A stretch of 64,000 nt of DNA from Phormidium sp. OSCR. Its GTDB lineage: Bacteria; Cyanobacteriota; Cyanobacteriia; Cyanobacteriales; Geitlerinemataceae. The position numbers and the translations under genes were made by a program. This document shows, in pieces, positions 1 to 64,000 of the stretch. The stretch is taken from positions 1 through 64,000 of the forward strand of contig LJZT01000010.1 in NCBI GenBank assembly GCA_001314905.1. The letters are read 5' to 3'. The notes under the pieces are model-generated. The model was given only the letters and a program-made list of their open reading frames with translations. It made no database searches and was not told the origin of the DNA. How positions within the stretch are numbered: position 1 is the first letter of the stretch; every line of letters starts with the position of its first letter.

Positions 1-1033
<1,033 letters not shown>

Positions 1034-1080
1034 GGGCTTTTCTGATTTTTTTTGCAGATTTCCTCATAATCTGGCACAAA

Positions 1081-1130
1081 ATAACGCCTCAAACTCTTTC
1101 TGGATAAGAATTTGAGGCGTTATAATTTTT
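1081..1130. terminator. Perfect 13-bp hairpin between the HIT gene and psbA
   Basis: ATAACGCCTCAAA pairs perfectly with TTTGAGGCGTTAT around a 17-nt loop. It is followed by TTTTT on the plus strand and TTTTG on the minus strand. It lies downstream of the HIT gene and upstream of psbA, both on the minus strand, so it most likely ends HIT transcription and insulates psbA. Confidence 0.6.
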
Positions 1131-1182
1131 GTCTTAACAATCTGCAATACAATGTCGGGACTCAGAGCCGCCCCCCTGGCTC

Positions 1183-1689
<507 letters not shown>

Positions 1690-1692
1690 TCA

Positions 1693-2790
1693 TTAAAACT
1701 GTATCAAACGGCGAACCGCTATGGCCGTGGCTGGGGCAAGTAACACTCCGTTACGATAATGGCCCGTGGCGAGTAACACATTCTCATAATTCTCTAATCT
1801 GTCGATGACGGGCGCACTGCGTCCGTCTGGGCGTGGTCGTAATCCGGACCAGTGTTCGATGACTTCAGCCTCGGCCAATGGGGGATAGAGGGCGATCGCC
1901 GCCTCTTGGACCGCCGCTAAATGGCTCTCATCTGCGGTCACGGTCCCGGTCTGATCTGGGAACTCGACGGTGGCCCCCACCCAACAGTCAGACTCAGTCA
2001 GGGGAACCACATGGACATCGCCCCCCGTGATCACGGGACAATTCTCAGGAAATCGCTGAGGGAGACGATAACGTACCGCTTGGCCCAAGACGGGTTGAAT
2101 GGCGATCGCCGCCTCAAGGTGCTGCGACAAGGGAGTTGTCCCCAAACCGGCCGCTAACACCAGCCAATCAGGTTCATAGACCTCCCCTGACTGAGTCATA
2201 ACCCGCTGACAGCGGCGTATCTCTGCGGTTGAGTGCATCGGTTCAACCTCAACAATCTCCGTCTCCCAACGCAGCACCACCCCATTTAATTGAGCCGCCT
2301 CCACCAAGGCTTCGGTGAGGGGACGGGGTTGGATTTGGCGATCGCAACCCGAAAACACCCCCCCCGAGATCCTCTCAACTCCCAACTGAGGAAAGCGACG
2401 CTGAATCTCATCAACCGACCATAATTGCAAAGGAAAGCCCTGCTGCTGACGAACCGCCGCTAATTCCTGCCACTTCTGCCAATTTTCCTCCATAGAACAG
2501 AGTTTCAAAATTCCCCCATCATTGCCAGGCAAATGACGCTCCAGTTTCGCCTCTAACTCAGGAATTAAGGTTGCATAACGTTGCAAACTCTCCTGTCGCA
2601 GTTTCCAAGCCCGACTCTTGGCTTTTTTCTGGCTAATGGCCGCCATTAACACCCCCAGAGCTGCCCCCGTTGACCCGGCCGCCGGGCGATCGCGATCGCA
2701 TAGAATCACCTCCAACCCTGGAATCAAGCTCAACTCATAGGCGATCGCCGCCCCCACAACCCCCGCTCCCACAATCAACACTCGACTCAT
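1693..2790 (-). CDS. FAD-dependent oxidoreductase, DAO family (glycine oxidase ThiO-like)
   Basis: Flavoenzyme of the D-amino-acid oxidase fold, 365 residues. The N-terminus carries the dinucleotide-binding GAGVVGAAIAYEL motif (residues 8-20) and an acidic end of strand 2 (CDRDRPA). The C-terminus has ATGHYRNGVLLAP, which closely resembles the FAD/substrate segment of glycine oxidase ThiO, the enzyme supplying iminoglycine for the thiamine thiazole ring. Cyanobacteria often carry ThiO fused to ThiG, so this stand-alone protein could act on another amine. It lies 54 bp beyond the heptamer array on the same strand as HIT. Fold certain; substrate tentative. Confidence 0.8.
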   Translation of the reverse strand: MSRVLIVGAGVVGAAIAYELSLIPGLEVILCDRDRPAAGSTGAALGVLMAAISQKKAKSRAWKLRQESLQRYATLIPELEAKLERHLPGNDGGILKLCSMEENWQKWQELAAVRQQQGFPLQLWSVDEIQRRFPQLGVERISGGVFSGCDRQIQPRPLTEALVEAAQLNGVVLRWETEIVEVEPMHSTAEIRRCQRVMTQSGEVYEPDWLVLAAGLGTTPLSQHLEAAIAIQPVLGQAVRYRLPQRFPENCPVITGGDVHVVPLTESDCWVGATVEFPDQTGTVTADESHLAAVQEAAIALYPPLAEAEVIEHWSGLRPRPDGRSAPVIDRLENYENVLLATGHYRNGVLLAPATAIAVRRLIQF

Positions 2791-3016
2791 GTCAACAAAT
2801 CCTCACTTTTTCAAAATATCTTGATCGTCTTTACCCTAAAAGAGCCAAACGCCCCTGGCAACCAATTCGCCATCAAGTCTCAGAGTAGATTCAAGCCAAA
2901 ACGTCCCAACCCAACCAACATTTTTGGGGCAAAGTTCACCACTGTAATACAATGAAAAACTGGCTACACAAATAGCCTGTCGTGCGTTACATCGCTCCTC
3001 AAAGGTTTTACCCCCT

Positions 3017-5122
3017 ATGACCGCATCCACCCATATCCTTATGTGTCCGCCTCATCACTACGATGTGGACTACGTGATCAACCCCTGGATGGAAGGAAAC
3101 ATCCATCGCTCATCGCGCGATCGCGCCGAACGCCAATGGGAAGGACTCCATAAAATCCTCAAAGACCATGCCATCGTTGACCTCATCGAACCCCAAAAAG
3201 GCGTTCCCGACATGGTCTTCACCGCCAACGCCGGCCTCGTCCTCGGCGATAACGTCGTCTTGAGTCGCTTCTACCACCCCGAACGCCAGGGAGAAGAACC
3301 CCACTTCAAACAATGGTTTAAAGACAACGGCTTCACCGTCTACGAACTCCCCAAAGACCTCCCCTTTGAAGGGGCCGGCGACGCACTCCTCGATCGCGAA
3401 GGCCGGTGGCTGTGGGCCGGATACGGATTTCGCTCCGAACTCGACTCCCACCCCTACCTCGCCAAATGGCTCGACATCGAAGTCATCTCCCTGCAACTCG
3501 TCGATAGTCGCTTCTACCACCTCGACACCTGCTTCTGTCCCTTAACCAACGGCTATCTCCTCTACTATCCCCCCGCCTTCGACTTCTACTCCAACCGCCT
3601 GATTGAAATGCGGGTTCCCCCGGAAAAACGCATTATTGTCAACGATGACGATGCCGGGAACTTTGCCTGTAACGCCGTCAACGTCGGCGATGTGGTGGTC
3701 ATGAACCAAGTCAGCGACAGTCTCAGCAGCCGACTGAGTGAGGTGGGTTTCACGGTCATCCAAACTCCCCTGAGCGAATTTCTCAAAGCCGGTGGGGCCG
3801 CCAAATGCCTCACCCTGCGCACCACGGAACCGGTGATGCCCAACGTTCACGCCGTTGATTCCGTTGTTTCGACAACCATTACCCTAGAAGGCCATCTCCT
3901 CGATGCCGGAATTATCAACCGGGCCTTAGATCTCGTCGTCGAAGGGGGGGGAAGTTTCCAAGTCCGCAACTTCAACCTCGGCGAACAGCGTCAAAGCACC
4001 TCAACCGCTGACGTTCACATTTCCGCCCCCTCCAACGACGTGATGGAGGAAATTCTGGCCCAATTGATCGAGTTGGGGGCCGTGTCTCTGCCCGAAGATC
4101 AGGCCGATGCCGATCTCGCAGCCGTCGAAAAAGCCGGTGTTGCCCCCGATGACTTCTATGTCACCACCATTTATCCCACCGAAATTCGCGTCAAGGGTGA
4201 GTGGATTCGCGTCGGGAAGCAACGGATGGATGGGGCCATCGCCGTGAAAGAGACTCCTGAAGGGATTGTGGCTGAATGTAAAATCCTACGAGATTTAGAA
4301 ACTCACGAGAAAGTCGTGGTGGGAGTTTCGGGCATTCGCACCGTGCGTAAACCGGAATCTCGCGAAAAACGCGGTAGTCAAGAGTTTGGCTTTATGTCCG
4401 CTGGTGTCTCGAGTGAACGGCGGGTGGAACTGGTGGTTGAACAGGTGGCCTGGGAACTGCGACGGATTCGCGATCGCGGCGGCAAAGTCCTCATCACCGC
4501 TGGCCCCGTGGTGATTCACACCGGCGGGGGAGAACATCTCGCTTGGCTCATTCGTGAAGGCTATGTGCAAGGATTGCTCGGAGGGAATGCGATCGCCGTC
4601 CATGATATGGAACAATCCTGTCTGGGTACTTCCCTCGGGGTGGACATGAAACGAGGAATCGCCGTTCGCGGCGGCCATCGCCATCACCTCAATGTCATCA
4701 ACACCATCCGTCGTCATGGCAGCATCGCTAACGCTGTCGAGGCTGGCGTGGTCGATCATGGGGTGATGTATGAATGTGTGAAACACAATGTCCCCTTCGT
4801 TTTGGCCGGTTCCATCCGCGATGATGGCCCCCTTCCTGACACGGAAATGGATCTAGTTCGCGCTCAAGAACGTTATGCTGACTTGGTTCGGGGTGCTGAC
4901 ATGATTCTGATGCTCTCGACGATGTTGCACTCCATTGGCGTGGGGAACATGACCCCCTCCGGCGTGAAGATGGTTTGTGTGGATATCAACCCGGCGGTGG
5001 TGACTAAACTCAGCGATCGCGGTTCCGTCGAATCCACAGGCGTGGTGACGGATGTGGGCCTATTCTTGAGTCTGTTAGTCAAGCAATTGGCCCAATTGAC
5101 GAGTCCTCTGGTTAACGCCTAA
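3017..5122 (+). CDS. argZ: Arginine dihydrolase AgrE/ArgZ (with C-terminal ornithine cyclodeaminase-like region)
   Basis: Cyanobacterial enzyme that converts arginine to ornithine, CO2 and two ammonia in one step. In AgrE of Anabaena a C-terminal region carries ornithine on to proline. At 701 residues it matches the full-length family. The N-terminal guanidine-modifying domain retains the residues known to matter in Synechocystis ArgZ at the same numbers: Asn22, Asn71, Glu118, His168 and the nucleophile Cys264. The region after about residue 290 contains a glycine-rich nucleotide-binding segment ([13 protein letters not shown]). The gene is monocistronic and overlaps the convergent bioD by 4 bp at its stop. 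It probably serves nitrogen remobilisation, including cyanophycin-derived arginine. Confidence 0.93.
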
Positions 5123-5817
5123 CTCAGACGGGCCTCAACTTGTCCCAAGATGGCTTCTAAGTCCAAACTGGCGGCTACGGCTGCCAGTTTGCTGGTATCT
5201 CGACAATCGGCTAGATGAGGAATGCAGCCTAAGACGCGCACGTGTGTCAGAGACTCAATTAAATCTTGGGGGGTCCATTGCTCAATTTGTTCAGGAGAAC
5301 GGGGTTCGACGCAATTAAGAACAATCCCCAACAGATTGACCTTCATCTGACGCGCTAGGGCCACATTCGCCACCGCTTGGGCGATCGCCCCGAGTTTGAC
5401 TGGAACCACTAACAGGGTCGGAAGCCGCCAATCTCGGGCTAAATCGGCCACGGTGAGTTCTCGCGTCACCGGAGACCCGAGGCCCCCGAGAAACTCCACG
5501 AGGAGGATGTCGCGGCTGTTGCGTAATCCTTGTAGTTCCCGCCAAACTCGGCCTAAATCAATCTCGCGTCCTTCCTGTTCAGCGGCCAGTGGGGGGGCCA
5601 GGGGGGCTGCAAAAAACTGAGGATTGAGAGAGTCTAAGGATTGATCGAGGTCAAACAAGTCTTGAAACCACTCGCGATCGCCCACTCCTGACTGAACTGG
5701 CTTCATCAGTCCCAACGACTGGCCCGAGAGATGCTGCTGACAATAGGCCAGCAAGGCCCCTGTGAGAATCGTCTTTCCAGTATCTGTGTCTGTGCCAGCA
5801 ATAGCTAAGGTGTTCAT
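5119..5817 (-). CDS. bioD: Dethiobiotin synthetase
   Basis: ATP-dependent carboxylase closing the ureido ring of dethiobiotin in biotin synthesis. It has 232 residues, the normal length. The P-loop GTDTDTGKT lies at residues 8-16, MKPVQSG at 38-44, and the [16 protein letters not shown] segment corresponds to the E-G-G-P region of the family. It is the last gene of a minus-strand series, only 3 bp after the upstream glycosyltransferase gene, so it is probably co-transcribed with it. Its stop codon overlaps that of the convergent argZ gene (CTAA). No other bio gene is in the window. Confidence 0.93.
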
Positions 5818-5820
5818 GGT

Positions 5821-6996
5821 TTAACGATGTGCCAGTAATTCCTGATAGAAGCCTAACTGTTTTTGGGCGATCGCCCGGTTGGTGTACTCCGCCAACGCTC
5901 GATGATAGCCTCGTTGAGCCAGTTCTCCGGCTAACTCGGGATTTTCCATCAACTTTAGCAGACAATCCCGCAGGCGATCGGCATCCCCCTCGGGAAAGAC
6001 CAAGCCACTCTCCCCGATGACATGGGGGATTTCCCCGGAGTCGGAACCAATCACGGGGACTCGACAGGCCATGGCTTCGATTAAGACATGACCAAACTGT
6101 TCTTTCCACCCCACCGACGAGAGCGTTTTAAAGCGATAGGTGGTTTCCGAGGGTAACAGTAGGGTGTCTAAAAGATTGATATAACGAGACACCTGATCAT
6201 GGGGAACACTCTCGACAAACGTCAGTTTATCAGCCAGTCCCTGCTCCTTGGCCCAAGTCTCCAGAGGCTCGCGCAAGGGACCGCGTCCGAGGAGTAACCA
6301 ACGCCAGGGGCGATCGCCGAGTCCTTGTAGGGCTTTAGCCAGGGTCATTAAGCCTTTCTCTTCCACAAATCGTCCCACAAATCCCACCACAAACTCCTGG
6401 GGTGGGATTCCTAGTTCTTCTCGCAAATCTAAAACATTCTGAGGACAAAATAACTGTTCATCAACCCCGAGTTGCGGTAAAACCGTCATCGCTCCCTTGT
6501 AACCATGGTCCCGGAGAATCGCCGCCCCATCTTGATTACCCACCACGACCCCATCGGTATGATTAAGGTTATAGCGTTCTAAGACCGAGAGGGGAAATTT
6601 GACCTCATAGGGTAAATTCCACCAGGTAAAAAAGACATTTTTTGCATTCAAATTTAGCAGTCGATTATAGGTAATAAATTGGGCATAGCCCAGAGACTTT
6701 GCCCCCTGCTCAACCTGGATGATGTCGGGTTTAAACTCTTTTAAAACGCCAAATAAATCTAAGCCAAATGTCAACAGTCCCTGTTGATTTTTGCTGAAGT
6801 TTGAAACAGGGACAACTCGAAAATTTCCCTCATTGATGGGTTGACTTTCAACCAGCTTTTTCTGAACTCCCCCAGGTTTCCAACGCTTGGGAACCACAAC
6901 CATAACCTCAAGATTAGGCTCTAAACGGGCAAGTTCTCGTAACTTCTCACGATTGAGGTCAACAATATAGGTGTGGCTGGCAACTAAAATTCTCAT
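5821..6996 (-). CDS. hpsO: GT4 glycosyltransferase, HpsO-like (hormogonium polysaccharide)
   Basis: GT-B fold retaining glycosyltransferase, 391 residues. The C-terminal half has the family-1 signatures VVGFVGRFVEEKG (sugar-nucleotide site) and the EAMACRVPVIGSDSGEIPHVIG motif with the conserved E-x7-E spacing. The N-terminal half contains the acceptor domain. It lies 51 bp downstream of a GT2 gene and an hpsL-like gene on the same strand, the arrangement expected for the hps genes that build the polysaccharide secreted by gliding hormogonia in Nostoc. The family is certain; the hpsO name rests on neighbourhood and overall resemblance. Confidence 0.72.
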   Translation of the reverse strand: MRILVASHTYIVDLNREKLRELARLEPNLEVMVVVPKRWKPGGVQKKLVESQPINEGNFRVVPVSNFSKNQQGLLTFGLDLFGVLKEFKPDIIQVEQGAKSLGYAQFITYNRLLNLNAKNVFFTWWNLPYEVKFPLSVLERYNLNHTDGVVVGNQDGAAILRDHGYKGAMTVLPQLGVDEQLFCPQNVLDLREELGIPPQEFVVGFVGRFVEEKGLMTLAKALQGLGDRPWRWLLLGRGPLREPLETWAKEQGLADKLTFVESVPHDQVSRYINLLDTLLLPSETTYRFKTLSSVGWKEQFGHVLIEAMACRVPVIGSDSGEIPHVIGESGLVFPEGDADRLRDCLLKLMENPELAGELAQRGYHRALAEYTNRAIAQKQLGFYQELLAHR

Positions 6997-7047
6997 AGAT
7001 TTGACCTAAATAACAGTCTTGAACGGGAAACAGGGTCGGGAATTGGT

Positions 7048-8058
7048 TTAGCCCAAGGGTTTGAAGTTTTCGTCCTGGCGGCTATAGACTTGTCCATCAT
7101 CCCAGAGGGATTGAATCCAGGTTTTTAGGGCTTTGAGTAAGCCGAGTTTATAAAAGGCAAAACGCACCAGAATTTTAACCGGAGAACCACTTTTGTTGCA
7201 GGGAGGATGACCGAGAACATGACAATCAAAGAGTTTACTGAAAAAGCGTAAACATTGTCCAAGGGTTAAATTGTGAAGACCCAAGAAGAAGTGATTGTGG
7301 TAAAAGGTGATTTGGTATTGAACGGATTTTGTGCCAATATCATGACAGCCCCCGGTTTCTTCTCCGAGATGAATGAGGGAAGCGTCTGGATCGTACCAAA
7401 TTTGCCGGTTTGTTTTGCGAAATTGTAAACAAAAATCCGATTCTTCGCGGACTGCACTACCGCGATAGCGTTCATCGAAGTGTAAATTAAACTTCTCAAA
7501 TAACTCGCGACGGAAGGACATATTGCAACCGCGAGCGGAGAGGACTTGTTGAGGTTTGATGGTGTGAACCAAGTCGATGTGATACCACGCAATACCGGGG
7601 TCCATGGCTTCAGGGGGGAGATCTTCGATTTTCAAGGCCCCGCCGGAGTCGGCCAGTTTCATGCGATCGAAGACTCGGCCGGCGACGGCCCCAATTTCCG
7701 GGCGATCGCGGTAATTGCGAGCATGGGTTTCTAGGTAATGGGGTTCAAGTTGCACATCGTCATCAATAAAGACAATGATATCCCCAGTGGCTCGCCGCAC
7801 AGCGTAGTTTCTCGCTCCTGGGAGGCTGGCCCAATTGACGCGATACCAATGAATTTGACCCGAGTCAGCTAACTCCTGCAAGTAGGTTTGCGTTTCGGGT
7901 TCATGTTCGGCGGTTTGGTCGACGACAATGACTTCAAACTGGGGATAGTCTTGTTTGAGGACATCGGCGATGGTGTCCCGGAGAGCCGCTTCCCGGCGAA
8001 AGGTGGGAATCACCACAGAAATGGATAGGGATGTCACAGTTGGGCTACTCCTTGTCAT
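7048..8058 (-). CDS. hpsN: GT2 glycosyltransferase, HpsN-like
   Basis: GT-A fold inverting glycosyltransferase of 336 residues. It begins with SVVIPTFRREAALRDTI and has the metal/nucleotide motif FIDDDVQLEPHY, then GAVAGRVFDR and a C-terminal acceptor part with GSAVREESDFCLQF (the ED-type catalytic segment). There are no clear membrane helices. Its ATG overlaps the stop of the upstream hpsL-like gene (ATGA), which implies translational coupling. Assignment as HpsN is by gene order (hpsL-hpsN-hpsO) and is less certain than the GT2 call. Confidence 0.72.
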   Translation of the reverse strand: MTRSSPTVTSLSISVVIPTFRREAALRDTIADVLKQDYPQFEVIVVDQTAEHEPETQTYLQELADSGQIHWYRVNWASLPGARNYAVRRATGDIIVFIDDDVQLEPHYLETHARNYRDRPEIGAVAGRVFDRMKLADSGGALKIEDLPPEAMDPGIAWYHIDLVHTIKPQQVLSARGCNMSFRRELFEKFNLHFDERYRGSAVREESDFCLQFRKTNRQIWYDPDASLIHLGEETGGCHDIGTKSVQYQITFYHNHFFLGLHNLTLGQCLRFFSKLFDCHVLGHPPCNKSGSPVKILVRFAFYKLGLLKALKTWIQSLWDDGQVYSRQDENFKPLG

Positions 8059-9731
8059 CGTTTGCGCTTTTTCTTTTTCTTCTTAGTCTTAGCATTTTCT
8101 TCCTCATCTAGCTCTCGGGCGGCTCGTTCCTCTAAATCTTCTCGTTCTATATCGGGAAGTCGTAGCATCAAGCCAGCAATCATCCAGTAATACACCGCAA
8201 CCGGGTCTACGTCGAGGGGATAGTAGTAGGTTTGATAGCTAACAAAAAATATGAACACCCAGAAGGAAGCGGCATAACTGCGCCAAACCTTATCTTTGAG
8301 CGATCGCCAAATCTTAAAGGTCGTGACGCTAATGGCGGTGACGAAACCTAGAAAAGCCAGCACTCCTAAGGAACCGATCTCATAAATGAGTTTAGGATAA
8401 TAGGTCTCAATCAGTCGCGTTTCACCAAACATACGAGTTGAGTTGGTTGCTCGTCCCACTCCATAACCTAAAGGTCGTTGTCCGTGAGATGAATGTTCAG
8501 CCTGCTCAGCAATAAAACTAGTGGGAGGTGAGGCATTCCAACGGTCAACTGTGCTGTCAATCCGCTCTTGAATTACATCTGGAAAGAGAATAAAACTGAG
8601 CATGATTAGTAAGGCTAATCCACCCACAATGGGAATAAACCGGGCTGGTTTAGAGAGTTGGCCGGTCAAGACCAACATAATGACAATAATAACAGGAACT
8701 AATAAGAGAGCAATTCGTTGCCCTGAAATCACGGCATTAGCAAAGACGAGAGCCATTCCCAAAAAACTAATTAATTGCCAAATTAGGGAAGGATCACTAA
8801 AGGCTGAGGCAAAGGTCAAAAAGGTGTTACCAATTAGAAACCAAGCCCATTGCCAAGGTGCCACAAAGGTTCCTGGTAAGCGAATCATCCCTTGAGAGGG
8901 ACTATAGACCAAAGACCCCCCCACCAAACATTTTGCATCTAAGGTTGCTTTAAATAATGCATCTCCGGTTAAGTGATCGGTTCCTTTACAGGCTCCTGTA
9001 ATTAACATCATGTACTGCATTAAGCCCAAGCCACAGCAGATAATCGCGAGAACTACATGCAACCGAGTGAACCGCAAGAAATCCTTTTTATCTCGGATCA
9101 TATAATAGGTACAAGTAATCAGGGGAACATATCCCAGTAAGACCTTCATCCCCAAAATTCCCATAAAGAAAAACTGTCCTTCAGGTGGCTTGCGAGCCAT
9201 GGGACCCGTGGGGGGATTGGCACTCGCAATATGCAGGGGTAAGTTAACCACAAATAAGGTTGCTAAGACAAACCCGACTAAAATAATTAGAGGTTTCTGA
9301 ATTTGTTTGGGGACAATTACCGGATTTCCCTTTTTTTTAAGCTCCAAAAAGATAGCTGCCATGGCTGGAAAAGCAAAGCCATCTTTAGCGAGTTGAAAAA
9401 TGGCATTGCCCCCTCCAATCCAATAGGTGACGGTTCCGGCGAAGGGCATATAGATGGTGAACAACCACAAGGCTAAATAGGGATAAACAAAGGATATCCA
9501 TAAAACGGTAATGCCTCCTCCCCCCGCGATCGCCAGTTTGGCATCAGCGGTAAAAAATAGGGCAGTGCCAACGATAGCTCCCACTCCTCCGGCTGCGGCA
9601 ACGGTTTGGATAAAGGCTTGGCGTTCTTTAGCCGCTTGTCGCTTTTGTGCAGCTAACTCTTTTTTACTGAGAACTGGCTCGTCAGGCTTAGTCGTCTGTT
9701 TTCCTTTTTTCTTGGATTTTGTTTTCGGCAT
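8055..9731 (-). CDS. hpsL: HpsL-like membrane protein (O-antigen ligase/polymerase type)
   Basis: Polytopic inner-membrane protein of 558 residues with a Lys-rich cytoplasmic start (MPKTKSKKKGK) and a Lys/Arg-rich end (run of Lys from about residue 548). Between them are roughly ten to twelve hydrophobic segments and a hydrophilic loop around GYGVGRATNSTRMFGETRLIE that resembles the periplasmic loop of Wzy/WaaL proteins. In Nostoc, HpsL is the presumed polymerase or ligase of hormogonium polysaccharide. It is coupled to the downstream GT2 gene by a 4-bp overlap. A close paralogue lies directly upstream. Role inferred from topology and context. Confidence 0.72.
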   Translation of the reverse strand: MPKTKSKKKGKQTTKPDEPVLSKKELAAQKRQAAKERQAFIQTVAAAGGVGAIVGTALFFTADAKLAIAGGGGITVLWISFVYPYLALWLFTIYMPFAGTVTYWIGGGNAIFQLAKDGFAFPAMAAIFLELKKKGNPVIVPKQIQKPLIILVGFVLATLFVVNLPLHIASANPPTGPMARKPPEGQFFFMGILGMKVLLGYVPLITCTYYMIRDKKDFLRFTRLHVVLAIICCGLGLMQYMMLITGACKGTDHLTGDALFKATLDAKCLVGGSLVYSPSQGMIRLPGTFVAPWQWAWFLIGNTFLTFASAFSDPSLIWQLISFLGMALVFANAVISGQRIALLLVPVIIVIMLVLTGQLSKPARFIPIVGGLALLIMLSFILFPDVIQERIDSTVDRWNASPPTSFIAEQAEHSSHGQRPLGYGVGRATNSTRMFGETRLIETYYPKLIYEIGSLGVLAFLGFVTAISVTTFKIWRSLKDKVWRSYAASFWVFIFFVSYQTYYYPLDVDPVAVYYWMIAGLMLRLPDIEREDLEERAARELDEEENAKTKKKKKKRKR

Positions 9732-9825
9732 CGTTTAAAATCGGTTGCGCTCAGAAAAGTCCTGGAGTGAACAGCCATGAACAATCATCGCCAATCTGCT
9801 ATGAGGCTTAGTATTCACATTAAAC

Positions 9826-11439
9826 TTAGGATGTTGACTGTTGAGTATGGTTTTGTTCCAGGATAGGAAGTCGCAGGGTAGCCCCGACAATCATCCAGTA
9901 GTAGATCGCGATGGGGGCAACATCCAAAGGGTAGTAGTAGCTTTGGTAGCTCACAAAGAGGATGAAGATCCAGAAGCAGGCGGCATAACATTGTAACCGT
10001 TTCTGGTTAAGCGATCGCCATACCCTGAAGGTAGCTACAGTAATTACTGTAACAAGACCTAGAAATGCTGCAACCCCCAGGATGCCAATTTCATAAAGAA
10101 GTTTGGGATAATAGGCTTCAATGAGTCGCGTTTCGCCGAAAATTCGTGTTGCGTTTGTGGCCCGTCCAAGTCCATGACCAAAAAGAGTCTTATCCTGGGA
10201 TACAACTTGCAGCTGCTCAGTAACAAAGCCAATTGGTGGTGATGCCTGCCACCGGTCTATGGCAGCATCGATACGCCCTTGAATAAGACTTGGAAATAGT
10301 ACAAAAGCAATCCCTGTTAGCAGTAAAATCCAGGACAAGAGCAAGATTGATTTTCGTGGATCTGAGAACAAACCAGTTAGAGTTAGTCCTGAGATTACAA
10401 TAATAGGTATTAACAGCAAAGCAATTGACTGTCCCGAAACAATCGTACTAGCCAAGACCAATTCGATCGCCAAAAAACTGATTGAGCGCCACTTTGGTGA
10501 TGGATCTGCTAAAGCGGATGCCAACATCAAAAACGTATTAGCAATTAAAAACCAAGCCCATTGCCAGGGTGAAACAAAGGTTCCGGGTAAGTGAATTGCA
10601 TTTTGCGAAGGACTATAAAATAAGGCTCCACCTACAAAACATTTGGCATCTACAGTAGCTCGAAATAGTGCATCTCCGACCAGATGATCTGTTCCCTGAC
10701 ATAGTCCGGTCGCCAACATTGTATATTGTACCAATCCTAGGCTACAGCAAATTATCACCAGGATGACATGTAACCGAGTGAAGCGCCAAAAATCTTCTTT
10801 TGTTCGCAACATATAATAGGTACAGGTGATTAAAGGTAAATATCCCAGTAAGATTTTTAGTCCCAGGATGCCCATTAAGAAAGAGTTTCCTTCAGGGGCA
10901 TCTGCGCCCCAAAAATCTAAAGGTAGGTTAACCGTAAATAGGGTGATCAATGCCAGGACAAGCATGATAATTAGAGGTTTTTTTAAAGCTCTAGGAATAA
11001 TGAGGGGTTGTCCTTGTTTTTTGAGTCCCCAAAAAATAGAAATCATGGCGGGGATAGCCAACCCATCTTTAACAAACTCAAAGATAGCATCTCCTCCACC
11101 GAGCCAAGAGGTGACCGTGCCAGAAAAGGGCAGATAAATCACCAATGACCATAACGCCAAATAAGGATAAGCAAAAGATAGCAAAATGACGGCAATACTA
11201 ACGCCTCCGGCGATCGCCAGTGATAGATTTGTCGTCACAAACAGAGCAACACCGACGATCACTCCCACGGCCACAGCCGTGGCGATCGTTGGGCGTAACC
11301 CGTTTCCCTCTTCGATAGCTTGCCCTAGGTTGGTCGTGGCATTCTCTTGAGGCAGAATCGACTCATCATGATTAAGGTCCGGTTGTCTGTTTTGATTAGA
11401 GTTTTGATTAGAGTCTTGGTTGAATTCTTGGTTAGGCAT
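9826..11439 (-). CDS. Second HpsL-like membrane protein (tandem paralogue)
   Basis: 537 residues from the ATG at 11439 (MPNQEFNQDS). It aligns along its whole membrane part with the downstream hpsL-like protein: shared blocks include ITCTYYMLR/ITCTYYMIR, the HLPGTFVSPWQWAWFLI type segment, and LFGHGLGRATNATRIFGETR in the loop. It lacks the Lys-rich tail and has an Asn/Gln-rich N-terminus instead. The open frame extends to 11508 but that part overlaps the upstream small gene and looks untranslated. It lies 94 bp before the other copy. It probably has the same polymerase/ligase class of activity, possibly on a different glycan or as a diverged duplicate. Confidence 0.72.
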   Translation of the reverse strand: MPNQEFNQDSNQNSNQNRQPDLNHDESILPQENATTNLGQAIEEGNGLRPTIATAVAVGVIVGVALFVTTNLSLAIAGGVSIAVILLSFAYPYLALWSLVIYLPFSGTVTSWLGGGDAIFEFVKDGLAIPAMISIFWGLKKQGQPLIIPRALKKPLIIMLVLALITLFTVNLPLDFWGADAPEGNSFLMGILGLKILLGYLPLITCTYYMLRTKEDFWRFTRLHVILVIICCSLGLVQYTMLATGLCQGTDHLVGDALFRATVDAKCFVGGALFYSPSQNAIHLPGTFVSPWQWAWFLIANTFLMLASALADPSPKWRSISFLAIELVLASTIVSGQSIALLLIPIIVISGLTLTGLFSDPRKSILLLSWILLLTGIAFVLFPSLIQGRIDAAIDRWQASPPIGFVTEQLQVVSQDKTLFGHGLGRATNATRIFGETRLIEAYYPKLLYEIGILGVAAFLGLVTVITVATFRVWRSLNQKRLQCYAACFWIFILFVSYQSYYYPLDVAPIAIYYWMIVGATLRLPILEQNHTQQSTS

Positions 11440-11746
11440 TCTCGAAACCCCGGTTTGACGATGACAGGTATACACTTGTTTCGCTGTTGAGCAGCAGCCA
11501 AATTTCAAGCAAATCTCTCGAACCCGTAGGACTCCCTTCGATCTGAATTGGTTCAGGCTGATGACCTGGTGTAGCCCCCCTATTCTGACGACTGAAGCAC
11601 TCCAACTCGGCCATTGCAGCTAAGTCTGAAACTGACTTGGCTCCAATATAGCCTTCCCCTTTAAAGACCGTCACCTCTTGATGGGGCGGCGATCGCCTGA
11701 AGTTTAAGAAATTCCCCAAACGGCTGACACCCGCAGCGTTTACCAT
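11432..11746 (-). CDS. Small hypothetical protein upstream of the hpsL pair
   Basis: 104-residue frame beginning MVNAAGVSRLG, with no membrane segment or recognised motif. It ends 8 bp inside the start of the HpsL-like paralogue, an overlap consistent with translational coupling. Its start lies only 32 bp from the divergent glycosyltransferase gene. A HIP1 octamer falls inside it. It could be real or leader sequence of the operon; no family is recognised. Confidence 0.4.
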   Translation of the reverse strand: MVNAAGVSRLGNFLNFRRSPPHQEVTVFKGEGYIGAKSVSDLAAMAELECFSRQNRGATPGHQPEPIQIEGSPTGSRDLLEIWLLLNSETSVYLSSSNRGFENA

Positions 11747-11778
11747 GAGGAATATCTCTTTTGGCCTCGTGATGTTTC

Positions 11779-12990
11779 ATGTCTTCGTCTAAACCGTCTT
11801 TCCAGGGTCGAATTGCTCAACTTCCCCAAGTCCAAGGTGATGCTAAACCGGACAAGTTAACCTCATCTGCATCCCCATTGCAGCTTTCCCTCGTCATCCC
11901 GACCTACAATGAGCGGCATAACCTGGAAATCCTGGTCGAACAGCTGCGTCAACTTCTCGATCGCCTCCTCGCTCATGACTACGAACTCATTGTCGTCGAT
12001 GATGATAGCCCCGATCGCACCTGGGAAGTGGCCCAACGCCTAGCCGAAACCTATCCCCAAGTTCACGCCCTGCGTCGTCAGGGAGAACGAGGACTCTCAA
12101 CAGCCGTTATTCGCGGTTGGCAGGTGTCCCGGGGTCACGTTCTCGGAGTCATCGATGCTGACTTGCAGCATCCCCCAGAGATTCTCGAACAACTGTGGCA
12201 ACAAATCGAACGGGGAGCCGATTTAGCCCTAGCCAGTCGTCATGTCGACGGCGGTGGCGTCAGTGACTGGAGTCTGAGTCGGCGCATCCTCTCCCGAGGC
12301 GCTCAACTGGTGGGACTGATCCTCTTACCCGGTGTCGTCGGGCGCGTCTCGGACCCCATGAGTGGATTTTTCATGGTACGCCGGAGTGCGATCGCCGAAC
12401 GGTTTTTAGACCCCGTCGGCTATAAAATTCTGATTGAAGTCCTCGGCCGAGGGGATATTTCCTGGATTGGCGAAGTCGGTTATGTCTTCCAAGAACGAGA
12501 GCAGGGCCGAAGCAAGGTCACCTGGAAACAGTATCTCGAATACCTGCAACATCTCGGCAAATTGCGGCTAGATTTACTGCCCGTACAGCGATTTCTACGC
12601 TTTGGACTGGTGGGGTTAACGGGCGTTGTCGTTGACTTAGCCGTGTTTTACGTTTTGCGAGAACGTTGGCAGTTGGGGTTAACCCGTAGCGCCATGCTGT
12701 CGGCGGAAGTGGCCATTCTCAATAACTTCTATTGGAATGATCGTTGGACGTTCTCCGATTTGTCCCGCCAACAGAAAGGATGGCGTAAACAACTCAAGCG
12801 ACTCCTCAAATTCAATATCGTCTGTTTAGCCGGCTTAATTCTCAATGTACTGATTGTGAATATCCTCTTTAACCTACTTGGAGTCAACGACTATTTGGCC
12901 AAACTGGTGGCGATCGCCTTAGTCACCATCTGGAACTTCAGTATTAACCTAAAACTGAGTTGGCGGGTCACCGATGTCAGTGACCCCTAA
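11779..12990 (+). CDS. DPM1-type GT2 glycosyltransferase fused to GtrA-like membrane domain
   Basis: 403 residues. Residues ~35-250 form a polyprenyl-phosphate sugar transferase domain with LVIPTYNERHNLE, VVDDDSPDRTW and the GVIDADLQHPPE metal site. Residues ~270-400 form a four-helix GtrA-like domain (FLRFGLVGLTGVVVDLAVFY, NFYWNDRWTF). In this architecture the enzyme charges a lipid carrier phosphate (usually dolichol/undecaprenol) with mannose or glucose, and the GtrA part is thought to help move or anchor the lipid-sugar. It is divergent from the hps-like operon and converges on the protease gene with a 9-bp gap. It likely supplies sugar donors for envelope glycans. Confidence 0.88.
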   Translation: MSSSKPSFQGRIAQLPQVQGDAKPDKLTSSASPLQLSLVIPTYNERHNLEILVEQLRQLLDRLLAHDYELIVVDDDSPDRTWEVAQRLAETYPQVHALRRQGERGLSTAVIRGWQVSRGHVLGVIDADLQHPPEILEQLWQQIERGADLALASRHVDGGGVSDWSLSRRILSRGAQLVGLILLPGVVGRVSDPMSGFFMVRRSAIAERFLDPVGYKILIEVLGRGDISWIGEVGYVFQEREQGRSKVTWKQYLEYLQHLGKLRLDLLPVQRFLRFGLVGLTGVVVDLAVFYVLRERWQLGLTRSAMLSAEVAILNNFYWNDRWTFSDLSRQQKGWRKQLKRLLKFNIVCLAGLILNVLIVNILFNLLGVNDYLAKLVAIALVTIWNFSINLKLSWRVTDVSDP

Positions 12991-12999
12991 TCACAGCCA

Positions 13000-14283
13000 C
13001 TATTGTCCCAATACTCCTGTTTGCACCGTGAGAGTCTCCGTTGTCCCCTTGCGGGAGACCTCCAGAGTGAGGCGATCGCCCACCCCCACACGAGACACCG
13101 CCTCTTGTACCGCCTCAGCGGAAGTCACCGACTCACCATCAATACGGAGAATCACGTCTCCAGAGCGCAATCCCCCCTGATCAGCCGGAGAACCGGGCAT
13201 CACTTGCACAATTAAAACTCCTTCCTCAGCCTCAATGGAGAAAGATTGATTGGGATTACGGTTAAGATTCTCTTTCACCTGAGGAGAGAGAGTCACCATT
13301 TGGAGCCCTAAAAAGGGATGCTCAACCCGGCCATGTTCAATCAGTTCTTCCGCAATACGGGCCACCGTATTGATGGGAATCGCAAATCCTAACCCTTGAG
13401 CATTTTGGATAATGGCCGTGTTCATCCCCACCACACGGCCCTGTTGGTCTAACAGAGGCCCTCCAGAATTTCCCGGATTGATGGCCGCATCCGTTTGAAT
13501 AAAATCAACCCGTTTGTCCGCCACACCGACCTCACTACTCGAGCGGCCAATAGCGCTAATAATGCCCGTGGTGACCGTATTATCGAGTCCGAGGGGATTA
13601 CCAATGGCGATCGCCCATTCCCCCGGTTGGAGTCCCTCACTGTCACGCAGGGTCACCGCCGGGAGATCTTCAGCCTCAATCTGAACCACAGCTACATCCG
13701 TCACCGGATCGGTCCCCAAAACTCGGCCGTCAAAACTGCGGCCATCTCGCAGAGTCACCGTCACCGAATCCGCCCCATCAATCACATGAGCATTGGTGAC
13801 AATCTTGCCATCAGAGCTAAGAATAAAGCCCGATCCGGCTCCCTGTTCGATGCGCTCCTGGGGGGAATTAGGCATCTGAAAGCCAAAAAACTGGCGAAAC
13901 ATGGGATTATCAAACTGAGGCGGTAGCGATGGCGCTGTCACCGTTCGCTCCGCATCAATGCGAACCACCGCCGAACCCACCGTACTCACCACATTGGCCA
14001 CAAAATTACCCGGAGGCTGAATCGCCGCGTTCTCCCTATCCGGCGTGACCATCGGGGGTTGGGAGTTTGGGGCCTCAACCTGTTCCGAGGACGCGGGATG
14101 ACCCCCAGAGTTGACATCACCGGTTGGCGAGGTTGGCGAGAACGCTTCACTGGCCCCCCAGACCACACCGCCTCCGAGGAGAAACACGACCAAATACGAT
14201 AACAGGGAAATTTTACGCCCCGGAGACTCCGGTGGCGTCCTCTTGTGATCGTCAGGTCCATAACCTTGGGATGGGGTTCGCAT
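13000..14283 (-). CDS. HtrA/Deg-family serine protease (HhoA-like)
   Basis: 427-residue trypsin-like protease with one C-terminal PDZ domain. It has an N-terminal membrane/signal segment (residues ~25-45), a Pro/Ser-rich linker, then the protease domain with His166 (TNAHVIDG), Asp196 (DPVTDVAVV) and Ser273 (GNSGGPLLD) as the triad. The PDZ domain covers about residues 325-425, with VMPGSPADQGGLRSGDVI. The family degrades misfolded envelope proteins; cyanobacteria have HtrA, HhoA and HhoB, which I cannot tell apart here. It is divergent from the next gene, with an 11-bp inverted repeat in the shared upstream region that could carry its control. Confidence 0.92.
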   Translation of the reverse strand: MRTPSQGYGPDDHKRTPPESPGRKISLLSYLVVFLLGGGVVWGASEAFSPTSPTGDVNSGGHPASSEQVEAPNSQPPMVTPDRENAAIQPPGNFVANVVSTVGSAVVRIDAERTVTAPSLPPQFDNPMFRQFFGFQMPNSPQERIEQGAGSGFILSSDGKIVTNAHVIDGADSVTVTLRDGRSFDGRVLGTDPVTDVAVVQIEAEDLPAVTLRDSEGLQPGEWAIAIGNPLGLDNTVTTGIISAIGRSSSEVGVADKRVDFIQTDAAINPGNSGGPLLDQQGRVVGMNTAIIQNAQGLGFAIPINTVARIAEELIEHGRVEHPFLGLQMVTLSPQVKENLNRNPNQSFSIEAEEGVLIVQVMPGSPADQGGLRSGDVILRIDGESVTSAEAVQEAVSRVGVGDRLTLEVSRKGTTETLTVQTGVLGQ

Positions 14284-14323
14284 GGTATCCTATGGGAGCT
14301 TGCAGCATCGTCAAAAGAGAAAA

Positions 14324-14399
14324 GTCAGTCCAAGTGTCGTAACTGGTGATGTGAGGAGTGAGGGGATTAGAGGAACTGACCCATCATGCTTGGACTGAC
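14324..14399. promoter_or_regulatory. 11-bp inverted repeat between divergent genes
   Basis: GTCAGTCCAAG (14324-14334) and CTTGGACTGAC (14389-14399) are perfect inverse copies, 54 bp apart, in the 211-bp region between the HtrA-type gene and the nucleotidyltransferase gene. Further right, TGTGAC recurs (around 14424-14460). It could be an operator pair, a hairpin in the protease leader, or a mobile-element footprint. Function inferred only. Confidence 0.4.
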
Positions 14400-14494
14400 C
14401 TGTAAACTAAGATAACCCCTTGATGTGACGCTCGTGTGACACTTAACTCACATAGGTATGACACATAGGGTCGAAGAGTTGGTTCGATCGATAG

Positions 14495-14995
14495 ATGTCC
14501 CCCATGTTAGCTCAGGGTCTTTACTCTCTCAAGGATTTACAACAGCTCATCCAGGGCGATGCGGATTCCTGGCGACCCCTTGTCTTTACCAATGGTTGCT
14601 TTGATCTATTGCACTGCGGCCATGTGCGGTATCTCCAGGCCGCCAAAGCCCTTGGGCGATCGCTCATTGTCGGAGTCAATAGCGATCGCTCCGTGGCCGC
14701 CCTCAAACCGCCGGCCCCCGGACAACCGACCCGTCCGATTCTCCCCGACCTCCAACGAGCAGAAGTGCTGGCCGCCCTCAAACCCGTCGATGGAGTCTTT
14801 ATTTTTCCGGAAACTACGGCCATCGCGGCGATCGATCTCCTACGGCCCGACATCTATGCCAAAGGGGGGGATTACTGTCCCGAGACCCTACCGGAAGCCC
14901 CGACCGTTCGCGCCTATGGAGGTGAGATTCACCTGATTGAGATTGAGGTTCCCCAATCCACCACTCACATCGTCCGTCGTATTCTGGGAGAATAA
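14495..14995 (+). CDS. Cytidylyltransferase-like protein, RfaE2/HldE C-domain type
   Basis: 166-residue nucleotidyltransferase with FTNGCFDLLHCGHVRYLQ (HxGH-type motif, here HCGH), VGVNSDRSV, RAEVLAALKPVD, the KGGDY motif and a final STTHIVRRI. This pattern matches D-glycero-beta-D-manno-heptose 1-phosphate adenylyltransferase (RfaE2), which makes ADP-heptose for lipopolysaccharide. Many cyanobacteria encode this domain alone, so the true sugar phosphate is uncertain. Two possible ATG starts (14495, 14504) differ by three codons. Confidence 0.85.
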   Translation: MSPMLAQGLYSLKDLQQLIQGDADSWRPLVFTNGCFDLLHCGHVRYLQAAKALGRSLIVGVNSDRSVAALKPPAPGQPTRPILPDLQRAEVLAALKPVDGVFIFPETTAIAAIDLLRPDIYAKGGDYCPETLPEAPTVRAYGGEIHLIEIEVPQSTTHIVRRILGE

Positions 14996-15037
14996 AGAGG
15001 ACAATAAGAAGTCCCTGTGATACATAAGGTCCAGACC

Positions 15038-15511
15038 ATGATGATCGATCCGACGCTTGCCCAGGATATGTCTTTAGACTCTGACTGTAATCTTGACTAT
15101 ACCCCCCTCCAAGACCTACTCGCCCACGAGAAGTTTGAAGAAGCCGATCGCCTCACCCGTGAATTGCTTTGTGAAGCCGCCAGCGAGGGGGCAGCGGCCC
15201 GCAAATGGCTCTACTTTACCGAAGTTTCCCTGATCCCAGTTACCGATTTACAGACCATTGACCGTCTGTGGGTGACCTATTCCGACGGAAAATTTGGCTT
15301 TTCCGTGCAACGTCAACTTTGGCTAACCGTCAAACAAGACTGGGACAAACTCTGGCCCCGTATGGGCTGGAAAAACGGCAATAGTTGGACGCGCTATCCC
15401 CAGGGCTTTACCTGGGATCTCAGTGCGCCGAAGGGGCATCTACCACTTTCAAATCAACTGCGGGGGGTACGAGTGTTAGCAGCACTCTTTAACCATCCTG
15501 CTTTCCGTTAA
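15038..15511 (+). CDS. GUN4 domain protein
   Basis: 157 residues from the ATG at 15038; an upstream in-frame GTG at 15017 would add seven. It consists almost wholly of a GUN4 core: [38 protein letters not shown] and a tail typical of the tetrapyrrole-binding fold. GUN4 binds protoporphyrin IX and Mg-protoporphyrin and stimulates Mg-chelatase. Genuine cyanobacterial Gun4 is longer (about 230 residues, with an extra N-terminal helical bundle), so this is more likely a short paralogue. It follows the nucleotidyltransferase gene by 42 bp. Confidence 0.85.
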
Positions 15512-15580
15512 TGCCTCGTTTTTGAGGTCGCGCCTCCTCCAGTTTGGGGCGATCGCGACATCACCAACGATCTTGGTGCG

Positions 15581-16939
15581 ATGATGATGCCAACAGATTC
15601 TATGACCGATTTGGCCCCAACCCCTAACGCTTTGGCCGCACTTCGTGATGGTAGTGGTCTTGATCCCAACTCTAAGCGAGTCTTACAAACGGCCGTTGAT
15701 ACCGTCGTCGAGACCCTTGATCTGCCTTTGGCTTGGGTAAGTTTACTCGATGAGCGCGGCCAAGGGATTCATGTCCAACGCCTCAATACCGACGATTCAA
15801 CCTTGTCTCTGGCGGGGTGCGATCGCTACGACGACTCCTCTTATTTTTGCCCTCGGGTTGTACAGACGCAACAACCGCTCGTGATTCGAGATGCGGCTCG
15901 AACCCCCGAATATGCGAACCAACCTCTGGTACAAGAGTTGGGAGTTCGAGCCTATTTAGGCGTTCCCTTGATGAATCAGCGGGGAGAGTGTTTTGGAACT
16001 TTGGCCGTCATCGATACCGCTCCAAGATCCTTTCACCCCCATGACATCACCTTAATGGAACTCGCCGCTGAGTCCGCCATGCTGAAACTCGAGATCGCAG
16101 CGCGAGGTTCCTCGGCTACCCCGAAAATTGAGCCAGCACCCCTACCCCAAGACCAACAAACGTCAGCATCAGCCGTCCAAACCCAACTCCTAGATCGATT
16201 TCTACAGGATTTGCGAAATCCCTTAACCTCAGTGATGGGAATGACCAGTGTCCTCAATCGAGAAATTTATGGGCCGTTGCGCCGTAAACAAAAAGAATAT
16301 CTCGACATCATTCACAATAGTGGCCAATATATGTTGGCCATGGTGGAGGAAATTCTCATGTTGCGGGAGTTGACAGCCTTCGATTCGGAGCTATCTCTGT
16401 CGCCGGTAGACTTGGATATGCTCTGCCAACAGGTCCTCAACATCCTCGAACCGTTGGCCAGTCGCCGCGAGCAACAACTGAACCTTTCGATCGAAGACAG
16501 CGATCGCCGTTGGAGTCTCGATAAGGCTAAATTTCAGCAACTTCTCTATCACTTGGTGGCCCATCTGATTCAAAATAGTGATCTCGGGGCGAGGCTGCAA
16601 CTGCGGGTTCAACGCTGTTCCTCTGGCCAGCTTGAGTTATCTTTAGCCTCGTGCCAATCTCCGCAAGGGGAAACCTTACCCGAGAGCGAATTGGAACGCT
16701 TTGGAGTGATCTCAACAACAGCCGCTCCTTCGGCCCGAGGAGCATCATCGCTGCGAGAGGTCAGTCTGTTTGGTAAACTGCAAGCAAAGCCGATGCAGGC
16801 CGATGACCCCGAGTTGGGGTTGTTCTTTGCCTGTCAACTGGTTCATGTCCAGCAAGGAACCTTGACGATCCGGGGATCGCAAACCGATGGCTATCGCTAT
16901 GTTGTCAGACTCGGCGATCGCCGTGATCCCCATGACTAA
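15581..16939 (+). CDS. GAF-domain histidine kinase-like protein with degenerate kinase core
   Basis: 452 residues. A GAF domain (~20-170; LAWVSLLDERG, YLGVPLMNQRGECFGTLAVID) is followed by a linker and a HisKA-like helical hairpin (~205-275). At the phosphoacceptor site the usual H-E-L-R-T-P-L reads Q-D-L-R-N-P-L, so the histidine is replaced by Gln. The following region resembles HATPase_c only loosely; I see no clear N-box or DxGxG motif. It is probably a signalling or scaffold protein that binds a ligand through GAF rather than an active kinase. It is followed 29 bp later by the HEAT-repeat gene. Confidence 0.75.
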   Translation: MMMPTDSMTDLAPTPNALAALRDGSGLDPNSKRVLQTAVDTVVETLDLPLAWVSLLDERGQGIHVQRLNTDDSTLSLAGCDRYDDSSYFCPRVVQTQQPLVIRDAARTPEYANQPLVQELGVRAYLGVPLMNQRGECFGTLAVIDTAPRSFHPHDITLMELAAESAMLKLEIAARGSSATPKIEPAPLPQDQQTSASAVQTQLLDRFLQDLRNPLTSVMGMTSVLNREIYGPLRRKQKEYLDIIHNSGQYMLAMVEEILMLRELTAFDSELSLSPVDLDMLCQQVLNILEPLASRREQQLNLSIEDSDRRWSLDKAKFQQLLYHLVAHLIQNSDLGARLQLRVQRCSSGQLELSLASCQSPQGETLPESELERFGVISTTAAPSARGASSLREVSLFGKLQAKPMQADDPELGLFFACQLVHVQQGTLTIRGSQTDGYRYVVRLGDRRDPHD

Positions 16940-16968
16940 GCCCCCCCCTGTGCGGTAAATTGGAGAGT

Positions 16969-17718
16969 ATGTATAACGACGACCTCGGCACGATTGACAG
17001 TGACAATAATCTTGAGAGTCCCCTGGATCGCTTGGGGGCGGCGGACGCCGATGACGCTGCTGGCCCAGATCCAGAGGCCATGTTGCCCTTGCTAGATGCC
17101 CCCGAAACACCCCAGCGGATGTTGGCGGCGCGAGCCTTCTGTGAGGTCCATGATGAACGGGCTATTCCTAAGTTAATTGGTCTGTTAGAGGATGCGTGTC
17201 CTTTGGTGCGTGTCAGCGCCTCCTATGCGTTGGGGCGTAATACTCATCCTGATGCGGTTGAGCCTTTGATTGCTCGCTTACAGGATTGGAATGGCTATGT
17301 CCGCAAAGGGGTGGTTTGGGCGTTAGGCAACTGTGGCGATCGCCGGGCCTTAGAACCGCTATTGGAAGCCTTAAAAACTGATATTCCCGCCGTTCGCCTC
17401 TGGGCTGCCAGTTCCCTGGGACAGTTGGCGAAGGTGGGCTATGAAACCATTGTGAGTGCGGTTCCTCCTCTGATTGAGGCCCTGCGCAAAGACCCGGTTT
17501 CGGCGGTTCGTAGTAATTGCGCCTGGGCCTTGGGGCAGATTTGCCGAGAATTGCCCTCGAACGTGGTTTATGCCGGGGCGATCGATTCCCTCCTCGAAGC
17601 CCTCGAAGATGACGAGGATATGGGCGTTCGCGAGGATGCTCGCTCCTCTCTGCTACGAGTGGGCGATCCCCGAGGCTTGCAAGTGATTGAGGACTTGGAA
17701 CGAGATGGCTGGATTTAG
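16969..17718 (+). CDS. HEAT-repeat protein (PBS-lyase-like, possible IaiH)
   Basis: 249 residues from the ATG at 16969 (a TTG at 16960 is the alternative). After an acidic N-terminal ~35 residues it has five or six HEAT/PBS-lyase repeats, each with a pattern such as VRVSASYALG, VRKGVVWALG, VRLWAASSLG, VRSNCAWALG and VREDARSSLL. Cyanobacterial proteins of this size and layout include IaiH, reported to stabilise the iron-sulphur cluster on IscA2, and bilin lyase subunits CpcE/F. I favour the former, weakly. Its stop overlaps that of the convergent permease gene by 4 bp. Confidence 0.8.
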   Translation: MYNDDLGTIDSDNNLESPLDRLGAADADDAAGPDPEAMLPLLDAPETPQRMLAARAFCEVHDERAIPKLIGLLEDACPLVRVSASYALGRNTHPDAVEPLIARLQDWNGYVRKGVVWALGNCGDRRALEPLLEALKTDIPAVRLWAASSLGQLAKVGYETIVSAVPPLIEALRKDPVSAVRSNCAWALGQICRELPSNVVYAGAIDSLLEALEDDEDMGVREDARSSLLRVGDPRGLQVIEDLERDGWI

Positions 17719-18581
17719 CGGCGGCTGAGTTTGAGATTGAGCAGGGAGAAGCCTAACACCGCCAGGAATAAGACTAAACCGATGGCACAAGCATAGCCAA
17801 TTTCGAGGCGATCAAAGGCCTGTTCATACAGATAATAGACCATGGTTTTGGAGCGGTTGCGTGGCCCCCCTTGGGTCATGACATAGACTTCTTCAAAGAC
17901 TTTCAGGGCCGATAACGCAGAAATTGTCCCCACCAGCAACAGATAGGGACGCATCAGGGGAATCGTGATCTCCCAGTGTTTACGCCAGCCGTGGGAACCA
18001 TCTAAGGCCGCCGCTTCGTAGAGTTCGCCGGGAATCCCCTGTAAGCCGGCTAGATAGATCACCATGTAATAGCCTAATCCCTTCCAAACCGTCACCGCCA
18101 TGACACTAAATAGGGCCAGTTGGGGACTGGTTAACCAAGGAACTCCAGGAAGTCCCAGAACTTGTAAAATCTGATTGAATAGCCCCGTCTCCCCATAGAG
18201 ATATTTCCAGGCCAATCCCGCCACCACCATCGAGACAATCACTGGGGTATAGTACGCCGCACGAAACCCGGCGATTCCTCGTAGTGGACGGTTAACGAGA
18301 ATGGCTAACAGCAGGGGAAGCGTCACCAAGAGGGGAACAACGCACAGCAGATAGAGAAGGGTTTGACGGAGGGTTTGCCAGAAAATCGCATCTTGCCAGA
18401 GTCGCCGAAAGTTGGCCAGGCCCACCCATTGGGGGAGTTGGGTTAAATCGTACTCATAGCGGCTGAAACTGAGGAGGACGGCCTGGGCTGTTGGTACAAA
18501 AACTGTCAACAGGAGGAGAACTCCGGCCGGGAGGAGGAATAGATAGGGGGTCAGACGCTGTTTGAGGGCTGGGTCGAGCAT
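17715..18581 (-). CDS. ABC transporter permease, MalF/UgpA type
   Basis: 288 residues from the ATG at 18581; a GTG at 18599 would add six. Six membrane segments and the EAA loop (YEAAALDGSHGWRKHWEITIP) identify a binding-protein-dependent sugar importer permease of the first (MalF-like) kind. No partner permease, ATPase or binding protein lies beside it, so it must assemble with subunits encoded elsewhere or be an orphan. Substrate cannot be stated. Confidence 0.88.
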   Translation of the reverse strand: MLDPALKQRLTPYLFLLPAGVLLLLTVFVPTAQAVLLSFSRYEYDLTQLPQWVGLANFRRLWQDAIFWQTLRQTLLYLLCVVPLLVTLPLLLAILVNRPLRGIAGFRAAYYTPVIVSMVVAGLAWKYLYGETGLFNQILQVLGLPGVPWLTSPQLALFSVMAVTVWKGLGYYMVIYLAGLQGIPGELYEAAALDGSHGWRKHWEITIPLMRPYLLLVGTISALSALKVFEEVYVMTQGGPRNRSKTMVYYLYEQAFDRLEIGYACAIGLVLFLAVLGFSLLNLKLSRR

Positions 18582-18683
18582 CGGCGATCGCAATTCCACA
18601 ATGCTTCAGTGTAACCGCTAGTACCGCTTGGCAAAAATTAGCGTACTATTGAAAGAGAGCGCCAAAGGGATTTCCCCCAATGC

Positions 18684-18806
18684 CTAGATTATTGGGTTTT
18701 TGACAAACGGATGACCACAGTTGCGACACAGATCCCGTTGCTTGCCAGTGTGGATGTGACTATTTTTGACGGTTCGCTTAGAATCGTAATCAGGGCAGTG
18801 AGGCAT
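18684..18806 (-). pseudogene. Fragment of IS1-family transposase (N-terminal zinc ribbon)
   Basis: A 40-codon frame reads MPHCPDYDSKRTVKNSHIHT and then CRNCGHPFVKNP before a stop. This closely matches the N-terminus of InsA-type IS1 transposases, whose usual CPxC first knuckle is here CPDY. The rest of the transposase is absent and no terminal repeats are evident. It is a decayed insertion at the left border of the restriction-modification island. Identification is from remembered family sequence. Confidence 0.7.
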
Positions 18807-19044
18807 GGGGGTTGTTGCGTCGCTTCATGAACATCTTAAACAAATACCCCTAGAGTCTACCCTCGTGGCAAAGGAGTTGTGATCGGTCACCTTGCCATTT
18901 TTCGCCAAAATGAGACTTGCTGGCTGTGAATCAGTTGAGTCTTGTTCTTGGTTATGTTAAGTCTGTTAGGTCGCCAAGTTATCCAATTTGTCCTGAGTCA
19001 TGGCTTTCGGAGCGTTTTTTGCATCAGGGCAAACCCATAAAATC

Positions 19045-19923
19045 ATGATGAGTTCTAACAATTATCAAGATGAAGGACATACCATTATTCATGGAGACTC
19101 ATTAGATGTTTTGCGCCATCAAATTGAGGATAAATCCATCGATTTGATTTTTCTAGATCCACCCTACAATATTGGTAAGAAATTTTCAGGGTTTCAGGAT
19201 AAATGGAACTCTGATGAGCAGTATTTAAACTGGATTTATCCAGTGATTGATGAATGTATCCGAGTCTTGAAGCCTCAAGGGACTCTATATCTGATGGCAA
19301 GCACGCAAGCTATGCCTTACCTGGATATTTTTATCCGAGATAAAATGGCAATCTTGAGTCGAATAGTCTGGCATTATGACAGTTCTGGATTACAAGCCAA
19401 AAAATATTTTGGGTCTCTCTATGAGCCAATTTTACATTGTGTTAAAGACCCCAAAAATTATGTTTTTAACTCCGACTCTATAAAAGTGGAGGCGAAAACG
19501 GGAGCAAAACGCAAGCTAATTGATTATAGGAAAGCCATTCCGACTCAGTATAGCTCAACAAAAGTCCCCGGAAATGTCTGGTATTTTCCTCGTGTTCGTT
19601 ATCGAATGGCAGAATATGAAAACCATCCCTCACAAAAACCTGAATTATTACTGAAGCGGATGATTTTGGCAAGTAGTCATGAGGGAGGTTTAATTCTAGA
19701 TCCATTTGCCGGGACATTCACCTGTGGGGCGGTTGCTAAGCAATTAGGAAGACTCTCAATCAGTATTGAGTCACAAGATCCCTATGTTGAAATTGGTTTA
19801 AGACGAGTTTTAGGCTGGACTGAGCATCAGGGAAAAGTACTGTCACCACCCGCTAAAAGTTATCAAGCTAAACCTAAAGAGACGCAAAAAAAATATGAAT
19901 TTATCCAAAGGAGTCTTTTCTAA
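19045..19923 (+). CDS. Type II DNA methyltransferase (beta class, N6-adenine/N4-cytosine)
   Basis: 292 residues from the ATG at 19045; an ATG at 19000 would add 15 residues without visible homology. Motif IV is DPPYNIG (early) and motif I is LDPFAGTFTCG (late), the order of beta-class amino-methyltransferases. NHPSQKPELLLKRMI lies between them and corresponds to the region before motif I. It would protect host DNA from the endonuclease encoded 5 bp downstream. The recognition sequence cannot be read from the gene. Codons are visibly more AT-rich than in the flanking genes, which suggests acquisition by transfer. Confidence 0.9.
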   Translation: MMSSNNYQDEGHTIIHGDSLDVLRHQIEDKSIDLIFLDPPYNIGKKFSGFQDKWNSDEQYLNWIYPVIDECIRVLKPQGTLYLMASTQAMPYLDIFIRDKMAILSRIVWHYDSSGLQAKKYFGSLYEPILHCVKDPKNYVFNSDSIKVEAKTGAKRKLIDYRKAIPTQYSSTKVPGNVWYFPRVRYRMAEYENHPSQKPELLLKRMILASSHEGGLILDPFAGTFTCGAVAKQLGRLSISIESQDPYVEIGLRRVLGWTEHQGKVLSPPAKSYQAKPKETQKKYEFIQRSLF

Positions 19924-19928
19924 TATCT

Positions 19929-21044
19929 ATGATTGAGCATGGTTTCACCTCCAGGATTTTGCAGATATTGGAGTCTCATTTTCAAAATCAAGGAGAGGCA
20001 AGGTTTCACTCTAGTGAACTCCTCCAGTATCTAAATATAAAAACAAAAGCCGCAAATAAAGGCTCAAAATCACGAGCTAGCTTCGGCAATATTTATGCAA
20101 TTTATGTGTTGATTGAAGACTATTTAAATCATGGATTTCAACTCAATAATACCTATCCAGCCTATGAGGGAGCACAGTACAGTTATCTCATGCGGCGACA
20201 GAGACAACTCCCCTTCGGAAGCAAACTGCAAAATCATGCTTTAAATCATCGGCTCAATCAAGAGTTTAAACGATATTTCCCCACATCCCCATTTACGCCA
20301 ATTTTAAGAGATAAGGAAACCCGTCGATATTGGTTTAATGAAGGACTGCTAACGTTTCAAGTTAATACGTCTGATATCAATATCGCTGAATCTGTCAAGG
20401 AAATTATTGAGGCTTACGTCGAAACCCGTCAAGATTCCTTCAAAAAATTCCTAGAGGATTGCCAGAAAATTATTCAAATCTCCGAAAATGATATTTCAGA
20501 AGCTGCTAACTTTATCCAAGAGTTACTGAAACCCAACGTTGATGCCAGAATTTTTGAGATTGTGAGTTATGCTATTTTAAAAGAGTATTATGCAGAGCAA
20601 GTCATCTATTGGGGCTGGTCCCTCGATGCCATTTTGCCTGAATCTCTACAGTTATATAAAACGGGTCGAACAAATGCTAATGATGGTGGCATAGATTTTG
20701 TCATGAAACCACTCGGAAAATTTTTCCAAGTGACAGAGACAATTGATATTGATAAAATTTTTTTAGATATTGATAAGGTTCAAAAATACCCTATTACATT
20801 TTTCATAAAAACTCATGAATCTATCGATAGAGTTAGGGAAATTATTCAGGAAAAAGCCATGGAAAAATACAGCATCACCAAAATTGTCGAACGTTATATG
20901 GAAGCGGTAGAAGAAGTGATTAATATTCCTACATTGCTGGACTATTTTCAAGTCTTGTTAAAGAATGATAAAGGTTCAACAGTAATTCAAGAGATAGATT
21001 CACAAAGTCGACTGGAGTTTGATTTAGACCGTTTTAATTCTTGA
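19929..21044 (+). CDS. Probable type II restriction endonuclease
   Basis: 371 residues with no match I can name, but its position 5 bp after a type II methyltransferase gene and its composition strongly suggest the partner nuclease. A candidate PD-(D/E)XK core is GGIDFVM followed by KFFQVTE: the Asp is present, while the usual ExK or QxK second half reads Q-V-T-E, so the active site is atypical or lies elsewhere. The N-terminal third (LQYLNIKTKAANKGSKSRAS) may bind DNA. Its codons share the AT-rich character of the methylase gene. Confidence 0.75.
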   Translation: MIEHGFTSRILQILESHFQNQGEARFHSSELLQYLNIKTKAANKGSKSRASFGNIYAIYVLIEDYLNHGFQLNNTYPAYEGAQYSYLMRRQRQLPFGSKLQNHALNHRLNQEFKRYFPTSPFTPILRDKETRRYWFNEGLLTFQVNTSDINIAESVKEIIEAYVETRQDSFKKFLEDCQKIIQISENDISEAANFIQELLKPNVDARIFEIVSYAILKEYYAEQVIYWGWSLDAILPESLQLYKTGRTNANDGGIDFVMKPLGKFFQVTETIDIDKIFLDIDKVQKYPITFFIKTHESIDRVREIIQEKAMEKYSITKIVERYMEAVEEVINIPTLLDYFQVLLKNDKGSTVIQEIDSQSRLEFDLDRFNS

Positions 21045-21093
21045 CACAACCACCTTTCCGTTGTCAGGCTCCTCCACCTGAATAGTTACGAAA

Positions 21094-21666
21094 TCAGTCT
21101 CCAAACGATCCTATTTTACTATGTGCTTTTTTTTGAGTAGATTTATTACGCGATTCGAGCACGAAATTGTTCCAATCCTGAAAAAGTTCTAAGGCTTTTT
21201 CGCCCCCGATGACTGTCATTGGTTGAAGCGTCCATTTTTCGTCCGGATCAAGGTACTTGTGAATCCAATTTACTCCAGCAATAAACATTGAACTATTAGC
21301 GGCTGCTGCGAAGGGCCATGAAACTTGAATGACTCCGGATATGCCGAATATCAACCCCAAAAGAAATCCTTGTACTTCGGGACTCCAATTGAACCACTCA
21401 CCACCCCGCCGATACTCAGCCAATGCTGCGTGAAGCTTATTTTCTGCTACTGTGCCTAGTAGCTTTGAATAAAAAAATAGATGTAATTGACTCGGAGACC
21501 CAGTGTTTAGGTTTGAAATGCGAGCAAGTGGTTGCGCCGATATACCAATTTTCACAGAATTAGGATCGTCACAATAAATTAAATACAGTCCTTTAACTGA
21601 ATTTTCATTTACGGAGTATCCTATTTCAGGACCAAAGACAACCCATTCCCGATCTAAATAGCTCAT
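21094..21666 (-). CDS. GIY-YIG nuclease-family protein (T5orf172/MUG113 type)
   Basis: 190 residues. The N-terminal half has GLYLIYCDDPNSVKIGISAQ, then PLARISNLNTG and AALAEYRRGGEWF. This is the pattern of the short GIY-YIG domains of the T5orf172/MUG113 group, with the Arg and downstream His/Glu expected for metal-dependent cleavage. Residues ~100-130 contain a hydrophobic stretch. The C-terminus is Lys/Ser-rich. It converges on the restriction gene with a 49-bp gap and closes the island. Function within the island is unknown. Confidence 0.75.
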   Translation of the reverse strand: MSYLDREWVVFGPEIGYSVNENSVKGLYLIYCDDPNSVKIGISAQPLARISNLNTGSPSQLHLFFYSKLLGTVAENKLHAALAEYRRGGEWFNWSPEVQGFLLGLIFGISGVIQVSWPFAAAANSSMFIAGVNWIHKYLDPDEKWTLQPMTVIGGEKALELFQDWNNFVLESRNKSTQKKAHSKIGSFGD

Positions 21667-21875
21667 GATCGATCTTTAATTTTGGACTTACGTGTAACTA
21701 TGTATCAGACCATAGGTGCAACATCCCCTCCCCTCAACAGAGTGTTGTCAAGCACTTGTGGTTTGTGGTCTGACTCAGGTGTTATGAGTAGTTATCCCGC
21801 ACCATCCAGATAATTCCCCGATTCAGGGACGTTTACCGCTTCCAGACAAAATCTGCCTCCCAGCGCCCCCCGTCT

Positions 21876-21910
21876 GGAGATGCAGGCGGGCCAGGCCCAC
21901 CTGAATCTCC
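21876..21910 (-). terminator. Hairpin downstream of pgk
   Basis: GGAGATGCAGG and CCTGAATCTCC pair with one mismatch, with GGCC/GGCC inside, starting 11 bp after the pgk stop. No T-run follows on the minus strand, so it may act as an RNA 3' stabiliser as much as a terminator. Confidence 0.45.
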
Positions 21911-21920
21911 AACAGTCACA

Positions 21921-23126
21921 TTAAGCGTCGTCGAGGGCAGCAATACCCGGTAGAACCTTCCCTTCGAGAAGTTCTAAACTGGCGCCGCCGCCCGTAGAAA
22001 TGTGGCTCATTTTCTCAGCCACACCCACTTTCTCCACAGCCGCCACCGAGTCACCACCACCGATAATTGTGATGGTTCCTTTCTCCGTTAAACCGGCGAG
22101 AGTTTGCGCGATCGCCTCAGTCCCTTTCGCGAACTTATCAAACTCAAACACGCCCATCGGACCATTCCAAATCACCGATTTGCACTGTTCCAAAGCTGCT
22201 TGGAAGGTTTTAATAGAATCCGGGCCAATATCTAACCCCATCCAACCATCGGGAATCGACTCAACGGCAACAGTTTGGTCATTGGCATCTGGGGCAAAGT
22301 TATCGGCAACCACCACATCGGTGGGCAGTAATAACTCAACCCCGCGTTCCTTGGCTTTGGCTTCTAAGGACTTGGCCAATTCCAATTTGTCTTCTTCCAC
22401 CAAAGACTTACCAACACTCAAGCCTCGGGCTTTATAGAAGGTGAAAATCATGCCGCCACCGATGAACAGCTTGTCCACCTTCTCTAACAGCGTATCAATC
22501 ACCCCAATCTTACTCGAGACTTTCGAGCCACCGACGATCGCCGCCAAAGGACGTTGGGGATTCTCAATGGCATTTTGCAGGAATTGCAGTTCCTTCTCAA
22601 TCAGATAGCCCGCCACACAGGTATCGACATACTTCGTCACCCCTTCCGTCGAGGCGTGGGCGCGGTGGGCGGTTCCGAAGGCATCATTAACATAAACATC
22701 GGCCAAGTCTCCCAATTGTTTAGCAAACTCAGGATCATTGGCTTCTTCCCCAGCATGGAAGCGGGCGTTCTCCAGTAGCAAAACATCCCCATCAGCGAGA
22801 CTGTCCACGGCGGCTTTCACCCCATCCCCGACACAGTCATCGCATTTGGTAACCTTTTTACCTAGCAGGTCCGACAGACGCACTCCCACCGGAGTTAGAC
22901 GCATCGACTCATTAACCTGGCCTTTGGGGCGGCCGAAGTGACTGATGAGGATGACTTTCGCGCCTTTACCCGTCAAGTCGAGAATCGTGGGCAGGGCCGC
23001 GCGAATCCGGGTATCATCGGTGATTTTACCCGTATCATCGAGGGGGACGTTGAAATCCGCACGGACGAGGACACGCTTACCGGATAACTCGGCTGAGGAC
23101 AAATTGGCGACAGTTTTCTTAGACAC
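21921..23126 (-). CDS. pgk: Phosphoglycerate kinase
   Basis: Glycolytic and Calvin-cycle enzyme interconverting 1,3-bisphosphoglycerate plus ADP with 3-phosphoglycerate plus ATP. It is full length at 401 residues, with [17 protein letters not shown], the substrate Arg region and the C-terminal [11 protein letters not shown] nucleotide segment. The start is a GTG at 23126: AGGAG lies 8 nt upstream and the family's N-terminus (SKKTVANL) begins right there. It has its own 286-bp upstream region shared with the divergent universal stress gene. Confidence 0.97.
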
Positions 23127-23412
23127 GTATGATCTCCTAAATTCTTAATGGCTAATTCTCGACGGCTAGACATGACCGTAGGCCTCGATCCCAGGGGATG
23201 TCGAGGCTCAGCTTGAGACTTGCAACCGAGATAATTCTACCAAAGCCTTGTCCGTCTCAGGAGGCGATCGCCCCAGGGATAGCTTGCAAACTGTGAAGTC
23301 TTCGGGGCGATCGCCAGATAATCTGAGACAATTGGGCGTAGGGGTGGATCGACCCTATCCCCAAACTCGGGATACTCACCCCGAACAATCGGGTTCACAA
23401 CAAGAGATGACC

Positions 23413-23817
23413 ATGTTTAAGAGTGTATTATTCCCGGTCGATGGTAGCCGCGAATCCCGTGAGGCGGCGGTGGTTGTCGCCGATCTCGTCAAAACCTATC
23501 ACGCCAAACTCACCATTCTCTCAGTGGTGGAACCCCCCGAAGAGGGACAACCCCCCAGTGCCAGTAACTCCCCTGAAGCGATCGCCAATCTCCTCAAAAG
23601 CGCCCAGGAGGTGTTCGCCCAGCAAGGTATTGAAGCTGAAGCCATTGAACGACAAGGGAAGGCCGCCTTCACCATTTGCGATGTGGCCGATGAACTGGAT
23701 ATGGATTTGATTGTCATGGGGAGTCGTGGCACCGGGTTAACCGATGAAGGGGCCGCTGAAAGCGTCACCAATCTCACGATTAACCTCTCTCCCTGCGCCG
23801 TGTTGGTGGTTCCCTAA
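23413..23817 (+). CDS. Universal stress protein (UspA family)
   Basis: 134 residues from the ATG at 23413 (MFKSVLFPVDGSRES). The frame stays open upstream, but that part contains HIP1 octamers and has no homology. Rossmann-like Usp fold with the C-terminal nucleotide motif region MGSRGTGLTDEG and the closing SPCAVLVVP strand. Members bind ATP or sense stress; the target is unknown. Its stop overlaps the start of ylqF (TAATG), so the two are translationally coupled. Confidence 0.92.
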   Translation: MFKSVLFPVDGSRESREAAVVVADLVKTYHAKLTILSVVEPPEEGQPPSASNSPEAIANLLKSAQEVFAQQGIEAEAIERQGKAAFTICDVADELDMDLIVMGSRGTGLTDEGAAESVTNLTINLSPCAVLVVP

Positions 23818-24689
23818 TGGCAGCAATTCAATGGTATCCGGGCCATATCGCCCGGGCAGAACGACAACTCAAGGAACAACTCAACCGCGTCGATGTGGTG
23901 TTAGAGGTTCGCGATGCCCGCATTCCTCTGGCTACCCATCATCCTCAGTTAGAGGGCTGGTTGAAAGACAAGGCCCGGGTTTTGGTTCTCAATCGTATGG
24001 ATATGATTTCTCCGGCGGTTCAGGAGGCTTGGCAGGCGTGGTTTCGCGATCGCGACGAAGTGCCCTATTTCACCGATGCCCGCCAGGGGAAAGGGGTGTC
24101 TCAGGTGGCCCGGGCCGCCGAAACAGCCGGTTCTGGAGTCAACGAACGGCGCATCTCCCGAGGAATGCGCCCTCGCCCCATTCGGGCCGTGGTGATTGGC
24201 TTCCCCAATGTGGGCAAATCCGCCCTCATTAACCGCCTCTTGCGGCGTAAAGTCGTCGAAAGTGCCAGACGGGCTGGGGTGACTCGTAAGTTGCGCTGGG
24301 TGCGTTTGAGCGATCGCCCCGGTAAGTCTGCCAATCTGGAAATTCTCGATGCCCCCGGTATCATCCCTTGGCGCTTGGATAATCAGGAGAATGCCGTCAA
24401 ACTCGCCATTTGCGAGGATATCGGCGAAGCCTCTTATGATAATCAGCGCGTGGCGGCGATGATGGTGGATTTGATGACTCAATTACCGGAGTTAGCCGGC
24501 CAACAGCCCCCCTCAGAACTGCTGCGCGATCGCTATGGCCTGAATCCCCAAAACATGACTGGGGAGTCCTATCTGACTCAATTAGGGGGCGATCGCCATC
24601 AAGGGGATATCGAACGGGCCGCCTGCGAACTTCTCAACGACTTTCGCAAAGGAACCCTTGGCAAAATTCCCCTAGAATTGCCCGTTTGA
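23817..24689 (+). CDS. ylqF: Ribosome biogenesis GTPase YlqF/RbgA
   Basis: Circularly permuted GTPase that acts late in assembly of the 50S subunit. In 290 residues the G motifs come in the permuted order: G4 NRMD (59-62) first, then G1 GFPNVGKS (128-135) and G3 DAPG. The N-terminal WYPGHIARAERQL is a hallmark of YlqF. The C-terminal helical domain ends with FRKGTLGKIPLE. It is coupled to the stress protein gene upstream and followed by a hairpin. Confidence 0.94.
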   Translation: MAAIQWYPGHIARAERQLKEQLNRVDVVLEVRDARIPLATHHPQLEGWLKDKARVLVLNRMDMISPAVQEAWQAWFRDRDEVPYFTDARQGKGVSQVARAAETAGSGVNERRISRGMRPRPIRAVVIGFPNVGKSALINRLLRRKVVESARRAGVTRKLRWVRLSDRPGKSANLEILDAPGIIPWRLDNQENAVKLAICEDIGEASYDNQRVAAMMVDLMTQLPELAGQQPPSELLRDRYGLNPQNMTGESYLTQLGGDRHQGDIERAACELLNDFRKGTLGKIPLELPV

Positions 24690-24696
24690 GGGGATT

Positions 24697-24732
24697 CAGA
24701 CACCCGGTGTCCGCCAAGACACCAGGTGTCTG
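24697..24732. terminator. Hairpin between ylqF and the EF-G-like gene
   Basis: CAGACACCCGGTGTC and GACACCAGGTGTCTG form a 15-bp stem with one mismatch around a 6-nt loop; each arm is itself nearly palindromic. It lies between two convergent genes, so it may terminate both. There is no strong T-run on either side. Confidence 0.55.
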
Positions 24733-24745
24733 GATGAGGGCAATT

Positions 24746-26767
24746 CTAGCCCTCCTGCTGAGTGAGAACCTGTTTAGCCAGCTTATCGGGGACCGGTTCG
24801 AGGCGATCGTACTGCCAACGATAACTCCCCACTCCCATCGTGGCCGATCGCAACTCCACAATCAAATCCTGCATTTGAGCCTGAGGGAAATAAGCCGAGA
24901 TTTTATCCCAACCGGGCCAGCCTTCATAGCCCTCATAGCCGAGAATCTGACCGCGATTGGTGCTAATCACCTGTAACACCTTGGAGGTGGACTCACTGGG
25001 GCTATAAATCTCCACCGACAAAATCGGTTCCAAGAGAGTCGGTTGACATTGCACCATCCCCGTTTGCATCGCCACCCGGGCCGCCTGCTTAAAGGCCTGT
25101 TCCGAACTATCCACGCTGTGATAGGACCCATTGGTGAGAGTCACCGCCACATCCACCACCGGGAAGCCTAACGGTCCCTGGGCCAGATACTCGCGTACGC
25201 CCGTTTCCACCCCAGGGATATATTGCTTGGGAACCGCCCCCCCGACAATGGTTTCACTAAACCGGAACCCCTCACCGCGAGGGAGTGGCGCAATATCCAA
25301 ATAGACATCACCAAACTGGCCATGACCGCCACTTTGGTGTTTATAGCGACCGTGAACCGACTCCACCGCCTGGCGCACCGTTTCTTTGTACTGAATCTTG
25401 GGCGGCTGTCCCGTCATGGGCAAATTGTACTTACGCCGCAGGCGATCGAGAGCCACCTGAAGGTGAATCTCACCCTGGCCCCACAGCAGAATTTCATGGG
25501 TATCGCCCTGTTGTTCCCAGGTGAGAGCGGGATCTTCTTCGACGAGTTTCGTTAAGGCCCCACTGACTTTTACCTCATCCTTGCGATTCTCCGGGGTAAT
25601 GGCCAAACCATACACCGCCGGACGTTGTTCAGCCCGAGGTAACTCCACCGTTCCCTCAGGGCTGAGGGTATCCCCAGTTTGCACCTCATCGAGTCGCCCC
25701 AGAGCCACAATTTCACCAATCTGAGCCGTTTGCACGCTCTTCTGTTCGCTTCCCATGAGACGATATACGCCCCCGACGCGGGTTCCGTTGAGGGTCATTC
25801 CTTCGTTTAAGGTTCCATTCCAAACCCGAACTAGGGACTGTTTTCCCCCCTGGGCGCTGTAATAGGTTTTCAGAACTTGGGCGATGACCTGATCGGACTT
25901 GGCTTTGACGCCCCGGCGTTTGGCGGTTTCACTCGGTTCTGGGGTTTCTTTCGCCAACGCGTCGAGAAGATGGCGCACGCCATAATCCTCTGTGGCGACA
26001 CCCAAAAAGACAGGAACAATGAGATCCGCGCTCAGTTCCATTTTCAGGTCTTTGACAATCTCGGCCTGGGAGGGGTCGATATCTTCTAGGATTTCTTCAA
26101 GGAGGCGATCGTCAAAGTCCGCCAGTCCCTCTAACATTTCTTGACGGGCGGCCTGTTCTTCGGCTTTTAAGTCATCGGGTAGAGGAATAGGATCCGAGGG
26201 AGCGCCTGGATGGAATTGAAAGGCTTGTTCGCTGACTAAATCAATAAATCCCGTCACGGTGTCCCCTTTGTAAATGGGGTATTGATGAGGAATCAGGGGA
26301 CGAGAGGAGATCGATCCCAAGGCTTGTAAAATTTCACTGAACTTAGAACTTGGGCGATCCATCTTGTTAATAAACAAGAGATGGGGAATCTGCCAGTCAT
26401 CGAGAAGCTTAAACAGCGGTGCGAGGGTTAAGACTCGGCTGACATCCGGTTCACAGACAATGACGGCGGCCCCGACACCAATCAGGGCGTTGGCGGTTTC
26501 TTGGCTAAATTCAATGGAACCGGGACAATCGAGGAGGGTGAATTGAATATCTCCATGCTGAGTGTAGGCGCTTGACACCTCGACACTCATGTTTCGCTGT
26601 TGCGCTTCGGGAGTATTGTCCCCAATGGTGGTTCCATCGCCAACGCGTCCTTTACGGGAAATGGCCCCCGTCACGGAGAGGAGACTTTCGAGGAGAGTCG
26701 TTTTCCCACTCAGGTAGGGACCAACAAGAGCAATATTACGCCAGGCAGAAGATTGGGTCGGGGTCAT
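24746..26767 (-). CDS. Elongation factor G-like GTPase (EF-G paralogue)
   Basis: 673 residues from the ATG at 26767; an ATG at 26794 would add nine. Translational-GTPase layout: G1 GPYLSGKT, G3 DCPG, G4 NKMD, then EF-G domains II-V, including HGRYKHQSGGHGQFGDV in domain IV. It differs from true EF-G in the relaxed P-loop (GPYLSGKT instead of AHIDAGKT) and low similarity in domain IV, so it belongs to the EF-G-like group found beside the normal factor in many cyanobacteria. Its role is unknown; ribosome recycling, tetracycline-resistance-like or stress functions have been suggested for relatives. Confidence 0.88.
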   Translation of the reverse strand: MTPTQSSAWRNIALVGPYLSGKTTLLESLLSVTGAISRKGRVGDGTTIGDNTPEAQQRNMSVEVSSAYTQHGDIQFTLLDCPGSIEFSQETANALIGVGAAVIVCEPDVSRVLTLAPLFKLLDDWQIPHLLFINKMDRPSSKFSEILQALGSISSRPLIPHQYPIYKGDTVTGFIDLVSEQAFQFHPGAPSDPIPLPDDLKAEEQAARQEMLEGLADFDDRLLEEILEDIDPSQAEIVKDLKMELSADLIVPVFLGVATEDYGVRHLLDALAKETPEPSETAKRRGVKAKSDQVIAQVLKTYYSAQGGKQSLVRVWNGTLNEGMTLNGTRVGGVYRLMGSEQKSVQTAQIGEIVALGRLDEVQTGDTLSPEGTVELPRAEQRPAVYGLAITPENRKDEVKVSGALTKLVEEDPALTWEQQGDTHEILLWGQGEIHLQVALDRLRRKYNLPMTGQPPKIQYKETVRQAVESVHGRYKHQSGGHGQFGDVYLDIAPLPRGEGFRFSETIVGGAVPKQYIPGVETGVREYLAQGPLGFPVVDVAVTLTNGSYHSVDSSEQAFKQAARVAMQTGMVQCQPTLLEPILSVEIYSPSESTSKVLQVISTNRGQILGYEGYEGWPGWDKISAYFPQAQMQDLIVELRSATMGVGSYRWQYDRLEPVPDKLAKQVLTQQEG

Positions 26768-26853
26768 AGTATCGAGTAAAGGAGACCGTTTCATTTGATT
26801 ATGGAATGGTCTTCCCTCGGGGTCCTCGATTGTTTAGAAAACTTTTAGAAACT

Positions 26854-26887
26854 CCGGGCTGATGGGGCGATCGCCTCATCAACCCGG
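26854..26887 (-). terminator. HIP1-centred hairpin downstream of patX
   Basis: CCGGGCTGATGGGGCGA is answered by TCGCCTCATCAACCCGG. The only two mismatches would be G-U pairs in RNA. The centre is the HIP1 octamer GCGATCGC. It lies 57 bp after the patX stop on that strand and probably ends its transcript; there is no T-run. Confidence 0.45.
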
Positions 26888-26943
26888 ATAACCACGTGAC
26901 TGGAGTTGGCGATCGCCCCAGGATGTGGATGAACGGCAAATTC

Positions 26944-27180
26944 CTAACTCTCAACGTTGATCAAAGATTCTCCCATGTCGAGTCCAGTATGATTCGATTG
27001 AAAGCGCCGACGACCACTGCCACGATGAGGTTGGACTTCATCTTTTTGTTCAGTTTGAGCTGACAGAAAACCGCGATAGGCGACAGAATCAAACTCAGTA
27101 GATTTCGAGGACTGGCTGAAGTTGGCGAAGGAAGACCCTAAGCCCAAAAGTAAAGCGGACAGAACCAAAGAACTACGCAT
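26944..27180 (-). CDS. patX: PatX-like precursor of an RGSGR peptide (HetR inhibitor)
   Basis: 78-residue protein with a signal peptide (residues 1-20, hydrophobic core LVLSALLLGLG) and the pentapeptide RGSGR at 53-57, preceded by His (HRGSGR) and followed by Arg-Arg. PatX proteins, known across filamentous cyanobacteria, have this layout. Their processed peptide binds HetR and blocks its DNA binding, patterning heterocysts in species that make them. The RGSGR codons are at 27010-27024. The tail after the motif (residues 59-78) is longer than in PatS. It is 57 bp downstream of a flavoprotein gene. HetR itself is not in the window. Call based on size, signal peptide and motif. Confidence 0.85.
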   Translation of the reverse strand: MRSSLVLSALLLGLGSSFANFSQSSKSTEFDSVAYRGFLSAQTEQKDEVQPHRGSGRRRFQSNHTGLDMGESLINVES

Positions 27181-27237
27181 AATCGGAAGAAGCTGTTTCA
27201 GGTACTTAGTTCCTGTTACAGATTTCCGATGGGGCGA

Positions 27238-28983
27238 TCAGGAGGAAATTCCTTCAAGTCGTAACCATTGTCCTGAGGGGTTGAAATATCCCCAGCCTGA
27301 AAGCTGATGATGATTGGGGTAGCTTTGTAACTGTCGCTCAACGGTCGGATGTAAGGTCACCAGTTTCCAGGTGCGATCGCCGATCTGAATTTGATAGTCT
27401 TGATCTCCGAGTCGCTCAACTCGCCCGGATATCGTCTGGGCTTGGGGATCTCGCCGCATCACAGCCGGCCCGGCGGGATGATACCCTGTGGCGGGATAGT
27501 CCTGTGGCTGATTGAGATAATAGCGTTGCCAATGTCGCCAATCGGGGTCATCGAGAAGGGAGTCAAACAGGGGAATGACCGCAGCGGGGGCCTGTTGATC
27601 GCTCAGTAAGGCCTCTTGCAGCAGACGCACGGGTAACTCTCGCGGTTGACAGCGATGCTGGATACAGAGGGCGGCTGCGAGTCCGGCGGCTTGTCCGATA
27701 TTCATCACCAGGGGCTGCAAGCGAGTACAGCCATTGGCAATGTGGGAGACGGAGATGTTTTTCTCACAGGCCAAGAAGCCATCTATCTCTACCGGAATCA
27801 GGCAGCGGTAGGGAAGGGAAAAGGGGGTTCCGGTCCAGCGCCCTCCCCAGTGTAAGGATTTGGATTGAACCTGAAAGGGCCAATCAGGATAATGATGGTC
27901 GTTGGCATAATTGCCGATGGCGATCGCCTCAACTCCCTGTTCTCCGATGGGTAAAGGGGCGACTTGTCCCCCCAACTGGGGCAAAATATCTTGTTCACAG
28001 ACCGTTGTCAGTCCCAGCAAGCGGCGACTTTCCCGGAAATAGGGATGAAGGGCTAACCCCGAGGCAGCCTGGGGAAATAGCCCTTCAGCGAAGCCATAGC
28101 GTCGCCCCAGTCGCCGTTGTAGGAAACGGGCAAAGCTCTGAGTTCGCCATTGGGCCTCTTGTAAACAGTCGCGCCGGGTTTGGGGGGATTCAATCAGCCG
28201 TTGCAGATTCACGCCATAGTCGTTGCCCTTGTGGGGCCAGTTGAGCATGAGGCGATGGCCCGGCAGGCGGCCATAGTTGAGGAAGCGTTCTAAGCCATGG
28301 TTCTCCCAAGCCCCGAGAAAGTCTGAGGCTGAATCCCCTGGAGGGGCGGCAATTTCTGGGGCCACGGCTCCCTCGCCATAGTCCTGCAATACTCCCACCC
28401 AGGTCAGGGCCTGGACGGGATAGCGGGCTGTATTGGGGTTGGGGCCGTCTGGGGCGCTGGGTTCGTTGAACTGCGATCGCCAGTCCCAACCCCAGCGATG
28501 GGGAATCTCGGCTAAGGCCAACAGGTCCCCGAGTTCTGTACCATCGAGGATGATCTCGGCACTGACGTCACAGTGGTCAAAGGCGACGGCCCGGACGCGA
28601 TTGTTCTCGACGGTGACTCCTTGGGGCGTTTGTCCACAAATCCAATGCAGGTTGGGCAAGGCGTTAACCCAATCCTGGAAAATTTGCGCGCCAATGGCTG
28701 GGTTAAAGGTAAAGAAACTCACCCAGCCCCAATCGAGGCCACCGGGTTGACGGCGTTGCAGTTCTCGCAAAAATTGCCCCCAGAGTCCCGTTTGCCACGC
28801 TAACAGTTCGTTGCCATCGGGGGCGCTGACGCCGGCAGCGGTGAGCATTCCTCCCAGCCAGGGAAATTCACTGATGAGGAGGGTGTTGACCCCCTGTCGC
28901 GCAGCTTGGATGGCGGCGGCGGTTCCCCCGGTTCCCCCTCCCACAACTAAGACATCTACGGTATGGCGATCGCGTGGGGGCAT
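27238..28983 (-). CDS. FAD-dependent oxidoreductase (FAD_oxidored family)
   Basis: 581-residue flavoprotein with the N-terminal VDVLVVGGGTGGTAAAIQAA dinucleotide motif, an E-F-P-W-L-GG-ML segment typical of the FAD_oxidored family, and a C-terminal IGQAAGLAAALC helix that closes over FAD. Relatives are annotated vaguely (xanthan lyase-related or succinate dehydrogenase-like) and the substrate is unknown. The start MPPRDRH lies just after a heptamer repeat array. Confidence 0.85.
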   Translation of the reverse strand: MPPRDRHTVDVLVVGGGTGGTAAAIQAARQGVNTLLISEFPWLGGMLTAAGVSAPDGNELLAWQTGLWGQFLRELQRRQPGGLDWGWVSFFTFNPAIGAQIFQDWVNALPNLHWICGQTPQGVTVENNRVRAVAFDHCDVSAEIILDGTELGDLLALAEIPHRWGWDWRSQFNEPSAPDGPNPNTARYPVQALTWVGVLQDYGEGAVAPEIAAPPGDSASDFLGAWENHGLERFLNYGRLPGHRLMLNWPHKGNDYGVNLQRLIESPQTRRDCLQEAQWRTQSFARFLQRRLGRRYGFAEGLFPQAASGLALHPYFRESRRLLGLTTVCEQDILPQLGGQVAPLPIGEQGVEAIAIGNYANDHHYPDWPFQVQSKSLHWGGRWTGTPFSLPYRCLIPVEIDGFLACEKNISVSHIANGCTRLQPLVMNIGQAAGLAAALCIQHRCQPRELPVRLLQEALLSDQQAPAAVIPLFDSLLDDPDWRHWQRYYLNQPQDYPATGYHPAGPAVMRRDPQAQTISGRVERLGDQDYQIQIGDRTWKLVTLHPTVERQLQSYPNHHQLSGWGYFNPSGQWLRLEGISS

Positions 28984-28989
28984 AGAAGT

Positions 28990-29055
28990 GAATAGTTAAT
29001 AGTTAATAGTTAATAGTTAATGGGGAATGGGGAATGGGGAATGGGGAACAGGGGG
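28990..29055. repeat. Heptamer tandem repeats (STRR type)
   Basis: Four copies of the 7-mer TAATAGT pass directly into about four copies of GGGGAAT, then GGGGAACA. It lies immediately upstream of the flavoprotein start codon. Two different 7-mers fused in one array, as at 1.5 kb. Confidence 0.88.
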
Positions 29056-29125
29056 AAGCCTCCCTTAACTTCGACGGTGGAGGGAAAAACTCACGTAGGG
29101 GCAATTCCTGGTGGCGCTGGTGAAG

Positions 29126-30517
29126 TTAGGACTCTGTAGAGGGTTGGGAACCAGGGCGCAGGGTGGGGTAGAAGCTGGCGATGATGCCTAGACTGAGCCA
29201 CCAGAGGCTATTGAGTTGGGGACGATACCACACTGTATCCACTAAGCCATGGGCCATGAAGCCGGCGAGGGTGGCGATCGCCGCGATGAGCCAGAAGGCT
29301 TGCGGGTTGGCACTCTGACGCAGCCGCTGCAATTGTAGCAAAGTCTGTTGAACGGCGATCGCCAGCAGCCAGATAAAGGCTGTCAGTCCGATGAGGCCGG
29401 TTTCGACGGTGATTTCTAAGAGAACGGAATAGGCGCTTAAGGCGGTGTAGCGGGGGCGCATATAGAGGGGATACACCTGGTTGAAGGCATCGTTTCCGGG
29501 GCCAATGCCCAAGAGTGGATGGTCTCGAATCATCTCTAGGACGGCATTCCAGACGTTGATACGGAAGTTATTACTACTATCGCCTCGTCCGATGAACAGA
29601 CTCGAGACGCGATCGCGGATGGGAGGAACGGCCGTCACGGCGATGAGGACAACGGCGACGGTGAGCCCCAGTAGCCCCGGAATGGCCCAGTTACGCCAAG
29701 GTTGCGGGAGGCGATCGCGCCACCAATAGACGGCAAAAAGGGCGAAGATGAATAGGGTAGCGGCCACGCCAATCCAACCGCCGCGACTGTAGGTGTTGAG
29801 GACGACAATGCTGTTGACGGCTAACATCACCAGGGCTAGGGCTTTGCCACTCCAACGTTGCCAGGCGAACAGCGCTCCTAAACTGAAGGCCATGGCGGGA
29901 ATCAGGTATCCGGCGAGGAGGTTGGGATTGCCCAGATAGCTATACACCCGAGTCACGTTGGCTGAGGCGGAGTTGGGATCCGTCCAGGTGGCGAGAGGTT
30001 CTGCCCCAAAGAAGACTTGACGCAGGCCGTAAACGCTAACAATTAAGGCGGTGTGCAGGTACACGGTAATGAGGAGCGATCGCAGCCCAGGAGTCCGCAG
30101 AACCCGCGCTGAGAGGGCAAAGACCACTAAAAATAGGCTCAGTTTCACCCATCCTTGCAGGGCTTCTTGGGGAACTCGTGAGCAAGCTGTGGCAATGCTG
30201 GCGATGAGCCAGTAGAGGCCAACGCCGAGATGAATCGGGGTTAGCCCTAAATCACTCTCGTCGGATAGTAGCAATAACAGCAAAAAACCGGCACTGAGAA
30301 CCAGTAAAATGCCGATGAGCGTCGTTGAGACGAAGGGCGCTAGGGCAAACAGAATCGCCAACAAGACTACGCCGAGGCTGTCGGCCCATTGCATTAACCA
30401 ACTTCCGGCCCTCCAGCGTTGTAGAGAGCCAACGAGCAGGCGATAGCCGTAACTCCCACTCTGCCATGGCTGCGGCGACCAGTGAGACAGGGTAACTGTA
30501 GTCCAAATGTCAGTCAT
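29126..30517 (-). CDS. ictB: IctB family membrane protein (O-antigen ligase fold)
   Basis: 463-residue polytopic membrane protein with about eleven hydrophobic segments and the Wzy/WaaL-type loop GDSSNNFRINVWNAVLEMI and LLGIGPGNDAFNQVYP. This is the pattern of IctB, first linked to inorganic carbon accumulation in Synechococcus. Whether IctB itself transports bicarbonate is disputed, since the fold is that of O-antigen ligases. Start MTDIWTTVTL matches the family length. It is monocistronic, with no further gene until the RRM protein. Confidence 0.9.
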   Translation of the reverse strand: MTDIWTTVTLSHWSPQPWQSGSYGYRLLVGSLQRWRAGSWLMQWADSLGVVLLAILFALAPFVSTTLIGILLVLSAGFLLLLLLSDESDLGLTPIHLGVGLYWLIASIATACSRVPQEALQGWVKLSLFLVVFALSARVLRTPGLRSLLITVYLHTALIVSVYGLRQVFFGAEPLATWTDPNSASANVTRVYSYLGNPNLLAGYLIPAMAFSLGALFAWQRWSGKALALVMLAVNSIVVLNTYSRGGWIGVAATLFIFALFAVYWWRDRLPQPWRNWAIPGLLGLTVAVVLIAVTAVPPIRDRVSSLFIGRGDSSNNFRINVWNAVLEMIRDHPLLGIGPGNDAFNQVYPLYMRPRYTALSAYSVLLEITVETGLIGLTAFIWLLAIAVQQTLLQLQRLRQSANPQAFWLIAAIATLAGFMAHGLVDTVWYRPQLNSLWWLSLGIIASFYPTLRPGSQPSTES

Positions 30518-30568
30518 AGAAATTGGTCATAGAAAAACGGGGCGTCGCGCGACATCCCCAAATGACTG

Positions 30569-30607
30569 ATTCGCTGATCTCATTCGCTGATCTCATTCGC
30601 TGATGAT
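30569..30607. repeat. 13-bp tandem repeat, three copies
   Basis: ATTCGCTGATCTC occurs twice exactly at 30569-30594 and a third copy diverges at its end (ATTCGCTGATGAT). It lies in the 270-bp gap between ictB and the RRM gene, where I see no gene. Confidence 0.8.
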
Positions 30608-30787
30608 GACCGTTGATGATTCTTCCCGGAGGCCAGCAACAGGTTAGAGAACAAAGTGAACAACAAAAGTGACAGATAAACAATTACAAAAAACAGTCGT
30701 AAAACCCAATGTTTACAAGGCTTTCTGAGTTTTTTAATGTCTTATTGTATCTGTCACTTATGCAGCGGTTTTCACCTCCGAACCACT

Positions 30788-31216
30788 CTAGGAGTTGGTG
30801 GTTTGAGAGGCTAACATTTGTTTGAGTTTTGATAGCTCATCAGCCCAACGAGGATCGGGTTGAGTGCTGTCGGACGAACTCGAACTACGGCTCGATGAAC
30901 TCGAACGAGAGCGGTTGGAACTCCCGGATTTAGCGGCGGGGGCGCTGTCGGATTTTTCCTTGCCTTTCTTACGAGGCATGGCTTTCTCGACTTTCAGAGC
31001 GGTATCCTTAAACTCTTTGCCGTTGAAGGCTTCGACGATTTGATCGGCCTGTTCGTCATTTTTGGCGGTGACGAAGCCAAAGCCACGACATTTCCCAGTT
31101 TTGCGATCGGTAATCACCTTGACTGAGAGAAGTTCGCCAGCATCCTGAAAAAAGTTTTGCAATTCGTCTCGCTCAACATCTTTAGGCAAGTTACCGACAT
31201 AAAGGCGAATAGACAT
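30788..31216 (-). CDS. RNA-binding protein with one RRM (cyanobacterial Rbp)
   Basis: 142 residues. A single RNA recognition motif occupies ~1-80, with RNP2 LYVGNL and RNP1 KCRGFGFV, followed by a Ser/Arg-rich tail (SRSSSSSRSSSSS) and a short C-terminal helix. Cyanobacterial Rbp proteins of this type bind mRNA, some are cold-induced, and some help place photosystem mRNAs at the thylakoid. The long untranslated region upstream (to about 31420) is compatible with cold control, but I see no decisive element. Confidence 0.93.
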   Translation of the reverse strand: MSIRLYVGNLPKDVERDELQNFFQDAGELLSVKVITDRKTGKCRGFGFVTAKNDEQADQIVEAFNGKEFKDTALKVEKAMPRKKGKEKSDSAPAAKSGSSNRSRSSSSSRSSSSSDSTQPDPRWADELSKLKQMLASQTTNS

Positions 31217-31998
31217 AATGAGTAAACCTCTAAACTAAAGCGACGTATTTGAATGAAAAATCTCGATCTCAGCGGGGGACTTTGAACCCTTTTTTTTGGC
31301 TCATGGGCCAGAAATTGCGCTCAAGTATCCCTAATCCTGCTGAGCCTATCTGAACTTGACAGGTTTGCTAGCATCTTTTAACCCCCTCCGTAACGGCCAA
31401 AACTGTACCTGTCATTGCTCGGGCTCTTCTGCTGTAGCGTTAAATTTTGCTCGTGCATGAGGTTCGTTGCTGCTGCAATGACTGCTGTGAAGTCCACGGT
31501 CTTAATTGAGTCTGTCCCGCATCTCACCCGCTATCGCACAGGTGTATTACTCGATTGGGGTTACGGGCGGGTTGCTGATTTCGTCTTAGGGGTGCATTCC
31601 GAAGTCGTGCTGGCAAGCCTCTCTCTACGGTATCACAGTTACCCCGTAGGACTACCCCGTAGGACAAGTTTTTCCCGGATCACGAAGGCTCTGCTAACGT
31701 TAGGTTGGGCTGCTGAAAGCCCGGTTACACAGAACTAGACGAAACTAGCAAGGGCGACTTTCTATCCTAAGGGAACAAGGTCGGTTTGGCAAGAGAGGGT
31801 TGTCATAAAGGTACGCCCCTAGGGTCGATTTTGTCATTATTAACAAATGTAACAAACAATGGTGATTAAGGCAATGGCCCCGATCGCAAGCGTTGGTCTG
31901 ATATAGTTAAGTGCACAGTGCTAACTCACCGTTGGCCGGCCCATCGTCTTCAACGGAGTGTCAGCCGGGCAAGCCGAGTGGGGAACATCATCTACGAT
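31217..31998. other. About 780 bp without a recognised gene
   Basis: The region between the divergent RRM and Pro-rich membrane protein genes has no ORF with credible homology; a 107-codon plus-strand frame (31415-31738) has no features of a real protein. It contains a perfect 13-bp tandem duplication of ACCCCGTAGGAC(T/A) at 31641-31666 and a few small hairpins. I checked by eye for tRNA, tmRNA and RNase P signatures and saw none. It may hold an unrecognised RNA or remains of a mobile element. Confidence 0.5.
31641..31666. repeat. 13-bp direct duplication
   Basis: ACCCCGTAGGACT is followed at once by ACCCCGTAGGACA. The repeat lies inside the gene-free stretch; function unknown. Confidence 0.75.
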
Positions 31999-32904
31999 AT
32001 GTCTCAAACGCCACCCCCGTCAGAGGATAGACAACCCGGAGTGCTGCGATCGCTGCTGATTGGTGTATTGCGCCGCCTCATCGCTACCCTAGAGGCTTGG
32101 CTGGTACGCCTCGAACGCCCTGAGCTGGCAGAACCGTTACCCCTATGGCAAAATCCCCTGGTCTGGATTGGGACTATTGCCGCTACGGGTATCGCCATTG
32201 TAGTCGCTGTTGTCGCAGTGCCACAATTGACTCCAGAACAGACTCCAGAACAGACTCCACAGCCGACGGATGTGGCGGTCACTCCTACCTCACCCCCAGT
32301 TGGCGAAACGCCACCGGTTGCTCAAGCCCCAAGTCGAGATGAGAGGGCTGATGAACTGCCTGATGAGAGCATACCCGATCGCCCCCAAGAGGAACCCGAA
32401 CCCTCCTTAGCTCCGTCAGCCCCCCCAGCCGTCGCCGAAACGCCACAGCTTCCCCAGGAGACTCCCCCAGAGATGTCCCCTGAGCCATTCCCTGCATCCC
32501 CTGAGCCGGTGCAGCCGTCGGCTCCCGCCAAAAAGCCAATTCAGCTAACCCCTGAACAGCAACTCATCGCCGCCGTGCGATCGCAAATCAGCGATGTAGC
32601 TCGTCCCTATGAAGACTGTCATCGCTCAGGACTCAACCTCACTCAACAAGAGGAATGCAGCGAAGACAATCGCTTTGTCAGCCGCATTAGTGCCAACTTT
32701 GAGGCCGATCTGTTGCGCGTCGAAATTACCCGCCAATGGTATGACCTCGACGGCAAGGAACGCTCAAAACTGGCCAATGGCCTTTGGAGTAAGGCCCAAC
32801 GGCTCGATTTTAGTCATGTGGAAATTGTCGATCAGCAAGGGGTTCTCGTGGCGCGTAGTCCCGTGGTCGGTCATGATGTCATTATCCTACGGCGATCGCG
32901 CTAA
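31999..32904 (+). CDS. Membrane protein with Pro-rich linker and C-terminal domain
   Basis: 301 residues from the ATG at 31999 (MSQTPPPSED); the open frame extends upstream without support. One membrane helix at about residues 48-72 (WIGTIAATGIAIVVAVVAVP) is followed by a ~110-residue Pro/Glu/Ala linker starting with three TPEQ-type repeats. A C-terminal domain of about 100 residues has two Cys (near EDCHRSG and QEECSED). Topology suggests an N-terminal cytoplasmic segment and a periplasmic domain reaching through the cell wall. No family recognised. It converges on the DUF3352 gene with a 19-bp gap. Confidence 0.7.
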   Translation: MSQTPPPSEDRQPGVLRSLLIGVLRRLIATLEAWLVRLERPELAEPLPLWQNPLVWIGTIAATGIAIVVAVVAVPQLTPEQTPEQTPQPTDVAVTPTSPPVGETPPVAQAPSRDERADELPDESIPDRPQEEPEPSLAPSAPPAVAETPQLPQETPPEMSPEPFPASPEPVQPSAPAKKPIQLTPEQQLIAAVRSQISDVARPYEDCHRSGLNLTQQEECSEDNRFVSRISANFEADLLRVEITRQWYDLDGKERSKLANGLWSKAQRLDFSHVEIVDQQGVLVARSPVVGHDVIILRRSR

Positions 32905-32923
32905 CCCGGTTTCCCCAACCTAT

Positions 32924-34621
32924 CTAGGGACTCTTAATCTCGACAAAAACGTCATAGCGGCTGCGGCGTTCGTCCTGAAAGCCAACCCGCACGCCAATGG
33001 CCTCAATCGCATCTAAAAACTGCTGTTGCTCTGGTGGAAGCTGTAACAGGGGTAAATTAAGGGTCTGCTCCTGGCCATCTTCCCCAACTTGCGTGGGATT
33101 GAAATTCAGGAAAAATAGACCATTACTGTCATCGGGCTCGCGAGGGACTACATCGTTAAACTCGGAATTGCGGGCTAAAGACAACTCTGGCTCGAGCAAG
33201 AATTGCTCAGTCACGGGTGAACCTACCGTAAAAAAGACCACTGAACCACTCAGCCAGCCATGACTGACGTTTAATCCCTTGCGACGAGTATCCCAGGTGA
33301 CAAGACGGCGTTGTCCGAGTTCTTCGACCTCTACGTTAACCTCAAACCCATAGCGATCGACAACGGCTCGATCAATCCGTCTGAGAAGGGTTTCTGTGGC
33401 CTCAATATCTCCGGTTTCGGCAATCACCACCAAACTTCCTGGTAAAGTTGTATCTTCGTCAGGAGGCGTAGGAATCAAGCCCAGGGCAAATTGTCCCGTC
33501 ATCCAGGGTAACAGTTCGCTGTCGAGGTTAACGCCGACGGTTTGCTCAAGAGCGGTACGAATCCAAGTCCCATTAATGGGCAAAAGCGGGTTAGCTTGGG
33601 AATCTTGTAGATAATCTTGCCAAAGTTTACTGAAGTTCGACCCGGCCATAACCATCATGGTTGTGGCGGGGAAACGACTCACTAAAGTTGGGGGTAGGCT
33701 ATTCTCCACATCCAAGAGCGTCTCGCTGTCGGGATTGAGCCAGGAGAGGGTATGAACGCGAATCCCATCGTTTTCGAGATCAACAGTGCTGGCCAACCCT
33801 TGAGTTTCTAGGGTTTCTAGGGCAGTTGCATCGAGAGGACGAGTCGAATCCTCGGCTAAGGTGGCCAGGGAATCTGGGACATTGACAAACAAACTGGCAA
33901 AATCTGTGGCGGGGAGAGCCTCCCAGGCCTGGTTATAGCCAGGAATCGTCAGAATCGATTGATTATCTCGATAGGCATCCACGGCCCGGCTCACCGCACT
34001 CGATTCTTGAGAGACAATCAGGAAACGCCGGTCAACGATGGCTAGGGTACTCGGACGACTGGCGGCGGCTTCGCTGAGGGGATCGTCAATGTCGGGTTCA
34101 TAGATGGTGACACCGCGATAGTTGCGCTCCTCTAATCCAGACTCCTCCTGTCGTTGCGCGACAATCGATCGCAGGCGGCCGGCATTGCCAATGGGAAGAA
34201 TGAGCAGGTTGGCGCGATCGGCTCGCAAGTCTTCGGGAGGGGTGGTTTCATCGATCTCGGGTGGGGGAAGAATGGCTAGGGTGATGCGATCGCCAACCCA
34301 GGGCGCGATATCCTCGTCATACTGATAATTGGACCCAGCCAGGAGATTGTCTTGCAGTTGTGTGAGTCCTTCTTGAAAGCGAGCTTGACTCCCCTCGGTT
34401 CCATAGTTGCGTAATCGTCGCCATTCTCGAGATCGGGTCGAAACTGAAACAGCCATCAGGGCATCGTCGGGGACAAACTCGGCTCCAACGATTAAACTGA
34501 GGTTAACAGGCCGGCGGGAGATGAGGCCATAGATCACACCGCCACCGACTAGAATTAAACCAACGACGGCTAAGGCTCTCCAGGGTGGGGATTTCCGACG
34601 GTTTCTCCGATAAGTTCTCAT
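32924..34621 (-). CDS. DUF3352 domain protein
   Basis: 565 residues from the ATG at 34621; a TTG at 34645 is possible but unlikely. A basic N-terminus and one membrane helix (~20-40, VVGLILVGGGVIYGL) precede a large extracytoplasmic domain that matches the cyanobacterial DUF3352 family (FVPDDALMAVSVSTR, WVGDRITLAILPP, GQFALGLIPTPP). Function is unknown for the whole family. Divergent from polA. Confidence 0.85.
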   Translation of the reverse strand: MRTYRRNRRKSPPWRALAVVGLILVGGGVIYGLISRRPVNLSLIVGAEFVPDDALMAVSVSTRSREWRRLRNYGTEGSQARFQEGLTQLQDNLLAGSNYQYDEDIAPWVGDRITLAILPPPEIDETTPPEDLRADRANLLILPIGNAGRLRSIVAQRQEESGLEERNYRGVTIYEPDIDDPLSEAAASRPSTLAIVDRRFLIVSQESSAVSRAVDAYRDNQSILTIPGYNQAWEALPATDFASLFVNVPDSLATLAEDSTRPLDATALETLETQGLASTVDLENDGIRVHTLSWLNPDSETLLDVENSLPPTLVSRFPATTMMVMAGSNFSKLWQDYLQDSQANPLLPINGTWIRTALEQTVGVNLDSELLPWMTGQFALGLIPTPPDEDTTLPGSLVVIAETGDIEATETLLRRIDRAVVDRYGFEVNVEVEELGQRRLVTWDTRRKGLNVSHGWLSGSVVFFTVGSPVTEQFLLEPELSLARNSEFNDVVPREPDDSNGLFFLNFNPTQVGEDGQEQTLNLPLLQLPPEQQQFLDAIEAIGVRVGFQDERRSRYDVFVEIKSP

Positions 34622-34809
34622 AGAGTCTCGATGAGGCGATCGCAACAGGTAACAAGGGTCTGGGGGAAGGTTCTTTCAGACCTACTCTCGATAACCCTGC
34701 TACTGTACCAGGATTTTTCCAAGATGCGATCGCCCCGTGGGTCGACAGGCGGCCATTGACACCAAATCAAGGCAAAATGGAAGAAAACCCTACATCTCGG
34801 AGAGTCTCT

Positions 34810-37719
34810 GTGTCCTCAGTTCTGCTTGTCGATGGTCATTCCTTGGCCTTTCGGGCCTACTACGCCTTTGCTAAAAGTCGTGAGGGAGGCTTGCGAACCT
34901 CAACCGGACTCCCCACCAGTGTTTGTTTTGGCTTCCTACGCTCCCTCCTCGATAGTATCGCCACCCATCGCCCGTCAGCGGTGGCGATCGCCTTTGATAC
35001 CAGTACCCCCACGTTTCGCCATGAGGCTGACGTTAACTATAAGGCGCAACGGGCCGAGACTCCCGAAGACTTCATCCCCGATGTGGACCATCTCAAGCAA
35101 CTCCTGGCGGCCCTAAATTTACAAATTTTCACGGCTCCAGGCTATGAGGCCGATGATATCCTGGGAACTCTAGCCCAGCAGGCCAGTCAGCAGCAATACA
35201 AGGTCCAACTCCTCAGCGGCGACCAAGATTTGTTTCAACTCATCAATGATGACCCCCCGATTACGGTGTTACATTTAGCTGGGGGCTGGGGACGGAAAAA
35301 CACTCGTCCTCAAGAGTTTCAGGCGCAACAGGTTCAGGACAAATTGGGGGTTCGTCCTCAGCAAGTGGTCGATTATAAGGCTTTGTGCGGTGACAGTTCC
35401 GATAATCTTCCCGGTGTGAAGGGGATTGGCCCCAAAACAGCGGTTAAACTCCTGGATGAGTACGGCTCTCTCGATGAGATTTATGCTCATATCGAGGAGA
35501 TTAAGGGCGCAACTCGCAAAAAACTCGAAGCCGGACGAGAGGCGGCTTATCACACCCAATATATGGCTCGGATTGACTGTGAGGTTCCTCTCGGGGTTAA
35601 TTTAGATGACTTGACGCTACGGGGGTTTGACTCTCAGCGGCTATTACCACTTCTCGATCGCCTTGAACTCCATTCTCTACGCAAAAGCCTCGACAGGCTG
35701 CAAGAGCAACTCGCAGGCGGTGCAACGGAGGCGACTCCCCCTCTGGCGACAACTTCTCAGTCTGAGTCTAATCCTTCTGAATTACCTGAATTAGAAGATA
35801 CAAGCTTTTGGAGTTGGGACGACACCCAAGCCAGTCAACCCCCAGAGGAGTCTCGACTGCGGCCGCTCATTGTCAATAGCCCCGAAACATTGCAAACTCT
35901 GGTTAAACGGCTTCAGGAACAGACGAATCCTCAATCTCCGGTGGCGTGGGATACGGAAACCACCAGTACGAAAGCGACTGAGGCAGAATTGGTAGGACTC
36001 GGTTGCTGTTGGGGTGAGTCGCCTGAGGATCTCGCCTATATCCCCCTGGCTCACCGTCAGGGAAGGCTATTGTCAAAAGATCAGGTGTTGGAGGCGTTGC
36101 GGCCGATTTTGCAGGGCGATCGCTATCCCAAAGTGTTTCAAAATGCAAAATACGATCGCCTCGTCTTGCGAACTCAGGGGATTCTCTTGCAAGGGGTGGT
36201 GTTTGATACCCTCCTGGCCAGCTATCTCATTAATCCTGAAACCACTCACAATCTCACGGATTTAGCCCTACGTCATCTGGATTTAACGGTCAGCAGTTTT
36301 AAGGATATTGTCCCCAAGGGAAAAACCATGGCCGATGTCTCGATTCCCGTGGCGGCTCACTATTGCGCTGAGGATGTTCATGTCACCTATCGCCTAGTTC
36401 CTTTGTTACGAGAGCAACTTCGACAAACGCCTCAATTAGAAGCCCTCTTGAAGACGGTGGAATTGCCCTTAGAGGCAGTTTTGGCGGAGATGGAGTTTTT
36501 GGGCATTCGTCTCGATATTGACTATCTCCAAACCTTGTCGGAGCAGTTGGCTCAGCAGTTAGATGAGTTAGAGAAAACGGCCTATGAGTTAGCCGGCGAG
36601 TCGTTTAATCTCAACTCTCCTAAACAACTCGGAGAAATTCTCTTTGATCGCCTCGATTTAGATAAGCGCAAAACGAGTCAAACAAAAACCGGGAATTATT
36701 CAACAAATGCCAAGGTGTTGGATAAACTGCATGGGGATCATCCGATTATTGATGTCATTTTGGAATATCGGACCTTGGCGAAGTTGAAATCCACCTATGT
36801 GGATGCGTTGCCTGAGTTGGTTCGGGTCGATGAGCAGCAGGCGAACCGCATTCATACGGATTTCAATCAGACGATTACGGCAACGGGACGGCTGTCGTCG
36901 TCGAATCCCAATTTGCAGAATATCCCCATTCGCACTGAGTTTAGTCGGCGGATTCGCAAGGCGTTTCTGCCCCGTGAGGGTTGGCGTTTGGTGACGGCGG
37001 ATTATTCGCAAATTGAGTTACGAATTTTGGCTCATTTAAGTCAGGAGCCAATTTTGTTAGAGGCGTATCAGACGGGGCAGGATGTCCATCGTTTGACGGC
37101 ACAATTATTGTTTGAGAAAGAGGAGATTTCTGCTGAAGAACGGCGTTTGGGGAAAACGATTAATTTTGGGGTTATTTATGGTATGGGAGCGCAACGCTTT
37201 GCCCGAGAAGCGGGGGTGAGTTCTCTGGAGGGACGGGAGTTTATTGACCGTTATAATACGCGCTATTCTCGGGTGTTTGCCTATTTGCAACAGATGAAGC
37301 GCGAGGCGATCGCCCGAGGCTATGTCGAAACGCTCTGTGGTCGCCGTCGTTATTTTAACTTCGAGTCCTCAGCCCTGCGAAAACTCCAGGGACAGCCCCC
37401 TGAGAGTATTGATGTGGAAAATCTCAAAAATCTCAGTTTAGGGGACTCACAAGCCCTGCGAGCCGCCGCAAATGCCCCAATTCAGGGGTCGAGTGCTGAC
37501 ATTATTAAAATTGCCATGGTTAAGTTGCATCAGCGTTTAGGCGATCGCGCGGCCCGAATTTTGTTACAGGTCCATGATGAACTGGTCTTGGAAATGCCCG
37601 AGGAGGAATGGCCACAGCTCGAAATTCCTATCCGTGACACCATGGAATCGGCACTGAAACTGAGCATTCCTCTCGTGGTCGATATCCATGCCGGAGAAAA
37701 CTGGATGGAGGCTAAATAA
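34810..37719 (+). CDS. polA: DNA polymerase I
   Basis: Repair and Okazaki-fragment processing polymerase. From the GTG at 34810, preceded by GGAG with 7-nt spacing, it has 969 residues; ATG 34777 or TTG 34756 would lengthen it by 11 or 18. Domain 1 (~1-295) is the 5' nuclease. Domain 2 (~370-540) is a 3'-5' exonuclease with its catalytic residues kept (DTET, NAKYDR, YCAEDVHVTY), so proofreading is likely. Domain 3 is the polymerase with motif A DYSQIELR, motif B RRLGKTINFGVIYG and motif C VHDEL. It is divergent from DUF3352. Confidence 0.96.
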   Translation: MSSVLLVDGHSLAFRAYYAFAKSREGGLRTSTGLPTSVCFGFLRSLLDSIATHRPSAVAIAFDTSTPTFRHEADVNYKAQRAETPEDFIPDVDHLKQLLAALNLQIFTAPGYEADDILGTLAQQASQQQYKVQLLSGDQDLFQLINDDPPITVLHLAGGWGRKNTRPQEFQAQQVQDKLGVRPQQVVDYKALCGDSSDNLPGVKGIGPKTAVKLLDEYGSLDEIYAHIEEIKGATRKKLEAGREAAYHTQYMARIDCEVPLGVNLDDLTLRGFDSQRLLPLLDRLELHSLRKSLDRLQEQLAGGATEATPPLATTSQSESNPSELPELEDTSFWSWDDTQASQPPEESRLRPLIVNSPETLQTLVKRLQEQTNPQSPVAWDTETTSTKATEAELVGLGCCWGESPEDLAYIPLAHRQGRLLSKDQVLEALRPILQGDRYPKVFQNAKYDRLVLRTQGILLQGVVFDTLLASYLINPETTHNLTDLALRHLDLTVSSFKDIVPKGKTMADVSIPVAAHYCAEDVHVTYRLVPLLREQLRQTPQLEALLKTVELPLEAVLAEMEFLGIRLDIDYLQTLSEQLAQQLDELEKTAYELAGESFNLNSPKQLGEILFDRLDLDKRKTSQTKTGNYSTNAKVLDKLHGDHPIIDVILEYRTLAKLKSTYVDALPELVRVDEQQANRIHTDFNQTITATGRLSSSNPNLQNIPIRTEFSRRIRKAFLPREGWRLVTADYSQIELRILAHLSQEPILLEAYQTGQDVHRLTAQLLFEKEEISAEERRLGKTINFGVIYGMGAQRFAREAGVSSLEGREFIDRYNTRYSRVFAYLQQMKREAIARGYVETLCGRRRYFNFESSALRKLQGQPPESIDVENLKNLSLGDSQALRAAANAPIQGSSADIIKIAMVKLHQRLGDRAARILLQVHDELVLEMPEEEWPQLEIPIRDTMESALKLSIPLVVDIHAGENWMEAK

Positions 37720-37804
37720 GGAGAAATACTTAGAGCCAGGGGATGCTGATTAGGAAAGCTGAAGTCATTGGTTCTGTTTTTAAATCAGAATTTGCTGACG
37801 TTTT

Positions 37805-37833
37805 CTGTCAGTTCTCCTAAACATTGTTACAAT
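37805..37833 (+). promoter_or_regulatory. Candidate promoter of the PHP gene
   Basis: CTGTCA, 17 bp, TACAAT lies 28 bp before the PHP start codon. CTGAC/GTCAG at its left end could form a small hairpin. Motif match only. Confidence 0.35.
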
Positions 37834-37860
37834 AAGTAAACTCCTAGACATTAACTGCTT

Positions 37861-38571
37861 ATGCTTGTCTATCAGACCCACTTGGCGACATACGATAGAC
37901 CTGCCGCACAAGACACGCGGAGACTCTGTAAGGTTTTCAGTACCCTGAATGCTGAAAGCTGTCCGCGCCATTACAATTTTCATATGCACTCGGTCTATTC
38001 CGACGGTCGCTTGCGCCCTGAAGCCATCATGGAACAAGCGGTCACCATCGGCCTGAAGGGATTGGCCATCACTGACCACCACAGTGCTGATGGCTATCGT
38101 CAGGCGCAGCGTTGGTTAGACGATTGGCGGTGTTCTCTTCCCGATGCACCCATCCCTCATTTATGGACTGGCGTCGAAATCAACGCGGATCTGATTGGTA
38201 CGGAAGTCCACATTCTTGGCTATGGCTATAATCCAGGTCATAAGGCGATTCAACCCTATTTACAAGGCGAAAAGGTTGAAGGGCGAGCCTTTGGGGCCAA
38301 GCGAGTCATCCGAGCCATCCAGGAGGCCGGGGGGGTAGCGGTTCTCGCTCACCCCGCTCGCTATCGCAAATCAGCCAATCAACTGATTCCCGCTGCGGCT
38401 GAACTCGGAATTGACGGCGCAGAAGCCTACTATTCTTATAATAATCCCGATCCTTGGCGGCCGAGTCCCAGGGAAACGGCGGATGTGAAGCAACTCAATG
38501 CTGAGTATGGGTTGTTTGATACCTGCGGTACGGATACTCATGGTTTAAGTCTGTTGCGACGGATGTCTTAG
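37861..38571 (+). CDS. PHP-domain metal-dependent phosphoesterase
   Basis: 236 residues. PHP motifs: FHMHSVYSDG (HxH), ITDHHS, GVEINAD, LAHPARYRK and the final CGTDTH. The usual set of His/Asp metal ligands is complete. The N-terminal 35 residues (RPAAQDTRRLCKVF) are typical of the cyanobacterial group. Such proteins hydrolyse phosphate esters, for example nucleoside 3',5'-bisphosphates or RNA ends; the substrate here is unknown. It is followed by a clear terminator. Confidence 0.9.
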   Translation: MLVYQTHLATYDRPAAQDTRRLCKVFSTLNAESCPRHYNFHMHSVYSDGRLRPEAIMEQAVTIGLKGLAITDHHSADGYRQAQRWLDDWRCSLPDAPIPHLWTGVEINADLIGTEVHILGYGYNPGHKAIQPYLQGEKVEGRAFGAKRVIRAIQEAGGVAVLAHPARYRKSANQLIPAAAELGIDGAEAYYSYNNPDPWRPSPRETADVKQLNAEYGLFDTCGTDTHGLSLLRRMS

Positions 38572-38604
38572 ACTCTGTCTTAGACGATGTCTTAAACCAT
38601 TCAT

Positions 38605-38632
38605 CCCTCTCCCACCCCGTGAGAGGGATTTT
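38605..38632 (+). terminator. Intrinsic terminator after the PHP gene
   Basis: CCCTCTC pairs with GAGAGGG around a short C-rich loop, followed by ATTTTG, about 35 bp after the PHP stop. Confidence 0.65.
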
Positions 38633-38741
38633 GCTGGGTGCAATTTCGGCCCGACAATTAAGGTTATCCCCAAATTGCGTCTCTAACTCAATCCATCGCA
38701 CCGTCGTTCCAGAAAACCCATAAAAAGTACTATAAATTTAT

Positions 38742-39149
38742 TCAGTTATTATCAATTGGATGCCCCGTAAAACGCGAATATTTCATGTGGCCAGACATAT
38801 TTAGACCCGATATCGCGACCATCCCTTTGAGCTTTTTCTCAAAGTAGATCAATGCGCCAATTCGGCTTTCAACCCAAAAACTACCATGAATAAACTCATA
38901 GTCAGGGATTTTGATTAAAAAGATGTTTCGCGGGTCTTTTTTGACAATCTCTTGACTCAGCATCGGGATGATTTGTTGTAGAAAGGGATGCTCAACAGGT
39001 TCGCCAAACTCCATAAACTCAGGATGATCGGCAAATCTGTCCATGTAGTATTCCCACAACTTTCCTAGGTCTTTTTCGCGATTGAGCCTCATTTCTAGGT
39101 CTTTTAACCGTCTCAGATTGAATGAGGGCTGGGGTTTGGGTGTTGACAT
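38742..39149 (-). CDS. Small hypothetical protein
   Basis: 135 residues, rich in charged and aromatic residues, with no signal peptide or membrane helix. Contains FADHPEFMEFGEP and RIGALIYFEKKLKGMVAIS. The C-terminal part suggests a small alpha/beta domain. No family recognised. Its start is preceded by a short tandem repeat region. Real by length and coding character, function unknown. Confidence 0.65.
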   Translation of the reverse strand: MSTPKPQPSFNLRRLKDLEMRLNREKDLGKLWEYYMDRFADHPEFMEFGEPVEHPFLQQIIPMLSQEIVKKDPRNIFLIKIPDYEFIHGSFWVESRIGALIYFEKKLKGMVAISGLNMSGHMKYSRFTGHPIDNN

Positions 39150-39192
39150 GACTTCCTGATCTTAGGTGGTAAACGTGAATCTCGATGCGATC

Positions 39193-39231
39193 GCAGACAA
39201 AGCAGACAAAGCAGACTAAAGCAGACAAAGC
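39193..39231. repeat. Tandem GCAGACAAA repeat, four copies
   Basis: GCAGACAAA twice, then GCAGACTAAA and GCAGACAAA. It lies upstream of the small hypothetical gene in an untranslated stretch (39150-39397) without a gene. Confidence 0.8.
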
Positions 39232-39397
39232 TCATCGTGTTGGTATTTCCCCAATACCACATATTGATGCCTTATGTCAATTACTTCATTCCCAAACCTG
39301 ACGAAACTGACATAAGCCTCTGGCCATTCTCCAATTCAGGAGCCAAGTTAGCAGCCAGCATCGCAGTCCTATTCGGGTTCCGCAAAATCCCCTCATC

Positions 39398-40090
39398 CTA
39401 ATCCGTTAAGCCATTCTCTAACGCATAGCGAACCAACTCCGTACGACTGTTAGTTCCCGTCTTGCTAAACAGACGACTCACATACTTCTCCACATTGCGG
39501 ACACTGGTTTCGAGGCGACTGGCGATTTCCTTATTCATCAATCCTTGGGCCACCAGTTCCAGAACACTCTCCTCCCGAGGCGTTAAGTCAATCTGAACCG
39601 GATCGCTTTTTTGGGGAATGGCACTCTTATGCGTCAATAACTCCTTAATTTCTTGGATTTGTCGGGCCAGGGTGGCGATATCCGGGGTTTCCCCGTCCTC
39701 GAAGCCTTCCGTCACATTGGAACGACGGGCCAGGAGGTTTTCCACCACCGCCACCAGTTCATCGGGGTCGAAGGGTTTGGAGATATACGCATCACAGCGG
39801 GCCTGATAGCCTTGGATGCGATCGCTCGTCATCCCCCGGGCCGTCAAAAAGACCACGGGAATCGACTTGAGGCGAGGGTCTTCCCGCATTTGCTTGAGGA
39901 GTTGGTAGCCATCCACCTCTGGCATCATGATATCGGTAATGACCAAATCGGGGATGTCTTGCTGGAGTTTATCCCACCCCTCCTGGCCATTGGTGGCCAC
40001 GTCCACCGTAAAGCCACTTTGCGAGAGATAGGCTTGGACCGCCTCCCGCAGTCCGGGTTCATCATCGACCAATAACAGTTTATCTGACAT
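39398..40090 (-). CDS. NarL/FixJ-family response regulator
   Basis: 230 residues. Receiver domain ~3-120 with acidic pocket Asp9/Asp10, phosphoacceptor Asp53 (ITDIMMP), the LTARG switch Thr and the Lys of SKPFDP. A LuxR-type helix-turn-helix lies at ~165-228 (LTPREESVLELVAQGLMNKEIA). No sensor kinase adjoins it, as is common for cyanobacteria. Target genes are unknown. The stop is near the right end of a gene-free stretch. Confidence 0.92.
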   Translation of the reverse strand: MSDKLLLVDDEPGLREAVQAYLSQSGFTVDVATNGQEGWDKLQQDIPDLVITDIMMPEVDGYQLLKQMREDPRLKSIPVVFLTARGMTSDRIQGYQARCDAYISKPFDPDELVAVVENLLARRSNVTEGFEDGETPDIATLARQIQEIKELLTHKSAIPQKSDPVQIDLTPREESVLELVAQGLMNKEIASRLETSVRNVEKYVSRLFSKTGTNSRTELVRYALENGLTD

Positions 40091-40174
40091 CTAGGGTTGT
40101 ATCTACACGTGTGAGTCCTCTATCTAGCATAGCTCCAGTAGGGATGAATGCAGGTCGGGAGGGGTGAATCAGGG

Positions 40175-41536
40175 TTATTTCCGGTGAATCCCATAGCAAA
40201 AACGTCCCAGGGTGGGTTGGGTTTGGCTAATGGGACTTTGTAGCTGGCGCAGGAATCTGGCTAAGTTATGGGTTCTGCTGCCGTCTTCTTGGTTTTGAGT
40301 GATGGTCCACTCTTGCCACCAACTGGGTTCGGCTAAGTCTTGGGCGATCGCATCTACGACAAAGGTATAAATTCCTGGGTCGAGGCGATCGCTGTGGAGG
40401 GTTACTTCAAGATGAAGAGTATTGTCCTCAATCCTCCAATCAGAAAGTTCTAAGGCCTCCTTTAGTCTGGGATTATCGTCAACTGGCTCTAACTGGTTAC
40501 TGAACTCATCCACCTGTTGGACTTGTACCTGGGTTTGAATGGTTTGGAGAGGCGAGATATGAGATACCTTGGCGATTGGGATCTGATAATCGATTTGAAT
40601 CGGACTCGTTTGATCGGACTCAATTTCTAATAAATCTGTTGAATTATCTGGCGCTTCAATAATAATTTGACGATTATTGAGGCGAACTGGACGATTGACT
40701 CCTGAGATGCTATCTAATTCTGGTTTTATTTCAGGCAAGCCAACGGGATTTATTAAAATTTGATTAGGAGAGAAAAGGCTGACCTCAACTTTGTTTTGTA
40801 CAGTACTCATTTCAGACATTGTTTTTTCAATGGCATCTTGAACATTACTCAAATTACCTAGAATTAGAACATAGAAAGGACGCTCTCCAACCCAGTAAAA
40901 TGAATCAGCTCCAATTCCAACATCATAAATCTCCCCATCAAAAGAGCTGCGAACACCGATTAAGCCAACGGCGTAGCTCTGATTGGAATTGCGGAGATAA
41001 TCAGTTTGAATTAAGCGACTCAGTTGGGTTAAATCTGCATCTTCTTCGTAGATGTCACTAACAATTACCGTCAGGCGATTATCGTCTTGATAACGCTCAA
41101 TCGCATCCGCAGCCCGACTCATTTCTAAAAAGGGAAACTGGTCACTACTTCCACTATAAAAAATGGTCTGTTTGGCTCTCAGGTAATCACCGCGAGCAAT
41201 GGACTCAGATAAGATTCTTTCATTTTCATCCCAAGGCTGGTCTAAGGGGCGGCCGAGACGATAGTAGTTCACCTCCGCGTTGGGATGAGGGGGACGGGTT
41301 TGAAACACGCTGTCAAGTGCATCTATCATACGTATGTAGGCACTGTCTGTAGTCCCTGTCACAAAACCTTCCATTGATGGTGTGCCATCAACGAACACAT
41401 CAATCGTTAACTCCTGAGAGGATGCCACATCAGGAATATTTGGGAGTGGACAATCGAAACTCTCGTTAGGGACGCAGCCAGAGCCGAATACTAGGGCGAT
41501 CGCGACCATCATCCATCGCTGGGGAGCCATCATCAT
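40175..41536 (-). CDS. VWA-like lipoprotein, divergent from the tubulin-like/Hsp70-like cluster
   Basis: 453 residues from the ATG at 41536, chosen because GAGG lies 5 nt upstream; the longer frame to 41641 lacks support. Signal peptide with lipobox ending GSGC (Cys21), so it is probably an anchored lipoprotein. A von Willebrand A-like fold follows: IDVFVDGTPSMEGF has the MIDAS D-x-T-x-S (Asp50-Ser54), and VIVSDIYEEDAD matches the later D-x-Y-E strand. The C-terminal ~200 residues look like beta-sandwich repeats. No enzyme motif. Facing the plus-strand cluster across 315 bp suggests shared regulation and a role as its envelope component; this is inference. Confidence 0.7.
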   Translation of the reverse strand: MMMAPQRWMMVAIALVFGSGCVPNESFDCPLPNIPDVASSQELTIDVFVDGTPSMEGFVTGTTDSAYIRMIDALDSVFQTRPPHPNAEVNYYRLGRPLDQPWDENERILSESIARGDYLRAKQTIFYSGSSDQFPFLEMSRAADAIERYQDDNRLTVIVSDIYEEDADLTQLSRLIQTDYLRNSNQSYAVGLIGVRSSFDGEIYDVGIGADSFYWVGERPFYVLILGNLSNVQDAIEKTMSEMSTVQNKVEVSLFSPNQILINPVGLPEIKPELDSISGVNRPVRLNNRQIIIEAPDNSTDLLEIESDQTSPIQIDYQIPIAKVSHISPLQTIQTQVQVQQVDEFSNQLEPVDDNPRLKEALELSDWRIEDNTLHLEVTLHSDRLDPGIYTFVVDAIAQDLAEPSWWQEWTITQNQEDGSRTHNLARFLRQLQSPISQTQPTLGRFCYGIHRK

Positions 41537-41851
41537 TGAATCCTCACAATACAATAGTCGGACTAGCCCAATGCCATAAAACACAGCAGTTAAGCCTATC
41601 CCATGATAAAACAGATTATTTAATTTGCCATGGGTTGACAACCGACGGAACTGTCTGTTAGGTTGTCTAGCAATACCCAGAGAAATTTGCTATAAACCTT
41701 GCCAAAATCTCAAGCTTTAACTTGAAGTTTTGTGAAAATTCAAGGCAACAACGACTAATAACCCAGGACAATCCGAGTATGGCTGTGCAGAGCTAGTGAC
41801 GTCGCTAGCCACTGTGTTTTCCTGCTCAATCAATCTAAACGAGGAGCGACG
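41537..41851. promoter_or_regulatory. Shared upstream region of the lipoprotein and the plus-strand cluster
   Basis: 315 bp with no gene. It holds a short inverted repeat GCTAG/CTAGC (41792-41796, 41805-41809) around TGACGTCG, and a strong Shine-Dalgarno GAGGAG (41841-41846) for the gene at 41852. Both promoters must lie here; I cannot place them with confidence. Confidence 0.45.
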
Positions 41852-42319
41852 ATGAAGTTGAGCGAAGTGATTCGCATCATCGTTCTGGTGGTTGCTGGGA
41901 TTGCATTGATGTTTTTCGGACAGCCCGCCTTATTTAAGAGCGGCATTATCCCGATTACCGATGTCCCCGTTGATGCTTGGATCCAGAACGACTACATGAC
42001 AGCAGCGAGAATCATCTTTGCCGTCTGTCTAGTTTGCACTATCTTATGGTGCGTTCTAACTGCGCGAGCCAGAATTGAAGGGGCTCGTCATGTTAATCCT
42101 TGGTTTCTAGCTTGGTGGGTCATTGGCTTTTTTCCGATTGTCGCCATTGGAATTGCCCTCTATTTCTTTAATCGCAGTGAGCAAGCACTCTTAGTCTTGA
42201 CTGCATTCTGGATTATCGACGTTCTGCTTTTATACTGGTTAGCCACGGCGATCGCCACTCCCCGGCAGCTCAAATACGTCCCCCCTGGGGCGCCTTTCTT
42301 GCGTAGTATCTTCAAATAA
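41852..42319 (+). CDS. Four-helix membrane protein, first gene of the cluster
   Basis: 155 residues, four hydrophobic segments at about 7-25, 50-70, 85-105 and 110-132, with a basic loop between helices 2 and 3 (TARARIEGARH). No known family. It has the strongest ribosome-binding site in the region and is followed after 3 bp by the tubulin-like gene, so they are almost certainly co-translated. It could be the membrane anchor or channel of the system. Confidence 0.75.
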   Translation: MKLSEVIRIIVLVVAGIALMFFGQPALFKSGIIPITDVPVDAWIQNDYMTAARIIFAVCLVCTILWCVLTARARIEGARHVNPWFLAWWVIGFFPIVAIGIALYFFNRSEQALLVLTAFWIIDVLLLYWLATAIATPRQLKYVPPGAPFLRSIFK

Positions 42320-42322
42320 ACC

Positions 42323-43834
42323 ATGGCACTTTATTTAATTGGCATTGGGGGAACTGGGGCCAAATGTATTGAATCCACCCTACAGCTTGCCGCTGTCGGA
42401 CTCTTTGATGAGCAACCCATTCGGGTCTTGTTTGTTGATGCTGACGAAACCAATGGCAACTTAACTCGCGCTCGTCAGAGTCTAACCACCTATCAGACTG
42501 CCTATCAGCTCTCCCTCAGCGAACCCACACAGTATCCTTGGATGAGGACACCAGTTGAATCCTATGGAGTTTGGTCGCCGTTTGATGATGTCGATACGGA
42601 CAAACAGCTTGGGGCGTTTTTCCAATACAATAGCCTGAGCGTTAATCAAAACAACGAAGCCCTCGCTGGCTTGTTCAATGTTTTATACACCCAAGAAGAA
42701 CGAGAAACTGCCCTAGATGTAGGATTTCGAGGTCGTCCGGCGATTGGCGCAGCCATCATGAGTCAGGTGGGGATAGAAAAGTTTGAGAAGCAGCCCTGGA
42801 ACAGCCTCATTGAGGAGATAAGACGTGATGCCGGGGGAGGAAAAACCGTCCGAGTCTTTCTCTGTGGCTCAATTTTTGGTGGCACAGGAGCAGCTGGCTT
42901 ACCAACCATCGGACGCCTGATTTCTGACCAGCTCAAACGAGAAGATCAGCGAGAAAAAGTCAAAATTGCAGGCTTGTTCATGCTGCCCTACTTTAACTTC
43001 GCCCCCACAAGCGTTGGGGAGTCTGAAGCAAAAGTCTATGCCCGTTCTGAAAAGTTTTTGCTCAACACAGAAGCGGCACTGCGCTATTATAATAGGCAGT
43101 CGCGGGAATGCTTCGATCGCATCTATCTGCTGGGAAATCAGAACTTATCCCCAGTTGAGTTTAGCGTAGGTAAGAACACCCAGCGGAATCAGCCACACTT
43201 TTTGGAAATCTACGGAGCCTTGGCGATTCGAGAGTTTGAGTTAGCCTCTGACATTCAGTCAGGACAGGTTGGCATTATGGCTCGTCAGAGAACAGGCAAC
43301 CTGAACTGGGACGATTTGCAAAACAGCAAAATTAAAGGGGAACTCGTCACAGCCACCCGCTTCGCCTATGTTTGGCTCTCTAACATCGATCCTGAACTGC
43401 AAGAAGCCAAAGATATAGGGGTGGGGGCATTCCAAAGGCGGGCGCCTTGGTTTACTGACTTTTTTAAGCCCATGACTCGATTTTTTAGGTCAGAGAGTAA
43501 GTCATTGCCTGACTTTAATGATGAGAGGGAACAGGAGAAGATTCAAAACATTACCGATTGGTGTCAGGACTATCTCCGCTGGTTGTCAGAGATTCATGAC
43601 TGTGAGAGTGACAGCGTCAGGCTCTTTGATGTCAGTTCCTTCAAAAATCCCAATCAGTTACCTCGGGAGGGTCAGTTGTCCAATTTGATTGTGGATGATC
43701 GTCGAGAGCAAAACCTGAAGCGGCGAGACACAATCGACCGACTCAAGGAAAAACTTGATCCGAATAGCTTGAACGCCCCAAAAGAAGGTACTGTAGGAGT
43801 AGCAAAAGCGCTGTACCGTGTCTGCCAATTATAG
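42323..43834 (+). CDS. Tubulin-like GTPase (Tubulin_2-type)
   Basis: 503 residues. The N-terminus LIGIGGTGAKCIES (GIGGTGAK at 7-14) and the VLFVDAD strand look like the first nucleotide-binding loop of the FtsZ/tubulin fold. GSIFGGTGAAG (182-192) matches the tubulin signature G-G-T-G-[ST/A]-G. After about residue 330 similarity is lost; the C-terminus is charged. It could polymerise or act as a regulatory GTPase. Relatives of this divergent tubulin group are known from genome surveys but not characterised in cyanobacteria. The gap to the next gene is 89 bp. Confidence 0.78.
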   Translation: MALYLIGIGGTGAKCIESTLQLAAVGLFDEQPIRVLFVDADETNGNLTRARQSLTTYQTAYQLSLSEPTQYPWMRTPVESYGVWSPFDDVDTDKQLGAFFQYNSLSVNQNNEALAGLFNVLYTQEERETALDVGFRGRPAIGAAIMSQVGIEKFEKQPWNSLIEEIRRDAGGGKTVRVFLCGSIFGGTGAAGLPTIGRLISDQLKREDQREKVKIAGLFMLPYFNFAPTSVGESEAKVYARSEKFLLNTEAALRYYNRQSRECFDRIYLLGNQNLSPVEFSVGKNTQRNQPHFLEIYGALAIREFELASDIQSGQVGIMARQRTGNLNWDDLQNSKIKGELVTATRFAYVWLSNIDPELQEAKDIGVGAFQRRAPWFTDFFKPMTRFFRSESKSLPDFNDEREQEKIQNITDWCQDYLRWLSEIHDCESDSVRLFDVSSFKNPNQLPREGQLSNLIVDDRREQNLKRRDTIDRLKEKLDPNSLNAPKEGTVGVAKALYRVCQL

Positions 43835-43923
43835 CCGTCACACTATAAAAAAAGTAATAGTTCATAGAATGCAGCCACAGTTATGGTAGGATGATTCAGA
43901 GTAAATAGGTGATCGATGAGAAA

Positions 43924-45720
43924 ATGACTGTACCTAGATCCATCTTGCGGCTCTTGACAGCGGGGACTACGTTATTAATTGCTTCCTTATGTCCTCCAGG
44001 AAGCCTCATGGTGGGCAAACTTCTCTTAAGTGAAGACGCTTTAGAGTCGATGCTAGAAGTCATTGCTAGTGTCGCAGCGGGTAATACAGCGAATGCCCTT
44101 GAGGCTTTACCAGCTTTAGGAGAAGATGACGGAAAATCTCTTTCCTTGGAAAATGAACATTTAACGCAAACGGTGGGGAAGGCGATCGCCGCTTTGATTT
44201 ATACTGAAGCGAAACAACAGTCTGGTGACATCCATGAGCACCTAAAAAAAGTTGCTAAACATACCAAAAATAACTGGGTTAAAATTTCTAGAGAGGAATT
44301 AAAGAATCTAGAACCCAGTTACCCAGAGTTAATGGAGATCAAGGTGGGCGACGTGATCACCCCAACTCCAACTAAACTTACTCATGAGACTTGCATGACT
44401 GTCCCAAAATGGAGGGAACTATTCGAGCGCTTAAATTCTGAAATTAAATCTAAAGTGAATTTGCCTTCAGGTGTTATCAATAACATCGCCAAAAAACTTT
44501 ACTATCATTTCCCTAAAGCTTTACGAGAAGCCCTCAAAGCAGACTTTACTCAACAGGGAGAGGCGTTTGCAGGATTAATGCTGAGTCTACTCACAGAAAC
44601 CAAGGATCGGTTGGTCCGGTTACAAAAAGAGCAGAGAGGCGACTTTAGGCAGGTTTTCAATGGACTCCAGGAAATTGACCTACGATTAAAGAATATACAA
44701 CATGGACAAGTTAAAGTTTTCAAGGTTTTATCAAGAAGGCTTGATTCTGGATTCTATAAACTCCTTAAAAGCTTAGGATGTATTGAGTCTGAAATAACAG
44801 AAATATGGAAAAAACTCGACGAAAATCGGGAATATTTAAGCTCAATAAAAGAAGGAGTTTTTTTCATAAAAGAAGATACAAAAGAAATAAAAGAAAAGCA
44901 AGAACTAACCTATCAACTTATACTAGAAGATTCACTTCCTAAGCGAGTTCATCAGTGTTTACTAAACTTTGATTATCAAAAACAAGAGTATGAGTTTGAC
45001 GAATTTATCAAGTCAACTCAATTAGGAATATGTATCGTTAATGGCTTACAAAAATGCGGACAGCCTTGGTTTCTTTATCGGATGTTTCAAACGAAATACT
45101 ATTTTGATGACACCTCGACACCATTCAACAAGATTAGCTGTTTTTCACGAACACAAAAACTATCTTTAAAAGAAGAGATATGCCACTTCTTCAGGCTACC
45201 CGTAAACGAGAGCATAGAGAGAATATATCAAGAAATTGCCAATCACCTAGAACATAAGAGCTTAGTGTTTATTGTAAAAAATATCCACTTAACAACGCAA
45301 GAGTACCTGGATTATTTTGTCAAACAATTCTGGATTCCTTTAGTTCAGTTGTATCAGCAGCAACCTCCCAACAATCCAGAAAATAGATTACTATTTTTAT
45401 TGGTTGACTTAGAGGGAGTCAGCCATCACTGGGAGATGTCTAGTGAGCAAGAACTTCTGTCCCATTATAGATCTCACACAATCTATAGACTCAAACAAAT
45501 AAAACCTCTATCCTGGGCAGAAAGACAAGATTGCCTAAAGCAATTGGCTTGGGATTTAAAACGTCAAAAAATACCAGATGAAATCAGCCAAAAAGTCATT
45601 AAAAATCATGCTCAACTAACCGAAAAATTTGTTCCACATGAAACCGTTTTAGAATATATTTGTAACTGCTGCAACATAGATTGGGGAGACATTGAGTCTA
45701 AATGGAAACGCTACTACTAG
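43924..45720 (+). CDS. Protein with inactive-STAND-like C-terminal domain
   Basis: 598 residues from the ATG at 43924 (a GTG at 43909 is possible). Residues ~1-60 are hydrophobic then helical; ~90-340 are mostly helical with coiled-coil character (LKNIQHGQVKVFKVLSRRLD). The C-terminal ~250 residues start LNFDYQKQ and contain GICIVNGLQKCGQPWFLYRM where a P-loop would be: the Lys-Ser/Thr of Walker A is replaced by Gln-Pro. This is the hallmark of iSTAND modules found beside MoxR-VWA pairs. It overlaps the MoxR gene by 19 bp. The codons are AT-rich. It is probably the sensor/adaptor; N-terminal function unknown. Confidence 0.72.
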   Translation: MTVPRSILRLLTAGTTLLIASLCPPGSLMVGKLLLSEDALESMLEVIASVAAGNTANALEALPALGEDDGKSLSLENEHLTQTVGKAIAALIYTEAKQQSGDIHEHLKKVAKHTKNNWVKISREELKNLEPSYPELMEIKVGDVITPTPTKLTHETCMTVPKWRELFERLNSEIKSKVNLPSGVINNIAKKLYYHFPKALREALKADFTQQGEAFAGLMLSLLTETKDRLVRLQKEQRGDFRQVFNGLQEIDLRLKNIQHGQVKVFKVLSRRLDSGFYKLLKSLGCIESEITEIWKKLDENREYLSSIKEGVFFIKEDTKEIKEKQELTYQLILEDSLPKRVHQCLLNFDYQKQEYEFDEFIKSTQLGICIVNGLQKCGQPWFLYRMFQTKYYFDDTSTPFNKISCFSRTQKLSLKEEICHFFRLPVNESIERIYQEIANHLEHKSLVFIVKNIHLTTQEYLDYFVKQFWIPLVQLYQQQPPNNPENRLLFLLVDLEGVSHHWEMSSEQELLSHYRSHTIYRLKQIKPLSWAERQDCLKQLAWDLKRQKIPDEISQKVIKNHAQLTEKFVPHETVLEYICNCCNIDWGDIESKWKRYY

Positions 45721-46667
45721 GTCAAAATAATTTGCCTCTCTATACCGGAAAAGTTCATCCTCCTCGGGAATACAGAAATAAGCAAGGACAAATGCTCTAT
45801 CCTTACTTACCCAGTAAGGAGCTAGTGGAAGCTGTTAACCTAGCCATCACCCTACAACGTCCTTTACTGCTTCAGGGAGAACCCGGTTGTGGAAAAACCA
45901 AGTTAGCCCAAGCTGTCGCCTACGAATTAGGCCTTCCTTATATTGCTTGGACAATCAAATCAACCAGTAGAGCGCAAGATGGATTATACACTTATAATAG
46001 TTTGGCACAGTTACGTGATGCTCAATTACTAGCTCTCAATCGTTTAGGGACTGAGGAGACAAAGCCAGACCTGTACGACCCGACCATCTATCGAGAATGG
46101 GGACCCATCGGTCAAGCGTTTAAAAATCTAAAGCCTACTGTTTTACTAATTGATGAAATTGACAAGGCAGACATTGACTTTCCCAATGATTTACTATTAG
46201 AGTTAGAGGAGAATAGGTTTACAGTTTCGGAGACTGGGGAAGAAGTTTTTGCACAACATCCGCCAATTATTTTTATTACAAGTAATCAAGAACGGGATTT
46301 GCCAGATGCTTTTTTACGTCGATGTATTTTCAAATACATCGAATTTCCGAGTCCCGACGAGTTAATCAATATTATTATTGCTCGTTTTTGGGGTGTTCCA
46401 GAAAATGAATATGAGATTCCTGACGACTATGAATTTATTGAAGAAGTTGTCAGGAAATTTATAGAGTTACGCAGGATTTTGCAGGAAGAGAAAGGGAGAT
46501 CATCTAAAAATGTGACGACCAGTGAATTACTTGATTGGTTTGATATTTTACGTCGTCATCCTCAAGAGAAAATCCTGAAGCAATTAGACGGCAAGCTTCC
46601 ATATCTGGGAGTTTTACTCAAAAATTGGGATGACCATCGCCGTTATATGAAACGACTGGGATCATGA
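45702..46667 (+). CDS. MoxR-family AAA+ ATPase
   Basis: 321 residues. Walker A GEPGCGKT (59-66), Walker B VLLIDEIDKAD (Asp151-Glu152), sensor 1 FITSN and an arginine-finger region (DAFLRRC). The typical MoxR insert (SRAQDGLYTYNSLAQ) is present. MoxR ATPases act as chaperones that work with a VWA protein; the VWA gene follows with a 4-bp overlap. It overlaps the iSTAND-like gene upstream, so three genes form one coupled unit. Confidence 0.92.
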   Translation: METLLLGQNNLPLYTGKVHPPREYRNKQGQMLYPYLPSKELVEAVNLAITLQRPLLLQGEPGCGKTKLAQAVAYELGLPYIAWTIKSTSRAQDGLYTYNSLAQLRDAQLLALNRLGTEETKPDLYDPTIYREWGPIGQAFKNLKPTVLLIDEIDKADIDFPNDLLLELEENRFTVSETGEEVFAQHPPIIFITSNQERDLPDAFLRRCIFKYIEFPSPDELINIIIARFWGVPENEYEIPDDYEFIEEVVRKFIELRRILQEEKGRSSKNVTTSELLDWFDILRRHPQEKILKQLDGKLPYLGVLLKNWDDHRRYMKRLGS

Positions 46668-47878
46668 AAATAAACAACTTACCTCTGCAAGACTTGTTTA
46701 ATAAACTGCGTGAATCCGGATTCATCTTAGGGGTTGATGACTATGAACTGTTGCTACAAGCTTTAATGTCAGGGTTTGGAATATCGCAAAAACACCCCTT
46801 AGAGTCTTTGGCAAGAGTTTGTAAATTGTTATGGGTTAAATCTCCTCAAGAGATAGCAACTTTTGACCATTACTTTGATTTAATCATGTCTCAAGACATC
46901 TTCAGGGAAACCGTCATCATCGATGAACCCATTGCAGAACAACCAGCAAAACCAGAACCAATTTCATCTCCAAGTCCTTCTCCTGAGAACTCAGAACCCC
47001 AATTTTCTGAAAGTCAAGTCATTAATCCTGAATTGGACTCTCCCAATCCTCCCCCAGAAGAGGATTTATCTCAGGATAGAGATCCTGAAGAAGACACCAT
47101 ACCTGATTTAACCCTAAATATCAACGATGAGGTGCAAGTTGCGAAAACGAAACAGAGTCAAAACACTTATTGGGAAGCTAGCCATCATAAGGAGTCTCAT
47201 GAGGTTGGTCATGAGACAAATAACTACTTATTGTATTCAGATTATCTACCGATAACGGCGAGAGAAATGAAGCAAAATTGGCGTTATTTACGTCGTTTGA
47301 GGCGAGAGGGAGCAGCAACTGAACTAGATGTAAAAGCCACCGTTAAACAGGTTGCTCAAGAGGGTTTTTTCTTTTCTCCTGTTTTAGTTCCTCAACGAAT
47401 TAATCGGGTTGAGTTAATATTTTTATTAGATATTGATGGGTCTATGGTTCCTTTCCACTCCCTAGGAGAGCGACTTCAGGAAACAGCTATTCGGGGAGGA
47501 CGTTTGGGAAGATCACACCTTTATTATTTCCATAATTGTCCCGTCGATTATCTCTATAGTGATTCAGAACAACGAGAAGCTGAACGATTGGAAGACTTGT
47601 TACCCCAGTTATCCCATAGTCATTCATGTTTACTAATCTTCAGTGATGCGGGAGCTGCTAGAGGGGGCTATAGTAAAAATAGGCTAGAACGAACCGAATG
47701 GGTTTTACAACAGTTTCAACAGCGATTGCGTTATCTAGCTTGGCTCAATCCCGTTCCCTCAAGCCGTTGGCGGAATACAACAGCAGAAGAGATTGCCAAG
47801 TTAGTCCCAATGTTTCAATGTAATCGCTCCGGATTACAAAATGCAATAAAAGTTTTAAAAGGTCATTTTATGGTTTAA
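46664..47878 (+). CDS. VWA-domain protein, partner of the MoxR ATPase
   Basis: 404 residues. The N-terminal ~80 residues are helical; a Pro/Glu-rich linker (~90-160) follows; then a helical part, and a VWA domain from about residue 245. The MIDAS reads FLLDIDGSMV (Asp256, Asp258, Ser260), i.e. D-x-D-G-S rather than D-x-S-x-S, and the IFSDAGAARGGY strand carries the later Asp. Start codon overlaps the stop of the MoxR gene (ATGA). After it a 125-bp gap precedes the large Hsp70-like gene. Confidence 0.88.
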   Translation: MKINNLPLQDLFNKLRESGFILGVDDYELLLQALMSGFGISQKHPLESLARVCKLLWVKSPQEIATFDHYFDLIMSQDIFRETVIIDEPIAEQPAKPEPISSPSPSPENSEPQFSESQVINPELDSPNPPPEEDLSQDRDPEEDTIPDLTLNINDEVQVAKTKQSQNTYWEASHHKESHEVGHETNNYLLYSDYLPITAREMKQNWRYLRRLRREGAATELDVKATVKQVAQEGFFFSPVLVPQRINRVELIFLLDIDGSMVPFHSLGERLQETAIRGGRLGRSHLYYFHNCPVDYLYSDSEQREAERLEDLLPQLSHSHSCLLIFSDAGAARGGYSKNRLERTEWVLQQFQQRLRYLAWLNPVPSSRWRNTTAEEIAKLVPMFQCNRSGLQNAIKVLKGHFMV

Positions 47879-48003
47879 TAAATCATTAGATTCAGTACTC
47901 AAATAATTTATAATGCCTCAAAAAATTAAACTCAAAATAAATACTGTGATCAAATTAATGCCCTTTAACCTTAGTTCACCCAAAACAAGTTATCACATAA
48001 ATT

Positions 48004-51000
48004 ATGGATATCGAAGCTGCCCAACACCACATCCAAGCCTTTGAAAAAAAATTTGGAACTCCCCATCTTCACTTAGCCTATCATGCTGCATTACCCTTAG
48101 CCCTGACCCCCGATCTACTCTATCGTATTTGGGCAAACTTTCAAACCGATATCCACAACCAACCTCTGAATATTCCCTGGATTGCTGTTGCAGACTTGAT
48201 GTTATCTAATCTTTGCGATGAAGTGGGTCGCGAAACCTTTGAAATGGATGCTACTCTTCGCCAAGAACTTCTAAATCAGTTCAAGCAGCATCCAAGATTT
48301 ACACCAAAAAGAGTCAAACAAACGGCTGGATTATTATTAGCCTATATTCGCCAAGATCTGCGTAGTTCAAACCCTTATTATAGAAATTTTGCCGAGTCTC
48401 AACGTTGGGCCGCTTTAGCTTATATCAAACCCAAACAATCTGTTCGGTTGTTAGCAGAAGAATTTGAAAGAGCTTATCAGCAAAATCCCAGAGATTTAAT
48501 TCGCATCGCCTCTCTCACTGAACTTCTACATCAAGATATGCCTGAGTTTGAAAGGCTTCTAATCTTTGCCCGTGCCATGGGACATTACTACCACAAAAGA
48601 CTTGAACCTGGACAACAAGAATTCATGAAGCTCCCTCTTCGAGGCAATCGTGTAGAGATAACTGATGAAATCTATTTGAAAATCCCCCCTGAGTTTATAA
48701 AAAGTTTGCAAGAAAAACAGGAAGTTGAGCAACCCGTAAATCAAGAGAATAAACCAATGCAAAATGAAGAAAGATTTTCTTTGTTTCAAAACCCAGGACA
48801 GATTGATGAACTATCATTGTTACTCCCAAGACTAAAATTGTACGGTGACGTTCAAGTTGGGGATCAAGTTGGTGTTTGGCAGATGCGCGCTCGGACAACC
48901 TTTGATAATGTTGCCTCAAGTTTAGACTATCAAGCCCCGGAAGAAGTCAAAGACATTAGTGCCCTCCCTACCATGTGGGCGCGACCTCTCTCCTTTGAGA
49001 TGGCATTACATAACCCAGAATTTCCAATTCGAGATCAGGTCATTCCCCAATGGCGAGGAATGCTGGCTGCCATTGCTTTGGCAGAAGTGCGATCATTTCC
49101 CCTAAAGGCGAAACGGCTTAGACTGGATCAAGTTGATAACCCGTTCTCTAAAGCCCTATTTCAATTTCTACCCGAGCCCAACGCAGTCCTTTACTCGGCT
49201 GACGGTGAAAATCCTTGGAAGGATATTTATATTTTCAACTGGAATGGTCAACCCGTAGGTATGACCTCACCAAGTACCCTCGTGGTCACTTCAGAGGAAG
49301 GGCAATGGACTAGGCTACCTTGGTGGCAAAATGGGCAACTCCAAGACCCCGTTCGCTTCCTTAATGACAATGAAAAAGCACTGTTCTGGCGGTGGCTTGA
49401 CAATTTACTTGTTGAAATCAACCGGCATCAAGGGAAAGGGAACGCTATCGAGAAAATGACCGGGCTAGTGAAAGAATTTCGCGATAGTCTGGGGAGCGCA
49501 CCTCAGCAGAACTTGAGTCTCAGCAACAATCCTCAGTTTTTCGGAGTCCCCATTAACATTGGAGTATTAAAAGCACTTAACCAGCCCGTCGAAGCGGAAG
49601 CTCAACCCTCCAACGTCCGATTAATTCCCAGCCCTGACAAAGAAAATCTACCCGATCTCCTAATCGTCGATCCTGAGATTGCTGAAGCCTGGAATCAGCC
49701 TCCTCAAAATGTCTGGATTTATGATAATAGAACCCTGGCTTCATTTCAGCTCCAGGGGCAAACTTTGGGTCAACTTGATAATCGCTCCGTTCGGGTCTTA
49801 CAAGCCAAAGATCTATTTCTACCTGAATTAGCTTTTTTGGAAATCGAGGATGCTCTTCCGGGAGCCTTGTTACCCTCTAGTCCTCAAAACCTTCGTTTTA
49901 ATGGTGAGGCGATTACACCTCTGTTGCCCCTAAATCCAATTCTCTTGGAATACCTCAACCCTCAAGACTTGATGAACAAGGTGGTTAGTCTGGAAGGACT
50001 AACGGTTGACGGGGAAGGAGCCAAAGTCAGGGTTGTTTTGGATTTGCCGCTCTCAGGGATGAATCCAGACAGCCAAAAGCCTGAGAACTACCGCGTCTAT
50101 AAGGATTATGTTCTCAAGGAAGAGAATATAGTCATAGATGTACCCGTCTTGCAAGTTTGGCCCAATTTCCAGTTGACGAGTTGGACGCACTATTATGGCT
50201 TTTACTATGATGGTCAGTTAGCAGAAGACACGTTCCGAGTTAACTTTCCTGAAGCCACGGACGTTTACCCCTTCGAGGAAAAGTTGGGAAATTACCAAAT
50301 TGTCAGGTTTAAAAGCTTTCCCACCTATGTTGAGTGTCTGAGCGAGTATAATGAGTTGCAAGGTTTAATTGTTTTAAGTCCTCCCGAGACAGTCAAGCCA
50401 ACAGGTGACTGGAAAATTGGCGTTGATTTCGGAACTTCATTCACTAACATTTATGTGAATCGTCAAGGGCGCGTTACTGGCCCTCTTCCCTTAAATAATC
50501 TCCAATTGCAGGTAACCAATGTGCCTGACGATACCAGAGTCAAAACCCTATTTGAGTTCTTTGTTCCTGAAAATTTTGTGCCTGAAGAAAAGCCCTTACC
50601 ACTGTCATCTGTATTGACAAATCGAGGGTTCCGAAAAGACGCAGGAGAAAAGTTAGATAATTTAGATCCCATCTTTGATGGGAGAGTTTATGTGCCGGAG
50701 TTGGGAAATTTCCGCCCCGAGCAAGATTTCATCAAGACTGACTTAAAATGGTCTGCTAAAAATCTTGCCTATAATCGCCTGTTTTTGAAACATTTAGCTT
50801 TACACATTACAGCAATGGCGGTTCAAGATGAAGGGGGGGCGCGACGTATACAATGGTGTCTCTCCTACCCATCGGCATTTTCTCGGCGTGACCAAAGAAG
50901 GTTGGCTTCTGTTTGGCAGTCAATTACCGAAGAGCTAGCACAAAGTACAGGAGTAAAGCATGGGTGTCCAAGCATACAAGATTTAACGCATTTTCGTCCA

Positions 51001-52065
51001 GAGAGCTTAGCCATTGCTCAGTATTTTGCAGATAAGGAAGGCCATAACTTAGTTAGCAGTACCTGCATTGATTTGGGGGGAGGAACCTCGGATATTTCGA
51101 TTTGGGAACGAAATACACTCATTCACCAATGCTCGGTTCAGCTCGCAGGTCGAGACTTGTTCTCCCAGTTTATTTCCCGCAAACCCGATTTCATCCTGAA
51201 GCACTTTGAGCAAGATAAATCCCAGTGGTCTGAACTTGAAGGTCCTGCATTCAATGCCAAGTTGGATGTTCTTTTGCGAAATGACAGTGCCAACTGGTTG
51301 AGAAATAAGCGCAGCTTCGTTGAGGAGGAGCCAGAATTTCAGGGACTGCTGCAACTAATGGCCCTTGGTTTTTCCGGTCTCTACTACTATATCGGGACGT
51401 TGTTGGGGGTGCTACATCAAGAAGGAAAATACAGTGACCCACAAATTACCCCCGTCTATATCGGTGGAAATGGCTCTCAACTACTGAACTGGCTAGCGGA
51501 GGATGGTCGATTTGATCCTGACTCAGAAATTAATGCGCTTTTAAGCAAGATGTTATGTGAAGGCTCTCAGTTTAAGGATACTGAGGAGCCAACGCGCCTG
51601 AGCCAACGTCCCAAGGATGAGGTAGCCTGTGGTCTAGTCCTCAGTCAAAGTAAGCTGAAGGGGTTAGAGCGAGAAACGGAAGACCTCCTCATTGCCGGAG
51701 AAGATTGTGAAATCAATGGTCGGCGTATCCAGTTTAATGAACGGTTAGACCTTGGGGAAGAGAACGTCAGTCAATTTGAAGTTCCTGAACTTGCACAACT
51801 GGCGTTATTTGTCAATTCTTTCCAGCGAGCTATCAAAACCTTACGGATTGAGGGGATTCTACCCTTGGCAGACTATACCATCACCGATGACTATGAGGAG
51901 CAACTGGAGGAAAATGGCCCGTTGTGGCGTGAGGTGCAACGGGAATTGACCGCTATCCTGATTAAAATGAAGGGAGAGTCACCCGATGATATTCGGGTTG
52001 AACCACCCTTTATTCTGGCCTTAAAAGCTCTCTTGCAGGTTTTAGGTAAGAGGTGGGTGGGGTAG
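48004..52065 (+). CDS. Giant Hsp70/actin-fold protein (SrfB-like)
   Basis: 1353 residues. The N-terminal ~260 residues are helical; ~260-800 is a large unannotated beta-rich part. The C-terminal ~550 residues form an Hsp70/actin ATPase: phosphate-1 IGVDFGTSFTNIYVN (Asp808), phosphate-2 CIDLGGGTSDISIWE (Asp1023) and adenosine motif VYIGGNGSQLLNWL. Layout and size recall the SrfB virulence-factor family, whose function is unknown. No substrate-binding domain of DnaK type is present. It is the centre of the cluster and likely an ATP-driven switch or scaffold. Downstream is a hairpin, then four genes for the repeated-domain proteins. Confidence 0.8.
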   Translation: MDIEAAQHHIQAFEKKFGTPHLHLAYHAALPLALTPDLLYRIWANFQTDIHNQPLNIPWIAVADLMLSNLCDEVGRETFEMDATLRQELLNQFKQHPRFTPKRVKQTAGLLLAYIRQDLRSSNPYYRNFAESQRWAALAYIKPKQSVRLLAEEFERAYQQNPRDLIRIASLTELLHQDMPEFERLLIFARAMGHYYHKRLEPGQQEFMKLPLRGNRVEITDEIYLKIPPEFIKSLQEKQEVEQPVNQENKPMQNEERFSLFQNPGQIDELSLLLPRLKLYGDVQVGDQVGVWQMRARTTFDNVASSLDYQAPEEVKDISALPTMWARPLSFEMALHNPEFPIRDQVIPQWRGMLAAIALAEVRSFPLKAKRLRLDQVDNPFSKALFQFLPEPNAVLYSADGENPWKDIYIFNWNGQPVGMTSPSTLVVTSEEGQWTRLPWWQNGQLQDPVRFLNDNEKALFWRWLDNLLVEINRHQGKGNAIEKMTGLVKEFRDSLGSAPQQNLSLSNNPQFFGVPINIGVLKALNQPVEAEAQPSNVRLIPSPDKENLPDLLIVDPEIAEAWNQPPQNVWIYDNRTLASFQLQGQTLGQLDNRSVRVLQAKDLFLPELAFLEIEDALPGALLPSSPQNLRFNGEAITPLLPLNPILLEYLNPQDLMNKVVSLEGLTVDGEGAKVRVVLDLPLSGMNPDSQKPENYRVYKDYVLKEENIVIDVPVLQVWPNFQLTSWTHYYGFYYDGQLAEDTFRVNFPEATDVYPFEEKLGNYQIVRFKSFPTYVECLSEYNELQGLIVLSPPETVKPTGDWKIGVDFGTSFTNIYVNRQGRVTGPLPLNNLQLQVTNVPDDTRVKTLFEFFVPENFVPEEKPLPLSSVLTNRGFRKDAGEKLDNLDPIFDGRVYVPELGNFRPEQDFIKTDLKWSAKNLAYNRLFLKHLALHITAMAVQDEGGARRIQWCLSYPSAFSRRDQRRLASVWQSITEELAQSTGVKHGCPSIQDLTHFRPESLAIAQYFADKEGHNLVSSTCIDLGGGTSDISIWERNTLIHQCSVQLAGRDLFSQFISRKPDFILKHFEQDKSQWSELEGPAFNAKLDVLLRNDSANWLRNKRSFVEEEPEFQGLLQLMALGFSGLYYYIGTLLGVLHQEGKYSDPQITPVYIGGNGSQLLNWLAEDGRFDPDSEINALLSKMLCEGSQFKDTEEPTRLSQRPKDEVACGLVLSQSKLKGLERETEDLLIAGEDCEINGRRIQFNERLDLGEENVSQFEVPELAQLALFVNSFQRAIKTLRIEGILPLADYTITDDYEEQLEENGPLWREVQRELTAILIKMKGESPDDIRVEPPFILALKALLQVLGKRWVG

Positions 52066-52085
52066 GTCCGGCTCACACCCCGATT

Positions 52086-52107
52086 CTGGGGGACTTATAT
52101 CCCCCAG
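52086..52107. terminator. Hairpin after the Hsp70-like gene
   Basis: CTGGGGG and CCCCCAG pair perfectly around ACTTATAT, 20 bp after the stop codon. No T-run follows. It may be a partial terminator that tunes the dose of the four downstream genes. Confidence 0.4.
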
Positions 52108-52192
52108 GCTCGATAGCCAGTTCCTGTATGAGTGGATACCTAAGTATTTCATTTTTCCTCAAAACAGTAATTAATTTTGTAAATTCGTCAAT

Positions 52193-53170
52193 ATGTCTCA
52201 AATAAAATGTCCAGTTTGTGATACTACTAATGAGCTGGTTCCTGCCGAAGTAAAGCAATGCAAGTCCTGTGGATTTCCTTTAATTGATGAGTTTAATAAT
52301 ACTGCTTTTTTGTCGTGCCTACATCATGACATATCAGAATGGTCAAGACACCTATGGAATAATCTGAAAGAAAGAGACAAAAAAATAGAAGATCTTCGAA
52401 CAGAGTTGGCTCAGCTTAAGGAAAATCTGGGTCAGACGAGTCAGGCAGCACAACAAGATGATTCGGTGATCGAGGCAAGTCAGCCAGAAATTGGTCGAGA
52501 AAATATCGACGATTTATGGAAGCAATTTGAACCTTATGTCAATCAGGAAATTAAGAAGCAACAAGACGCCTTAGCTGAAAATTTCCGCAAGGATCTTAAG
52601 CAAATGAGGGCGGAAATTGAAAAGTATATTGAAGCTAGATTGAAAGATCAGACCCATATAGATTCACCAGATCAGACTCAGCGGGGTCATGACTCTGGCT
52701 CCTCGGAAACATCAAGTGACACCTTGTCTTCTCTAAAACCAGATAGGATAGATGTGGATACAAACATCCCATCTTCTAAAGTCACTTTATCAAGTGAAGG
52801 TTCACAGTCCCATGGTTGGTCTTGGCTTTATGAGAGTAAAACTGATGATGTAATTGTTGTTTCTCCAGATAATATAAAAGAAATGCGTGCTAAAGATGTG
52901 CCTATTCTTTTAACACAACAGACGCGAGGTAACTACTGGATTATAAGAGATCCATCCAGCAGCCGTCTCTGTCTAGCACCGCAACCAAAGATCAGCTTTA
53001 ATGAACACAACATTGAGTTTACAAAGAAAATCTTTGAATGTCAAAACTATGATGACTTGAAGCGACAAAGATTCGAGGTTATAAAACCAGCTTTTGTAAA
53101 ACAACTAGAGACGGAAGAAAAATGGGAAATACAGGAAAAAGGAGAATTAGTTTTTATTAGTAAAACTTGA
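52193..53170 (+). CDS. Zinc-ribbon protein with one copy of the repeated unknown domain
   Basis: 325 residues. An N-terminal zinc ribbon has two CxxC knuckles (CPVC at 6-9, CKSC at 23-26). Coiled coil follows at ~50-150 (KKIEDLRTELAQLKENL, and a second stretch), then a Ser/Asp linker. The unknown domain is at ~212-325: GNYWIIRD, then LCLAPQ, FECQNYDD, FEVIKPAFV, and W-E-I-x-E-K-G-E-L-V-F at the end. Named functions cannot be given. It is the first of four plus-strand genes with the domain. Confidence 0.72.
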   Translation: MSQIKCPVCDTTNELVPAEVKQCKSCGFPLIDEFNNTAFLSCLHHDISEWSRHLWNNLKERDKKIEDLRTELAQLKENLGQTSQAAQQDDSVIEASQPEIGRENIDDLWKQFEPYVNQEIKKQQDALAENFRKDLKQMRAEIEKYIEARLKDQTHIDSPDQTQRGHDSGSSETSSDTLSSLKPDRIDVDTNIPSSKVTLSSEGSQSHGWSWLYESKTDDVIVVSPDNIKEMRAKDVPILLTQQTRGNYWIIRDPSSSRLCLAPQPKISFNEHNIEFTKKIFECQNYDDLKRQRFEVIKPAFVKQLETEEKWEIQEKGELVFISKT

Positions 53171-53208
53171 TATTTTAGCTTTGAAAAACCATATACTTTG
53201 GACTGCTT

Positions 53209-54459
53209 ATGTTAGATGAAAGCAAGATAAAACAAATACCAACAAGTAGCGATGAGCAGAAAACCTATGATGATTTGCGTGAGGTTCAGCATGGTACAAT
53301 TCTGTTTGAGTCTCAGCAAGAACTCATCTCTATTCTAGAATCGTTTCTTACCCGTCTGGAGAAGGTTGAGACCGACAATCATCAATTGACCGAGCAAGTC
53401 AACCAGTTAAATCGCGATATCGTTGAACTTCAGCAAAAAGTTAGTCTTGAATCTCTGGACGATGGTGGTTCAGAAGCCAAGCTAGAGAACCAATCAGGTG
53501 TTTCTCCTAACCCTGCGGATGAAGCTGCGTTAGTGAACCTTTATAATAGAACCCCGAAAACGGTCAAAAGAAAGGCGGCCAAAGTGGGGGTCATCATCCA
53601 TAGAGTTCGAGGAGATGAAACGTTATTAGACATCGAAGCTAACCAACATGGCTACTGGTTAGTGAATGAAATCTATCTCGTTCCCAAGCAACCGTCACGA
53701 TACAACGAATATAACTTACCGACCCTAGAAGCTTTATTTGTCTGTCATAATGTACAGCAGTGCAACAAATATTTTAACCTAATTAAGCCGGCTCGTATCA
53801 GTCCCAGCTCCAGTCCGGACTCTTCTCAGACCTGCTCAGTCCACACTTGGAGGCTACTAGAAAAGGGTACACTAGAATTTAGTGAAACCAAGAGCAGCCC
53901 AAGCAGCCGCCTAATTGAAACTCCAAGTACTACACCTGAGGACGCATCGACCAATCCAGAACCAGCAGCAGAAGAGCCGACCCCAAAACTTAACCCAGAG
54001 AATGAGCCTGATTTCCAGGAGAGCCAAGAGTTAATGACGCCAGTCCCTTCTGAGCCAACTCCTGATCCTGAAGAGGAAGCTCCTGAACTCACTCCCCAAG
54101 AGCAAGAATTTCTGGAGATGTATCATAGTAGCCATCACACAGAATTTCGGAAAACCATTAAAGCAACCTGTTCCTTGGATGCCGATCAAGAGTCGTCAGA
54201 ACACTGTTCACTTAAAGCCGATCGATGGGGGGATTGGTACATCTGTCGATACTCGGATGTTGATTATTTAACTCCTTCTAATATGTTGGTTGTCAACCAA
54301 ACCACACTTCCGCTGCATAAAAAACTCATGAAGATAACTTATTCTGATTTTTTATATCCCGAGGAATTTCGATTAGTTAAGCCAGGACGTGTCAAGCGAA
54401 ACCGCACAGCTAAGCGATGGGAAGTTACAGAAAAGGGGGTGCTAGAAATTTACACCTAA
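53209..54459 (+). CDS. Protein with two copies of the repeated unknown domain
   Basis: 416 residues, no membrane segment. A helical/coiled stretch (~30-82) precedes copy A at ~107-228 (GYWLVN, YLVPKQ, FNLIKPARI, W-R-L-L-E-K-G-T-L-E-F). A Pro/Glu/Thr-rich linker (~230-295) and copy B at ~300-416 (GDWYICRY, DYLTPS, FRLVKPGRV, W-E-V-T-E-K-G-V-L-E-I) follow. Copy B has the aromatic pair swapped (WY for YW). The copies are only distantly similar, so the duplication is old. The gap to the previous gene is 38 bp. Confidence 0.72.
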   Translation: MLDESKIKQIPTSSDEQKTYDDLREVQHGTILFESQQELISILESFLTRLEKVETDNHQLTEQVNQLNRDIVELQQKVSLESLDDGGSEAKLENQSGVSPNPADEAALVNLYNRTPKTVKRKAAKVGVIIHRVRGDETLLDIEANQHGYWLVNEIYLVPKQPSRYNEYNLPTLEALFVCHNVQQCNKYFNLIKPARISPSSSPDSSQTCSVHTWRLLEKGTLEFSETKSSPSSRLIETPSTTPEDASTNPEPAAEEPTPKLNPENEPDFQESQELMTPVPSEPTPDPEEEAPELTPQEQEFLEMYHSSHHTEFRKTIKATCSLDADQESSEHCSLKADRWGDWYICRYSDVDYLTPSNMLVVNQTTLPLHKKLMKITYSDFLYPEEFRLVKPGRVKRNRTAKRWEVTEKGVLEIYT

Positions 54460-54517
54460 GATGCCACTTTATTTGTCAAGTTTTGTATTTTTAGTTGAGG
54501 TTTAGGTAAGGCTAATT

Positions 54518-55621
54518 ATGAACGATCATCGTATATCTCCCATTGCTTACTTAGTTCTAATTTCAAGTTTACTTTTAGTTTTAGCCTTTGTAGCTCCTCA
54601 ATTATGGAGTCAGCCATCAACCCGTTCTTCTGAAGGGGATAACAGTCCTCTGGTTTCGGAGATGAAACAAATATTATCCGAAAGATTCCCCTCTGTATTA
54701 TCAATAGAGTCCCCCGCTGTAGAACCATCTCCTGTGAGTCCTCCCACTGAAAATGCCACACAGCAGGATGCTGCTGATCAGAGACAGTCCTCTCCTGGTG
54801 AGAATCAAGTCCTTCAAAAACTTGATGAACTTGTAAGTCAGAATGACCAACTACGGTTCGAAATCCGCCGCTCTGGTCTTATGCTTTTCGTGTTAATAAT
54901 TTTAAATTTCGTACTAATATTTGTGAGTATATTAAATTTAAGAATACCTAGATTTTTTAAATCTAACTCACCGAGAAGGGAACGTCCTCCATTGGCCCAA
55001 GATAGCCCGTCTTCTCCAAGCATTTATGGGTCTACTACATCGACTGGCTGGGAATCTCGTTCTGGTACAACCAATCCTGCAACAACCTCGACTCAACAAG
55101 GTCAACCACCACCCAGTTCATCATCAAGATATAAGCCAGGGTTAGGACCAGCCGCACACATTCCACAACCTTCTCCCAAACCTTCTCAACCCTCAGTTCC
55201 ACAACAGACTCCAGCATCTTCACCAAGCCCTTCGATATCCTCCAATGAAGCTCAAAATATTGTTGCGTTATATAACAAAAGAGCGAGAGAACTGAAACAA
55301 AATTCCACTTCTGTATCAATCCCTAAAGAAACCCTAAATCAGATTAGGTCTGGACAGTCAGTTCCGATGAGTTTTACTCCAGACAATAATGGAAATTATT
55401 GGCTGGTACCATCTAAGACAAGTTATTTAAACTACTTAGTTCCAAAAGAAAAGCTAGTTATCAATGAAAATACCTTCGACTCATTAAGTCAAATATTTCA
55501 CCATCAAAACTATAGTACTACTCACGCGAGAAACTATCGCCTAATTGAGCCAGCCCAAGTTCAGCAAATTTCTGCCAATCAGTGGCAGTTAGTCAGGCGT
55601 GGTCAAATTGTATTTGGTTGA
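54518..55621 (+). CDS. Membrane protein with the repeated unknown domain
   Basis: 367 residues. One hydrophobic segment at ~7-28 and a second at ~116-140 (LMLFVLIILNFVLIFVSIL) flank an acidic part with a short coiled coil. A Ser/Pro-rich linker (~150-240) then leads to the unknown domain at ~250-367 (GNYWLVPS, YLVPKE, FHHQNY, YRLIEPAQV, W-Q-L-V-R-R-G-Q-I-V-F). Ties the soluble set to the membrane. It is 58 bp after the previous gene. Confidence 0.72.
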   Translation: MNDHRISPIAYLVLISSLLLVLAFVAPQLWSQPSTRSSEGDNSPLVSEMKQILSERFPSVLSIESPAVEPSPVSPPTENATQQDAADQRQSSPGENQVLQKLDELVSQNDQLRFEIRRSGLMLFVLIILNFVLIFVSILNLRIPRFFKSNSPRRERPPLAQDSPSSPSIYGSTTSTGWESRSGTTNPATTSTQQGQPPPSSSSRYKPGLGPAAHIPQPSPKPSQPSVPQQTPASSPSPSISSNEAQNIVALYNKRARELKQNSTSVSIPKETLNQIRSGQSVPMSFTPDNNGNYWLVPSKTSYLNYLVPKEKLVINENTFDSLSQIFHHQNYSTTHARNYRLIEPAQVQQISANQWQLVRRGQIVFG

Positions 55622-55686
55622 CATTCTCTCTTCACTCATAGCATTTGGCAGAATGGTAGTTACATTATAGTAAGCATCAATCACTC

Positions 55687-57699
55687 ATGGATTCAAACTT
55701 TGTCACACAGACCCTACAATCTTTTCAGAAAGCACTCGATGTTTCAGGAAACAACCTAAAAATTATTCAACAACTCGAAGAACGATTCAAAGAACTTGAG
55801 CGAGCCTTCAATCGTAGTGGACTGAAAAATGCTGTTCGAGTCAGCGGCGCGATGGAAGTTCCCAAAATTAACCGATTGGAGATTTCAGCACCTGAGTTGA
55901 TTGAGACGTGTAATAATGTCCCACAGGTATTTGCGCCAAGTGTTATCCCAGTGACCGTGACCTCAGAAACTTATCGGGGCTTGTCTGATTCAGCAGTTCT
56001 TGAAATCAATAAGCATGGAAGTTATTGGATTATTGCCAATACCGAGGAAACCTACTGGCTTGTTCCGAACATCAATATTCGCTTGAATCCTCACCGAATG
56101 AAAACGTTAGCCATGCTGTTTACCTGTCAGGATGAAAGCAAAGCGAATATTGACAAGTTTACATTGCTTGAACCAGCTCAGCTTAAAATGATGCCCAATC
56201 AAAAAGAATGGCATTTAGTGAAAACGGGGGTTTTACAGTTTGGCACAGCTTCTCAGTTAGGTTCAGATCAAGATATTAAAAATTTAGACTATAACCTACA
56301 AAAACTTCAGTCTAACTACGAGACCTTAACCGCAAATATTGAGCTGTTATTGAAGGCAAATGAACAAGTACAAAAAGATTTAAACCATGCCGTTTTGGCA
56401 CGGCAACAAATCAATCGAGAGATTAGTGACTTACACCAAGCCAAACACAGTTTAAAGAAAAATATACTCCAGTTAGAGGAAAATATAGACATCAAACTGC
56501 AACAAGTCCTTGACCAAAATGCTGAGAGCCAACTGGTTACAGAGAACACAGCACCGAGTCAAGAAGTGACGGTAACTTCAGACGACTCAACATCCCTAGA
56601 TGAGCCATTTTCCGAAAATAACATAGAGCCGTCTCTTGAGGAAGAGCTGTATTTTGAGGAAGAAGAGAGTGAAGACGTAGAAGATAATTTTCCCGATGAA
56701 GTAGCTGAAGATGAAGATCCATCGTTCCAAAATGTCCAGTCTCTACAAATTGATGAGCAATCTAGTGACGAGGTACCGACTCTCGTAGAGAATCATGATC
56801 CCCAACAGCCAGTTCGGATTCTCCAAGGACATAGTAGTACTGTTAAATCTTTGGTCGTCACACCCTTAAAAAAAGACCCTGGACATTTTTCACTATTGAG
56901 TGCCAGTTTTGATAATACCATTCGTATCTGGAATCCGTTAGTCGCTCAGGAAATTGGCTGCTTGAAAAATGATGCTTTTCTAAATTCAATTGCCTTAAGT
57001 CCTGATGCTAGGATGATTGTAGGAGGAGGGCAAAGTGAAGTCATTAAGCTTTGGAATCTTAACAATTCCCAAAAAGACTATTTTGAGGGACATAGCCAAT
57101 CTATTTTAGATGTGGCGTTGTCTCCAGATGGCAACCATCTAGTCAGTGGAAGCCGTGACACAACCATTATAATTCGTGACTTTCCAGATGGGACAATTAA
57201 GCACCACCTAAAACCTGACGACGATTTAGTGTTGTCTGTTACAATTGACCCGATGAATAGCTTGTTAGCCACGGGTCATTCGACGGGAGTTATTAACCTC
57301 TGGGAGTTACAAGAAGGCACATTAATTGATCAATACCAACAACACTATCAATCAGTTTGGTCACTAGCCTTTAGTCAAGACAGTGATTTTTTGGCTAGTG
57401 TGAGCAGCGATAAAACCTTAAAAGTATGGGATATAGCAAATTGCAAACTTTTATATCAGGTTGGCAATGAATTTAGTATTCTCGCTGTTGCTATCAGTGG
57501 GGATGGGCAGTATATAGCGACAGGTGACTCGGGAAATCAGGTTAAAATCTTTAATTTCATGACTGGAGAAGAATTAACCACTCTCATGGGTCATACTAAA
57601 GAAGTTTATGCTCTTGTGTTTAGTCCAGATAATCAATACTTGCTGAGTGGAGGGCGTGACACAACCATTGCAATTTGGCAAGTTCCTGATATTTCTTGA
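55687..57699 (+). CDS. WD40 propeller protein with the repeated unknown domain
   Basis: 670 residues. The unknown domain is at ~98-196 (GSYWIIANT, YWLVPN, FTCQDE, FTLLEPAQL, W-H-L-V-K-T-G-V-L-Q-F). Coiled coil (~205-285) and a Glu/Asp-rich acidic linker (~295-370) follow, then seven WD40 repeats to the end (for example FDNTIRIWNP, RDTTIIIRDF, SDKTLKVWDI, RDTTIAIWQV), enough for one propeller. WD40 domains usually bind proteins, so this could be the hub or target-recognition part. It is last in the run. Confidence 0.8.
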   Translation: MDSNFVTQTLQSFQKALDVSGNNLKIIQQLEERFKELERAFNRSGLKNAVRVSGAMEVPKINRLEISAPELIETCNNVPQVFAPSVIPVTVTSETYRGLSDSAVLEINKHGSYWIIANTEETYWLVPNINIRLNPHRMKTLAMLFTCQDESKANIDKFTLLEPAQLKMMPNQKEWHLVKTGVLQFGTASQLGSDQDIKNLDYNLQKLQSNYETLTANIELLLKANEQVQKDLNHAVLARQQINREISDLHQAKHSLKKNILQLEENIDIKLQQVLDQNAESQLVTENTAPSQEVTVTSDDSTSLDEPFSENNIEPSLEEELYFEEEESEDVEDNFPDEVAEDEDPSFQNVQSLQIDEQSSDEVPTLVENHDPQQPVRILQGHSSTVKSLVVTPLKKDPGHFSLLSASFDNTIRIWNPLVAQEIGCLKNDAFLNSIALSPDARMIVGGGQSEVIKLWNLNNSQKDYFEGHSQSILDVALSPDGNHLVSGSRDTTIIIRDFPDGTIKHHLKPDDDLVLSVTIDPMNSLLATGHSTGVINLWELQEGTLIDQYQQHYQSVWSLAFSQDSDFLASVSSDKTLKVWDIANCKLLYQVGNEFSILAVAISGDGQYIATGDSGNQVKIFNFMTGEELTTLMGHTKEVYALVFSPDNQYLLSGGRDTTIAIWQVPDIS

Positions 57700-57902
57700 G
57701 GACTGACTGATGATTGGGACACTAACGTGATTAGTAAATCCGTGGAAAGATAAGCTGCCGTTATTTACGCTAGAGCATCCTAAAACCATCGATAGGTCTG
57801 CATTGGATGAATTTTACATTTCGATACATCACACATCAAGTTGTAGGTCAACGCTGGGCCAGCTAAGTCCTATCGGTGCTACTGTCCCCAAACCCCCCAC
57901 CG

Positions 57903-57908
57903 TATAAT
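57903..57908 (+). promoter_or_regulatory. Candidate -10 element
   Basis: A perfect TATAAT about 37 bp before the start of the coiled-coil/HicA-like gene; no good -35 at the right distance. It suggests that gene is transcribed separately from the cluster upstream. Confidence 0.3.
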
Positions 57909-57944
57909 GGGATACCAGCAGCCTTCAGACTTTAGCCTTAGCCG

Positions 57945-59714
57945 ATGACCTTCACGTTTCTTCGCCGCCATCGCCGCCTTCTCCTTCATAGCCTTGGTCG
58001 ATTGAGCCTGATTAGTATCACCGCCGTCAGTATCGCCACCATCTCCAATTGGGCCAATTATCGCAACTACTCGAAGGGAACGATGTTTCGGGTAGAAACC
58101 GTGGACTTCAACCTTTTAAGCCATAGCTTACCCACCAAACTCTCCTATCTGCTGATTGAAAACCAACCCCAAGAAATTCAAACCACCCTAGAGAGTAACT
58201 ACGGACGATTTGGTTTAGTTGTTACAGATTGTACCAGCGATCGCCCCGACTGTCCCAACCAAACCATCCTCCATCAGTCCCCCCAAACTCCCACCATTTT
58301 TCCCGCAGACTTAGAAAATCATCCCTTCGATCTACTACGAGATCCGCCGCCACTCTTCGCCGAATCAACCTATCGCCAACCCGACCACACAGACCCGATC
58401 GCCACAGGACAAACCAATCCCGGAGACATCATCGGACGCGTCTATTATCTTCGTCACCGTCCCCCCACATTTATTGACGATTATCGCGGCTGGCTCCTCA
58501 ATCCCCTCCAACTCAGCGGTTCTCGTTTTATTTACCTCTTAACCACCATTTTTTTTCTCACCGGTGGGGTCATGACTTGGGTCATGATCGAGATTATTCT
58601 CTATAGTCAACGCAAAAAACGCCAAGAACTGCAACGAGATGCCCAAACCCTCAAACAGCAGCTCGAAAGCCAACTCCAACAAATTCCTAAACTCCTGCAA
58701 GAACGGGAACTCGCTCGCCGCGAACTCGACGCCTACCGAGAAAAGCAGCAACAGCAAACCCAAGACTTGCAGAGCCTCATTGACGACTATGAAACCCAAC
58801 TTTCTGAATTTGAAGAACAGCAACAAGCAAGCGTCCAAACTCTCCAACAATTAGAGCAAGAATTAGCCACCGTTATTGAGTCTCAAACCGAGGCCCAAGA
58901 GCAAATTCAGGAACGGGAGCGCAACATCGCTCAACTCAAAAAAGCTCAACAGGAAAAAGACCAACAGCAATGGGAACGAACGCAAGTTTTAGAACAGTTG
59001 CGCGAAGACCTACAAATTGCTCAAGCCAGAGCCGCCAAAGCTCAACAGGAAACCGAAAAACTCAATCAGATTATTGCCGCTCTCACCGGCGATCGCAACC
59101 TCGCCCAACAGCAATATCAAGAACTCAAACAACAACTCGATCAGGACGTTGATAATCCCGGCTTCAAAAAAGCCCTCGAAACCTCCCGTCGAGAATTAGA
59201 ACGAGTGCAGCAACAAGCTCAAGAACGAGAACTTGAAGTTATCCAAGAAAATGAATATCTCAAAGAAGAACTCGAACAAATCATCGAAGATAATCAAGAA
59301 TTTGAAATGTATGCCCTCGAACAAAATGAACTCTTAGAACAAGAAAAATCAAAGCTCACCCAGCAAAACCTTGAATTACAGGCCAATAAAATCTATATTG
59401 AAGACCGAATACATCAACTTGAAATCTTCGAAGAAGCCATCAAAAATAGTGACCCCGAAGACCGAGAAACACAAGCCCAAATTCATCGCTTAATCTTTTC
59501 AGAAATGCCCCATATCTCAGGGCGACGAATTATTAACGCCCTCAAAAAAATAGGCTTCACCGAAACCCATACCACCGGCAGCCATGCCCACCTCAAAAAA
59601 ACCGAAACCCATACCTGTATCGTTCCCGTCCATCCTGACTTACCCCCCGGAACCCTTAAACATATCCTCAAAGATGCCCGAGTCAGCATCGAAGAACTCA
59701 AAGAGCATCTCTGA
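57945..59714 (+). CDS. Membrane-anchored coiled-coil protein with C-terminal HicA-like domain
   Basis: 589 residues. Two membrane helices (~12-34, ~188-212) bracket an extracytoplasmic domain of ~150 residues (possibly a sensor). A very long coiled coil (~215-510, rich in Gln and Glu) follows. The last ~70 residues match HicA: SGRRIINALKKIGF, TTGSHAHLKK with His547 at the catalytic position, and VPVHPDLPPGTLKHILKDA. HicA is an mRNA-cleaving toxin normally about 60-80 residues long and paired with HicB. No HicB gene lies beside it. It may act in signalling or defence, or the domain may only bind RNA. Confidence 0.8.
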   Translation: MTFTFLRRHRRLLLHSLGRLSLISITAVSIATISNWANYRNYSKGTMFRVETVDFNLLSHSLPTKLSYLLIENQPQEIQTTLESNYGRFGLVVTDCTSDRPDCPNQTILHQSPQTPTIFPADLENHPFDLLRDPPPLFAESTYRQPDHTDPIATGQTNPGDIIGRVYYLRHRPPTFIDDYRGWLLNPLQLSGSRFIYLLTTIFFLTGGVMTWVMIEIILYSQRKKRQELQRDAQTLKQQLESQLQQIPKLLQERELARRELDAYREKQQQQTQDLQSLIDDYETQLSEFEEQQQASVQTLQQLEQELATVIESQTEAQEQIQERERNIAQLKKAQQEKDQQQWERTQVLEQLREDLQIAQARAAKAQQETEKLNQIIAALTGDRNLAQQQYQELKQQLDQDVDNPGFKKALETSRRELERVQQQAQERELEVIQENEYLKEELEQIIEDNQEFEMYALEQNELLEQEKSKLTQQNLELQANKIYIEDRIHQLEIFEEAIKNSDPEDRETQAQIHRLIFSEMPHISGRRIINALKKIGFTETHTTGSHAHLKKTETHTCIVPVHPDLPPGTLKHILKDARVSIEELKEHL

Positions 59715-59718
59715 CAGC

Positions 59719-59754
59719 CATCCCCAGAACCCTCAGCATCCCCAGAACCCTCAG
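59719..59754. repeat. Perfect 18-bp tandem duplication
   Basis: CATCCCCAGAACCCTCAG occurs twice head to tail, just after the stop of the coiled-coil/HicA-like gene and before eno. Confidence 0.85.
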
Positions 59755-59866
59755 CAATTGTCAGGAAATCTCCAACGGGGCCAAAGAACCCCCCCATGCA
59801 CCGTATGATATTTGGGGTGCATGAAGCCCACGGCGGCTTGCCAGACGCTCGCCCTGTCGTTACTAG

Positions 59867-61177
<1,311 letters not shown>

Positions 61178-61178
61178 C

Positions 61179-61228
61179 CAAAAACCAGCCCCCCAGCCGA
61201 AACAGAACAGGCTGCTTCGACTGGGGGG
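61179..61228 (-). terminator. Terminator between eno and the CAAD gene
   Basis: CCCCCCAG...CGAA pairs with TTCG...CTGGGGGG; on the minus strand the stem is followed by TTTTT (AAAAA at 61180-61185 on plus), so it mainly ends the CAAD transcript. It may also stop eno from the other side. Confidence 0.65.
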
Positions 61229-61308
61229 AGCGATCGAGACCGTTACGTCAGATCCGTCTCTACAAGAAGAATTGGGCAGCTCATCAAGAACTCACCCATT
61301 CCCGAGAA

Positions 61309-61746
61309 CTAGGAGCCAGTGACTCGATTAGTGAAATTAACAATCTTGCTTTGTAACTCCTTACGCGCCTCAGCCGTAAGCAGAAAGCGGAAGATGAACC
61401 AACCCGAATAGCCGATGCCGACCAACTCAAAGATGGGAGACAGCAGTGGGATATCGTTAATGGCATCAATAACAGACAAGGTTAAGTAGAGTGCGACAAG
61501 CGCCCCCACCACCAACGCCACATTGATGAGCGGCTTCTTGTATTCCGAGAAAAAGTGACCCACAATCCCAAATAGGTCAGACAAGACCGAGAGGACTTGT
61601 GCCTTCACTTCGTTAAACTGGTCTTTGTTCTCCGTATTTCCCGCCGAGTTGGAGATCTGAAGTTCCCCTCCCTTCGATTCGACTGCTGCGGCAGGCTGAT
61701 CTGGGGTTGTGGTTTGTTCTCCGTTGGGGGTCGTTTCTGAAGTCAT
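61309..61746 (-). CDS. CAAD domain thylakoid membrane protein
   Basis: 145 residues from the ATG at 61746; the frame stays open upstream but homology and acidic N-terminus begin here. An acidic, Pro/Thr/Gln-rich N-terminal ~50 residues, then the CAAD membrane domain with two helices (PLINVALVVGALVALYLTLS and GIGYSGWFIFRFLL). CAAD is also attached to some cyanobacterial aminoacyl-tRNA synthetases, where it anchors them to thylakoids; stand-alone forms resemble plant CURT1, which bends thylakoid edges. Confidence 0.9.
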   Translation of the reverse strand: MTSETTPNGEQTTTPDQPAAAVESKGGELQISNSAGNTENKDQFNEVKAQVLSVLSDLFGIVGHFFSEYKKPLINVALVVGALVALYLTLSVIDAINDIPLLSPIFELVGIGYSGWFIFRFLLTAEARKELQSKIVNFTNRVTGS

Positions 61747-61864
61747 AATTAAAACCCTTAGAATGACAACGTTGATTTTATCTGAGAGCGTCCCGACCTT
61801 AAATCTTAGAGCGTCCCGAACAGTCGCAATCCTACACCACATCCTAACCCTTCATCAGGATGCG

Positions 61865-61966
61865 ATGCCAAACTTCCCTGAGACTAAAGCAGAGCCGTCC
61901 AAATTGCAAGTCAGTCTCACGACAATCCCCAAAGAATACCCCTTAACCGACTTCAGCCAAGCCTAA
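61865..61966 (+). CDS. Possible small ORF coupled to mutL
   Basis: 33 codons (MPNFPETKAEPSK...) with AGGATG just upstream and a stop that overlaps the mutL start (TAATG). This could be a translational leader. No homologue known to me; it may be chance. Confidence 0.2.
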   Translation: MPNFPETKAEPSKLQVSLTTIPKEYPLTDFSQA

Positions 61967-63681
61967 TGCCTGTTTCCTCTCCCTCCCTATCTCTGCGCGC
62001 CTCTTCTACTGTGTCCCCAACCCTGTCCACAATCGCAACCCTCCCGGATGATGTGGTTCATGCGATCGCCGCCGGAGAAGTCATCGACTCGATCGCCGCC
62101 GTCGTCCGAGAACTGGCCGAAAACGCCCTCGACGCCGGAGCCAGCCGCATTGCCGTCTCCGTAGACCCCCAACAGTGGCGCATCCGCGTCGCCGACAACG
62201 GCTGTGGCATGACCTGCGACGACCTCCAACAAGCCGCCCGCCCCCACAGCACCAGTAAAATTAACCACATCGACGACCTCGGGCGCATCACCAGTCTTGG
62301 CTTTCGCGGCGAAGCCCTCCATAGCCTCGCCCAACTGGCCCAACTCGACATCTATAGTCGCCAGGGCGACGACCCCGGCTGGCACGCCTCCTATAGCCGT
62401 CACGGCCGCATCACCCGCCTTGTCCCCGCCGCCGTTGCCCCCGGAACCGTCGTTGAAGTGCAGCAATTATTCCAACGCTGGCAACAACGGCGGGATGCCC
62501 TTCCCAGCCCACCGCAACAACTGCGGGCCGTCCAGCGAACCCTCTATGACCTGGCCCTGTGCCATCCCCAGGTCTCCTGGCAAGTCCGCAAAGGTTCAAA
62601 ACCCTGGTTTAGCCTCAGCCCCGGCCAAAACGCCCAGCAAATTCTCCCCCAACTGCTGCGAGGCGTCCGTCGTAATGACCTCTATTACAGCCACAGTGAG
62701 TACAACCACAGTGAGACATTAGAACTGGTACTCGGTCGTCCCGATCGCTGTCATCGCGGCCGCCCCGACTGGCTCAAATTCGCCGTCAACGGCCGAGTCG
62801 TCAACCTGCCTAACCTCGAACAGACCCTCCTCAGCGTCCTCTCGCGATCGCTCCCCCGAAACCGCTATCCCCTCTGTTTCCTCCATCTCCACGTCCCCCC
62901 CCAACAGATCGATTGGAACCGCCATCCCGCCAAACGGGAAATCTACCTACAAAACAGCGACCATTGGCAAACCCAGCTACGCGAAGCCCTCCATCGCACC
63001 CTCGCCCTAGACAGCCACGACGGCCGCGACCATTCCCGCGTCCGGCAACTACTGCGAGTCCAAGAATCCTCCGGCCAGTACCACGTCCAAGACACACCCA
63101 TAGACCCCACTCAGGCGTCCCAGAAGCCCCCCGAACGCCCCCTCATGCCCCTGCGAGCCATCGGCCAAGCCAACCGCACCTACATCGTCGCCGAACACCC
63201 CGACGGCCTCTGGCTCGTCGAACAGCACATCGCCCATGAACGAGTCATCTACGAACAACTTTGCCAAGACTGGGCCTTACAAGACCTCGACCCTCCCATC
63301 ATCCTCTCAGGTCTCACCACCGCCCAACTCGACAACCTACAGCACATCGGCATTACCGTTGACCCCTTTGGCGACGGACTCTGGGCCTTGCGCCAAGCCC
63401 CCATCCCCCTGGCCCAACGAGATGACTGTGCCGACGCCCTACGAGAACTCAGCCAAGGCAGCTTAGAAGAAGCCCAAGTCGCCACCGCCTGCCGCAGTGC
63501 CATTCGCAACGGAACCCTCCTCACCCTCAAAGAAATGCAGCAACTCCTCGATCGCTGGCAACAGACCCGTAACCCCCACACCTGCCCCCATGGACGACCC
63601 ATCTATCTCCCCCTCAACGAATCCTCCCTCGGCCGTTACTTCCGCCGCAGTTGGGTCATCGGTAAAAGTCATGGAATTTAA
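61966..63681 (+). CDS. mutL: DNA mismatch repair protein MutL
   Basis: 571 residues. The GHKL ATPase domain has AGEVIDSIAAVVRELAENALDAG, DNGCGM and GFRGEAL. The DNA-binding transducer domain contains VNGRVV and HPAKREIY. The C-terminal dimerisation domain contains ACRSAIRNG and CPHGRPI. The Q-H-A-A-H-E-R-type motif reads EQHIAHERVIYE, with Glu for the first Asp of the endonuclease metal site. The linker between halves is short. Forms a mismatch repair complex with MutS; mutS is not in the window. Confidence 0.95.
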   Translation: MPVSSPSLSLRASSTVSPTLSTIATLPDDVVHAIAAGEVIDSIAAVVRELAENALDAGASRIAVSVDPQQWRIRVADNGCGMTCDDLQQAARPHSTSKINHIDDLGRITSLGFRGEALHSLAQLAQLDIYSRQGDDPGWHASYSRHGRITRLVPAAVAPGTVVEVQQLFQRWQQRRDALPSPPQQLRAVQRTLYDLALCHPQVSWQVRKGSKPWFSLSPGQNAQQILPQLLRGVRRNDLYYSHSEYNHSETLELVLGRPDRCHRGRPDWLKFAVNGRVVNLPNLEQTLLSVLSRSLPRNRYPLCFLHLHVPPQQIDWNRHPAKREIYLQNSDHWQTQLREALHRTLALDSHDGRDHSRVRQLLRVQESSGQYHVQDTPIDPTQASQKPPERPLMPLRAIGQANRTYIVAEHPDGLWLVEQHIAHERVIYEQLCQDWALQDLDPPIILSGLTTAQLDNLQHIGITVDPFGDGLWALRQAPIPLAQRDDCADALRELSQGSLEEAQVATACRSAIRNGTLLTLKEMQQLLDRWQQTRNPHTCPHGRPIYLPLNESSLGRYFRRSWVIGKSHGI

Positions 63682-63773
63682 ACAATGCGAAGTATTGCGA
63701 AGTTTCCCCCTAGACTGTTGACAACTGTTACAGCCCCTATCCATAATTTTAGATTGTGTAAACTTCACCCTAA

Positions 63774-64000
<227 letters not shown>

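Follow-up and report, generated by a model that had tools for sequence, protein, structure and literature searches.

A short open reading frame in the genome of Phormidium sp. OSCR raises the question of whether a filamentous cyanobacterium of this kind encodes a PatX-type peptide precursor and, if so, what the released peptide would act on. The frame lies in the first 64,000 nucleotides of contig LJZT01000010.1 (assembly GCA_001314905.1); this whole stretch of DNA was analyzed and is referred to as the window. An initial reading of the letters alone (the original prediction) had proposed a 78-residue PatX-like protein with a signal peptide and the exact RGSGR pentapeptide, and had linked the genome to HetR-based regulation.

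Identification of the patX gene

The 78-residue frame with the exact RGSGR was found at 26944-27180, on the minus strand, which the original prediction did not state; the plus strand of the same segment contains stops in frame 1. The ATG is at 27180 and the stop codon ends at 26944, giving a product of 78 residues, MRSSLVLSALLLGLGSSFANFSQSSKSTEFDSVAYRGFLSAQTEQKDEVQPHRGSGRRRFQSNHTGLDMGESLINVES. By sequence inspection, the N-terminus is signal-peptide-like, as proposed, with uncharged hydrophobic residues at positions 5-15 and a possible S-x-A (SFA) cleavage site at 17-19. HRGSGR occupies residues 52-57 and is followed by RR, so that the 21 residues said to lie C-terminal to the pentapeptide, with Arg-Arg after the motif, are borne out in the translation. 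The gene and its parts are as follows.

26944..27180, minus strand: patX, copy of the tail type, with 78 codons and a stop; supported by translation, NF047413, six congener orthologues and dN/dS
27124..27180, minus strand: predicted signal peptide, residues 1-19, MRSSLVLSALLLGLGSSFA; basic residue, 11-residue hydrophobic stretch, S-F-A at -3/-1
27010..27027, minus strand: HRGSGR, putative mature hexapeptide, residues 52-57; invariant in the genus, centre of the conserved block
26947..27009, minus strand: C-terminal tail of 21 residues, RRFQSNHTGLDMGESLINVES; from translation

The NCBIfam equivalog model NF047413, "heterocyst-inhibiting protein PatX", matched the window protein with 36.4 bits (cut-off 30), supporting the PatX-like identity, while a Pfam search with the 78-residue protein returned no domain match. 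The gene had been thought easily missed by annotation; small as it is, it is less hidden than suggested, since a curated model for this family now exists.

Other sources of the pentapeptide were considered. PatS resembles the window protein in having RGSGR as its active core but has only 13-17 residues and lacks a signal sequence; this identity was rejected for a 78-residue product with a signal-like N-terminus and 21 residues past the motif. HetN also contains RGSGR, within a ketoacyl-reductase-like enzyme; this identity was rejected because the window protein has 78 residues and no Pfam domain (no short-chain reductase fold). Among 255 ATG-started frames of 30-130 residues in the window, RG[ST]GR occurs in one, patX. 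Chance was estimated from 150 trials of first-order Markov sequence with the window composition (the same dinucleotide make-up), in which 0.15 small frames bearing RG[ST]GR are expected per 64 kb. The motif alone is therefore weak evidence; motif and signal-like N-terminus together arose in none of the 150 trials. This random expectation speaks for a chance frame that happens to hold RGSGR, against which stand the curated family match, purifying selection, and the kept gene order and promoter elements described below. We regard a chance origin as vanishingly improbable and rejected it on conservation and the NF047413 match.

Conservation and gene order

Sister-species conservation, proposed as a check on the gene, was found throughout the genus: all six other sampled genomes carry the protein, with identities of 94%, 86% and about 59-60% (four genomes). 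Named carriers in the genus are Phormidium willei BDU 130791, Phormidium sp. SL48-SHIP and Geitlerinema sp. P-1104; further out, Geitlerinema sp. BBD 1991-9 and Baaleninema simplex PCC 7105 carry it, and the window-type protein is kept in most of the family. With dN/dS of 0.03-0.37 in every within-genus pair (omega < 0.4 throughout), the gene is, as judged from these substitution ratios, under purifying selection in the genus. The block LSAQTEQKDEVxPHRGSGRRRF is nearly invariant across the seven genomes of the genus, and HRGSGR itself is invariant. The stretch that separates the signal from this block varies, and so does the tail apart from its initial RR and a GE(S) motif, which are common to the family.

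The immediate neighbours of patX are the following.

27238..28983, minus strand: FAD-dependent oxidoreductase gene, directly upstream of patX; PF12831, 326 bits
24746..26794, minus strand: EF-G-like GTPase gene, lying downstream and not counted as belonging to the patX system; Pfam EFG domains

Among the stretches examined, the EF-G-like gene adjoins patX only within the genus. A homologue of the FAD gene is located directly upstream of patX in seven families (f1, f2, f9, f11, f14, f20 and f33), and FAD gene and patX are followed by hetR within about 1.5 kb in most examined stretches of f2, f9, f11, f14 and f20. Exceptions to a close hetR are genus g57 of f2 and family f33, which we infer to be Nostocaceae-like and where hetR is about 12 kb away. 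In the window genus, hetR is elsewhere: in this genome it lies on a separate contig, and of these two genes only the FAD gene still adjoins patX. Since this neighbour is common to hetR-linked patX loci, the window copy can be assigned as the syntenic counterpart of the hetR-linked patX. We know of no functional link between the PF12831 oxidoreductase and patX. Gene order, as compared across genomes, is the strongest single argument that the gene is the ancestral patX rather than a look-alike. Between them, its conservation, the shared gene order and the NF047413 match leave no doubt that the window frame is a bona fide patX.

Promoter element and inverted repeat

PatX is said to have been defined by Elhai and Khudyakov in 2018, with a DIF1 motif close upstream as the criterion. 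Two upstream features were located in the window.

27238..27243, minus strand: TCCTGA at -63, a DIF1-like promoter element that includes the TGA with which the upstream gene ends
27182..27230, minus strand: inverted repeat, a dyad or hairpin located after the DIF1-like element and before the ATG; RNA fold z = -3.2

TCCTGA is one base off the DIF1 sequence TCCGGA and is the commonest variant in tail-type patX genes (16/28). Of 46 non-redundant patX upstreams, 40 had a DIF1-like TCCNGA or near variant at -70 to -54, compared to 2.5% of shuffles. In many families the inverted repeat takes the form TCCGTATCAG-N(about 10)-CTGATACGGA; the form seen in the window genus is CTGTAACAGG-N(about 9)-CCTGAAACAG. 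RNAalifold, applied to 15 upstreams aligned with MAFFT, recovered the hairpin's inner 4 pairs only, as the arms are not aligned by structure. In an arm-swapping permutation used instead, cognate arms matched better than swapped ones across the 46 non-redundant upstreams (6.5 versus 5.1; permutation p = 5e-5, with relatedness among upstreams not fully corrected); the arms co-vary between families. One reading of the dyad is a DNA operator over the -10 region, since the predicted transcription start falls inside the dyad; the other is a hairpin that keeps patX silent when transcripts started at the FAD gene read through.

HetR, its peptide contacts and nifH

Searching the genome for hetR, as had been suggested, returned one copy on contig C89 (PF18460, HetR_C, 139 bits; 303-residue protein), and the proposed link to HetR-based regulation gains support from its presence. 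The HetR of the organism aligns gap-free over 299 residues with the solved HetR of PDB 3qod, and R223, E253, E254, D256, D270 and D278 are identical in the two; these residues either touch PatS6 or are required for it to act (PMC4649674). In the PatS6 structure, E254 and D256 grip the free N-terminus and the C-terminal carboxylate is close to R223 (PMC4649674). With both PatS6 termini engaged by HetR in this way, a precursor with a 21-residue tail would be predicted to stay inactive until the motif has been cut free at each end.

A nifH gene (G000:C50:7757-8572) scored 451 bits, over the TIGR01287 cut-off, and the organism is therefore probably able to fix nitrogen. It probably does so without heterocysts, which are not known in its relatives.

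A second patX copy

A second patX was identified on contig C15: MSIYKTLLLSSLLLMGFAVNVQAARVSSDSNYDTLSQVFSTDSSNADTVPHRGSGR, in which HRGSGR is the exact C-terminus. It matches NF047413 with 45.3 bits, shows about 90% identity to its counterpart in each of the six congeners and has the canonical DIF1 sequence TCCGGA at -63. Exactly two NF047413 matches are present in this genome, and likewise in all congeners. A third HRGSGR reading, on contig C103, is antisense to a larger gene and has no signal-like N-terminus. Across families, patX genes fall into two types, a division that is rough: the tail type, usually with 13-30 residues after RGSGR and often hetR-linked, and a type that ends at RGSGR or within a few residues of it. 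Most genomes of f1, f2, f9 and f20 have two or three copies, and f33 has one per genome.

The presence of two copies allows that the second, with its C-terminal HRGSGR and TCCGGA, performs the HetR work and that the window copy is a decaying or subfunctionalized paralogue. The window copy is indeed faster-evolving, with congener identities of 59-94% versus about 90% for the second copy. RGGGR is found in the orthologues of sister genus g5, which indicates that a window-type copy can lose the exact motif, and also in tail-type copies of g57; in genome G023 the hetR-linked copy reads RGTSR and another copy keeps RGSGR. Against decay in the window genus, HRGSGRRRF with the preceding block is (nearly) invariant in all seven genomes, and no pair reaches an omega of 0.4. 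We consider such a paralogue unlikely.

The tail-type copies with altered motifs are found at L020, L023 and L024 (g5), at L100 and L104 (g57), and at L133 near 3000 (RGTSR, G023). Their drift to RGGGR or RGTSR beside a copy that keeps RGSGR possibly reflects relaxed or altered paralogue function.

A proposed peptide signal and its target

The gene, its motif, conservation, family membership and gene order, the intact HetR contacts and the second copy were obtained directly. Together with what is known of Nostoc, they lead us to favour, as the probable explanation, a bona fide patX whose exported product is cut to HRGSGR and which, as one of two precursors, brakes a HetR-controlled programme other than heterocyst formation. 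In Nostoc, PatX requires Sec export and is cleaved by PatP, and the resulting HRGTGR, which binds HetR at 88 nM, stops HetR from binding DNA (PMC12756182). By analogy, the window PatX would be exported through its short signal peptide, and periplasmic peptidases, probably including a PatP-type enzyme as in Nostoc, would cut before His52 and after Arg57 to free HRGSGR; the 21-residue tail must come off in this scheme to give a free peptide C-terminus. The hexapeptide would enter neighbouring or the same cells and dock on the HetR hood domain, in its lateral cleft, so releasing HetR from DNA. HetR inhibition by this PatX is likewise extrapolated from Nostoc. Exported, processed and bound in this manner, HRGSGR would act as a diffusible brake with two sources: the window copy, which occupies the ancestral FAD-patX locus, and the second copy, which would need one cut.

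The association between patX and hetR was assessed in a census of 243 genomes of the order using a PatX profile built in this analysis. Profile matches were obtained in 94 of 138 hetR-positive and 7 of 105 hetR-negative genomes, five of the latter seven being weak (Fisher p = 3e-24, relatedness not corrected). NF047413 exceeded its cut-off in 88 of the 243 genomes and had no match in 14 control genomes. Neither the HetR profile nor the full-length protein had a match in Baaleninema simplex PCC 7105 (G008) or in G021, genomes that are 97-99% complete. Both have intact patX genes with HRGSGR (L017 and L037 in G008, L111 in G021). Because B. simplex keeps both patX copies without a detectable hetR, patX may have a role without HetR.

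The function of HetR and PatX in filamentous cyanobacteria without heterocysts has been described as a mystery (PMC11298460), and a real PatX whose peptide acts mainly on a non-HetR target in such lineages has to be weighed. In Leptolyngbya BL0902, deletions indicated that transcriptional effects of PatX are largely HetR-independent, and PatX was not seen opposing HetR; in those gene groups on which patX and hetR had opposite effects, the double mutant was like the patX and not the hetR mutant (PMC11298460). G008 and G021, with intact motifs and no HetR match, point the same way, although these draft assemblies could have lost hetR. The strong patX-hetR co-occurrence, the physical linkage of the two genes in several families and the intact peptide-binding residues of the organism's own HetR all argue against a different main target, which we judge improbable. 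HetR remains the favoured target of the peptide.

Relation to known systems and multi-unit precursors

The window gene belongs to an already described kind of small gene, patX. It shares with PatX of Nostoc/Anabaena PCC 7120 and with NF047413 a short protein, an export signal (predicted here) and RG(S/T)GR near the C-terminus, and with the former also a DIF1-type promoter position, an upstream FAD gene (in Nostocaceae-like f33) and the presence of hetR. It differs from PatX of PCC 7120 in having RGSGR instead of RGTGR, a 21-residue tail and TCCTGA instead of TCCGGA, in being one of two patX genes and in residing in a host without heterocysts, judging by relatives. The patX-hetR pair of Leptolyngbya BL0902 is comparable in its non-heterocystous filamentous host and in having patX beside a HetR system, but there patX is immediately upstream of hetR, whereas the hetR accompanying the window gene is on another contig. 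The second patX copy resembles PatS in ending exactly in RGSGR.

Less expected features are the two precursors, the patX promoter dyad, patX without detectable hetR in two genomes, precursors with three to four units and the loss of the exact motif from one copy (RGGGR or RGTSR) beside another that keeps RGSGR. For the first, we put forward tentatively, and with more doubt than assent, that two PatX precursors serve a single HetR in non-heterocystous filaments, the two inputs setting hexapeptide dose and timing. The PatX with a C-terminal motif would need a single N-terminal cut and be driven by a canonical DIF1 promoter; the copy at the FAD-patX(-hetR) locus would need tail removal and have a variant promoter with a covarying dyad; some lineages would instead multiply units inside one precursor. 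With two conserved patX of different architecture and one hetR in the genus, and nifH in this genome, single and double deletions could separate the roles of the precursors. The patX genes in genomes with no detectable hetR bear on whether PatX depends on HetR in every case, and the multi-unit precursors of family f32 on whether peptide dose matters.

Five genomes of f32 have long PatX precursors of about 150-225 residues, located as follows.

L144, ~3900-4600: long PatX precursor
L145, ~3900-4300: long PatX precursor
L146, ~2800-3370: long PatX precursor
L101 and L157: long PatX precursors

The four f32 precursors that were read contain three to four tandem RGSGR units (NPDDDDSRGSGRF or ESDKKESRGSGRF repeats). 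With one signal peptide and one DIF1-like promoter, these multi-unit precursors resemble multi-copy peptide hormone precursors.

Follow-up and report, generated by a model that had tools for sequence, protein, structure and literature searches.

A new domain repeated behind a tubulin-like/actin-like gene pair in a probable cyanobacterial membrane system

Why would four consecutive cyanobacterial genes carry five copies of one domain joined to such dissimilar partners, and what might the proteins that they encode be doing together? The question is raised by a 64,000-nucleotide stretch of DNA from Phormidium sp. OSCR (contig LJZT01000010.1, positions 1 to 64,000; referred to below as the window), the source of which is close to Phormidium willei BDU 130791 (locus L056; shared blocks at 86–94% DNA identity). 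An earlier note, made from the letters of the window alone, had described a roughly 110-residue repeated domain without a named family, and had proposed that the proteins bearing it were “interchangeable subunits of one complex”. The domain is called MOD here, and the features of the locus are collected in Table 1.

Table 1. Features of the MOD locus in the window, with the evidence for each where there is any to be listed.
Feature	Positions	Strand	Basis
Genomic island with the entire system	40161..57882	.	blastn of L168/L169 (two congeneric genomes) against the window
Putative lipoprotein, 488 aa, vWA-like motif DGxxSMxG, divergently transcribed	40175..41641	-	conserved columns
Membrane protein, 155 aa, several hydrophobic helices, conserved across the family of loci	41852..42319	+	
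TUB, tubulin-like, Tubulin_2/FtsZl1 kind	42323..43834	+	PF13809, 35.5 bits (cut-off 27)
iSTAND-MoxR-vWA cassette between TUB and ACT	43826..48812	+	L056 match breaks at 43825 and restarts at 48813
iSTAND protein of the ternary cassette	43909..45720	+	PF19995, E 1.8e-14
MoxR-type AAA ATPase of the cassette	45702..46667	+	PF07728 (AAA_5), E 4e-11
vWA (CoxE-type) protein of the cassette	46664..47878	+	PF05762, E 6e-11
ACT, actin/Hsp70-like ATPase with a large N-terminal region	48004..52065	+	phosphate and adenosine motifs
Carrier domain (ACT residues 1-259)	48004..48780	+	in-frame fusion of the last domain of the cassette to ACT
MOD protein 1: zinc ribbon (CxxC...CxxC), coiled coil, C-terminal MOD	52193..53170	+	
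MOD copy 1	52826..53161	+	residues 212-323 of gene 52193-53170
MOD protein 2: coiled coil and two MODs	53209..54459	+	
MOD copy 2	53521..53886	+	residues 105-226 of gene 53209-54459
MOD copy 3, most divergent	54100..54456	+	residues 298-416 of gene 53209-54459
MOD protein 3: membrane helices at about 5-25 and 116-136, C-terminal MOD, predicted cytosolic	54518..55621	+	
MOD copy 4, the copy modelled	55250..55618	+	residues 245-367 of gene 54518-55621
MOD protein 4: MOD of the N-terminal class, coiled coil, WD40 propeller	55687..57699	+	
MOD copy 5, N-terminal class	55888..56247	+	residues 68-187 of gene 55687-57699

The five copies are found at the places claimed for them, and profiles built from any four recover the fifth at E-values of 3e-20, 4e-14, 8e-11, 3e-20 and 1e-18 (search space: the ORFs of the window, with E scaled to 4500 proteins), with no other ORF of the window falling below E 10 and no MOD beyond these five places in the whole genome when it is searched with the five-copy profile at E<=10. 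As the identity of the other copies to copy 1 is 25–27%, and each copy of the window groups with its P. willei counterpart, recent tandem duplication is ruled out as the source of the repetition; so is the descent of each copy from a different known family, since none of them matches a family and the five are homologous to one another. The partners described in the earlier note were all confirmed, i.e., the zinc ribbon, the coiled coil, two hydrophobic membrane helices and the WD40 propeller (PF00400, E 2.5e-53), whereas the outline of the domain itself needed some correction: it is indeed one shared domain, but nearer 120 residues in size, counting in a helix (motif YN) that lies ahead of the first motif given there; its motif string reflects a shared pattern but does not hold exactly throughout, as copy 3 is without F-x-[CH] and copy 5 has WLVP; and the copy in the WD40 gene sits in the N-terminal third of its protein.

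A total of 171 MOD copies were gathered from named genomes, and 132 diverse members of these formed the alignment used for database comparison, which yielded nothing beyond single stray hits in Pfam, one stray match in PHROGs and a best E of 0.14 among PDB sequences; the window proteins have no MOD family match in NCBIfam, phage records returned nothing for a query of one MOD, and searches of the open-access literature for this combination turned up no description of MOD. The absence of a named domain with such a pattern is thereby borne out, and MOD is established as one homologous domain of an undescribed family, which the 132-copy profile finds in 24 of 291 sampled cyanobacterial genomes (3 of them with weak or fragmentary matches only). 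The AlphaFold2 model of copy 4 is very confident (pLDDT 95, pTM 0.86), and has a helix, a strand and a helix followed by eight further strands with one helix among them. Compared with structure libraries, this model gave a best Foldseek E of 0.67 against the PDB, a Z of no more than 2.3 with VIA (a second aligner) and an E of 0.24 against the viral BFVD; the modelled fold is thus unmatched in the PDB and viral libraries searched, which does not in itself prove it to be new, and offers no clue to function. So confident and compact an alpha+beta fold, lacking a known relative in those libraries, does leave binding activities possible, and MOD might be imagined as a small-molecule or nucleotide binder, or an enzyme, whose repetition reflects dose or avidity rather than assembly. 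The near-invariant positions (L63, P65, F83, A102, W112 and G118 of the modelled copy) look structural, however, and no conserved set of catalytic polar residues is present among the columns of the family, so that this explanation appears very improbable.

Just upstream of the MOD genes lies a core that the earlier note had passed over, formed by a tubulin-like protein (TUB) and an actin/Hsp70-like ATPase (ACT). The order in the conserved cyanobacterial operon is vWA-like lipoprotein, small membrane protein, TUB, ACT and then one to eight MOD copies, and MOD genes are found downstream of the same core in about 70 loci. TUB exceeds the cut-off of PF13809, as do its relatives from loci L116 and L129, and the string F-G-G-T-G-A-x-G, which is invariant in 12 TUB homologs, resembles the GTP-binding GGGTG(S/T)G of the FtsZ-tubulin superfamily. 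The phosphate motifs of ACT (GVDFGTSFTN and CIDLGGGTSDIS, followed by GGNGS) are nearly invariant and lie in its C-terminal half; across 13 homologs, DFGTSxTN, DxGGGTSDIS and GGNxS occur in this order and are invariant or nearly so, with the Pfam matches to FtsA/MreB being weak. The N-terminal half of ACT was modelled at a pLDDT of 88, and its structure search gave only a weak match to an Ig-like sandwich near residues 712-800 (Z 4.1). Profile comparison found no hidden MOD in either ACT or TUB, and PADLOC has no match for either of the two. The lipoprotein has no significant Pfam match (one of its homologs matches VWA_2 below the threshold); its conserved columns, which include a lipobox-like Cys and further Cys residues, are C56, C64, D85, S89, G92, D196 and C482, the DGxxSMxG motif and a later Asp being invariant or nearly so.

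The whole of this assembly behaves as a single genetic unit. The blastn matches of two congeneric genomes to the window stop at 40148-40160 and restart at 57883-57890, the flanks being about 20 bp apart in these congeners (an empty site), and the stretch that both of them are without is exactly the operon, so that the block forms an island that is either wholly there or wholly missing. A HicA-fused gene at 57945 was considered as a part of the system and rejected, as it is outside the island and stays beside enolase in the congeners without the system. Elsewhere, a complete copy of the system resides on a mobilizable 47.5-kb plasmid of Gloeothece verrucosa PCC 7822, where it adjoins TIR-domain genes, and Picosynechococcus plasmids bear a divergent version of it.

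Of 47 cyanobacterial loci with at least 6 kb of downstream sequence, 43 have a MOD gene as the next one behind ACT, at a median gap of 57 bp, and two of the four exceptions (L109 and L121) have divergent MODs at that very place; divergent MODs likewise lie behind ACT in L120 and, more weakly, in L119, for which less sequence is available. Over the 291 genomes, 19 have both MOD and ACT, 5 MOD only, 3 ACT only and 264 neither (Fisher p 2e-22, a value overstated because genomes were counted as independent, uncorrected for phylogeny), and some of the genomes with only one of the two are represented by weak or truncated matches. MOD is not required by every TUB-ACT pair, though, since no MOD can be recognised in the distant TUB-ACT loci of Pelagibacteraceae and Alphaproteobacteria, and one in a spirochaete has borderline traces only (E 0.01-0.06).

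Within the loci, the architecture of a MOD protein depends on its position. In 55 of 56 loci the MOD of the first MOD gene is C-terminal, and 24 of these first genes encode a zinc ribbon; the second has a membrane helix in 23 of 36, and later ones tend to bear MOD at the N-terminus. In trees, the 48 rows of N-terminal MODs group together, apart from the C-terminal ones (SH-aLRT 95); on a pruned, careful tree, the bootstrap of which had not fully settled, the support for this group is 89 (bootstrap) and 97. This indicates that at least two classes of MOD, N-class and C-class, have specialised. The two-copy protein of the window departs from the pattern, in that its first MOD lies on the N-terminal side of its partner and yet groups with the C-class. 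N-class MOD proteins continue into a coiled coil and then a WD40 propeller (6 of 48), FGS (L090), a second ACT (L082), a C-class MOD or nothing. C-class MODs occur without the N-class in 12 loci, and the N-class is alone once (a doubtful case), which marks the C-class as the part tied to the core. The ten loci with a single MOD usually have a C-terminal one, which in picocyanobacteria comes after a membrane helix and a coiled coil; picocyanobacterial loci have one membrane-anchored C-class MOD protein, to which some of them add a second, convergent N-class gene. In 37 of 49 proteins (p 2e-6), the flank of the last membrane helix that faces MOD is the one with the positive charge, and judging from this bias, MOD would be situated on the cytosolic side of that helix.

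What, then, becomes of the “interchangeable subunits of one complex”? That the MOD proteins belong to one complex or system is strongly implied by the island being a unit, by the recurring order and types of partners, and by the co-occurrence with ACT. Interchangeability, in the sense of MOD proteins competing for one site of one complex, has in its favour that C-class copies have been exchanged or duplicated within a locus among different partners (e.g., in L061, L074, L090 and L092), and that 22 C-class copies have their nearest relative within their own locus, where shuffling would give about 2, from which it follows that duplication or conversion of the C-class within loci does happen. The order and architecture are, nevertheless, conserved by position, and the N-class and C-class fall into separate clades, so that this part of the proposal could not be upheld and seems quite improbable; going by architectures and phylogeny, the MOD subunits are apparently ordered and specialised, and not freely interchangeable.

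The same 22 copies bear on another explanation, in which MODs would act as homotypic adaptors in the manner of effector-associated domains (EADs), binding each other and so recruiting sensors and effectors to a core protein. In the passages of Kaur et al. 2020 (PMC7159879) that deal with EADs, likeness of adjacent copies is one of their hallmarks, and a copy is always present on the core component. MOD resembles them in being a small domain found in several adjacent genes with different partners. Greater likeness of adjacent copies is seen for the 22 copies of the C-class, but not between the N- and C-class, which are separate lineages. It differs in that TUB and the main ACT have no MOD (the exception being the second ACT, to which MOD is directly fused in L082 and L045), in that ten loci have a single MOD, and in that no copies occur elsewhere in this genome, so that adaptors of the EAD kind are considered unlikely.

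Nested between TUB and ACT in the window is a cassette that the near relative P. willei is without, having 64 bp at that place. Its iSTAND, MoxR and CoxE-type vWA genes stand together, with all three Pfam matches above the cut-offs, and its last domain, the carrier domain, continues in frame into ACT. Among 149 genomes of the order, 41 have this carrier domain, in proteins of widely differing length, and elsewhere in cyanobacteria it is joined to HEAT-like, TPR-like, pentapeptide, FGS or peptidase-like sequence (partners identified by eye from sequence, in the proteins inspected). In Calothrix sp. CSU_2_0 (L098), a cassette of this kind is found upstream, with its carrier domain continuing into TUB instead; the genes for TUB and ACT are split in that genome, perhaps by assembly errors. 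A carrier fused to two different partners, ACT here and TUB in Calothrix, suggests that a conflict cassette has captured one and the same TUB/ACT machine independently, twice.

A role without any conflict, i.e., a housekeeping or accessory cytoskeleton for membrane remodelling or the envelope, would suit an FtsZl1-type tubulin accompanied by vWA-like and membrane proteins, for that is how the part of Makarova and Koonin 2010 (PMC2875224) on FtsZl1 operons, in which cyanobacterial members are already noted, describes them and what it suggests for them. The core is, moreover, conserved in many cyanobacteria, picocyanobacteria included, and such wide conservation would also suit a role other than defence. 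Set against it are the patchy distribution within one genus, complete with an empty site, the carriage on plasmids, the fusion to an iSTAND cassette and the variable FGS or WD40 ends, and this explanation, although it deserves to be kept in mind, is somewhat doubtful. Given the patchiness, the carriage on an island and on plasmids, and the fusion to a conflict cassette, defence or containment is the likeliest purpose.

The reading preferred here is that MOD would be the cytosolic docking domain by which both soluble and membrane-bound proteins join a membrane-associated TUB/ACT machine, with defence or containment as its likeliest purpose, a proposition that, taken as a whole, is regarded as evenly balanced. 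Docking is the simplest account of the fact that nearly every locus keeps, beside ACT, a C-class MOD that is preceded by a membrane helix or a zinc ribbon. Each MOD protein would bring a different part to the core of tubulin-like GTPase and actin/Hsp70-like ATPase: the one that usually spans the membrane would contribute a segment lying beyond the cytosol, another a coiled coil that bears a zinc ribbon, a third a link between an N-class and a C-class MOD, and a fourth a coiled coil ending in a domain that varies (WD40, FGS or a second ACT). N-class MODs, being present almost only where the C-class occurs, may attach this variable sensor arm, and the envelope side would be completed by the vWA-like lipoprotein on the outside and the small membrane protein. 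An envelope-side signal, or a ligand bound by the WD40 or FGS domain, might be relayed via MOD contacts to TUB and ACT, the NTP-driven assembly of which would then act at the membrane, possibly killing or containing infected cells; in this genome, the iSTAND-MoxR-vWA module would have taken over ACT as its effector. A bolder version is offered tentatively: the fold of MOD would be new, and MOD would serve universally to dock subunits onto a cyanobacterial machine, so far undescribed, in which tubulin-like and actin-like NTPases cooperate at the membrane, with exchangeable WD40/FGS sensors, and which MoxR-vWA conflict systems would have captured at least twice (via ACT and via TUB).

Placed beside what has been described, both MOD and the cyanobacterial version of a tubulin/actin-like membrane system in which it occurs are new. 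The locus resembles FtsZl1/Tubulin_2 operons in having a TUB above the Tubulin_2 cut-off with membrane proteins and a possibly vWA-like protein adjoining; it departs from them in that the GTPase and OmpA partners of those operons are absent from the window, and that the account of them in PMC2875224 makes no mention, in the part dealing with these operons, of MOD or of an actin/Hsp70-like partner. Since 2010 the role of this group of tubulin-like proteins has been an open question; they now have a domain family ready to be named and an operon of defined anatomy, and tests of the cooperation between tubulin-like and actin-like proteins in one prokaryotic machine, of membrane recruitment and of phage protection become possible. 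With the GAP1-N2 GTPase-centric systems, as presented in the relevant sections of Kaur et al. 2020 (PMC7159879), it shares tubulin-like and HSP70-like proteins, zinc ribbons, membrane segments, vWA and mobile neighbourhoods, and a DO-GTPase gene behind the MOD genes of Microcystis viridis ties the MOD operon to them; unlike these systems, no gene of the island in the window has a Pfam match to DO-GTPase or GAP1, and MOD is not described in those sections, in which GTPase-centric systems are said to be nearly completely absent from cyanobacteria. If the bolder version were true, the MOD operon would be the cyanobacterial counterpart of the very tubulin/HSP70 conflict systems reported to be nearly absent there. 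The iSTAND ternary systems of the same source have iSTAND, MoxR, vWA and a carrier domain for variable effectors, just as the nested cassette does; what sets the latter apart is that its effector slot is filled by ACT, the only comparable case among the loci examined being TUB in Calothrix sp. CSU_2_0, and these carrier fusions to ACT and TUB link the machine to ternary conflict systems by gene fusion, beyond mere neighbourhood.

The 589-aa protein encoded beside the island, in which hydrophobic helices and an extended coiled coil are combined with a HicA toxin-like domain at the C-terminus, was ruled out as a member of the system, because its gene still adjoins enolase in congeners lacking the island.

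In Calothrix CSU_2_0, iSTAND, MoxR, vWA and Uma2-like genes accompany a fusion of the carrier domain to TUB (the tubulin-like protein), and the TUB and ACT (actin/Hsp70-like ATPase) genes are split. Two genomes of one genus each hold a solitary C-terminal MOD-domain protein without ACT. Beyond cyanobacteria, TUB and ACT are joined in a single protein in a Spirochaetaceae MAG; behind its gene come zinc-ribbon/coiled-coil genes, with traces that resemble MOD at borderline significance (E 0.01-0.06). One alphaproteobacterial and one Pelagibacteraceae genome (L129, L132) encode relatives of TUB-ACT or of ACT, with no MOD recognisable at these loci.

Features discussed, with their coordinates
Feature	Location	Remark
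HicA-domain protein, 589 aa	57945-59714	PF07927, E 1.6e-15
Calothrix CSU_2_0 cassette and core genes	L098:285-10049	
Lone C-terminal MOD protein, 536 aa	L048:8054-9664	
Lone C-terminal MOD protein, 528 aa	L051:7961-9547	
TUB-ACT fusion, 1704 aa, Spirochaetaceae MAG	L133:3195-8309	
Microcystis viridis genes downstream of MOD genes	L039:12489-14999	genome shared with L061
Conflict-type neighbours of MOD loci	L080:13450-16185, L104:14332-15657, L072:7847-10599, L036:4759-6432	
Serine/threonine kinase-like gene, Picosynechococcus plasmid	L172:16646-18484	read from sequence

The genes downstream of MOD in Microcystis viridis include DO-GTPase-type GTPase genes, one of which exceeds the Pfam cut-off (35 vs 27 bits); another protein encoded there gives a weak peptidoglycan-binding match. 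A serine/threonine kinase-like gene lies near the divergent system on a Picosynechococcus plasmid. The neighbours of MOD loci are often CHAT-TPR, pentapeptide-FGS, pentapeptide or TIR-AAA proteins, gene types like those of other conflict neighbourhoods.
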